Of a stretch of DNA of 39,905 nt, positions 1-39,905 are shown in pieces. The notes below the pieces were generated by a model. The model searched no databases. It worked only from the letters and a program-made list of their open reading frames with translations, and was not told the DNA's origin. The position numbers were made by a program, and so were the translations under genes. Within the stretch, counting starts at the first letter, position 1. The number at the start of each line of letters is the position of its first letter. Source of the DNA: a virus; the IMG/VR virus record IMGVR_UViG_3300028840_008048, positions 1 through 39,905 of that record; one strand, written 5' to 3'.

Positions 1-1854
1 AAAGATCCTGTTCTCTGGGCGGAAAACCATCTTCGGAATCCTGAGAACCCTGACGAACCAATGAAGCTTCGTTGGTATCAGAAAGGACTCCTCTGTGTTA
101 AAAATAGACGGAGAGTGGTTAGATGGCCCCGCCGGCTCGGTAAAAGTATATCATTATGCGTAGATATTCTACACAAATGCTTTACGACTGCTAATATAAA
201 CGGCATTCTTATTTGTCCGTATGAGACCCAGGTACGGGAAATATTTGATAACCTGGAACGGATGATAGGAGACAGCCCTTATATCCAAGCCGGTATTGTC
301 AAAACACTCAGGAATCCTTATCTTATTGAATTTGGAAACGGAACTAAGTTTAAGGCATATACTGCTGGTGTGCGGTCCGGAATAAAGGCAGCAAATATCC
401 GGTCGGTCGGTGGTTCCCATATTTGGTTGGACGAAGCGGATTACTTCGATGACGCTTCTATTGAAGCCATTCTGCCTCTAATCCTGACACGAAAAGACAC
501 CACTATCTGGGCATCTTCAACACCATCCGGCCGCAGAAGTTACTATTATAACTGGTGTTGTGATAAGACCTTGGGGTGGTACGAAGATCATAAGCCTCCT
601 GAAGTAAGTCCAAACTGGCTATCCATTGATGATTGTATTGCACAAGGCAAACCAATTAGTGAATCAACAGAGTATCAGCTTAAGCGCCAGTATCCGGAAG
701 ATATATATGCCCTTGAATTCCTTGCTGAGTTTGCCGAGGCGTTAGATGGCGTATATAAACACTCCGACATAGATGAATGCATTTACAATTACAAATACAG
801 CGATTACAGAGTTGAAAAAGATGCTAAATATGTGCTCGGTGTCGACTGGAACGGAGAAGGCAAAGGCAACCATTTCGTCATTATACGTTACTATGATAAA
901 CCCAAGATCATTACTTTCATCAACGACAATGGCAAGAAAGTTAAAGTAAATACCCACGAAAAATACCATGTAATATATCGCGAATCTATTGCTGTCAAAG
1001 ATGCAAATCAGCGAACTGCCGTTAACCGCATTATTGAGCTTAATAAAAGATATAATTTCCTGCTGGTGGCTGTGGACAAAGGATTTGGAACGCTGCAGGT
1101 GGAGGATTTAAAAAAATATGGAAAGCAACATCCTGACAGTGGACTTGATAAGAAGACCATTGCAATCGACTTCGGATCTAAGACAACTGTCAAAGATCCT
1201 GTCACCAAGAAAGATGTAAAGAAGAACACTAAGCCACTTATGGTTGGTATACTGCAAAGTGTAATCGAGAATCATGATCTTATAATGTCTCAGGATGAAG
1301 AAGACGGCAAGTCCTTGTTAATAGGCCAGTTGCGGGAATATCGCGTGAAGACCACTTCTTCAACCACAGGTGTGCCGACATATGTAGGAGGCAATGATCA
1401 TATACATGATGCCCTTCTCTGCGCTGTGTTTGCATTGCATATCAAATATAATGAGCACAACTATGTGCCTACCAGCACACATGTACGAAGAATAAGCACA
1501 GTGCGGCTCCTGCCGGAAGTGGGTCATTTGACTAAACGCTGGGATGAACACGATCCACGAAAAGACATTCTTAAGAAATGTGGTATACAGGAAACAAAAC
1601 AAGGTCCATCTTTCCAGAAGAGCATACCTGACGGATGGAACTATGAATATACTGAACCCACTGCGGATCCACGTGAGTGGGATAAAAATGAAAGGAAACC
1701 ACGCTCTCGCGGTGCCTGGATACAGGGACCATGGGGAAAAACACGAGGGGGTACTGGGTTAAACTTGCGGAGCCGCTCAGTTCATTCGAATAGAGCGTTG
1801 TTCAGCAAAAGAAGCCGGGGATTGACTTCTCGGCCGTCAGAGCGTTCGTTCTGA
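1..1854 (+). CDS. terL: Terminase large subunit (5' end outside window)
   Basis: DNA-packaging motor ATPase and nuclease that translocates genome into the prohead and cuts concatemers. The frame is open from base 1 and reads KDPVLWAENHL before the first ATG at 61, which is typical terminase N-terminal sequence, so the real start is upstream. Seen, numbering from the ATG at 61: a Walker A variant PRRLGKS (about residues 23-29), Walker B HIWLDEAD (about 120-127), coupling motif WASSTPSGR (about 150-158), then the RNase H-like nuclease: GVDWNGEG (about 261), VAVDKG (about 337) and a C-terminal HDALL acidic motif (about 449). The last 45 or so residues are unusually basic and are encoded by the GC-rich hairpin island, so this tail may be a later extension. 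The TGA stop lies inside a hairpin. Confidence 0.93.
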   Translation, partial: KDPVLWAENHLRNPENPDEPMKLRWYQKGLLCVKNRRRVVRWPRRLGKSISLCVDILHKCFTTANINGILICPYETQVREIFDNLERMIGDSPYIQAGIVKTLRNPYLIEFGNGTKFKAYTAGVRSGIKAANIRSVGGSHIWLDEADYFDDASIEAILPLILTRKDTTIWASSTPSGRRSYYYNWCCDKTLGWYEDHKPPEVSPNWLSIDDCIAQGKPISESTEYQLKRQYPEDIYALEFLAEFAEALDGVYKHSDIDECIYNYKYSDYRVEKDAKYVLGVDWNGEGKGNHFVIIRYYDKPKIITFINDNGKKVKVNTHEKYHVIYRESIAVKDANQRTAVNRIIELNKRYNFLLVAVDKGFGTLQVEDLKKYGKQHPDSGLDKKTIAIDFGSKTTVKDPVTKKDVKKNTKPLMVGILQSVIENHDLIMSQDEEDGKSLLIGQLREYRVKTTSSTTGVPTYVGGNDHIHDALLCAVFALHIKYNEHNYVPTSTHVRRISTVRLLPEVGHLTKRWDEHDPRKDILKKCGIQETKQGPSFQKSIPDGWNYEYTEPTADPREWDKNERKPRSRGAWIQGPWGKTRGGTGLNLRSRSVHSNRALFSKRSRGLTSRPSERSF

Positions 1855-1920
1855 CGCAAGGAGCTCTCCTCCTTCCGGGTGGCGCGCGGGGGTAATCTCC
1901 CGCCCCCGCAGCGCCATTTA
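1715..1920 (+). other. GC-rich hairpin cluster at the terL 3' end
   Basis: This stretch differs in base composition from its surroundings and holds successive inverted repeats. One pairs 1835-1841 with 1850-1856 (7 bp, contains the terL stop). One pairs 1857-1862 with 1868-1873. The largest pairs 1880-1892 with 1903-1916 (13 bp with one bulged A at 1910, 10-base loop). The last is followed only by TTT, so it is a weak candidate for an intrinsic terminator. It could also be a structured leader of the next gene, which lacks a nearby Shine-Dalgarno. The function is unknown. Confidence 0.6.
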
Positions 1921-1925
1921 AAGAT

Positions 1926-3344
1926 ATGAATGCATTTGAATATCAGCCAAGGATAAGAAGGGAACCTCGAGAAATCGAGAGTCCGCCGAGCTATACACTG
2001 CCTAAGGTGGATAAAGTAGACCAGCTTGCTGAAGACGAAAAGCTGGTGGGACAAGAAATGCTTGTTGTCGATAGTATGATAGATATTATGGAAGGCATTA
2101 TAGACGACCAGACCAAAAACCTGAATATTCCTGTCGGTGCAGACAGGCCTTCTCTCCTAAATGCAATTAAGGCATTCGGAGGAGATAATACTATTACTCA
2201 AGATGTGTGGAAGAAAGCTATGAGGACGCTGGAAAACAGCGTAGGCAGTGAATTCGGATATGACCCAACCACACTTGCTTTCGCGACTAAAGGAGCTAAT
2301 GGTCTGGAGGTTCCGACCGGAGAAGGCAAAGTGGCTGAGAACTGCGAGGAAGCAGCTGCTTTTGAATATAATCCGAAGCCGGATGCTCCTACTGTGCCGA
2401 TAAAATCGATTAAGGACCAGAAGGACAGGCAATGGAAATTGAATCTATTTCTAATGCTATGGGCTATGGTGTATATTAAAGTATTAACATGGTTCAAAAC
2501 AGTATTATCTAAGTTTGCAATATGGCCTCTAAAGAAAATAGTAAGAGGGATAATAAAGAAAATAAATAAGATAATATGTAAAACGCTAAAAAATCTTGAT
2601 GAGAAATCTCCTGGCACCACAGATGTTCTCGGTGTTAATAAAAAAGAAATATGCAAAGAGTCATCAGAACACAGACAGATCAAAGTTGGACCTTGCATCC
2701 TTGGTTACGAAAAATGGAGGAAGCATATTATAAAACAGGGGAAAACAGGGGAAATAGATAAAAGACCAGAATCATGGTATAATGACGAACAGTCACTAGA
2801 GTGGGCAACTGTTGAATACACTGATAAGCAAAAAGAAAAGCTTATGGAAGAAGAAGAGGATGGAGACGAGAAAACTGAGGTTGTCGGAACATTAGTTTAT
2901 AACCAGGATGATATAGATAAAGGTAACTATCCTCAGCTAGTCAAACTCGGGAATGAGGCGTTATCCGGAACCGACCTTGGCCTTGATTTAGAAGCAAGTG
3001 GATCAACCGATGCCCCTTTCATCACTATTCCTCCAGATTGCATTAATAACGCAGGCATGATAGTAGATACAGTTAATGAATGGGCCACCGGTGGAGCAGA
3101 AGGCGCATCTACCATGACATCGGGTGCCGGCTCATCCGGAGTAAATCCCAGTGCGCTCATCATGAAAAGTATGCTGGACAGAACAATCGATTACTTTGAA
3201 GTCGGCAAGAATATATACGCTATGTCCCGTAATAGCGAAATAACGGAACAGCTTGCTAAAAACACGGCCAAACGTCCTACCCAACGGGCACGCTGGCAGG
3301 GACCGCAGGCTAATGCATATCGTAGCATGATATTAGGAAAGTAA
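1926..3344 (+). CDS. Unknown virion-region protein with a hydrophobic segment
   Basis: A 472-residue protein I do not recognise. It lies between terL and the portal and its stop overlaps the start of the next gene by one base (TAATG), so it belongs to the head operon. An acidic, charged N-terminus is followed near residues 169-205 by a strongly hydrophobic, tryptophan-rich stretch flanked by lysines (KLNLFLMLWAMVYIKVL), which may be a membrane helix or a packed core helix. Then comes a very lysine-rich segment, an acidic run (EEEEDGDE, near residue 310) and a glycine/serine-rich C-terminal part. The central section is more AT-rich than the flanks, which hints at an inserted domain. No Shine-Dalgarno sits upstream of the ATG; a 13-bp hairpin lies there instead. 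It may be a minor capsid or internal head protein, but that rests on position only. Confidence 0.8.
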   Translation: MNAFEYQPRIRREPREIESPPSYTLPKVDKVDQLAEDEKLVGQEMLVVDSMIDIMEGIIDDQTKNLNIPVGADRPSLLNAIKAFGGDNTITQDVWKKAMRTLENSVGSEFGYDPTTLAFATKGANGLEVPTGEGKVAENCEEAAAFEYNPKPDAPTVPIKSIKDQKDRQWKLNLFLMLWAMVYIKVLTWFKTVLSKFAIWPLKKIVRGIIKKINKIICKTLKNLDEKSPGTTDVLGVNKKEICKESSEHRQIKVGPCILGYEKWRKHIIKQGKTGEIDKRPESWYNDEQSLEWATVEYTDKQKEKLMEEEEDGDEKTEVVGTLVYNQDDIDKGNYPQLVKLGNEALSGTDLGLDLEASGSTDAPFITIPPDCINNAGMIVDTVNEWATGGAEGASTMTSGAGSSGVNPSALIMKSMLDRTIDYFEVGKNIYAMSRNSEITEQLAKNTAKRPTQRARWQGPQANAYRSMILGK

Positions 3345-4591
3345 TGGCTGAGAAAAAAGAAGATACTCTCTGGGTAAAGGCAGTTGCCGACGCAACTAAA
3401 GATGTTGCGGACGGACGGGTGCCCAGTGATCTTACCGACCGGTTGGATAAAGTCGCTGATGTAACAGGTGATTATCTGCAGGCTGGCACGAAGACTCTCG
3501 CTCACTATGCTGCCAGGCCTTTTACCGCAAGTCTGAAAGGACTTGGTCTGGACGATGAATTCGAGAAATTCAAGGAATCTAAAGTAGCTATCGCCGTGGG
3601 TCATGAGGTAAACAGATATGTCAGGGATTTTCTGGAGAAATCCCATTCTATTCTCACAAACTGGTATAAAGACACCATTACATTATGCTGTCTGATACGG
3701 CTTATGGGTGCTATCCACCAAAAAGACATTAAGAAAAATAACCTACTTGTTTTCTTGAGGAAACTCAAGGCCATTATTGGTGCTATGATGGATCTGCTAT
3801 CCGTCAAACTTCGCGAGAGCATACTTGGTAACTTTGATATACTGACTTTCTCGACTGAAATGCTTATTGCTGTTGGAATAGCCGCTATCAATGCAGGGCT
3901 CGATACATGGGCGGATGACTTATACAAAGATATTACGGGTGCATTGGGTCTTAGAGACAAAGAAGGGCCGCAAGGAAGAAATGAAACGATCGCAAAATGT
4001 ATTCCATTCGATGAACTGCTTGATGTCACCCTTAACTTCTTTATAGGTGACTATGGCATTCTGGAGTTTTTCAAACGATACATCCGCGATTTTATGAACA
4101 AACTTAGAAAGAGCTTTCGGCAGACCGTCAATGAAATAGACGGTTCGCTAGGCCAGATAAAGACAGTAGAATTCTTGCGCAGGATGTGCAATATAATAGA
4201 CATCATTATCCGTGCTGTCGAAAATGGCGAGATGTGTCTTGAAATGGATTTTGATACGGTAAAGCAGGAGGCTCTTCTGAATCCGGATGACATTATATCA
4301 AGCTGGTATGATACGGGTGAAGCAGGCGCACCTATTGTAACACGTGAAGGCATTATCAATACCAAATCAGTGGCACAGGTTTTAAAGGAATCAGGGGTTA
4401 TGATTCCAAGCGAGAATGAAATGAGGTCTTTCTACAAACGGAATATGGATTATTCCGATGAAATGACCAACCAGGCAATGACTACCCATTCAAACGCTCT
4501 TGACTGCGGTCAGAGCGTTACACCTGAAGTCTACGATATCTATACAAAGATGGTAGACAAATTAACAAAAGCCACCCTGGAGGAAACTTGA
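3344..4591 (+). CDS. Unknown head-operon protein
   Basis: A 415-residue, mostly alpha-helical-looking protein without recognised motifs. Its ATG overlaps the preceding stop by one base and its TGA overlaps the TTG start of the portal gene, so translation is coupled on both sides. It has several amphipathic or hydrophobic stretches (for example FSTEMLIAVGIAAINAGL near residues 168-185) and a basic region (FKRYIRDFMNKLRKSFRQ near 242-259). Placed just before the portal, it may be a minor head, portal-associated or internal protein. The position supports a structural role, but the family is unknown. Confidence 0.78.
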   Translation: MAEKKEDTLWVKAVADATKDVADGRVPSDLTDRLDKVADVTGDYLQAGTKTLAHYAARPFTASLKGLGLDDEFEKFKESKVAIAVGHEVNRYVRDFLEKSHSILTNWYKDTITLCCLIRLMGAIHQKDIKKNNLLVFLRKLKAIIGAMMDLLSVKLRESILGNFDILTFSTEMLIAVGIAAINAGLDTWADDLYKDITGALGLRDKEGPQGRNETIAKCIPFDELLDVTLNFFIGDYGILEFFKRYIRDFMNKLRKSFRQTVNEIDGSLGQIKTVEFLRRMCNIIDIIIRAVENGEMCLEMDFDTVKQEALLNPDDIISSWYDTGEAGAPIVTREGIINTKSVAQVLKESGVMIPSENEMRSFYKRNMDYSDEMTNQAMTTHSNALDCGQSVTPEVYDIYTKMVDKLTKATLEET

Positions 4592-6648
4592 ACTTAAAAC
4601 TCCATTCTCAGTTCCCGTTTATATCTTTCATTAAAGAAAGCAAGCTGCAGGACAAAAAGGATCCTAACTTTACAACCAAGAAGGTATCGGGAAAGCTCAT
4701 CCAGAAGAACCTGTCCTACAACGCATCTGACGATGAAAATCTGTTCAACGTATCTGAATACGATTTGAACAACTGCGCCATGGTATATGATGCGGATACA
4801 TATGTCCGCCGGGCCGTGGATCGTATGGTTGATCTGATGCTTAAGAACGGTTGGGAATGGATAGGAGATAACCCTCGGGCAGTGGCTTATATCAAAGAAC
4901 GCTATGATCAAATAGCTCAAGTTACTGATATTGCTCACGATGAACTTGTAGAAAGCGCTGCTACCAATATAGTGCTTTATTCCAACACATTTATGCACAA
5001 GGCCCGAAATGACAGGGCCAGCGGAGGCCACCGCTATAAAACCATCTTTGGATTCGAAAGAATCCCTATTGCCGGTCTGTATGTCTTGGATAGTCCAAAT
5101 ATCACCATCGCCAAGAAGAAAAATGGAACTCCACTTAAGTACAAGTTGTCTATTGAAAGTGACATCGTGTATTACATGCCGCGGGACATACAGCACTTTG
5201 CATTTGCCCGCAAACCAGGGCTGAGCTTTGGAACACCGTTGCTGGTCCCGGCAATCGGCGATGTAGAAGCACTACGCAAGATGGAAGAGAATGTGGAAAT
5301 CCTTGTTTTCCACCATTCCATTCCGCTGTTCGAATATATTATAGGTGATGAAGAAAACCCACCTGAGGACTGGGAAATTGACAATGCTATTCAGGATATA
5401 GAGAATAAACCGGTCCACGGTATCTTTGTTCATGGTGGCCGGAACAAACTGGATGTCATCGGTGCCGAAGGAAGCGCAATCGATGTAATGCCTTACCTGA
5501 ATCACTTCAGCCGGCGTATTTTTGCCGCCTTTGCACAATCGTCCACTTCTTTTGGGGAAGGCGGGAGTACTTCAAGGAACGTAGCCCAGGTCCAGGAAAT
5601 CCAGCTGCAGGATGCAGTAAAACGCCTCCAGAAGTGTCTGAAACGCGGATTTGACGCTATTACACGCGAACTTCTTGCAGAAGGCGGGTATTCCTACGAT
5701 AAATACGACGAATTCAACAAAGTTGAGATGTTTATCCCTGAAATAGACATTAGTGCCCAAACACTCAAGGAAAACCATGAGGTGGATAAATTCCTTAAGA
5801 ATGCTACTACCCATAGTGAGCTGAGAAAACAAATCGGCCGGGATCCGATGACACCGGACGAAATCAAGCAAACCAGGTACTTCATGTTCCCAACCAAAGC
5901 AGATGTGGGCGCATACGATGAAAGCACGGGTGAAAACGGAGATAAATCCATTACAACCAAAGTAAGGCCACAGAATCAGTTCGGCAAGCTCGGGGTAAAG
6001 CCAGCAATACCGCTCAGAACAGCCCTGGATGACCTAGGAATCAATATTCTTACTGATTCCATAGCAAACATCTATGTAGGAACATATGATGACGTCAGCA
6101 GCCTTATAAGCGATATGAAGGCACGCCATACGGGTCACTTTGGAGACAGAAGCAAACATGATTTGGAGCAAATAATGGAGCTTTCCCGCGGTATGATGGA
6201 AGATTATATGAAAAAATATTCATCTTCAGCATATCGTATTGGGCTACAGAGCATTCCTGGGGTTATTTCTGATGATAAATCTATTGATTCTTATAACTCC
6301 ATGAATATCAATATGTTACTGGATGACCTAAGTGACATGATAATAGAAAACGAGGACGATATATTTAAAGAAAAGAGCCTTATGTTGGATCACATTTTCG
6401 ACTCTATGCGCTTTAAAATAAAATACTTGTCAAGAATGGGCATGGCAAAAGCGTATAATTTAGGTGTAGTGAGATATATACTTAGTACAGGAGAGGATGT
6501 GGTCAGCATCAACCACATCAGTCACACAGGAGATACGGTGGAACTTAAGATAAATGATAACATGACCTTAGACCAGATTCCTCCTTTTGACTCCGATCAC
6601 ATGTGTGAACTGACGGAAAGAAACGGGAATAGGAGGAAAGATGCCTAA
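4588..6648 (+). CDS. Portal protein, possibly with MuF-like C-terminal domain
   Basis: A 686-residue protein forming, by family, the dodecameric ring at the head vertex through which DNA enters. The start is TTG at 4588, with GGAGG at 4579-4583 and a 4-base overlap with the previous stop. Seen: an N-terminal region with DADTYVRRAVDRMVDLMLKNGWEW (from about residue 69), a beta-rich middle (FERIPIAGLYVLDS), DIQHFAFARK, and AFAQSSTSFGEGGST followed by a long helix, as expected of portal clip, wing and crown regions. The last 100 or so residues (YLSRMGMAKAYNLG ... QIPPFDSDHMCEL) resemble the end of MuF minor head proteins, where a proline-proline and Cys-containing motif closes the domain. That suggests a portal-MuF fusion, which is an inference. 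It overlaps the next gene by 8 bases. Confidence 0.82.
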   Translation: MNLKLHSQFPFISFIKESKLQDKKDPNFTTKKVSGKLIQKNLSYNASDDENLFNVSEYDLNNCAMVYDADTYVRRAVDRMVDLMLKNGWEWIGDNPRAVAYIKERYDQIAQVTDIAHDELVESAATNIVLYSNTFMHKARNDRASGGHRYKTIFGFERIPIAGLYVLDSPNITIAKKKNGTPLKYKLSIESDIVYYMPRDIQHFAFARKPGLSFGTPLLVPAIGDVEALRKMEENVEILVFHHSIPLFEYIIGDEENPPEDWEIDNAIQDIENKPVHGIFVHGGRNKLDVIGAEGSAIDVMPYLNHFSRRIFAAFAQSSTSFGEGGSTSRNVAQVQEIQLQDAVKRLQKCLKRGFDAITRELLAEGGYSYDKYDEFNKVEMFIPEIDISAQTLKENHEVDKFLKNATTHSELRKQIGRDPMTPDEIKQTRYFMFPTKADVGAYDESTGENGDKSITTKVRPQNQFGKLGVKPAIPLRTALDDLGINILTDSIANIYVGTYDDVSSLISDMKARHTGHFGDRSKHDLEQIMELSRGMMEDYMKKYSSSAYRIGLQSIPGVISDDKSIDSYNSMNINMLLDDLSDMIIENEDDIFKEKSLMLDHIFDSMRFKIKYLSRMGMAKAYNLGVVRYILSTGEDVVSINHISHTGDTVELKINDNMTLDQIPPFDSDHMCELTERNGNRRKDA

Positions 6649-8491
6649 GGAAATGATTTTTCATGATGTTATGAGTCTTACCCCGCTGTCTTCGAAGGAG
6701 AAGAAACGCTTTGAATTCAAAGACAGTGCCAATGTCACGCCTCTCATTGTCAAACTGGAAGCAACTCACTCCGGATATGTCAACGGAAATTTGTGTATGT
6801 ACACCCCGGGTGGCATGAGAGCCAGTGCAAAAACCTGGACCGAGGATTACAATAAGCCTGTTCTGAAGAACCACGATGACAGCAAAGATAATATCGGCCG
6901 GGTAATAAACGCAGAATATGTCCAGACATCTGTGGATGAAAAAACACCATCTATGGATCCGCTTGGTCATATATTGCTGTACGCCAGGATCGTGGATCCG
7001 GATGCCATTCAGAAAATCATGGATGACAGATATGAAACTGTATCTGTCTCTTTCGGTGCACGAGATGTTAAATGCTCTATCTGTGGCGAAAATGTGAAAA
7101 GTGATAATCTGTGTGAGCACGAACGTGGGCAGAAATACGAAGATAAGTTATGCTATTGGATAGTTAACGACTTCAGTTACAAAGAAGTTTCATTTGTTAA
7201 CAAACCAGCCGACAAATATGCCAAGAAATTAGGGTGGGATCGCGAAAATGTGCAGTTCGGGGACTCACACATCGAACCGATCTATTCTGATTCCTTTGAT
7301 AAGGAGGATGGTATGATTAAGTTTGCTGACGAGGCAACCGGACTCAATGATGCCGACTACGAAATCGCGGAATTTATCTGGGATGGAATGGTCAAAGATG
7401 AGGACGGTTTATTCGACAAGAAGTATACGTCGGAGCAGCGGAAGAACATGAAGGCATCCGCTTTCTGTGGAAAGAAAGACCGCTCGTTCCCTGTTACTGA
7501 TTGTACCCACGTGACAGCAGCTTTACGTCTCCTGAAGCGATATAAGGGTCCAAGCCCAAAAAGCTCAATCCTGTCTTGCATCAGGTCGAAAGCCAAGTCG
7601 CTGGGATGTAAAACCTCCTCGGCAAAAGATGGTGAACAATCCGGACTGGACGATGCTGTATTCGCTCTGGTTACAGGAGATGGGGAAGACAAGATCCGGA
7701 TGTATCCTATGGATACGAAGGAAAATGTAATGGATTCCCTTGATTCTCTCGGATTGGATATCGTCAATAGTGCTGAGGATAAGAAACTAGCTCATACCTC
7801 TCTCTCTACAAAAGCCAAGGAATTCGGCATTAAAGTTGAACAGTGGGATTCAGAGACCGAAACCGAGATCAAATGGAAAGTTATCGAACTCGGCGATGCG
7901 GAACTCGAGGACGTGCTTGCCCTACCTGCTGTGAAGACTCATATTGACGAACTTCTGAAGGACTATGTGAAGAAGGAGGAATATGACAACCTGAAAGCTC
8001 AGGTTGGAGAAGAAGGCGGGGTTAAGACAGCGCTAGATGCTCTTGACCAAAAGATCAAAACCCTCAACGACGAGAAAGTTGGACTGGAATCCCAGATCAA
8101 CACTCGTAAGGACGAGGCGAAGCAAGCTGCTAAGGAACGGACTGACCTTATGAAGGACATCCACCGGTTAAAAGCCGAGAAGGCTGTTATTCTCCGGATG
8201 GCTCTGTCCAAAGAGGACATGAAGGAACTGCAGACCAAGGAAGACTTTGAGAAGAAAGTGAATGATTTCGCCGAACTCGAGAAGTCTGTCCTGGATAAAA
8301 ATCTGGAGGACCTGGAGGCCACTGTTATGAATATCAATAAGCCCAAAGAGCAGATTGATGAAGAACATCGGCGCAAAGATGAATCTAATGCAGGTATCTA
8401 TCATCAGGAAGAGGACGAGGAAACTGATGAAAGGACCAAAAAGGTCAACCAGATGATTCGAAACAGAGTACGGTCTAAGAACGATGAATAA
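6641..8491 (+). CDS. Prohead protease-scaffold fusion protein
   Basis: A 616-residue protein. The first 220 or so residues look like a prohead maturation protease: the strand VSVSFGARD (about residue 136) and FSYKEVSFVNKPADKYAKK (about 176) match the conserved core of phage head proteases, which cleave scaffold and capsid proteins inside the prohead. It carries a Cys/His cluster (CSICGENVKSDNLCEHE, about 146-162) that may bind zinc. The middle contains SAFCGKKDRSFPVTDCTHV (about 275), a short motif found in phage protease-associated proteins. The C-terminal third, about residues 440-590, is a charged coiled coil typical of scaffolds. AGGAGG at 6631-6636 supports the ATG at 6641. An in-frame internal start at 7313 may also make the scaffold alone. 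Confidence 0.85.
   Translation: MPKEMIFHDVMSLTPLSSKEKKRFEFKDSANVTPLIVKLEATHSGYVNGNLCMYTPGGMRASAKTWTEDYNKPVLKNHDDSKDNIGRVINAEYVQTSVDEKTPSMDPLGHILLYARIVDPDAIQKIMDDRYETVSVSFGARDVKCSICGENVKSDNLCEHERGQKYEDKLCYWIVNDFSYKEVSFVNKPADKYAKKLGWDRENVQFGDSHIEPIYSDSFDKEDGMIKFADEATGLNDADYEIAEFIWDGMVKDEDGLFDKKYTSEQRKNMKASAFCGKKDRSFPVTDCTHVTAALRLLKRYKGPSPKSSILSCIRSKAKSLGCKTSSAKDGEQSGLDDAVFALVTGDGEDKIRMYPMDTKENVMDSLDSLGLDIVNSAEDKKLAHTSLSTKAKEFGIKVEQWDSETETEIKWKVIELGDAELEDVLALPAVKTHIDELLKDYVKKEEYDNLKAQVGEEGGVKTALDALDQKIKTLNDEKVGLESQINTRKDEAKQAAKERTDLMKDIHRLKAEKAVILRMALSKEDMKELQTKEDFEKKVNDFAELEKSVLDKNLEDLEATVMNINKPKEQIDEEHRRKDESNAGIYHQEEDEETDERTKKVNQMIRNRVRSKNDE
7301..7315 (+). promoter_or_regulatory. Internal ribosome binding site and start for scaffold-only product
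   Basis: AAGGAGG at 7301-7307 lies five bases before an in-frame ATG at 7313-7315 within the protease-scaffold gene. Initiation here would give a 392-residue product starting MIKFADEATG that lacks the protease domain and keeps the motif region and coiled coil. Lambda C/Nu3 uses the same nested arrangement. The site is seen; its use is inferred. Confidence 0.55.
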
Positions 8492-8508
8492 AATAAGGAG
8501 GACTTTCA

Positions 8509-9573
8509 ATGGCCAAACTCAATTTTAACACTACTATGCTGCGTCGGCAGCCCATCCGCGCCAATCTGTCTCGGTACAATCAGTCCGATATTCCTCAGGG
8601 CGTGTTCGAGCTCAGTGATGGTGAGCGTCCGTGGGTTGCTCTGTATCCATACCGTTACCTCCCGGTGATGCGGCAGGATACTTCCATTGAGGATTACATT
8701 GTAATCAACAAGGGCAAGATCGTGTCGTTGCTGACAAATATGAATAGCACTATGGCTACATCAGGTGCTATTACGAACATCAGCTCAACGGGATCAGGAT
8801 ATGTGTACAACGATGCAACCGCCACCAGCACCAGCCTACAGCTGGTAGCCGATGACGGGGAATACTTTGGTTACGATGACAGCGTGTTCGGCCTGCTTGT
8901 ACCGGCCAACCAAGGAAACGTGACCAACCTGACTTACAGTACGCTGGACAATAGCTCTAATGCATCAACGTACAAGTCGGACGGGACAATTGCTTCGAGC
9001 GGAGATGTGCTGACCCTGCCCGCCAACTACCCTGTTGGTGTGATCATGGGTGATGTATATCAGGACATTCGGGGCAAATATCTCAACTACCAGATGTGGG
9101 GCACTGACGGGATCCTGTGCGATTATTACGTAGAGATCCCTTATTACGATCATAACGGAACAAGCACTCAGACGTTCGGAACATCTCCGAGCACCAGCGT
9201 GTACGATGCCGTGTGGCGTAACCATGCCTTCATGTACTGCAACAGTTCTTCCAGCGCCACAACTCCTTTTGCCGGAATGCTAGTACAGCCGGATCAGTGG
9301 GGTGAATACGCCCTGACTTCGACCGACAGCATCCAGGTGATGGGACGGGTAATCGGAACCGACAGCCGCTATCCGAAACACTTCATGGAGCTGGTTGATA
9401 CTTATCCCGGCAGTCAGACAGCTGGAACCGACACAGGTGGCCTGCCGGCTCACCTGTGGAAATTCGTCTACGATGCGCGGAACGCAGCCAGCGCAAGCGT
9501 GACCATAAACAACGTGGTTGCTGCAGTACAGAATGGTACCTTCGGTATTGTTCGCATCCAACTGAATATATAA
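8509..9573 (+). CDS. Pre-capsid structural protein (possible decoration protein)
   Basis: A 354-residue protein with AAGGAGG at 8495-8501 before its ATG. It lies between the protease-scaffold gene and the major capsid gene. It is rich in Thr, Ser, Gly and aromatic residues and low in lysine, with a beta-strand-like pattern throughout, which suits an extracellular virion surface protein. Nothing in it matches a family I can name with confidence. Head decoration (cement) proteins often occupy this place, so that is the working guess. Codon use is GC-rich and resembles the major capsid gene next door, which suggests high expression. Confidence 0.75.
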   Translation: MAKLNFNTTMLRRQPIRANLSRYNQSDIPQGVFELSDGERPWVALYPYRYLPVMRQDTSIEDYIVINKGKIVSLLTNMNSTMATSGAITNISSTGSGYVYNDATATSTSLQLVADDGEYFGYDDSVFGLLVPANQGNVTNLTYSTLDNSSNASTYKSDGTIASSGDVLTLPANYPVGVIMGDVYQDIRGKYLNYQMWGTDGILCDYYVEIPYYDHNGTSTQTFGTSPSTSVYDAVWRNHAFMYCNSSSSATTPFAGMLVQPDQWGEYALTSTDSIQVMGRVIGTDSRYPKHFMELVDTYPGSQTAGTDTGGLPAHLWKFVYDARNAASASVTINNVVAAVQNGTFGIVRIQLNI

Positions 9574-9589
9574 GCGAGGAGGAACTTCA

Positions 9590-10909
9590 ATGAAGAAACT
9601 CTATTCAGAAGAAGACCTGGGCATCCTGAATCAGATCTACGACTGCCTGACCAACGACGGCGTTGTGGAGTACGAGGACAACAAGGGAAATCCCGCTGTC
9701 GGCGAGATGACTTTCAATGACCTCGTAACCAACAAAGACCTGACTCGGTTCATCCCAGATACGGTCACTTACGTGATCCGTGAAGCTCTGGAACCCGCTC
9801 TCCTCGTGGTGCCGAATTGCTTCACACCTATCCGGATGGACTTCGGACAGCGCGTGGAGATCGGATCTATGGGTGCCGTGGAACCACGTAAAATTCCTGT
9901 GGGCGTAGAATACCCGCAGGTCATGTGGAACTATGGTGCGGGTGACATGGTCGCCCTCACCATCGAGAAGTATGGTTGCCAGATCATGGTGCCTGATGAG
10001 GTCATCGACCTCAATCTGTTCGACGTATTCGGACTGTTCCTGCGGGCTGTTGGCCGCGGATTAGGCCGGATGCAGGAGCAGCAGGGCGTCCAGATGCTGG
10101 ATGCCATGGGCACTATTCTTTTCGATAATGCTGTGCCTACCGGATCCCAGTACGGTGTCTGCACCGGCCGGGACCGGACCGGATCGCAGAACGGGTCTAT
10201 GACGGCCAATGATGTCTTTGACATGTATGCCTGGCTCGTAATGCGAGGATTCACCCCTGATACACTGATCATGAACCCGCTGGCATGGCGGATGTTCATG
10301 ACTGATACGGAAATGCGCGAGGTTGTGCTGAAAGGCATGACACTGGCTTCCCGGCGTATGCCTGCCGGTGCCGCTGCTGCTGGCTGGGGAACTAGCCACA
10401 ACAAACGCGGTATCGTGACTTCGGCTACCGGTACTGCCACCGCTGCTGCCGCCGGCCAAGGACCGCCTTCCACTACGGGTAAGACCGGTGCCAATCCGTG
10501 GGTGAGCACGCTTAACCCGCTGGGCGCTACTTTCAATATCGAGCCCAGCTACCTGCCTTCCCCTCTGAAGGTTCTGGTAACTCCTTATAACCGCTATACC
10601 CCTGGTTCTCAGGTAGGCGAAGCCGGACGTTCCGACATCGTTATGCTGGACAGTGAGAACTGCGGTATCCTGGCCACCAATGGCCGGGGCGTGGAAACCA
10701 TGGAGTTCAAGAAACCTGAACAGGACATCCAGGCCATTAAGGTCCGGCAGTTCTGGGGTATGCAGGCGCTTGAACAGGGCAAGAGCGTCGGCGTTGCCAA
10801 AGACATCGTCATCGCCCGGAATTACGATTTCACTAACGTGAATTATGTAACCCTGACAGGTCTGGACCACACCACTGCTATTAGCAACTCCGGTGTGAGT
10901 GTAGACTAA
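9590..10909 (+). CDS. Major capsid protein (HK97-fold type)
   Basis: A 439-residue protein, the likely shell subunit. It follows the protease-scaffold and precedes a strong terminator and the connector genes. Seen: an N-terminal helical region (about residues 1-50) that could be the delta domain removed by the protease, then ALLVVPNCFTPIRMDFG (about 68) and an E-loop-like section, a long helix LGRMQEQQGVQMLDAMGTILFDN (about 155-180) as in the spine helix of HK97 folds, the P-domain DVFDMYAWLVMRGFTPDTLIMNPLAW, and PSPLKVLVTPYNRY near residue 322. GAGGAGG at 9576-9582 is an ideal ribosome binding site. The biased, GC-rich codon use fits the most abundant virion protein. Confidence 0.85.
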   Translation: MKKLYSEEDLGILNQIYDCLTNDGVVEYEDNKGNPAVGEMTFNDLVTNKDLTRFIPDTVTYVIREALEPALLVVPNCFTPIRMDFGQRVEIGSMGAVEPRKIPVGVEYPQVMWNYGAGDMVALTIEKYGCQIMVPDEVIDLNLFDVFGLFLRAVGRGLGRMQEQQGVQMLDAMGTILFDNAVPTGSQYGVCTGRDRTGSQNGSMTANDVFDMYAWLVMRGFTPDTLIMNPLAWRMFMTDTEMREVVLKGMTLASRRMPAGAAAAGWGTSHNKRGIVTSATGTATAAAAGQGPPSTTGKTGANPWVSTLNPLGATFNIEPSYLPSPLKVLVTPYNRYTPGSQVGEAGRSDIVMLDSENCGILATNGRGVETMEFKKPEQDIQAIKVRQFWGMQALEQGKSVGVAKDIVIARNYDFTNVNYVTLTGLDHTTAISNSGVSVD

Positions 10910-10915
10910 TCCAAT

Positions 10916-10956
10916 GGGCGAGGGGTAGCCTTACGGCTACCCCAAGCCCTTTTTTT
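10916..10956 (+). terminator. Rho-independent terminator after capsid gene
   Basis: A 9-bp stem (10922-10930 with 10935-10943), TTAC loop, can be extended by an outer GGGC/GCCC pairing (10916-10919 with 10946-10949), and is followed by seven T. It ends the capsid transcript and would lower expression of the neck genes. Confidence 0.93.
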
Positions 10957-10972
10957 CTAATAGGAGGAGAAC

Positions 10973-11704
10973 ATGGACGAAGTAAGACCGGACCGGGAGA
11001 CTCCGGCTGAGGAACCCGAACCTCAGACTCAGGCCAAAGACCAAGATTCCAAGGCCAAGACCGAAAAGCCTAAAAGGAAATCCAAGAAACAGGATTCCAA
11101 AGGGAAAACCAAAGTTAACTGGATGGAAGTGGCAGACAAAGAGCTATACGGCATGAAAGTGTACTTGGCTCAAGGCTCTTTCTTCCGGGATATCGAACGC
11201 AGCGGACTCGAACTCTATGTAATATCAGAAGACAAAGAAGGTCGTGAAGGTGTTTCCCGCATGCAACAGATAGGTAAAATTCCTGATGACGTTGATCTGA
11301 CAGGAATTAGAGTTGCTTTAGCCAACGGCAAGCTCAAACCCTATAAAGAGGGTATGAAGATTGATGAGCCAAAGCCTCAACTAAGGGAAGGGCTTCCTCG
11401 ATCCAAAGCAGAAGGCCGAGGTGACTTTTACTGGGATGATAACGGCATGCAGATATCCAAGGATCGCGAATCCGTTGCTCAGAAATTGCTGAATAAGAAC
11501 ACACCAGATCTATTGAATACCATTATATCTATTTACGATCTGTCGACATTGGAACACATGCTGTCCCTGGAAAAAAGGGGTCTGACCGACTTCTCGGCTC
11601 CTCGTTCTGCCATTGTGGATGCACTGGAAAAACAACTGAAATCAGGCAAGGTAGGCGGGCACATAATCCGTAAAGAAGGTGAAGAGAAGGTACAATTAGT
11701 GTAA
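10973..11704 (+). CDS. Unknown neck-region protein with a charged N-terminus
   Basis: A 243-residue protein with AGGAGG at 10963-10968. The first 48 residues are low-complexity and highly charged (acidic, then a Lys/Ser/Glu-rich stretch such as KPKRKSKKQDSKGKTK), probably disordered. The remaining part is compact and mixed alpha/beta, with no motif I recognise. It follows the capsid terminator and ends in a TAATG overlap with the Ig-like gene. Positions like this often hold head-tail joining or head completion proteins; the sequence alone does not decide. Confidence 0.75.
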   Translation: MDEVRPDRETPAEEPEPQTQAKDQDSKAKTEKPKRKSKKQDSKGKTKVNWMEVADKELYGMKVYLAQGSFFRDIERSGLELYVISEDKEGREGVSRMQQIGKIPDDVDLTGIRVALANGKLKPYKEGMKIDEPKPQLREGLPRSKAEGRGDFYWDDNGMQISKDRESVAQKLLNKNTPDLLNTIISIYDLSTLEHMLSLEKRGLTDFSAPRSAIVDALEKQLKSGKVGGHIIRKEGEEKVQLV

Positions 11705-12291
11705 TGGCTGATCTTCGAATCACGGCTACGAATCCGACGGTAGATGAGAATAATGTCCCGATAAACACAGTTATATGGGTCAACTTCAACGCTGACCTTA
11801 ACTGGGATTCCAATTTATCTATCTTCTGGTTGCTCGTTTTTGAGGATGACGCTGATATGACCCAGGTTTCTGGGACAGTAACGCGGTCAACCAACAAAGA
11901 ACGGCTTATATTCACGCCGGATACGAACCTCAAGGCCAATACTCGTTATAAAGTAACTGTATATGGGAGCACTACCGGACCCACATCAGGGTCCGGTAGC
12001 GACCTCATTTACATGAATGACCATTATATCTATGACTTTACGACAGGTAGCACGGAAACAGCAGAAACGGACACCGGTGACGCGGTTGCTGACCAGGCAC
12101 CGGCAACGTCAGGCACTGTCAGTGTATCGACGTACCTGCAAGTATCTTCCACGTCTCCTGAAGATAATGAAACGAACGTAGACAGAGCAACAAGCTCTAT
12201 GTATATAAAATTCAATGAGTTACCTTCCAATCCTGATGACGGATGGGAAGACACCATTACCATAACACGCAAAGGTGTGCTAGGTGAGTAA
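11704..12291 (+). CDS. Ig-like (SbsA/Big_5-type) virion protein, open C-terminal domain
   Basis: A 195-residue protein. Residues 1-115 form one complete bacterial Ig-like domain of the SbsA/Big_5 kind (TNPTVDENNVPINTVIWVNFN at the start, LKANTRYKVTVYG and YDFTTGS at the end). After a short acidic Thr-rich linker a second copy begins (STSPEDNETNVDRATSSMYIKFNE) but stops after about 50 residues at TAA 12289. The missing half of that second domain is found at the start of the next ORF in the +1 frame. Ig-like domains usually decorate virion surfaces and bind host surface glycans. The split may be programmed frameshifting, a frameshift mutation, or a sequence error. Confidence 0.75.
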   Translation: MADLRITATNPTVDENNVPINTVIWVNFNADLNWDSNLSIFWLLVFEDDADMTQVSGTVTRSTNKERLIFTPDTNLKANTRYKVTVYGSTTGPTSGSGSDLIYMNDHYIYDFTTGSTETAETDTGDAVADQAPATSGTVSVSTYLQVSSTSPEDNETNVDRATSSMYIKFNELPSNPDDGWEDTITITRKGVLGE

Positions 12292-13033
12292 AACACTAGG
12301 CAGCTGGACATATACTATCACCAGGCAACAGGGTTCCAAGTATGTGTATATAACTACAACAGATGGGAATCTTGACTACAATTATGAGTATACTATCACT
12401 GTTCCAGCCGGTCTTGAGTCCAATACAACGGGCGTTGGAGATTTGCAGAGTGACTATGAATTTTCCTTTACAGCCACTTTCTATCCACGCTTTGTGACAC
12501 CTGAAGATATTCGCCTGGATATGGGTCCTGTCCTGGACGAGATCCCGGACGATACAATCAACCGGATCATCCTCAAACAGAGTCTGAAAGCAGAAGATAA
12601 AGCAGAAGATAACGGCTTCAGTGTGGACCGGTCGGACCCACAGGAATACGTGAGTGACTATGTGTTTTGGGCAACTGAATACCAACTGCTCAATATAGTC
12701 ATGTTTCAAGGAGCTTTTGCAGGAGGCACCAAACGCCTCGGTGATTTCTCCATTACAAAGAAATTTGATAATCAATTAATAGATTGGCTGCGCAAGAGGA
12801 TATTACAGGGTTTGAACAACGCAAAAGCAATGTTTAGATCTCCCCGGGATTATGCTATCCTGTCCAAGAATGATCCGCGGACGCATCCGCCTGATTCATC
12901 TTACTACGGCAGATATCCTAAGAAGCTTAATAACCAGCGTGGCAAGGGACCTTGGTACAAACAAGGCGGATCCAGGTGGTATGAGCGCATTGATCCACAT
13001 AGTGATACCGAAAGCGAAACGGTGAATAACTGA
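12284..13033 (+). CDS. Half Ig-like domain plus head-tail connector protein
   Basis: A 249-residue ORF whose GTG start overlaps the previous ORF by 8 bases. Residues 1-70 complete the second Ig-like domain begun upstream (LDYNYEYTITVPAGLES then LQSDYEFSFTATF). From residue 71, TPEDIRLDMGPVLDEIPDDTINRIILKQS is the pattern of alpha-helical head-tail connectors of the HK97 gp6 type, which sit on the portal. The C-terminal 60 residues are basic, Tyr/Pro-rich and probably extended. Upstream only a weak AAAGGTG is available as ribosome binding site, so the half-domain at its N-terminus argues that it is made as a fusion with the preceding ORF at least part of the time. Confidence 0.72.
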   Translation: MSKTLGSWTYTITRQQGSKYVYITTTDGNLDYNYEYTITVPAGLESNTTGVGDLQSDYEFSFTATFYPRFVTPEDIRLDMGPVLDEIPDDTINRIILKQSLKAEDKAEDNGFSVDRSDPQEYVSDYVFWATEYQLLNIVMFQGAFAGGTKRLGDFSITKKFDNQLIDWLRKRILQGLNNAKAMFRSPRDYAILSKNDPRTHPPDSSYYGRYPKKLNNQRGKGPWYKQGGSRWYERIDPHSDTESETVNN

Positions 13034-13212
13034 TGAGTTATCTAAGACGATATCTGGAAAGACACATTTCAAGGGGTCTCGGCTGCTTAGGCGGACGTTC
13101 AAGTTCAGCAGGAGAAAGAAGACAGCTTGAAAGAATGAACGGACTCCAAAAACAGCGAAGACAATTAAATAGAATGGAACGGTCTAGAAAAAGATCATTA
13201 GGAAAAGCATAA
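13033..13212 (+). CDS. Small arginine-rich protein (59 aa)
   Basis: Too short for most gene callers. It starts with ATG at 13033 overlapping the previous TGA and ends with TAA overlapping the next ATG (13212), so it is tied by translation coupling at both ends, which strongly supports it as a gene. The product is very basic (about 16 Arg), with a Gly/Ser/Cys stretch followed by a helix-like RQLERMNGLQKQRRQLNRME segment. It may bind nucleic acid or be a short structural peptide of the neck. The function is unknown. Confidence 0.7.
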   Translation: MSYLRRYLERHISRGLGCLGGRSSSAGERRQLERMNGLQKQRRQLNRMERSRKRSLGKA

Positions 13213-13742
13213 TGGGAATGACATTCTTTCCAGGTACGAAACAGAACAATAAGTTCTGGATAAACATGTCCAGCACAGAGATAGATCTGCGCCATGAAAT
13301 GGATGTTATTTTAGGTGGCGGTGATGGTGATATTCAACGCGGCCATTGGGTTGCTTACAGGCGGTTCGATCTGACAGAAACAAGCGAATATTATGACCCT
13401 AGCACAGGAACCGGCAAAGGAGGTCCGGGCTGGGAATATGAAGACGAATTTTACCTTGCTAGAAAAGTGAATTTCTCAAGCATATACAATGAACAGGGCA
13501 TGCCGATAGGTGTATTGCCCGTGCCTTTTACAGTGTTCTACTTCGAGCACGATCTTGAACCAAAGACCCAGGATCAGATATATGAATTTACCTGGGCTGA
13601 TAACAGTGTTACTCCGACATCAAGCGACATTACTGAATATACAGAACGATTTGATATAAAAGCAGTTAAACGAATGCGCGACATAACTGGCCGCACTGAG
13701 TTCTGGGCGGTCGTCGCAACTGGTGATAAGACCAGTTACTAG
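13212..13742 (+). CDS. Probable head closure / neck protein
   Basis: A 176-residue beta-rich protein (DIQRGHWVAYRRFDL, EFYLARKVNFSS, GVLPVPFTVFYFEHDLEP, KRMRDITGRTEFWAVVA). Its place between the connector and tail terminator genes is where head closure proteins (SPP1 gp16 / HK97 gp7 class) are found. The size also fits. No diagnostic motif is visible, so the role is inferred from gene order. The start is coupled to the small upstream gene by a one-base overlap. Confidence 0.72.
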   Translation: MGMTFFPGTKQNNKFWINMSSTEIDLRHEMDVILGGGDGDIQRGHWVAYRRFDLTETSEYYDPSTGTGKGGPGWEYEDEFYLARKVNFSSIYNEQGMPIGVLPVPFTVFYFEHDLEPKTQDQIYEFTWADNSVTPTSSDITEYTERFDIKAVKRMRDITGRTEFWAVVATGDKTSY

Positions 13743-13754
13743 TTCTTTGACAAT

Positions 13755-15071
13755 ATGGCCAGTACATACTATGTTGATAAGGCCAGTTCAGGAGAAGCTG
13801 CCCCTTATGGTTCTTGGGCTACTGCTGCACAGGAACTTGCAACGGTATTAACGCACCATCTGGCTAATCCCGATGATGCGACTGTATGGGTAAGACGAGG
13901 AACATATACAACAGCATACGCAGGTGCCAACAACATTCCCGAGGGAAATGACCTCGAAATAAAGCCAGAATTTGAAGTAAAACCTTATCCTGTTCTACCT
14001 AGATTGGCTTTACAGAATACTGTTGTAGGCGGAGCTTTATCTACTGTAAACATTCATCACTTCGAAATCGATTCACTTGATATTGATGACCAAGCGAGTG
14101 GACAGCTAACCGTTATAGCCAATAATTTGGATATCACTACTGCAGCACAAGCATTTGGCCTAAGAATATATTGTTCTGGGGGAGGAGCAGGAGTCGATGC
14201 TGCAACTATCGATAATATCCTTGTTCGAGGTGGAATAACCAACGGGATTTACATATTTATCGAACCGTCTACATGCAGCGTTAGACGTTGTACCGTATAT
14301 GATACCACAACTGCAATTAAAGTTGAAGAAGCAGTAGGAGGATGTACCGTTAATGTTCTGAGCAACATCGTTCATACAGCCACAACGGGTATAAATTTTA
14401 CAGGACTAGCAGGTTCCACTGTCTCGGTGTCATACAACGATACTTTTACTTGCAATACAGATATAACAGGAAACATAGATACACAGACGGGAAACATAGA
14501 TGCAGACCCAAGTTTTATTAACTTAACCAGCTTCGGTATTTATGGTAATTCTCCATGTGCAGGAACAGGTGATGGCGGAGTCGACATGGGATGGGTCGAT
14601 GCCTTAGATTTACTTCCAAATGTGGTATGTACAACACCATTGCCTAACGATAAAATAGCGGGAAACATCCAGGTTTTAGCAACGGTCACAAGTTCAGCTA
14701 TAAGTTATGCGAACGGATGTCCTACACATGCACAGTGTTGTATAAACAACGGTGAATTGGTCACGATGAGTCATCAGGGAAATGGATTATTTAAAGGACA
14801 TATACGAACAGCAGGATATCCAAACGGAACAGGAACATTACACATTTATGTAGAATCAACAGGTATTGGAGGTAATACAGCTCATTCAGGTGTCTTGGTA
14901 GACCTCAGCAATGTAGACTACAGCGCAGATGCCAAAGGAGCATATATAGGTGACCACATAGGTAAAGGAACTGAAGGAATTGTATGGGTAGAAGGGGCTG
15001 AACCAAGAAAAGTCCCAAGTCCTAAAGGATACAGGCATAGAAATCTGAAATTCGGTATGAGGAGATCATAG
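13755..15071 (+). CDS. Right-handed beta-helix virion protein
   Basis: A 438-residue protein. Its N-terminus, STYYVDKASSGEAAPYGSWATA, is the usual opening of pectate-lyase-like parallel beta-helix proteins. The middle shows repeated coils (ATIDNILVRGGITNGIYI, TVYDTTTAIKVEEA, NVLSNIVHTATTGINF), closed by SPCAGTGDGGVDMGWVDA, the classic final coil. Residues of about 295-390 look like a small beta-sandwich, and the last 40 are basic. It contains no visible catalytic set, so adhesion or decoration is more likely than glycan cleavage. No Shine-Dalgarno precedes the ATG. A beta-helix protein inside the neck cluster rather than with tail fibres is unusual; it may be a collar or whisker protein. Confidence 0.8.
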   Translation: MASTYYVDKASSGEAAPYGSWATAAQELATVLTHHLANPDDATVWVRRGTYTTAYAGANNIPEGNDLEIKPEFEVKPYPVLPRLALQNTVVGGALSTVNIHHFEIDSLDIDDQASGQLTVIANNLDITTAAQAFGLRIYCSGGGAGVDAATIDNILVRGGITNGIYIFIEPSTCSVRRCTVYDTTTAIKVEEAVGGCTVNVLSNIVHTATTGINFTGLAGSTVSVSYNDTFTCNTDITGNIDTQTGNIDADPSFINLTSFGIYGNSPCAGTGDGGVDMGWVDALDLLPNVVCTTPLPNDKIAGNIQVLATVTSSAISYANGCPTHAQCCINNGELVTMSHQGNGLFKGHIRTAGYPNGTGTLHIYVESTGIGGNTAHSGVLVDLSNVDYSADAKGAYIGDHIGKGTEGIVWVEGAEPRKVPSPKGYRHRNLKFGMRRS

Positions 15072-15934
15072 TGGCAGAAATATATGGTGATGTAGTAATT
15101 GATCCGTACGAGAAATACTACCTGCGTCATGTTATAAAACGCAGTAGAACAACTCGTTATCAAACAAGCGATTCGGATCCGCCTAAGCAGACGAGTGAAT
15201 ATCCGGCTGTATCCATTCGCGGGTTTACCACACTGTGCTGGCAATCGCTAAAAATATTGAGGCCTGCATTGCGCTTCAGCCCGGCATACCCCGATTACAT
15301 CGTAAGCCAATCTGAGTCAACGGATACAATAGCATATATAGAAAGCAAGCTGGGCCGCAGCCTGACCGGATCAGAAAGACGTGCTGTAGAAGGTGGGGCT
15401 AATTACGTTACCGCCCCAAGCATTCCAGATGAAACAATTTCATGGATAGTAAAGCGGCAGGACCCGGCAAGTATGTCCGGCCAACCTTTCGGTCCCGTCA
15501 AAGAATTTAAACCGCGGTACCGGGATGTAAACGTGAATGATGTCTTTGCAGGAACAGAAAATCAGAACAGAGAAATAACAGAAAGTTATGACATCAAGGG
15601 ACAATTGATGGACAATATCATACAATTTGATATCTGGACCAAGGACCCTGGAACCGCAGAAGATCTCGTAGAATGGTTCAAAAACTTTATGGTAACATAT
15701 GAAGGAATGTTCCGGCAGCATGGAGTCAATCAAATGGGATTCTGGCGCCGGCTGCAGGATGAAGAACTGTTAAAATGGCGGAATGGATTATCCAACCGCT
15801 CAATTCAATGGTATGTACGCACAGAGGAACTGACCGTTAAATCAGAACCTCTCATTAGACAAATAAATATTAATCTGTTAAAACAAATGGAAGATTTTCG
15901 CAAACTGGAAATCGACTGGGCAAGCAATAACTAA
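15071..15934 (+). CDS. Probable tail terminator / tail completion protein
   Basis: A 287-residue protein starting with GTG at 15071 (GAGGAG just upstream; the start overlaps the previous TAG). The C-terminal half, ESYDIKGQLMDNIIQFDIWTK followed by DLVEWFKNFMVTYEGMF and a strand QWYVRTEELTVK, has the alpha/beta layout of tail terminators that cap the tube and join it to the neck. The position directly before the sheath gene supports this. The N-terminal part contains a segment around IAYIESKLGRSLTGSERRAV that I cannot place. Confidence 0.72.
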   Translation: MAEIYGDVVIDPYEKYYLRHVIKRSRTTRYQTSDSDPPKQTSEYPAVSIRGFTTLCWQSLKILRPALRFSPAYPDYIVSQSESTDTIAYIESKLGRSLTGSERRAVEGGANYVTAPSIPDETISWIVKRQDPASMSGQPFGPVKEFKPRYRDVNVNDVFAGTENQNREITESYDIKGQLMDNIIQFDIWTKDPGTAEDLVEWFKNFMVTYEGMFRQHGVNQMGFWRRLQDEELLKWRNGLSNRSIQWYVRTEELTVKSEPLIRQININLLKQMEDFRKLEIDWASNN

Positions 15935-15954
15935 TTAACGTAGGAGGAAACATA

Positions 15955-18624
15955 ATGGCCAAACTCCCAGGGGTAAAGAGTAATATACTGGACAACAACC
16001 TGAATCCAGTGGCTCCCCGGGCGAATTTGGATGATTCTGTCATCATCATCGGTACATCGACAGACGGGCCTATGTATGAACCCGTTGCTATTACGTCGTT
16101 GGACGTTGCTGAGGACACATTCGGTTCGTTTGGTGTAGGATCTCTGGTAAGAGGTATCCATGAAGCGTGGTTTGCCAGCGAAGGCTCCCCGAACATTCGC
16201 GGCATGCGCATCGGTACCGGTAACCAGGCTTACTTGAACCTCTACGAACAAACCGGCGGAAGCGGAGTATCGGCTGAAACTACAGGCCGTGTGGCTTTAA
16301 AGCTTACCGCCAAGTACCCTAGTCAGAATGCTAACGACGTGAGTATTGGGATAGATGAAAACTCCAATGTAGCTGTTTACAACCCCAAGACCGCGGTCTG
16401 GTCCACTTTCACCTGGGATACTGACGAAGACAACAACACCGTAGATGTTCACAATGTTCAGGAGCTGGCCGACGCCATAAACGCCGACACCAACCTGAAC
16501 ACCATCATTGAGGCCGAAGCCTATCCGATGGAAGCTTCATTCGAGCTCAAGATCAAGTCTACCGATGCGGCTTATGGTATCACTACCCTTGCAGGTGGTG
16601 CTATCCGAGTGCAGTTAAGCACAGCTTTGCTCGCTGCCAATTACGCTGTTATCGGTAATACTCCATTGCTATACACCGGCGCAGCTACATCCACCCCGAA
16701 TCCGCCGGCTACCGCAGGAAACCGAATCCATGAGCTTACCAAAGTCTATGCCGTAAGTAATTCCGGTCTGGTTGAGTTAGACACAGCCGGTCTGGCTTCT
16801 GTTACAGTTGAAGATTTCTTGCCGATGGATGGCAAGAACAAAAGTAGCTATAACACTATCCTGGCCATAAAGGACTGGAATCAAACCGAGGATTACTGGG
16901 TAGGACCCAACGGTAATCCTATCTCGGAGTTCTATCAGAAGGCTGATAATGTAACTGTCGGCCCGGCTGATGGTGCTCTTGGGACAGGTACCATGAACTA
17001 TGATTTTAATGCATACCTGCCCCCGGACAGCAACCAGATGAATACCGTAACCAGCTACCCCGAAGCCGGAAGCGTGTATTCGTCCTTGCAGAACACTCGG
17101 CGCGGCGAAGCCCGCGACTTTGACTTTGAATACAGTACAGACGACGGATCTACATGGAATGTGCTGCCTACAGGTCAATGGTATTGCAATTATAGCGGGC
17201 CTCCGACTGTGACAGCCGGGTCAGTAACATCGACCTGCACTGTTTACATTCGGCCTGGCGCCGGAACCATGCAGCAACGGGCTATGCCCACTACTGCCTG
17301 GGGATTCGCCGAGGGAACACTTATGCGGGCGTCCTACGATTCCTGCATTGGTACGCTGACCGAAACAAGTACACTCACTGCTGCGCAGGCCGCTAACTCT
17401 TTCACGAGTTACTTCCAGCGCGGACGCGAGTTCGTTTTTGGCAATACATGTCCTACTGACATGGTCGTGCGCTACGGAACGTTCCAGAATTTCCAGATTG
17501 GAACAGACGTAACGCTGTCCGATGCAGAGGACGGTATTGTGCAGTTTAACAACACCAACAACCTGCCTGGCCCTGGTGGTTCAGGACTGGCTGCTTCCGG
17601 TACTATCGTAGGTTTCCAATACGAGTACCTGCCGGAATGGACCAATCTGAACACAAACTTCCAGAGCCTGGAAGGTGGGACGATAGGCGTGGATATGACG
17701 AACGCAGAGCTGTACGATGAACTGGATACAGCTTACGGCTACCTGAAGAACTACCCGGTTGATGTGGTTGTTCCTATGGAAGCTTACCTGGATGCGACCA
17801 AGACCGATTATCATCCGGTTACGGGCGCAGAAAGGACCATTAATGCCGGATTCCAGACCCAGCTGAGCAATTTCCTGGCTGACGTCAAAGAAGAGGTCAA
17901 CGAGACCATCGGTGTTATTGGGGTAAGTGCAGCTTCGGACAGCACGCTGTCAGCAGTCAGCGACTGGGTCACTGACCTGAGCACAGTCGATTATAGTGAT
18001 ACACTCCGCGGGGCTAATATGATGGTGGCGCTGGAAAACGGCGACATCAGCGTAGCTGCCTTCGAGCCAACTATCCAGGATACAACAACTGGATACACTT
18101 ACTCGACATCAGGTGAAGCCTGCTACGCCGGCTTCCTGGCATCGCTGCCGCCTCAGGAATCGCCTACCAATAAATCTATACCGAACGTAGTTGCAACCCG
18201 ATTCAGTCTGTCCCGGGCACAGAACGAGAGTATGATAGACGCCCGGTACGTCACGATGAAGACTCAGACAGGTCGCGGAAGTGTTATCGTAGATGCGGTA
18301 ACTGCTGCAGAACCAGGATCTGATTACACATCGCTGCCTACCGTGCGAATCACTTATGCTGCAATGGATGTAGTCCGAGAAGTGTGTGATCCTTTCATCG
18401 GCCGGCCGAACACTATGTCAAACCGGAATGCGATGGATACCGAGATTGCACGAGGCTTGCAGGCAATGGTTGATGCTAAACCGCAGGCACTAACGCGGTT
18501 TAACTTCCAAATCAAGTCGACCGACGCTATGCAGGTAATCGGACGAATTGAAATCGATCTGGTGCTCCGTCCGGTGTTTACGATCAGAGACATCTATGTC
18601 ACTGTTCGTTTAACCGCAACGTAA
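15955..18624 (+). CDS. Tail sheath protein
   Basis: An 889-residue contractile sheath subunit, which makes the virion a myovirus. AGGAGG precedes the ATG at 15955. The N-terminus has the sheath opening (DDSVIIIGTSTDGP at about 24-37, then VAEDTFGSFGVGSLVRG). The C-terminal 150 residues are the conserved sheath core: IPNVVATRFSLSRAQNESMIDARYV, DVVREVCDPFIG, and a final strand ending RDIYVTVRL that in sheath proteins exchanges with neighbours. The central part, roughly residues 200-640, is an enlarged, Thr/Gly-rich region that probably forms surface domains; most simple sheaths are much shorter. Confidence 0.92.
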   Translation: MAKLPGVKSNILDNNLNPVAPRANLDDSVIIIGTSTDGPMYEPVAITSLDVAEDTFGSFGVGSLVRGIHEAWFASEGSPNIRGMRIGTGNQAYLNLYEQTGGSGVSAETTGRVALKLTAKYPSQNANDVSIGIDENSNVAVYNPKTAVWSTFTWDTDEDNNTVDVHNVQELADAINADTNLNTIIEAEAYPMEASFELKIKSTDAAYGITTLAGGAIRVQLSTALLAANYAVIGNTPLLYTGAATSTPNPPATAGNRIHELTKVYAVSNSGLVELDTAGLASVTVEDFLPMDGKNKSSYNTILAIKDWNQTEDYWVGPNGNPISEFYQKADNVTVGPADGALGTGTMNYDFNAYLPPDSNQMNTVTSYPEAGSVYSSLQNTRRGEARDFDFEYSTDDGSTWNVLPTGQWYCNYSGPPTVTAGSVTSTCTVYIRPGAGTMQQRAMPTTAWGFAEGTLMRASYDSCIGTLTETSTLTAAQAANSFTSYFQRGREFVFGNTCPTDMVVRYGTFQNFQIGTDVTLSDAEDGIVQFNNTNNLPGPGGSGLAASGTIVGFQYEYLPEWTNLNTNFQSLEGGTIGVDMTNAELYDELDTAYGYLKNYPVDVVVPMEAYLDATKTDYHPVTGAERTINAGFQTQLSNFLADVKEEVNETIGVIGVSAASDSTLSAVSDWVTDLSTVDYSDTLRGANMMVALENGDISVAAFEPTIQDTTTGYTYSTSGEACYAGFLASLPPQESPTNKSIPNVVATRFSLSRAQNESMIDARYVTMKTQTGRGSVIVDAVTAAEPGSDYTSLPTVRITYAAMDVVREVCDPFIGRPNTMSNRNAMDTEIARGLQAMVDAKPQALTRFNFQIKSTDAMQVIGRIEIDLVLRPVFTIRDIYVTVRLTAT

Positions 18625-18633
18625 TCTAATCGG

Positions 18634-18659
18634 AAGGTGGGGCTTTCAAGCCCCACCTT
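18634..18659 (+). terminator. Perfect hairpin after the sheath gene
   Basis: A perfect 12-bp inverted repeat (18634-18645 with 18648-18659) follows the sheath stop. No T-run follows, so it may protect a 3' RNA end or be a weak or rho-assisted terminator rather than a classic intrinsic one. It lies just ahead of the ribosome binding site GGAGG of the tube gene. Confidence 0.6.
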
Positions 18660-18677
18660 ACCGTATTCGGAGGACAC

Positions 18678-18836
18678 ATGGCTGAACAAGCACAGAAACA
18701 ATTTACATTAGGAAACAATGCCTTTACCCGGACATATACTGCCCACTCGGGCTGCGATATCGTGGCGCATGCTGGGCAGTTGATTCTCGGGAATCTACAG
18801 GGTATTAGCTGGTCGGTGACCAGAGAAAAGGCAAAT
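18678..18836 (+). CDS. Tail tube-family protein, exon 1 of 4
   Basis: First 53 codons of a 221-residue tube-family protein, directly after the sheath as in most myoviruses. GGAGG lies before the ATG. Read through, the frame would stop at TAA 18843. The protein is rebuilt from exons 18678-18836, 19921-20178, 21058-21144 and 22087-22248. The joined product aligns with the intact paralogue at 22360-23472: SGCDI to SGCDI, then AGSLIFTVFDR to AGSLIFSVFDR, IPPFNITLTAGNEYGSISRLRIFGVE to IPPFDISIAFTNEYGYLSFLKIYGVE, and SIDDIINESQITFVARD to SVDDIVTENMMQFTARD. The 3' edge of this exon is uncertain: 18836 and 18843 (with exon 2 from 19928) both keep the frame and the length. Confidence 0.85.
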
Positions 18837-19920
18837 CTTGGATAAACAATCCATGAAGAAATTGTCACACAGAAATTGGAATAAATGGTCAAATAAGGAT
18901 GTTTCTTTCCTTATGAATAATTATGGAAAATTATCCCTACAGGAAATTGCAAACACCTTGCGCAAAACATATAATTCCATATCGCACAAAGCACATAAAC
19001 AACATCTTGATTCAAGGAAGCTATGGTCGGAGGATGAAAACTCAATCATAATGAGTAATTATTCTTCGAATCCTGATGTATGGTCTTTGCTTCCCGGGAG
19101 GTCAAGAACAGCTATTACGAAACAAGCAAGGAAACTTGGTGTTAAGCGAGAGTGCGGCAATTATAAAATCAATCATCGTTTCTTCGAAAAATGGACACAT
19201 GATTCAGCGTATATTATCGGCTTTATGATCGCAGATGGGTGTGTAGAACCGAAACTTAACAGAATAAGTATAGCTCTATCAACCAAAGATTACGATCATT
19301 TAAAGAAGATAAGGGATGTCATGGATTCCAGAAATCCAATATGTGTCAAAAAGATGAGGAACGAATGCGCATTATACATACATAACAGAAAAATGGTAAA
19401 TGACATCATCAATAAAGGTGTCATACCACATAAAACACATCGTACAAAACTACCTTTGATTCCTAGTGAATATATGCCTGATCTTATTCGTGGAATTTTT
19501 GACGGTGACGGATCGATATATAGACACGGCAACGAAAAACGCATTCAATTTCTCGGATCCAAACAGATGGTTGAAGACATCAAAGAGTTCTTTTGGAATA
19601 AAGGACTCGGAGGACACACTATAAGACAACATAATAAAGGATCAGATGGCTGCTGGGATCTTATATACTCTTCCAAAAATGATGTCTACAATATAATAAA
19701 CTTCATGTATTATGATGGTTGTTTATCAATGGTAAGAAAGATGGTGCCTGCCAGAGGGGCAACCCCTGGAATAATAAAATCCGCTCAAATCGGCCAAGTT
19801 AACAGTTCTACTGTTAAGGAGCCCGAGGGCAAGACGTATTTTGATACGAATAGCCTGTAGAGACTAAACGCGGATCTCCTTTTTAGGATGATGGTATAGT
19901 CCAGTTCGAAAGAATAGCCG
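18837..19920 (+). mobile_element. Group I intron 1 in the tube gene
   Basis: Self-splicing intron of about 1084 bases. The conserved P7 strands are seen as GACTA at 19862-19866 (within AGAGACTAAACG) and TAGTC at 19897-19901 (within GGTATAGTCC), the classical R and S elements. A GAAA-capped P9 hairpin follows at 19904-19915. The endonuclease ORF fills the 5' part of the intron and its 3' end runs into the catalytic core, up to the R element. Intron ends are approximate (5' edge 18837-18844, 3' edge 19920-19927), because I could not find a convincing P1 U-G pair here. It does not share the P4-P6 sequences of introns 2 and 3, so it is a separate lineage. Confidence 0.85.
18838..19860 (+). CDS. 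LAGLIDADG homing endonuclease with two Myb-like repeats
   Basis: A 340-residue intron-encoded endonuclease that would cut intronless tube alleles to spread intron 1. Two LAGLIDADG motifs are seen: YIIGFMIADGC (about residues 125-135) and LIRGIFDGDGS (about 216-226), giving a monomeric double-motif enzyme. The N-terminus carries two tryptophan-led helix-turn-helix repeats of Myb/SANT type (WSNKDVSFLMNNYGKLSLQ from about 17, WSEDENSIIMSNYSSN from about 61), an added DNA-binding module. The start could be TTG 18838 (AAAAGG upstream) or ATG 18853. The last 40 or so residues are encoded by the ribozyme core and may not matter for function. The gene is AT-rich relative to the structural genes. Confidence 0.88.
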   Translation: MDKQSMKKLSHRNWNKWSNKDVSFLMNNYGKLSLQEIANTLRKTYNSISHKAHKQHLDSRKLWSEDENSIIMSNYSSNPDVWSLLPGRSRTAITKQARKLGVKRECGNYKINHRFFEKWTHDSAYIIGFMIADGCVEPKLNRISIALSTKDYDHLKKIRDVMDSRNPICVKKMRNECALYIHNRKMVNDIINKGVIPHKTHRTKLPLIPSEYMPDLIRGIFDGDGSIYRHGNEKRIQFLGSKQMVEDIKEFFWNKGLGGHTIRQHNKGSDGCWDLIYSSKNDVYNIINFMYYDGCLSMVRKMVPARGATPGIIKSAQIGQVNSSTVKEPEGKTYFDTNSL

Positions 19921-20178
19921 ATCTTCGTAATGGGCAGTCCCAGCCCAGTGAGCTTTGCTCGCGGTAAACGCGGGCTTGCAGGCTCTCTCATTTTTACTGT
20001 TTTCGACCGGGGCGCACTTAAAGATATGATGATTTTGTCGGAATATGCCGCCAAAACATCAGACATCAGAAGCGGTGGTCGGGCGATGGTAGCTGAAAAC
20101 GAGTTTGGTCTTAAGCTGGACACCCCAAATTACTTGGATCAAATTCCGCCGTTTAACATTACGCTTACTGCTGGGAAT
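19921..20178 (+). CDS. Tail tube-family protein, exon 2 of 4
   Basis: Encodes 86 residues, from IFVMGSPSPVSF to LDQIPPFNITLTAGN. AGSLIFTVFDRGALKD is the core strand-helix shared with the paralogues at 22360 and 24890. The 3' edge is well fixed: the last six bases (20173-20178) pair with GTTCCT at 20186-20191 as intron P1, with the required U-G pair at the splice site. An ATG at 19930 in this exon is an internal methionine, not a start. Confidence 0.85.
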
Positions 20179-21057
20179 GAAATTCGTTCCTTCTGTGAGT
20201 AATCACAGTCGAACAATCGCTTTAATATGCTGGAAACCTAAGTTGTTTGCTCTTTAACAATATGGCAATCAGCAGGGAAGAGAAGAAATCTTCTCACCCT
20301 CAACGACTATCGATTTTACTATCTGGGAGGATAACATGTTGCTTCCTCAAAAAGATGACTCAATTAATATCGGTGATCTTATTGGAATGCTGCTCGGCGA
20401 TGCATCCTTAGGCAAGCCTAAAGATTGCAAAAACCCAAGAATCAATATTACACATTCAATAAGACAAAAAGACTATGCTTTATATAAAGCAGAACTTTTA
20501 AAAACAAGGTTCAAAGTACATATATGGTATGGTCGAAGATATATACCGAAAACAAAGAAATACTATGGACAAATTAGCATGATAACATCACATGACAGAC
20601 GTCTCCTCGGAATATGGAAAAGATTTTATAACTCAGGTTCCAAAAGAGTTCCGAAGATAATAAGTGCGATAACACCACGTGGACTTGCCTTATGGTATTT
20701 CGATGATGGCTCTCTAATAACTCATACAAGAGTCAGGAAAGGAAAAAGGATATATGATGGCTGGAATTGTACATTTGCCACGGATTCTTTTCCGCTTGAA
20801 GATCAAACATCCCTTGTGGAGATGTTAAAAACCAATTTTGATATCAGAGCCAGAGTTATTGGGAAAAGAAAAAGATATTACTTATATATCAATAACACTG
20901 AATCAAAAAAGATGCTTGAAATAATAAGACCTTTTGCAACAAAGGATATGATATATAAGGTAAATTATCAAAGTAGAATTGAGAAAACCAAGCGACTCCT
21001 TCAAAAGAAGGATGATGAGATAGTCTGACACTTCAAGAAATTGGAGAATACAGAGTG
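20179..21057 (+). mobile_element. Group I intron 2 in the tube gene
   Basis: An 879-base intron. P1 is GGGAAT (20173-20178) with GTTCCT (20186-20191). P10 is ATTC (20182-20185) with GAAT at the start of exon 3 (21058-21061). Core P4-P6 strands are ATATGCTGGAAAC at 20225-20237 and CAATCAGCAGGGAAGAG at 20266-20282. P7 is GACTAT (20305-20310) with ATAGTC (21020-21025). The last intron base is G. The endonuclease ORF sits in the P8 loop between the two P7 strands and ends in the second. The evidence for both splice sites is direct base pairing. Confidence 0.92.
20336..21028 (+). CDS. LAGLIDADG homing endonuclease (LAGLIDADG_2 type)
   Basis: A 230-residue endonuclease in the P8 loop of intron 2, with GGGAGG at 20325-20330 before its ATG. 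Motifs: LIGMLLGDAS (about residues 15-24) and LALWYFDDGSL (about 117-127), with FATDSFPLEDQTSLVEML after the second, the arrangement of the compact LAGLIDADG_2 family related to I-DmoI-like and organellar enzymes. It differs clearly from the endonucleases of introns 1 and 3. Its last codons overlap the 3' strand of P7. A separate ribosome binding site suggests translation from unspliced or excised RNA. Confidence 0.9.
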   Translation: MLLPQKDDSINIGDLIGMLLGDASLGKPKDCKNPRINITHSIRQKDYALYKAELLKTRFKVHIWYGRRYIPKTKKYYGQISMITSHDRRLLGIWKRFYNSGSKRVPKIISAITPRGLALWYFDDGSLITHTRVRKGKRIYDGWNCTFATDSFPLEDQTSLVEMLKTNFDIRARVIGKRKRYYLYINNTESKKMLEIIRPFATKDMIYKVNYQSRIEKTKRLLQKKDDEIV

Positions 21058-21144
21058 GAATACGGCAGTATTTCCAGACTCAGAATATTTGGGGTGGAAC
21101 TCTTAAACCAGGGAAGTGGTTTGAGCATTGATGATATAATCAAT
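21058..21144 (+). CDS. Tail tube-family protein, exon 3 of 4
   Basis: A short 29-codon exon (EYGSISRLRIFGVELLNQ ... SIDDIIN). It matches EYGYLSFLKIYGVEIVDEG and SVDDIV in the intact paralogue. Its 3' end is fixed by P1 pairing of TCAAT (21140-21144) with GTTGA (21153-21157), U-G at the splice site. Translation past 21144 would read intron core until TAA 21247. Confidence 0.85.
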
Positions 21145-22086
21145 TGGCAACAGTTGACTCATATGGCAACATATGATAAAAACAAATCTTACTATATGCT
21201 GGAAACTCCTTCTAAAGGACAATCAGCAGGGAAGAGCATCCTGGGTTAACCAGGGGTTACACTCCCCTCAGAGACTACATGTAGGAAATCCGCATGAGAA
21301 CAGGAAGACCAGGGAAGAAAATGAACGAGACATATTTCCAGACATGGAACGAGGATATGGCATATATCCTCGGATTCATCGTCGCTGATGGATGTGTTGT
21401 ATGCAAAAATGGTTTGTATCAATGCATCATTGTCTCGAAAGATGTCGATGTTCTTGAATTCATCAAGGGTCAGGTTGAATATCCACATCCAATTGCCAAG
21501 CAAAAGGATGGAACAAGCAGATTAAGCTTGACCAGAAAGCAAATCGTTATGGATTTAATGGCACTAGGAATACTACCAAGAAAAACGTGGAATCTTTTGA
21601 TGCCTAAAATTCCTGATGGTCTATTTCGTTCATTCGCTTTAGGTTACTTTGATGGCGATGGGTCTGTGTACACAACACGTCAACCCAGAGGCCGTCGTAA
21701 CATCAAACTTATGACCGAATTCATATGTTCTTCTAAAGAATTCCTCCAAGTGTTTGGAAACAAGCTTAAAGAGGAAACGGGATATATACCCAAAATATAT
21801 TCAGATAATAGGTCTGATAACAGATTCAGAATGATGTCTGCAACGCACGAATCATTACTACTATATCATTATTTTTATGATGATTCCAGTTCATTTTACC
21901 TCACTAGAAAACGAGCAAGGTTCGAGGAATGGTTGGGACATCAGGGCAACCCAAGATGGGGAATGATAAAGTGCGAATTATGCGGAACTGATTTTGTTAG
22001 AACTCATGACAAAAGCAAAAGATGCTGGTCATGCAGACGCGGATTAAGATATAGTCCATCTCTTATGGTAACATAAGATATATGAG
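21145..22086 (+). mobile_element. Group I intron 3 in the tube gene
   Basis: A 942-base intron. P1 is 21140-21144 with 21153-21157. ATATGCTGGAAAC (21194-21206) and CAATCAGCAGGGAAGAG (21220-21236) are identical to core segments of intron 2. P7 is GACTA (21273-21277) with TAGTC (22052-22056). P9 is the hairpin TCTTAT/ATAAGA just after it. The last base is G. The endonuclease ORF begins in the P8 loop and ends beyond the 3' P7 strand, so coding and ribozyme sequences overlap. Confidence 0.92.
21294..22076 (+). CDS. LAGLIDADG homing endonuclease with C-terminal zinc knuckle
   Basis: A 260-residue double-motif endonuclease encoded in intron 3. Motifs: AYILGFIVADGC (about residues 23-34) and ALGYFDGDGSV (about 115-125). 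The C-terminus adds a CxxC ... CxxC pair (CELCG at about 227, CWSC at about 244) that should bind one zinc ion. It resembles the intron 1 enzyme in motif type but lacks Myb-like repeats. AGGAAA about eight bases before the ATG is a modest ribosome binding site. Its last dozen codons are the ribozyme P7/P9 sequence. Confidence 0.9.
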   Translation: MRTGRPGKKMNETYFQTWNEDMAYILGFIVADGCVVCKNGLYQCIIVSKDVDVLEFIKGQVEYPHPIAKQKDGTSRLSLTRKQIVMDLMALGILPRKTWNLLMPKIPDGLFRSFALGYFDGDGSVYTTRQPRGRRNIKLMTEFICSSKEFLQVFGNKLKEETGYIPKIYSDNRSDNRFRMMSATHESLLLYHYFYDDSSSFYLTRKRARFEEWLGHQGNPRWGMIKCELCGTDFVRTHDKSKRCWSCRRGLRYSPSLMVT

Positions 22087-22248
22087 GAAAGCCAGATCAC
22101 ATTCGTGGCCCGAGACCTTATTGACTGGGAACCGGTTGCAGATGCACAGGGATGGTTTAATAGCCAAAAAACATCCCCTACTGCGTCACGAGCTGAGGAA
22201 ATGTCAATACAGGAACTGCAGGAAAGAATCGGACAGGTATTAACCTAA
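22087..22248 (+). CDS. Tail tube-family protein, exon 4 of 4
   Basis: The last 53 codons plus TAA (ESQITFVARDLIDWEPVAD ... IGQVLT). QITFVARD aligns with MQFTARD of the paralogue, completing the conserved C-terminal strand. A strong terminator follows. No start codon or ribosome binding site serves this piece alone, as expected for an exon. Confidence 0.85.
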   Translation, partial: ESQITFVARDLIDWEPVADAQGWFNSQKTSPTASRAEEMSIQELQERIGQVLT

Positions 22249-22267
22249 TGTTAATTCCTAACTTAAG

Positions 22268-22303
22268 TGGGGTGCTAACCAAGGTTGGCACCCCATTTTT
22301 TTT
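22268..22303 (+). terminator. Rho-independent terminator after the tube gene
   Basis: A 13-bp stem (22268-22280 with 22283-22295, one G-T wobble, tight AA loop) is followed by eight T. It closes the sheath/tube transcript. Confidence 0.93.
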
Positions 22304-22359
22304 ATTATAAAAGTGCAAGTATAACATACCAATGTGCGTATACTTTTAATGGAGACAAT

Positions 22360-23472
22360 ATGGCAGACATTCTTACCGGCATAACGGACTTCGCGAAAGG
22401 CACCTTCAGTAAAATCTCAGAAGGGGTTGTAAATGCTCCTGCAGCTATTAAAAAGGCTGCTGACGAAGCATTGTGGCCTCATGATTGGACTGACTGGTCT
22501 AAACCTTTTGCACCGCGCCACTCGAAGTTTGGAGAGAGCAATACAGCCTATTCCGGCTGCGATATCACTCCAACTATATTCACTGGCCGGACTCTTATGG
22601 TGCTTGGTAATATCCACACATTGTCCTACTCAATACACAGGGAAAAAGGCTTTGTTCGGACGCTTACCAGGATGTATCCTAAAGGTGTGGTCCGTGGGCC
22701 GGCTACCATAGCTGGCTCGCTCATTTTCAGTGTATTCGACAGGCATGTGCTATATGATCTGCTGAGCGAGTATGAATATGAGCCTTCTGTTGACCAGAAT
22801 CCTGAGACCGACGGGTCAAATATGCGGAGTCCACTGTCAGTACAGATACCTCCTTTTGACATAAGTATAGCATTTACAAATGAATACGGCTACCTTTCTT
22901 TCCTCAAAATATATGGAGTAGAGATAGTCGACGAAGGTCAGACCATGAGTGTAGACGATATTGTAACAGAAAATATGATGCAATTTACTGCCCGGGATAT
23001 AGACCCTATGATGCCATATGAGTCAGGTGAGCGATCAGGCCGGTCAATTATGTTTAATAAAGCTACCTTTACAGAACGAACTCCGCTTATCAGATATAAC
23101 CATGAACTATACAGGCAAGTTGGTGCATACCAAAATGCTATCAGATATGTCCAGAATCTCATTAATGAAAATCATAATATGTGGATATATTATGAAGGTG
23201 AAACAATGGGACAAGATTACAAAACAAATCGTGATACATTAAAAACGGACTTGTTAAAGCTTCAGAATGGGGGAAATATTTCTTCATATACAAAGCAAAA
23301 ACTGGTTGAAAAAGGGTACTGGAATGGACTTAAAAAACAGGATGGAAAACCCGATGCCGTTATTGGTCTAACCAGTGCAGAAGAATCCTACAATAACGGA
23401 ATTGAAAGCGATGTGTCCGATATGTATCAACGAAACGGAACTGTTGAAACCAATAAACCAATGGTGCTATAA
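22360..23472 (+). CDS. Tail tube-family paralogue with C-terminal extension
   Basis: A 370-residue protein. I chose ATG 22360, which has GGAGA upstream; the in-frame start at 22285 lies in the terminator. Residues 67-225 match the intron-split tube protein along its whole length (SGCDI, AGSLIFSVFDR, IPPFDISI, GVEIVDEG, SVDDIV), so the two arose by duplication. The N-terminal 66 residues add a DFAKGTFSKISEGVV-like amphipathic section and a WPHDWTDWSKPF turn. The C-terminal 140 residues are polar, Asn/Lys/Tyr-rich and more AT-rich. It may be a tube initiator, distal tube or baseplate-hub-adjacent protein. It ends in a TAATG overlap with the next gene. Confidence 0.8.
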   Translation: MADILTGITDFAKGTFSKISEGVVNAPAAIKKAADEALWPHDWTDWSKPFAPRHSKFGESNTAYSGCDITPTIFTGRTLMVLGNIHTLSYSIHREKGFVRTLTRMYPKGVVRGPATIAGSLIFSVFDRHVLYDLLSEYEYEPSVDQNPETDGSNMRSPLSVQIPPFDISIAFTNEYGYLSFLKIYGVEIVDEGQTMSVDDIVTENMMQFTARDIDPMMPYESGERSGRSIMFNKATFTERTPLIRYNHELYRQVGAYQNAIRYVQNLINENHNMWIYYEGETMGQDYKTNRDTLKTDLLKLQNGGNISSYTKQKLVEKGYWNGLKKQDGKPDAVIGLTSAEESYNNGIESDVSDMYQRNGTVETNKPMVL

Positions 23473-24881
23473 TGCCTCATGATATTACCAAATGGATCCG
23501 GTATCACAACGATTACTACTGCGGATCCAATGTAGCCATCTTTTTTGGAGATACTTGGATTGATGATATGGTGTCCTTCCAGTATTCCGCGGCCCAGCAA
23601 AAGGTTCCGCTGTGGGGATATGCTTCCCAGCAATTCGATGCGGTTGCCGAAGGTAAATTCATGCTGCAGGGTCAGTTTACCATTGCATTTAAAGAAGTTG
23701 GATATCTCAATGTCATTATGCGTAAACTGTTGTCCAGAGAACTCTCCGGTAAAACATATAAAGAGATACGGGATGCCATCAAGAAAAAGCAATGGTATCG
23801 ATTGGGTCTTGGAGGTGTTGAAAATAAAGGCGGGGATTTCGGAGAATATTACAACCAATCTCCTATGCTCGGCTGGACATATAAGGACCTTGGTAATGGG
23901 CAGCTTATCCGCCAGCCACGGATATCCAGAAGCAATATCGAGGATCAGCTCAGCGAACTAGGTATGAGCGACGCAAAAGGATTTGAAAGTCTGGCCGAAG
24001 ATCTTGAGGATTCTATTTGGGGTGTGAATACCAATAAGCCTAACTGGGGTACCAGAAAAGTTACGCGACCCGACAACTTTGATGTTGTAACCAGAAATAA
24101 TAAAGGAACAGATGCTTCCATTCTATCCGGAACAGAATACCAGGATAGATTTGTTAATCCGAAGAGCTTTAACATATTGATAACATATGGAAACATTAAT
24201 GTATCTGCAAGTGAGCACACCGTGCAATCCATCAATGATGTGCACATAACCGATGTATCCCAAGTGCTTGGACCGACTGGCGAACCGGTTATGGAACAAT
24301 ACAGCTTCTTTGCACGGGGAATAAATGAAGCGATTGGAACATTTAAAATAAATAATGCGGATACAAACAGCGAACAGCCTGAACTGAAGAACGACAAGAA
24401 AGAACAGACAGAGAGATACCATGTAAATATAGTCAACGTTCGGATGTATGCAGACGCATCTTTCTTCAGCAATGCGGCTCAACTGGAGCCGGACAGGACC
24501 AAGTACGCTGTGCTTCACGGAATTAAAGCATATATAACCGACATCAACACAGTCATGGGAAAGAAGGAAATAGCTATCGATGGCATACCCATTGAAGGCG
24601 GCAAAATTAACTATAAAGATGTTATTCCTGACCCACATCATATTCACCCTTACTTTCGGATCAGGAATGAAGTTATCAGGATATTTCAGGATTATCGGGG
24701 ATGCTTCAGCAATGATCCCTTCGGAAAAGTATCTATTGAAGTAACAAACGACTCAGGGAGAAAAAGATATCTGAATTACTTATTCAAAGTCGGTAATACA
24801 TTCGCTACGCTTATCTCGGATACAACCAAAAAAGTCGATAACGAATTTATCGACTTCAATCCAAGCTATAATATAGCATAG
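23472..24881 (+). CDS. Tail structural protein, tube-like or baseplate-proximal
   Basis: A 469-residue protein. The segment VSFQYSAAQQKVPLWGYASQQFDAVAEG followed by KFMLQGQFTIAF is a pattern seen in tail structural proteins of large phages, where a tube-like beta barrel carries a GYAS-type turn and a FDAVAxG helix. The later part holds VQSINDVHITDVSQV and a long beta-rich C-terminus. It is coupled to the upstream tube paralogue by one base. The family is recognised only at pattern level, so its exact place in the tail is open. Confidence 0.75.
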   Translation: MPHDITKWIRYHNDYYCGSNVAIFFGDTWIDDMVSFQYSAAQQKVPLWGYASQQFDAVAEGKFMLQGQFTIAFKEVGYLNVIMRKLLSRELSGKTYKEIRDAIKKKQWYRLGLGGVENKGGDFGEYYNQSPMLGWTYKDLGNGQLIRQPRISRSNIEDQLSELGMSDAKGFESLAEDLEDSIWGVNTNKPNWGTRKVTRPDNFDVVTRNNKGTDASILSGTEYQDRFVNPKSFNILITYGNINVSASEHTVQSINDVHITDVSQVLGPTGEPVMEQYSFFARGINEAIGTFKINNADTNSEQPELKNDKKEQTERYHVNIVNVRMYADASFFSNAAQLEPDRTKYAVLHGIKAYITDINTVMGKKEIAIDGIPIEGGKINYKDVIPDPHHIHPYFRIRNEVIRIFQDYRGCFSNDPFGKVSIEVTNDSGRKRYLNYLFKVGNTFATLISDTTKKVDNEFIDFNPSYNIA

Positions 24882-24889
24882 GAGGAGAG

Positions 24890-25240
24890 ATGTTGGTAGA
24901 AAGAATAGAGGGAGCAACCATCAAAGAAGTAAGATATGTATCCTCACTTGAGTATCTGGTTTCCTGTATAGGTAAGTTAGCCAGAAAACTATTTACTCCG
25001 AAGAGAAAAAAGATAGAGAAGAAACTGCAGGACGCTGCTTTGAAGCTCGATCCAAGTAAAATCAAAATACCCAAAACACATTTTACCAAGACATACACCA
25101 CGTTCAGCGGATCAGACATAAGAATGTTCACCATGGAAACAGGAACACTCGATAAGATCATCAACGCACCTTGGCCAAGCTATGAAATAATCAAAGAACT
25201 GAAAATGAATACAGTTGGAAGTCCACAGGGTATTTCATGA
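24890..25240 (+). CDS. Third tube-family paralogue, N-terminal half before in-frame TGA
   Basis: A 116-residue reading ending at TGA 25238. GGAGG at 24881-24885 gives a good start. Residues 71-115 (FSGSDIRMFTME ... IIKELKMNTVGSPQGIS) align with the first third of the tube protein (HSGCDIVAHAGQ ... VTREKANIFVMGSPSPVS). The rest of the domain follows immediately in the same frame after the TGA, so this product alone would be half a fold. Residues 32-60 are a Lys-rich stretch not seen in the paralogues. Confidence 0.6.
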   Translation: MLVERIEGATIKEVRYVSSLEYLVSCIGKLARKLFTPKRKKIEKKLQDAALKLDPSKIKIPKTHFTKTYTTFSGSDIRMFTMETGTLDKIINAPWPSYEIIKELKMNTVGSPQGIS

Positions 25241-25570
25241 GTAAAGAAATGCAGAGAAAAACAGGATGTAAAAGGATCAATAATCTGCACTTTATTCGAC
25301 CGGTCCAATTATGAAGAGTATTTTAATAAGCCGGTTGATGTTGCACTGGTTGCTATAGATGAACATGCAAATGCATCTGTAATGGGATTCAGGAATCTTA
25401 TCATCACAGAGGAATCCAGCGGAATTTCAATTAATGATATAGTCACGGAAGAAATCCTTACTTTCAAAGCAGATGAGCTAATAGGGTGGAAAAAATACAA
25501 TCCTAAGGAGGAGAGAGATGGTAATGGAGCCGCTAGTCGACAAACCTGTCGAGAAGAAACTGCCGGATGA
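25241..25570 (+). pseudogene. C-terminal half of third tube-family paralogue after the TGA
   Basis: The same frame continues past TGA 25238-25240 without another stop for 109 codons: KGSIICTLFDRSNYEEYF matches AGSLIFTVFDRGALKDMM, and GISINDIVTEEILTFKADEL matches MSVDDIVTENMMQFTARDI. It has no good start of its own; the first in-frame ATG is at 25382, within the domain and without a ribosome binding site. Either the gene is broken, the TGA is read through, or a base is wrong. The tail of the frame overlaps the next gene by 53 bases. Confidence 0.6.
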
Positions 25571-25880
25571 TTATCCGAGCAAAGAAACAATTGAGCAATG
25601 GAAAGAAGAATACGGGGAGATTGCTCAAGCTGAATTCGGGGAGGATGTTTACATCTATCGCGGTATGTTGAAGTCTGATAAGACCAAGCTGAAGGAGTTG
25701 GCGGACCAGGGAATGGATCAGGAAAAACTGGATGAAGAAGCTATGAAACTGTGTGTTCTTTATCCTGTCCTGACTGATGAAAAGATCAATGCTATGAAAG
25801 CAGGGACAATCACATTCCTATCCGATGACATAGTTCGGTTGTCGGGGTTTTTACCGGACAAACCACCGGAACTACTTTAA
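25518..25880 (+). CDS. Tail assembly chaperone-like protein 1
   Basis: A 120-residue acidic helical protein with AAGGAGG at 25505-25511. It is similar to the next gene: EQWKEEYGEIAQAEFGEDVYIYRGM corresponds to LKWKSKYGKIGTVTYDGKEVIYRPM, and LDEEAMKLCVLYP to LDEMLADMCVLNM. Small paired proteins directly ahead of the tape-measure position are usually tail assembly chaperones that keep the tape measure soluble. The pair here is made by two separate genes rather than by frameshifting. The role is inferred from position, size and pairing. Confidence 0.78.
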   Translation: MVMEPLVDKPVEKKLPDDYPSKETIEQWKEEYGEIAQAEFGEDVYIYRGMLKSDKTKLKELADQGMDQEKLDEEAMKLCVLYPVLTDEKINAMKAGTITFLSDDIVRLSGFLPDKPPELL

Positions 25881-25904
25881 TTAGTTATGCCCAGGCATTT
25901 GCCG

Positions 25905-25935
25905 AGGGGGACTGCCTGTGCAGTCCCCCTTTTTT
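25905..25935 (+). terminator. Rho-independent terminator between the chaperone-like genes
   Basis: The stem pairs 25905-25915 with 25920-25930 (11 bp, 4-base loop), followed by a run of six T. Its place between two paralogous genes would make the second, and the giant genes behind it, depend on partial readthrough or a local promoter. Confidence 0.92.
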
Positions 25936-25947
25936 GTAGAGGCCGAT

Positions 25948-26610
25948 ATGAATAATCTATTAAAATGGAAATCAAAATACGGTAAGATAGGAACAGTTAC
26001 CTACGACGGTAAAGAAGTCATTTACCGCCCAATGACCATGAATGAGCTTGACACATTCTATTCCCTTGTCGGTAAAGTGGAACAAAGTCTGCTTGACGAA
26101 ATGCTGGCTGATATGTGTGTGTTAAATATGAAGAAACCTGCTGATATGCTTAAGCCTGGCAACATATCTTCACTTGCAGATGCCATTCAGAAAGCAAGCC
26201 TTCCGCCTGAAGACGAGCTGAAGAATGAGCTTGAAAAAGAACGGAACGAAGCACACTCACGCGTCACACCTCAGCTGGTTGGAGAAATAATGGCTATACT
26301 CCCCGGCGCCAACCCTGTTGAACTGGCCAACCTCCCTTTCTACAGGCTTAATGAAGTGCGGGCAACAGCATATCTCATTATGGATATGGCTCGTCCTCAG
26401 AATGTTCCTGAGCCCAACTCCGAACCGGCGCCTGGCCGGAGAGGGAACGTTAATACAGATCCGATTGTCCAGTCGGCTCAAAACAAGGCTATGGCTGATT
26501 TAAACGCTGCTTTGAAGAAACCTGTGCCCACACTGGAACAAGCCAAGAAACAAAGAAGTCAGTCTGATATAATCCGTGCTAAAAACAGCAAACTTGAGGA
26601 AAAAATTTGA
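25948..26610 (+). CDS. Tail assembly chaperone-like protein 2
   Basis: A 220-residue protein starting at ATG 25948; the longer in-frame start at 25918 lies inside the terminator stem. The first 90 residues are related to the preceding gene. Then comes a Glu/Lys-rich helix (ELKNELEKERNEAHSR), a helical section VGEIMAILPGANPVELANLPFYRLNEVRATAYLI, and a polar, probably disordered tail. Its TGA overlaps the TTG start of the giant gene by four bases, so the two are made together, which supports a chaperone role for the giant protein. Confidence 0.78.
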   Translation: MNNLLKWKSKYGKIGTVTYDGKEVIYRPMTMNELDTFYSLVGKVEQSLLDEMLADMCVLNMKKPADMLKPGNISSLADAIQKASLPPEDELKNELEKERNEAHSRVTPQLVGEIMAILPGANPVELANLPFYRLNEVRATAYLIMDMARPQNVPEPNSEPAPGRRGNVNTDPIVQSAQNKAMADLNAALKKPVPTLEQAKKQRSQSDIIRAKNSKLEEKI

Positions 26611-29600
26611 ACCAAAATCCAGTCCCACCTGAAGAAGAACAGGAACAGACAGCCGGTGGTATGTTCAAAACCCTGGCTGCCGGAATGCTGCTCTTTGCAG
26701 TAGGATCCATGATGCAGGGCGGCATCCGCAAGGCACTCGGCAAGGGTGTCACCCGGATGCTTCCTAAGAAATGGGCTGCACGCGCAACTAATTATGCCCG
26801 GGAAGCTGGTCGTATCAGCGCAAAAGGCGCTGTCCAGACCCGGTTTATGGATGCCGTTATCACATCCCATCCTCTTGCAGAAACAGTGACCCGCGGCTGG
26901 GGCAAATTCATACAGCCATTCCGGGGTGCGCTCGGAGACATCAGAAGGGGCCTCAAGTCTCAAGGTCTTAAGATAGAGCAGACAGCACATGGGCCCATGG
27001 CCAATCTAAAGGCCATGTCCAATCCAGCCAGATGGAAATATATCCATCAAATGGCCGCCACACCCAAGGGATGGAAAGCGGGCGTTGGTGTTATGGAAGA
27101 ATGGGCTCGCCGGTATATCGGCATGTCCATGACCTTCTACGGAGTTGATAGACTCACTCGTGGTCACCTGACAAAAGACCCTTCAGATAATTATAACCCA
27201 CCTCCTATATGGAATGTCCCTGCGCTTGCCGCTGACTATGCTAAATTCACGGTTAAGTGGATGCCTCAAGACCTGTTATTCTCGGGTGCTACCAGACTTG
27301 TCTCTGGAGGCTTTTTGCCTGCGCTGGTCGGTAAAGGTGTTGGAAAAGTCCTCGAACCCCATGCCGCTTCCATCAACCGATCTATCGCTGCCCTCAAGAA
27401 ATTTAGGATGCCTAAGGGCGCTGTCAGCGATCTAATGCAGGAAGTCCGCGGAATCGGCCGCGGAGTGGCAGCTGTCGGGAGCTATGTCAACTCAGGTAAG
27501 ATGGCACCTGTTGCACACAAGGTTGTGCGGTCAGGCGACAAATTCACCTATCGTCCTACCAGTGCAGCTGAAAGAACCCGGGCAGTCAAGAACAACTGGT
27601 TTGTAATGAAAAGCCTTTTCCGGACTGCCTTCCATAATAAAAAGTCGGCACAAAGCCTGGCTTCGCAATCTCCCGCTGCAGATGTGTTTAGGCAGATAAA
27701 TACCTTGGTCAACCAAGCAGGTGATCTATCTGCAGCAAGAGATATGCCTTTTTCAACAGCTTCCGTCACTCAGCCGATTGAAGCACTCATCAGGCAGGCT
27801 CAGGTAAAACCAAAAGGATCTCTTATTGCCGAAGCGCTTAGATGGAAACATGCTCGCATAGGTAAAAAGAATGCTGAGAAATTCATGCTGGAGGCATTCG
27901 GGTCCCAGAACCTTGAGCGGCTTGGTTCAAAACAATGGCGGGAACACCTTGCTGCTTACATGAAGGGCACGAAAGACATGATCAAAGGCGATGATCCTGT
28001 CTTTGAAATGGTGTCCCGGGCAATGAATAAAGTATACTTGGGCGGAGGCATATACCGGTCTGCCGGTAGAGGTGCCGCTACCATGAATCTTGGCAGGATG
28101 AAACCACTTGCACTTGCCAAGACAGCAGTCAAATTCGGTCTGCACATTCCCGGTGCCAATAAGCTGACCTTCGGAGGACTGCTTAAGCTGGATAATCTGC
28201 TTAACAGGAAGTCTAAACAGTTCGCTAATTATATGCTGCGGCAAGGGGAAGTGACTTATGCTCCTAATCCAATAAGCAAGAAATACATGGCTCTGACAAG
28301 CAATCCATCTACCATGGATACTACTCAGATGAAGATGGCTGGTTTTATAAATGGAGAAGCCGTTTTCTTTAGAGATGGACAGTGGAATGTAATTTCCGGA
28401 AAGGGACAGCATGGTTGGGAGCGATGGAAGGGCGGTAACGGAATAGAAATGAGCCTTATTCCTGAACAGCCCGGAGGCGACCTGCATTATCACATTGATC
28501 TTATCTCCGGCAGGCTTGAGAAGAATATAGAAGATCTCAGGGATCGCGGTGTTGTTGGAAAGAATCCATCTAAGCTCAAGAAGTTCTTTATGAACCAGGA
28601 AATAGGTTATCATGGAAATGAGCGTCATCCTTCTTTCCTTAAGATAATGATGGACAAGCTACGTATGCACACCGGCCGGAATCTGGGTGGCAATCCTGAG
28701 ATCCCGTTTCTGAGCCCCAAGGGTAATGTATTTGAAAAAGAACTTTACGATGAGCATATAAAAAAGAACCTTCTAGGAAAAGACTTCAGACTAAAAACGC
28801 GGTCTGCAATGGGTTTCCTCAGCCACTTATACGAGCGGACTTCGAGTGAGGCATATATAAGCATATTCAGGAACCTGGATAAGCTTGCCAATGCATCGAA
28901 TACACTTATTAGAGGCCGTGAATTCGGCGGTAAGAAATACGCTGATATGTTGCGTATGATGACAAATGAAGACTCGCTTATTAAATACGCTGAAGACTAT
29001 CTTAGTGTTAACCAAATCGCCGTTAAGCCCTGGTATTCTGAAGTGCGAAATGTGCTGGCAGATGTACATCTTAACAGAAAAACTGCGCTGACCAAGACAT
29101 ACGGCAAGGCATCCACAAATCTGACAGGCGCCGACCAGCTGCGCAAAATGTATCTTATGGATATGTTATCGGGCATAGACAAAGCGGGAACAGGAGCAAT
29201 AGAAAGCTCATTTAAACAGGTTACCGATGATATTTTAAAGACAGGTATTATTGGCGCAGACGAAGAAGTGTTCCTGAAGTCAATGGATTTGTGGAGCCAG
29301 ATAGTAGGATTCCGCGGTGCCTCTGCCAAGTCCGAGCGGTCTATAGGTCAATGGCTTATGAAAGGAACTAATGTCGCGGATGATTCTCCTGAAGCCGTTA
29401 CTGAGCTGATTAGATTCCTGGGCTTTGAAAAGAGAAAAGATCTCGGTATGCTTGCCGAGGCTATGAATATAAAGGGTCGCGGGCACTTTAGTTCATATAG
29501 GAACTATACACATAAGGGTGCCGAGGCCATCGCCAATGTCCCATTTGTAGTTACATCCAAGGACATTCCTCTCCTTGCTACAGAGGGTGAATCTCTTACT

Positions 29601-32600
29601 ATCTTACAGGATCTTAAGAAATTCTTACCCACCCGCCACGGTGGAAAACTCCGGTTGCCCATTAAAGACATCATCAAAGAGCGCCATGCTCAGACTCCAA
29701 GTGAAACTGTCATGGACTCTATTATGGACGAAGTGACTTTATTCAATCCCGTCAGCGGAAAGAGCGTCGCTGCCGGATATATGATGGGCAGGTTGTTTGA
29801 TGTGCTCGAACAGATGCCTGTTGTTGGACCTGCTCTTGCATTTAATAAGACAAGATATAATACTCCTGGCAAGATGCTGTGGGGAGGCATAGGGAAACGG
29901 GTTCTCCAGGCAGGCGCTGCAGTCGCAGGATGGCAGGCGCTTGATACTGCTATAGATGAAAATCCTCTATTTTCTGGCACTATGCTTGACGAGGGTCTTA
30001 ATGTTGCTATTGCAGAGCAAGCTGCTAAGGTGCGTCTTGCGGGCGCACGGCTTGCTGATATAACAGGTGTTACCAAAGGCATGAAATATATTGAAGGTCT
30101 TATGCCCGGGTCATCTACATTCATTCCAGGTGCGTTTGCAGGAGCTCTACTCACGCGTAACCGCGGTGTCGGCAGTATGTTAATGGGAGGACTCGCAGGC
30201 GGATTTGGAAACAGATTCGTTAGTGCAATGGTGCCTTATCCGGACTTTACCAAGAGTTATAAAGAATTACGGGAAGAATATTCAGGACGCAGACGAGTAC
30301 CAATTGGTCAGGGTGCTTATATGTTCGGGCGTGATCCCATGATAGGTGGTAATGTAGACCGCTATGGTGCAAACTGGTTCCACAGAATTAAGTCGCAATA
30401 CCAATATACTCCGGATGCTTTCGGGTCCAAGTGGGAAGCACTTGCCTACAAACCATTCCCTATTGTTGATGTTAATCCATTTGCTTTCCTGCTCGGCGAT
30501 CCATACCATTATGAGAAATGTGTAGAAGAAAATACTCTTATTAAGACGGCTATCCATGGCTTGAAAAAGGTCAAAGATATTAAGAAAGGCGATATCATAC
30601 GGACCCACGACAATAAATGTAAACAGGTGGAGGAGAAATGGACATCAGCGTCTGACCAGATGGTTTCGATACAATCTTCACTTAGTCATATAGATAGTTT
30701 AACAACATCAGAACACAAATACCTTGTATATCAATCTGTGTCATGTTCCAAAAGAAAGAACAGGATATCATATTGTTTTCCAAAAACATGGAATAGGTGT
30801 AAAACATGCAAAGATAAACAACCTGTCGAATTAAAATGGATTAGAGCAGATGAAATAAAACTTGGAGATTTTTTAGCATACCCCATTCCTAATTTTATAA
30901 ACTGGGATGGAGATAGATTCTTATCATTCAAAGACGAGAAAACATCCTCTAGATTAGATGCCGCCGAACTTATACCCACAAGAGTATATAAAGACGATGG
31001 TCTCATCGACCTATTTAGATTATTTGGATATTATTGTGCAGAAGGACATATACAAAGAGGTTGTGTTTGCTTTTCGTTTGCTTACAAAGAAAGAAACACT
31101 TGGTCAAAAGATGTCAAAAACATAGTAAATAACATATTCCCTAATGTAAATATTACTATCAAAAATGAGAAAGAAAAAGGAACATCCAAAGTTTACATAT
31201 CAAACTCCGTCTTATGGAGAGCATTTAGAAAGTTTGGGAAGAAGGAACATAAACATATGCTCTATATAGACATGAGAAGAGATGAGGCGGTTGAATTTAT
31301 AAGAGGTGTTTTCAGAGGAGACGGTTCTTTTACCAAAGGAAGAAACCAACTCAATATAGCAAATACCAGCTTGGAGCTAATTCAACAATGCAGAGATATT
31401 CTTCTTGGTCTTAACATCTTCAGTTCGATATACAAAAGAGAAGGAAAAACACGGTATCACAAAACATTCAAAAAGAATATAACAGAAAAAGATTCGTATT
31501 TGCTTAACGTTGCAGGAAAAGATTGCATTTTATTTAAAAAACTTATAGACACTAACGGTGAAGCATTTAAAGAAAATCCATCTCGGTCTCATTTCTTCCA
31601 GAACGGTTATGTTTTTTCGAAAGTAACTAAGATAGAGTCTCTGACAGGAGAATACAATATAGTTGACTTAAAAGTAAAGGATTCACACAGCTTCTGTGGA
31701 GTCGGCGCTGTTTATCATAACACCCATTATCAGACGAGGCCATACGCGCTCAGTTCCAGACCATTCGACGAAGTGCCTCTGCTTGGTCCTTTCATTGCAA
31801 ATACAGTAGGACGACTTATAAAACCAACCCGCAGAATGCATTCTGAAGAGTTGGAGAATATGATAAATGAAGATACTCAATTTGTTAATCCCATGGCCGG
31901 TGCTAATCCTGCGCGCGGCGGATCCGGTGCATCGGGATCGGGCATACGAACTCCTTCGCTCTACAGATCCCCTATATCGCCTTACAGCCGTCAGCAGGTG
32001 CTTAGTGAAATGATGTACCGTGGGTTTATGGAACCAACCGGTCTGCCGGGTTTCTTAACCGAGACTGCGCTTGGTGGAGTACCCTTTGCAGGTGAAGATG
32101 TCCTTGCCGAAGCATCACCGCTAACCAGCGCAAATAGAACATATTGGAATCTGCAGTTAGGTGACTTTCCTATGGGAATGGGCGAGGCAATGCGGCGGGT
32201 CGCTCCCAAAGAGCGACTTGCCAAAAGTTATAACCCGCTTAAGAACAGGATAGCTCACTGGCTACGTATGGAAGAAGATGATACTTACCCAAATTTCAGC
32301 CTCGGTGATCCCTATACCGCTGTAGTAGCGGGTGAAGAGAGATTACCTGGATCGATGTATGAAAGTTTGTGGAACGTACGGCATTCATTCCCAGGTAGTG
32401 CATCTATGCTTGGTAAGTCCCTCCACGAACAGATAGAACATTTCATGGGTGTAGCAGATAGAGCTACACTTGCTGAAGAAGATATAATGGAAGAAGGTAC
32501 CGCCATCCACCAATCTGTCCAGAACATGCTTGTTAACGCAAATATGGCTGATAAAATCGAAGCGCATGTTTATGATCCGCGGGCAGATATAGGTGGTTAT

Positions 32601-34334
32601 GTTGATGCTATTTTACGAGGCGGTGTGGTCGGCTCGGGTAAAAGTGCTCTGGAAATCAAAAGCGTGTCTGCCGATTCAATGTCACGGCTGACCAAACCTC
32701 GATTTACCCACAGGTCTCAGCTGAATAACTATCTGAAACAGCTTGGCATGTGGCAAGGGGGCATTCTCTATGTTGCGCGGGAAGACCCGCGCATGACCAA
32801 GTACTTTCCCGTCAAATACTCTGAAGAACTGGAAGAATTCAACATGCAGCGGCTGCACCAGGCCCGCGAGATCGCAGGAACACTATTCTCACAAGGCCTC
32901 GGCTACCACGGTGGAGAAAGCTACTCTCGATTGGATAGACTGCGGATTCTGAGTGACGTAGCTCCTAGTTCAAAGTCATATAAAACTGAGCTGGCAAATG
33001 TCCGTGCGCAAATACGTGCAGGCATGATAAACGAAGCAGGTCTCGAAGAATTCAAGAATATCCAGAAGAATAGAAACGTGAGCATGCAACAGGTCCAAAT
33101 GTATCCACATCGCTTTCTCAATGGTGGGATAACACATCCTGATCCCAGATATCAATTGCTGTCCCAGAACGAGAATATTAAAGCTGCTGCCGAATACAAT
33201 ATATTTGAGAGAACAGTCGGCGCAGGCTGGGAGAAATTTCTGTCCTTAAATAGTCCTCTCCACACAAAATTGTTACAATACAGAACGCCAATCCAGCAAT
33301 ATCAGAAGAGGGTGCTTGAGATGCAGGACTTCACCAGGTGGAAAAACCCTGTGCAGAACTTCTTGGGTCCATACGCATACGGATTACGTGGCGCAACTGA
33401 TCCTATCCAAGGAGGACTATCAGGTGCAGTGGGTGGATTCCTGCTTGGTGGTCCTTTTGGTGCTGCTGTCGGTGGACTAGGTATGGCTGCCTATGGAGGG
33501 CTTCATGGAATCTATAGAGGTGTTACCGGAACACAATACATCCCAAAGAGGGTCCAGGAACACAGAGAGCAGATGGAATATTGGGATAAAATGAAGTATA
33601 TCAAAGCCCATCGGTTATATGAGCAGACAGGCGAGCGGGAATATGATCAGGAAATGAGCGAGACTATGATTGGTATAGATCCTTTTGCGTCCGGCAGAGA
33701 TGTCTTTTCCAATATGTATCGCGCTACTCCTACTGACGAGCGACCTTATCTCTTTGCATTCATGGGTGAAACAGATTCCGGCAACCGTGAAGCTATTTCA
33801 AAAATGGTATCTCCGGGCGTGCGGAGGGTGCTTGAATCACGGTGGGGAACCAGCGATGCCAAGGCCCGCCAGAACCAGCGGGACTACGAGAAGTCGGCTG
33901 AACTGGCTAACTTCTTTGGAGACCATTATCTCCCTCCACCCGAGTGGGTCGGATGGGGAAGCGAAGTTGATCTGGCTGATGTGCAGTTAAAGACAATGCG
34001 CCGGGAGGGGCTGGATGCTCACCGGGCCGGATTGGGCTATAGAGACCAGGAGCGAAAGGTAAGAATGTCGCCTTACATCCCGGGTCCCATTGATATCCGG
34101 GAAAGCAACGACGAAACCCCTGATTTCTCGCGGATGAACAGATCCAGCGTGCAGTCGGCTATACGGAATCTTATTCGGCAGTCAGGGCTGTCCGGCGGAG
34201 TTAATGTGTCTGTCATCCAAGGAGCACCTGAGGATATTGTGGTTAATCTGAACGTTTCGCGTAACCCGCGCGAGAACATGGAATCGTTTATGAATGCATC
34301 TTATGGTATGATGAAGGTAATGAGGGCACTGTAA
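26607..34334 (+). CDS. Giant tape-measure-position protein with RecB-like nuclease domain and intein
   Basis: 2575 codons, starting at TTG 26607 (GAGGA upstream); 2174 residues after loss of the intein at residues 1305-1705. It occupies the tape measure position. Seen: a hydrophobic N-terminal segment (FKTLAAGMLLFAVGSMM, about 20-37), basic helical regions, and two glycine-zipper-like hydrophobic stretches (about 1174-1211 and 2268-2305) like those of ejected, membrane-inserting phage proteins. Residues of about 1945-2070 carry a PD-(D/E)XK nuclease signature of RecB/Cas4 type: GTAIH (His1968), GYVDAIL (Asp2000), LEIKS (Glu2016, Lys2018), then QLNNYLKQLG matching the QxxxY motif. A nuclease inside a tape-measure-like protein is unusual. 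The enzyme activity is predicted from motifs only. The next gene overlaps by one base. Confidence 0.85.
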   Translation: MNQNPVPPEEEQEQTAGGMFKTLAAGMLLFAVGSMMQGGIRKALGKGVTRMLPKKWAARATNYAREAGRISAKGAVQTRFMDAVITSHPLAETVTRGWGKFIQPFRGALGDIRRGLKSQGLKIEQTAHGPMANLKAMSNPARWKYIHQMAATPKGWKAGVGVMEEWARRYIGMSMTFYGVDRLTRGHLTKDPSDNYNPPPIWNVPALAADYAKFTVKWMPQDLLFSGATRLVSGGFLPALVGKGVGKVLEPHAASINRSIAALKKFRMPKGAVSDLMQEVRGIGRGVAAVGSYVNSGKMAPVAHKVVRSGDKFTYRPTSAAERTRAVKNNWFVMKSLFRTAFHNKKSAQSLASQSPAADVFRQINTLVNQAGDLSAARDMPFSTASVTQPIEALIRQAQVKPKGSLIAEALRWKHARIGKKNAEKFMLEAFGSQNLERLGSKQWREHLAAYMKGTKDMIKGDDPVFEMVSRAMNKVYLGGGIYRSAGRGAATMNLGRMKPLALAKTAVKFGLHIPGANKLTFGGLLKLDNLLNRKSKQFANYMLRQGEVTYAPNPISKKYMALTSNPSTMDTTQMKMAGFINGEAVFFRDGQWNVISGKGQHGWERWKGGNGIEMSLIPEQPGGDLHYHIDLISGRLEKNIEDLRDRGVVGKNPSKLKKFFMNQEIGYHGNERHPSFLKIMMDKLRMHTGRNLGGNPEIPFLSPKGNVFEKELYDEHIKKNLLGKDFRLKTRSAMGFLSHLYERTSSEAYISIFRNLDKLANASNTLIRGREFGGKKYADMLRMMTNEDSLIKYAEDYLSVNQIAVKPWYSEVRNVLADVHLNRKTALTKTYGKASTNLTGADQLRKMYLMDMLSGIDKAGTGAIESSFKQVTDDILKTGIIGADEEVFLKSMDLWSQIVGFRGASAKSERSIGQWLMKGTNVADDSPEAVTELIRFLGFEKRKDLGMLAEAMNIKGRGHFSSYRNYTHKGAEAIANVPFVVTSKDIPLLATEGESLTILQDLKKFLPTRHGGKLRLPIKDIIKERHAQTPSETVMDSIMDEVTLFNPVSGKSVAAGYMMGRLFDVLEQMPVVGPALAFNKTRYNTPGKMLWGGIGKRVLQAGAAVAGWQALDTAIDENPLFSGTMLDEGLNVAIAEQAAKVRLAGARLADITGVTKGMKYIEGLMPGSSTFIPGAFAGALLTRNRGVGSMLMGGLAGGFGNRFVSAMVPYPDFTKSYKELREEYSGRRRVPIGQGAYMFGRDPMIGGNVDRYGANWFHRIKSQYQYTPDAFGSKWEALAYKPFPIVDVNPFAFLLGDPYHYEKCVEENTLIKTAIHGLKKVKDIKKGDIIRTHDNKCKQVEEKWTSASDQMVSIQSSLSHIDSLTTSEHKYLVYQSVSCSKRKNRISYCFPKTWNRCKTCKDKQPVELKWIRADEIKLGDFLAYPIPNFINWDGDRFLSFKDEKTSSRLDAAELIPTRVYKDDGLIDLFRLFGYYCAEGHIQRGCVCFSFAYKERNTWSKDVKNIVNNIFPNVNITIKNEKEKGTSKVYISNSVLWRAFRKFGKKEHKHMLYIDMRRDEAVEFIRGVFRGDGSFTKGRNQLNIANTSLELIQQCRDILLGLNIFSSIYKREGKTRYHKTFKKNITEKDSYLLNVAGKDCILFKKLIDTNGEAFKENPSRSHFFQNGYVFSKVTKIESLTGEYNIVDLKVKDSHSFCGVGAVYHNTHYQTRPYALSSRPFDEVPLLGPFIANTVGRLIKPTRRMHSEELENMINEDTQFVNPMAGANPARGGSGASGSGIRTPSLYRSPISPYSRQQVLSEMMYRGFMEPTGLPGFLTETALGGVPFAGEDVLAEASPLTSANRTYWNLQLGDFPMGMGEAMRRVAPKERLAKSYNPLKNRIAHWLRMEEDDTYPNFSLGDPYTAVVAGEERLPGSMYESLWNVRHSFPGSASMLGKSLHEQIEHFMGVADRATLAEEDIMEEGTAIHQSVQNMLVNANMADKIEAHVYDPRADIGGYVDAILRGGVVGSGKSALEIKSVSADSMSRLTKPRFTHRSQLNNYLKQLGMWQGGILYVAREDPRMTKYFPVKYSEELEEFNMQRLHQAREIAGTLFSQGLGYHGGESYSRLDRLRILSDVAPSSKSYKTELANVRAQIRAGMINEAGLEEFKNIQKNRNVSMQQVQMYPHRFLNGGITHPDPRYQLLSQNENIKAAAEYNIFERTVGAGWEKFLSLNSPLHTKLLQYRTPIQQYQKRVLEMQDFTRWKNPVQNFLGPYAYGLRGATDPIQGGLSGAVGGFLLGGPFGAAVGGLGMAAYGGLHGIYRGVTGTQYIPKRVQEHREQMEYWDKMKYIKAHRLYEQTGEREYDQEMSETMIGIDPFASGRDVFSNMYRATPTDERPYLFAFMGETDSGNREAISKMVSPGVRRVLESRWGTSDAKARQNQRDYEKSAELANFFGDHYLPPPEWVGWGSEVDLADVQLKTMRREGLDAHRAGLGYRDQERKVRMSPYIPGPIDIRESNDETPDFSRMNRSSVQSAIRNLIRQSGLSGGVNVSVIQGAPEDIVVNLNVSRNPRENMESFMNASYGMMKVMRAL
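30519..31721 (+). mobile_element. Intein with LAGLIDADG endonuclease in the giant protein
   Basis: A 401-residue in-frame intein, residues 1305-1705 of the ORF. It begins with Cys (CVEENTLIKT, block A), has TTSEHKYL (block B, about residue 1366), LAGLIDADG motifs LFGYYCAEG (about 1470) and IRGVFRGDGSF (about 1565), then YNIVDLKVKDSHSF (block F) and ends VYHN before Thr (block G). Splicing would join HYEK to THYQTRP. All catalytic positions for self-splicing (Cys1, TxxH, terminal His-Asn, Thr+1) are present. The coding is AT-rich relative to the flanks, which fits a mobile origin. Confidence 0.95.
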
Positions 34335-37300
34335 TGGAATTCAAAAAACAATATGAAGACGACGAAACCAAACGAGCTATTATAGCCGCTGCATCCCTCG
34401 TTGGTTCTCTTTCCATCGGTGCAGTCGTTACCCATAAACTGGTGTCGCGCAGCCTTAATCCTGTCCACTCAAGCTTGTTCGAATCCAACACATTCCGAAT
34501 GCTGTCCAAGGTATTCGGGCTGAACACCTCCGAGGCATATAAGGCTTATGAAAAAGCCCTTTCCGGATCGGCATCCAAAGTATATTCTAACTCCTTCAGA
34601 AACTCATTTATAATTCATCCAGATGCAAGTGTAATAGAACAAAGCGAGCGTGCTGCAGCAGAGCGGAAGATCCAGGATCTGAAGCGACTTGAAACGAGAA
34701 TCAGAAAGATGGAAGGCACACTATCAGAAGATATGATAGATTCCAGCCGGATAAGTGTGCTGACAAATATGCGCAACACTCCTGAGGGCGCCAGCGAACC
34801 TTTCTTTACGCGGAATATAAACAGGGCCATTAAAGGACTTGACGACGATACATTTGAATCCATTTTACGCAGACATCCCGCTGCGCTGGACAATTATATG
34901 AAGGTCCTTCGGCGCAGGGAGGTCAGAAGCAGAGATATGTATAATGCTGTGAAAAGCAGCAGAAAAGTCTCTATGGGCGAAGCCGGTGCAGTTGTGCTTG
35001 ACATGGGAAGAGACCCCCGCATTACCAAACCGGAAGGTGCTTTCTCAGATGAAATGTATAGACGGCTGAAACCGAAGCCCGGCGAGTCACCGGAGCCTCT
35101 TTCATTTGAACAGCTTTATCCCACCGCCAATGAAGTGTTTCAGGAGGCACACAAGCGGCCGACTGATTATAACAAAGTGGTGCGAATGGTGTCGACTGAA
35201 GTGGGAAGCTACGAGGCATTCCTTTATTCCCGGGATATCAAGAAGCTGATCGACGAAGCCAATATGCAGATGGCTGAATACAAGGGGTTGGATGCAGACA
35301 TCAAATTCCATGTGCGGACGGACAACAAGGGACATAAGATACTTGATGTCAATGTACATACCCAACGAATAGACCTAAATGGGAGGCTGATTAAAGGATC
35401 CCACGCCTCCCACAATATTCCTATTCCTCTCCAGACCGGGCCGGAATACTGGACAGGAACCCAGCTCAAGGTAGGATACTTCTACGAACCAGAGGGTGGA
35501 AAGAGACTTAACGTCACTCAGCAGGCATTCGGAGCAACCCGCAAAGCTCTTCCCAAAGTCATCCGGGATCTTGCAGGACGAGGCGATACGTCTGCTACAA
35601 AACCGGTAAGCAATATATTCAAGGTAGGTGGAGCTGCTACCGGAACCATCATAGACTACTTCGATAGTAGTGCCTTTACCAAAGAAATATTCCAGAGAGT
35701 CCAGAGTCCCAAGCTGTCCGACCAGACCAATGCTTTCAAGGGCTGGACGAGCCTGGTTAATATGTCTGACATACGCGCTGGTAAAACAGAGACCGTTCAC
35801 ATAGATATAGAAACATCCACTCCAGGGTTACTGGGACGGACAGGTGTCCAGCCGCGGGTCAACGATCCTACCCGCTCCAAGATATACCAGATAAGTGCGG
35901 TCGCTCGGAACCGCGATGGGTCAATTAAAGAAGTCTTCAACGAATTCATCGGTATAAGTGATAAGGACTTAAATAAAGCCCAGCTTTCTGAAATGCTACG
36001 CGGTGATCAGGAAGCCATGAACCAAGTCATCAAAAATGTTGAGCATGCCAGAAGAACAGGGAATACTCATATCACTGTCAAGAAAAAATTTGTTGACTTC
36101 ATGAAAAGGAACAAAGGTCACCTTGTTGCCAAACAAGCTGAATTTGAAAAGACATTCCTAAATCACTTTGCACCTGAGCTGAATCTTCTCCATCGCCCAT
36201 GGGAAGACCCGCAGGAGATGTACCGGATTGCAACAGGTTCTGTACTTGCAGATAGACTTGAGCTGAGAGATATCGCTAAGAGAATTTATGCCAAAGAAGT
36301 AGGCAGCGGTAATATAGATACATTTATTCGTAATAAGATACTACGTGAACCCAAGATGGCCTCCCACTACGGCGGATTCCATAGCTCTGCTACAGATGCT
36401 TTTATATACTGGGATGTCATGAACTGGTCCTATGACCAGGCCGTCAGCCGGCTTAAGCTGACTGACAAGGAAATGATGTCCCGGCTGACCCGTGCTCAAC
36501 GTGAAGTCGGAATGAAGGTAATTCCTTTCGATTACCAGGTAGAGCTCTTTAACGAGATGATGATGAAGCAGGGTGCGCGGACAGGCATAGACGAAGAATA
36601 TCTTCCGCTCTATCTGCATACTGTCTCTTCCAACATGGCGAATAAAGGCTTTACCAGCCTGGTAGATGTCATGAAATACTCTCCGTTCGGCTTTCTCATG
36701 AACGCAGCCAGGCCACTTAGACAGTTCTGGGCATCCGGCAATTTATACTGGAAGCGAAGCCGCCAGGAGCACGCCGCCCAGATAAAACAAGGGTCATATC
36801 ATACCAGGACAGTACCTTTTATTACAACACCCCAGTGGGAACGAATGTTCCAAGCTCATCCTCAAAAGACACTTCATGCTCATCCGCTGATGAACGTTGC
36901 TTTCTCAACACATCCAATGTTCTCGGATGAATCCGGTTACATTGAAAGGAAAATGGCGGATAAGTTGGGATGGAATGTCAAGAAAAACGAATCATTCGAG
37001 TTTACACTCGCAAATGGAAACCCACGGCTGCACAACTCAATTCGAAACTTCCAGAGCAGAGTTAAGGAAAAGATGCTTGGTCTGATGAAAACAGGCAAAT
37101 GGAGCCACGGCGAAGCTCCTCCTCGACACGTCATTGACGAATTCATGGATAATCCTTTCATGAATAACGCTTTTAAGAGCGAGGATGGAGGCAGTCTTGG
37201 AAAGCTGATTGATCTGCGACACGCTGCTATCCAGCGTGTGCTGGAAGAAGAGTCGCGCTACCCCAGCAAACCCGGAAAAGGAATACGAGTTGGACACGGG

Positions 37301-39905
37301 TCTGTCCTCTTTCACCAAGGAGACCAGAACATCGCATGGAAAGGATTCGGAGGATATATCACCAATTTTGAAGCCCGTCATCTCGGTGAGCAAACCAAGT
37401 TCATTGTAGAAATAGCTCAGGATCCAGGATTCGTTCCAAACGTGCGGGCGATAACACCGTGGAGCAAAGCCACTCTCTCTCCTTTGCCGAGCAAGGTAAC
37501 AAATGGAATAAGGAAAATAGTTGCCGGTTCGCCTCATATCAATGCATACTTCCCACTCAAGATAACTGCCGGTCCCGGTGCGATGTTCGAAGGCGCCCTT
37601 ACAAATGCAATTGCTCCTGTTGTAAGAGATGCCATTCAGAAGGGCTCCCCGGAGTCCATGAGACGACTGGACAGCCTTGCTTCGCTTATTCACGAGAGAC
37701 TTGGCTGGAAGATGGAAGAGATGTCTAAAACCCAGCAAGCTATCTACGGCGTAGAAAACAAATACCGGCTTGTCATGAACGAAATGGTGGATGCAGATAC
37801 ACTTATAACATCCCTCGGCAAAAAAGGATCTATAGATGTTATTCAGGAAGCTAATAAAATAGCAGGCAATCTGTGGTCAAAGGATGAGGCGTCCGCTTTC
37901 TATGATTGGCTGAAATTAAAGAAAAACGTTGCTTTCGAAGAAAGAAGGCAAACCGCCATTAAACTTTACAAGCAAAATCTGCGGATGGAAAAATGGTCCA
38001 GCGAATCCATCAAAACACTTGATTGGATGATAGAGACATTCATGCCTGCCCCTGGAAAAGCGCGTCTAGGTGTTATGGAGATGTGGGGTGATAAGCACAT
38101 GTTCTTTCCTTTTGCTGCACGGGGAGTACCAGTCGGATTCACTCACGATGACCTAGATAATCTGAAGATGAAAGCAAAGTCCCTTAAGGCTCATGCTATC
38201 AAAGACAGGGGTGTTGCTTTCCGCGCAGAAGATTACTATCTGCTTGAAGGAGACCCGCTGTGGTCTGAAGATATGAAGCGCTATATCCGAGAGCGCTTCG
38301 GAATGACGGTCCATGCCAACAAAAAAGAACTTCGTAAGTTCTTTGATATAATAGGACTTACACGAGGTGCTGAAGGAGATTTGCGTAGACGTAAAGATGT
38401 TATGATATGGGGCAAGGACAGGCTGCTTAATGAACTGGATATGCTTGGTGAGGAAAACAGAAAGTGGACCAATCCTGAGGCAACTACCCGCGGATTCATG
38501 TCGCGCGAGAACGCAAGATACTATTCCAAGAACATTATGCTTGAGCTGCCAGAAGCTCTCAGAAACAGCAAATACGCCAGCCTGCTGCAGTTCGGCGCAG
38601 AAGACCTGTTCCCGGGAATGAAGCACTTGCCGTCCGAACAAAAAGCTGTGCTTATGGGAATGCTGGGTGAGCCTTTCAAAGGCGGGAAGAAGCTTGACTT
38701 TGCCAAGGCAGGATACATGCCTATGCTCGCTCCGGGTGCTTTTTACGAAGCTATGGAGATCGCAGGCAAAGGCGGTGTAACCAATGACATAGGACTATCT
38801 GTTAAAAACTACATGGACAAGGTACGAGCGGCATACAATGCCGGCCAGGATGACATGTACGATGCTGTCCTTGGTGTCCGCGAGACCTATTTGAACATGT
38901 ACTGGAATGCTTTTAAAGCAGTCTCCGGTAAAGGCGGGTTGCTTGAAGAAACGATGACCGCTCGGTGGCCGGGATTCAGCGCACGGCTTGGTTCGATCGA
39001 TGCACTGATGGCATTCGACAAACATCCCATTCATAGCCTCATCAAGGATATATCCGAAGCCGGCCTTGCTCACCCGCGGATGGGAATTATATCTGCAAGC
39101 GCAGCTGACCAAGTAGGGCTAAAAAGTTTGCTTGGAGAAGCAATCGGTGCTCACTTCAGCGCGAATAAAGGTCAGAGTGCGCTTCTTGACCTGATAAATA
39201 AACACGGCAGCTTCAAAAAAGCTCTTAAAAAAGAAGGAAAAAGCTATCTTACTCTCCATGGAATGGTAAAGGCCGCTCCTCTTGCTGAGGCAGGCATAGG
39301 GTCATTTGTCCCGATTACTCTGCACATTGGGCAAGATAAATACATTCATAGCGGCCGCAAGAAAGATCCTGTTGGAATCTTGTATCTTACCCAAATGGGC
39401 ATGGATGCTATGAAAGCAGATGTTGATGGCGATAAGGATAACTTTGCTATCATAGGAGATAGGGTAACTGCCAACAATGTGTTAAGAGGATACTTCAATG
39501 AAATAGGGGATATGAATACAGCCACCGGCCGAGCACATAAAGAAATGGTTGCCCAATGGCATAATGAATCCCTTGAAGACGCGGTTACCAAAGGAGCAAC
39601 CGGCTTCAAATGGTGGACATATGATGAGAAAACAGGGTGGAGAATGGAATGGGTGGCTGTAGAAAAAAGACAGCAAGCCCTTAAATATGCCGCTGAAGAA
39701 ATGCGAAGACGCGGTGAGCCGGCTATGAGCAGCATTCAGGAAATCAAAACCCGGGGTGCGTTCGGCAAAATGCACGAGTTATTTGACCCTGATAAGGGAT
39801 CTTATGCGCTGCAGGAGTGGATACAGGGCGGCAATCCAACCAAAATGCACCTGACCAAGAGCCTTGTGCCGCTTGCCGGTAAAAAAACACTTGGTATATT
39901 CTACA
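34334..39905 (+). CDS. Giant virion-region protein: DnaQ-like exonuclease and possible RNA polymerase barrel (3' end outside window)
   Basis: Open for 1857 codons from ATG 34334 (one-base overlap with the previous stop) to the window end, with no stop. Hydrophobic stretch at about 15-33. Residues of about 485-700 carry a DEDDh exonuclease pattern: HIDIET (Asp491, Glu493), then KIYQISAVARNRDGS, GHLVAKQAEFEKTFL (motif II with Glu605 in place of the usual Asp), and HSSATDAF (His683, Asp688, motif III). Near the end, MKADVDGDKDNFAII (Asp1696, Asp1698, Asp1700) closely resembles the NADFDGD metal loop of RNA polymerase beta' and the DxDGD loop of YonO/QDE-1/crAss-like single-chain polymerases. An EF-hand-like calcium site is the main alternative. 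No T7-type polymerase motif was noticed. Gene position suggests a virion-carried, perhaps ejected, protein. Confidence 0.8.
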   Translation, partial: MEFKKQYEDDETKRAIIAAASLVGSLSIGAVVTHKLVSRSLNPVHSSLFESNTFRMLSKVFGLNTSEAYKAYEKALSGSASKVYSNSFRNSFIIHPDASVIEQSERAAAERKIQDLKRLETRIRKMEGTLSEDMIDSSRISVLTNMRNTPEGASEPFFTRNINRAIKGLDDDTFESILRRHPAALDNYMKVLRRREVRSRDMYNAVKSSRKVSMGEAGAVVLDMGRDPRITKPEGAFSDEMYRRLKPKPGESPEPLSFEQLYPTANEVFQEAHKRPTDYNKVVRMVSTEVGSYEAFLYSRDIKKLIDEANMQMAEYKGLDADIKFHVRTDNKGHKILDVNVHTQRIDLNGRLIKGSHASHNIPIPLQTGPEYWTGTQLKVGYFYEPEGGKRLNVTQQAFGATRKALPKVIRDLAGRGDTSATKPVSNIFKVGGAATGTIIDYFDSSAFTKEIFQRVQSPKLSDQTNAFKGWTSLVNMSDIRAGKTETVHIDIETSTPGLLGRTGVQPRVNDPTRSKIYQISAVARNRDGSIKEVFNEFIGISDKDLNKAQLSEMLRGDQEAMNQVIKNVEHARRTGNTHITVKKKFVDFMKRNKGHLVAKQAEFEKTFLNHFAPELNLLHRPWEDPQEMYRIATGSVLADRLELRDIAKRIYAKEVGSGNIDTFIRNKILREPKMASHYGGFHSSATDAFIYWDVMNWSYDQAVSRLKLTDKEMMSRLTRAQREVGMKVIPFDYQVELFNEMMMKQGARTGIDEEYLPLYLHTVSSNMANKGFTSLVDVMKYSPFGFLMNAARPLRQFWASGNLYWKRSRQEHAAQIKQGSYHTRTVPFITTPQWERMFQAHPQKTLHAHPLMNVAFSTHPMFSDESGYIERKMADKLGWNVKKNESFEFTLANGNPRLHNSIRNFQSRVKEKMLGLMKTGKWSHGEAPPRHVIDEFMDNPFMNNAFKSEDGGSLGKLIDLRHAAIQRVLEEESRYPSKPGKGIRVGHGSVLFHQGDQNIAWKGFGGYITNFEARHLGEQTKFIVEIAQDPGFVPNVRAITPWSKATLSPLPSKVTNGIRKIVAGSPHINAYFPLKITAGPGAMFEGALTNAIAPVVRDAIQKGSPESMRRLDSLASLIHERLGWKMEEMSKTQQAIYGVENKYRLVMNEMVDADTLITSLGKKGSIDVIQEANKIAGNLWSKDEASAFYDWLKLKKNVAFEERRQTAIKLYKQNLRMEKWSSESIKTLDWMIETFMPAPGKARLGVMEMWGDKHMFFPFAARGVPVGFTHDDLDNLKMKAKSLKAHAIKDRGVAFRAEDYYLLEGDPLWSEDMKRYIRERFGMTVHANKKELRKFFDIIGLTRGAEGDLRRRKDVMIWGKDRLLNELDMLGEENRKWTNPEATTRGFMSRENARYYSKNIMLELPEALRNSKYASLLQFGAEDLFPGMKHLPSEQKAVLMGMLGEPFKGGKKLDFAKAGYMPMLAPGAFYEAMEIAGKGGVTNDIGLSVKNYMDKVRAAYNAGQDDMYDAVLGVRETYLNMYWNAFKAVSGKGGLLEETMTARWPGFSARLGSIDALMAFDKHPIHSLIKDISEAGLAHPRMGIISASAADQVGLKSLLGEAIGAHFSANKGQSALLDLINKHGSFKKALKKEGKSYLTLHGMVKAAPLAEAGIGSFVPITLHIGQDKYIHSGRKKDPVGILYLTQMGMDAMKADVDGDKDNFAIIGDRVTANNVLRGYFNEIGDMNTATGRAHKEMVAQWHNESLEDAVTKGATGFKWWTYDEKTGWRMEWVAVEKRQQALKYAAEEMRRRGEPAMSSIQEIKTRGAFGKMHELFDPDKGSYALQEWIQGGNPTKMHLTKSLVPLAGKKTLGIFY

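Follow-up and report, generated by a model that had tools for sequence, protein, structure and literature searches.

The giant gene P0001 at the 3' end of the window (the whole 39,905-base virus record that was analysed) is likely to encode a single-chain two-barrel RNA polymerase within a giant tail protein, which would be assembled into the tail, ejected with or ahead of the DNA and used to transcribe the first phage genes. By gene order and homology to annotated phages, the window is the structural operon of a contractile-tail phage, with a terminase-like gene at its start and with portal, capsid, sheath, tube and chaperone genes that were named by synteny with the phages MTATph1, KLEB27-3 and ME3. 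P0001 (34334..39904, + strand, 1857 aa) starts with an ATG at 34334 and continues as a single forward frame with no stop up to the contig end, leaving the 3' end of the gene open; its reading frame, a profile match and fold comparisons led to its annotation as a putative fusion of a virion RNA polymerase with a tail protein. The gene is preceded by sheath, tube and chaperone-like genes and then by the 2575-aa giant gene P0002 (26607..34334, + strand), confirming an earlier sequence-only reading that had noticed a giant gene in the tail operon. The KADVDGD motif pointed out in that reading was likewise found in the giant frame cut by the contig end, at residues 1694-1700; its aspartates, D1696-V-D1698-G-D1700 (39419..39433, + strand), are the predicted catalytic triad of the second double-psi barrel according to the alignment and the window model.

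Searches with P0001 itself gave no useful match by tblastn in phages, by an exact-peptide IMG/VR scan, by phmmer against the PDB or in Pfam and PHROGs. Additionally, an exact-peptide scan of IMG/VR with the window terminase gave nothing useful for P0001, and tblastn searches with KLEB27-3 gp034 and with ME3_36 each retrieved only the query. The family was discovered through homologue searches with the conserved neighbour P0002, which has relatives in Moorella phage MTATph1, Bacillus phage KLEB27-3 and Acinetobacter phage ME3, and whose conserved C-terminal part (A1, A4) retrieved relatives in dozens of IMG/VR contigs and in genome contigs, including Paenibacillus, Oceanobacillus and Alicyclobacillus records. 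In almost all of the relatives with enough sequence, the gene that follows encodes another giant protein, 1.5-3 kilo-residues long in many cases and often carrying R[YF]P...DxD[GA]D. A single family, main2, comprises 23 non-redundant members. Most of these have DEDD exonuclease motifs towards the N-terminus; further along, the family has a K-x6-K/R-x-T block, an invariant RYP/RFP, the DxD[GA]D triad, a second block of the form Q-x2-I-[SD]-x-K and a segment at the C-terminus. Remote groups of nine and four members align to main2 near the second barrel, each with 97% probability in profile comparison (E 6e-12 and 9e-12, respectively). Record L037, a further candidate member, was removed, giving no match to the profile built without it.

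P0002 itself contains an intein with a LAGLIDADG domain (residues 1305-1702; 30519..31712, + strand), across which the homologues are continuous (1304/1703), and an inserted Cas4/RecB-like PD-(D/E)XK nuclease domain (residues 1935-2088; 32409..32870, + strand; phrog_1706, E 3e-14) that the three other proteins in alignment A1 lack. Elsewhere in the window, three LAGLIDADG endonuclease genes (starts 18838, 20336 and 21294) were seen among short ORFs in the region 18838-22076, and these short ORFs resemble pieces of a tube-protein gene similar to the one at 22285-23472. Mobile introns may have interrupted a tube gene here; an Rfam search found no group I intron or other Rfam match.

The proposal of a double-psi barrel polymerase, originally made from the motif, is supported by same-position homologues with RYP...DxDGD, by profile matches in the PDB and by the model of a relative and, weakly, that of the window protein, in which a beta-like part precedes a beta'-like part. 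A profile of the polymerase region of the relatives (alignment A6, 19 sequences, never including L037) was compared with 177,635 PDB sequences; its five matches were all RNA polymerase beta'-type chains aligned at R-x-P...ADxDGD, the best being the phiKZ non-virion polymerase (E 0.0017). When the family profile was compared with that of the QDE-1-like polymerases encoded by the phages themselves, a weak match appeared in the right place (E 0.006). For residues 1040-2095 of the relative L054, AlphaFold2 returned a confident model (pLDDT 83, pTM 0.81) with a predicted beta/Rpb2-like first half and a predicted beta'-like second half, and model residues 12-515 superposed on Rpb2 with Z 16.5 and rmsd 3.6 over 347 (VIA-align). 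Foldseek against the PDB produced 472 matches to this model at E<=0.001, and the 50 listed of these 472 were all polymerase beta'-type chains, whereas among predicted viral structures the best named match was a 'minor tail protein' (E 4e-20), followed by two uncharacterised ME3 proteins.

Within this family, P0001 was recognized by the A6 profile at 18.5 bits (E 1.8e-5 for 798 sequences), with reversed members scoring at most 6.2 bits and unrelated ORFs and shuffles about 4 bits or less as controls. Two stretches collinear with the profile account for this score, residues 741-842 and 1685-1720; its significance comes from the first, and the DVDGD stretch on its own is not significant (E 0.49). 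The main-family profile built without L037 scored P0001 at 15.1 bits, and a six-frame profile search of the window returned P0001 only (36551-36865, E 7.1e-6). Both hmmsearch and the six-frame search point to a conserved family block in the beta-like half, at residues 740-845 (VDVMKYSPFGFLMNAAR; 36551..36868, + strand). The DxDGD motif by itself is not beyond chance, being present in 401 of 20,000 residue shuffles of P0001 (2%), whereas the wider profile match is. That frequency would suit a DxDGD that arose by chance in some unrelated tail protein, perhaps in a calcium-binding loop; this reading is nevertheless highly improbable in view of a collinear profile match far above the controls, gene-for-gene synteny with clear polymerases and model matches to beta and beta' in the right order. 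An EF-hand for DVDGD was rejected on its residues, as DVDGDKDNFAII has no Gly at position 6 and no acidic residue at position 12.

The window model, which covers P0001 residues 700-1857, is of low confidence (pLDDT 46, pTM 0.43), and nearly all of its Foldseek matches are polymerases, none reaching E 0.001. A fragment comprising model residues 48-527 matches beta (AR9, Z 10.4), another comprising residues 781-1035 matches beta' (Z about 7.8, rmsd 3.0-4.3 for trimmed rows), and QDE-1 aligns to the model across the beta- and beta'-like parts (Z 7.5). The beta and beta' matches come in order along the chain; the two barrels are confident in L054 and tentative in the window model. Because the family alignment guided the window model, it is supporting rather than independent evidence.

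The first barrel, which the sequence-only reading could not place, is now aligned at about residues 1030-1090, where the predicted basic pair R1038-x6-K1045-x-T1047 (37445..37474, + strand) lines up, in alignment A7 only, with the K-x6-K-x-T of the relatives; the first basic residue is Arg, not Lys. D1696, D1698 and D1700 line up with the family DxDxD triad, and their KADxDGDxDN surroundings are well kept. The conserved Q-x2-I-[SD]-x-K segment comes after the triad in the relatives, beyond the cut in P0001, which ends with the contig before the bridge helix/trigger loop region.

Between the two barrel motifs, the RxP loop position corresponds in alignment A7 to A1647-A1648-P1649 (39272..39280, + strand), with P1649 on the RxP Pro and Ala1647 in place of an Arg that is invariant in the main family. 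The earlier suggestion that DPVGIL (residues 1678-1683) represents the R/P loop was not upheld; the stretch falls within or next to an insertion missing from most relatives, about 30 residues past the actual site of the loop. The Arg of RxP is common, not universal, in two-barrel polymerases. In bacterial polymerases it contacts the ribose of the incoming nucleotide, and substrate choice or activity may therefore differ in the Arg-less P0001. The remote nine-member group (L030, L038, L040, L041, L044, L045, L049, L050 and L056) is Arg-less like P0001, with A-Y-P, A-D-P or V-D-P in place of R-Y-P, and keeps DxDxD; a change of substrate choice is possible there. An Ala in place of the RxP Arg, an Arg as the first basic residue and the complete absence of the catalytic domain from some relatives would all suit a polymerase-derived but inactive tail protein, in which the barrels are kept as structure and catalysis has been lost in the window branch. 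Such a loss is unlikely, with the Asp triad intact in a well-kept neighbourhood and with DxDxD still present in the nine Arg-less relatives, as expected under selection for metal binding.

Ahead of the predicted barrels, a probable DEDD 3'-5' exonuclease-like domain was placed at residues of about 485-720 (35786..36493, + strand) from weak blastp matches and motif positions, in agreement with the relatives, where the polymerase region usually lies behind a DEDD exonuclease. The motifs in P0001 are D491/E493 and H683/D688, with the exoII Asp replaced by Glu in AEFEK. The region matches MTATph1 CDS0027 weakly in blastp (E 0.02-0.09); the domain of CDS0027 itself passes the Pfam RNase_T cut-off, and no Pfam match was obtained for the domain of P0001.

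In its tail locus, P0001 occupies the gene position of 0305phi8-36 orf146, which was assigned as the tape measure mainly from tail length, lies one gene away from two chaperone genes and has a relative in BtI1 with an alignment limited to the last 60 residues (PMC2147016). KLEB27-3 gp034 is annotated as 'structural protein'. Additionally, a separate QDE-1-like polymerase of 1134-1467 aa is encoded in 13 of the 24 relatives (PF05183 in 11, and two more with A8), and an arrangement of a virion plus a non-virion enzyme is known from P23-45 and phiKZ (PMC10770324, PMC7824862). An active polymerase that is made late, works in the cell and is merely encoded beside the tail genes is quite improbable against this background: the polymerase is part of the same polypeptide as conserved segments of the tail locus, the equivalent proteins carry the tape measure and structural assignments given above, and the phages with a QDE-1-like enzyme already have a separate polymerase.

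The polymerase comes and goes in this tail gene, because MTATph1 lacks the polymerase part and L037 lacks the triad. The MTATph1 gene has the exonuclease and C-terminal parts with the polymerase part missing, and an IS21-like transposase/ATPase pair was observed in the gap (L002:34538-36780). L037, the probable 0305phi8-36 record, encodes a positional homologue without DxDxD at 13600-21273; this protein has a weak match near the conserved block (residues 1194-1304, profile probability 61%), which may be a polymerase remnant. No recognisable catalytic domain was found in MTATph1, L005 or the probable 0305phi8-36 record, and the polymerase is therefore not essential to the tail protein.

Combined, these results favour a virion polymerase, and P0001 probably travels in the particle and enters the bacterium along with the DNA; we infer packaging, entry and activity from the gene position and the analogy with P23-45 gp96. 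The protein would consist, in order, of an N-terminal region, the exonuclease-like domain, a beta-like half with the basic pair and a beta'-like half with the DVDGD metal site, and past the cut, as in the relatives, a trigger-loop-like region and then the conserved C-terminal segment would follow. Once assembled into the tail, the protein would enter the cell together with the DNA or before it and would transcribe the first phage genes independently of the host polymerase. A possible role for the exonuclease is the processing of nucleic acid as entry proceeds, and in many relatives the separately encoded QDE-1-like polymerase would take over afterwards.

The literature search, made in the main texts of open papers, returned no polymerase in this gene or lineage, and an unnamed listing in the supplement of PMC10770324, a survey of viral polymerases, is possible; the family is apparently an undescribed, widespread branch of tail-fused two-barrel polymerases. 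The results suggest that many members of the 0305phi8-36 lineage encode a two-barrel polymerase joined to an exonuclease in a tail gene whose annotation has been tape measure, structural or hypothetical. The question of which gene determines tail length there is also raised anew, and the start of transcription in a very large phage during DNA entry becomes testable. A broader interpretation, speculative and rather doubtful, is that an ancient contractile-tailed lineage has a virion polymerase and exonuclease at its supposed tape measure, with a branch, the window included, that works without the ribose-sensing Arg and maybe has an altered substrate choice.

Polymerases fused to ejected proteins are reportedly known from crAss-like phages. 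Fusion to an ejected or tail protein is also already known from Thermus phage P23-45, where the virion RNA polymerase and the tape measure protein are fused in gp96 (PMC10770324). Taken with these systems, the present family suggests that polymerases have repeatedly become fused to tail proteins that are ejected. Like P0001, gp96 is a single-chain two-barrel polymerase in a giant tail protein, and P23-45, like many relatives here, has a second, non-virion polymerase in its genome; both show almost no sequence similarity beyond DxDGD. In gp96 the polymerase is N-terminal in a 5,002-residue protein, with a clamp-less fold, in a phage with a long non-contractile tail, whereas the phages here have contractile tails, the polymerase lies nearer the C-terminus, usually behind a DEDD exonuclease, and the window protein has no RxP Arg. 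The virion polymerase gp66 of crAss-like phage phi14:2 is likewise described as a giant, presumably ejected protein with two fused barrels, but belongs to a different phage group, and no sequence match to it was found. The QDE-1/YonO-like polymerases (PF05183, including 0305phi8-36 gp99) share the single chain with two barrels, in agreement with the alignment of QDE-1 to the window model; P0001 has no PF05183 match at E<=1, and the PF05183 enzyme of the relatives is a separate gene. Overall, the best profile and fold matches are to the multisubunit polymerases of phiKZ and AR9, which are split into several subunits, whereas the polymerase here is one chain.
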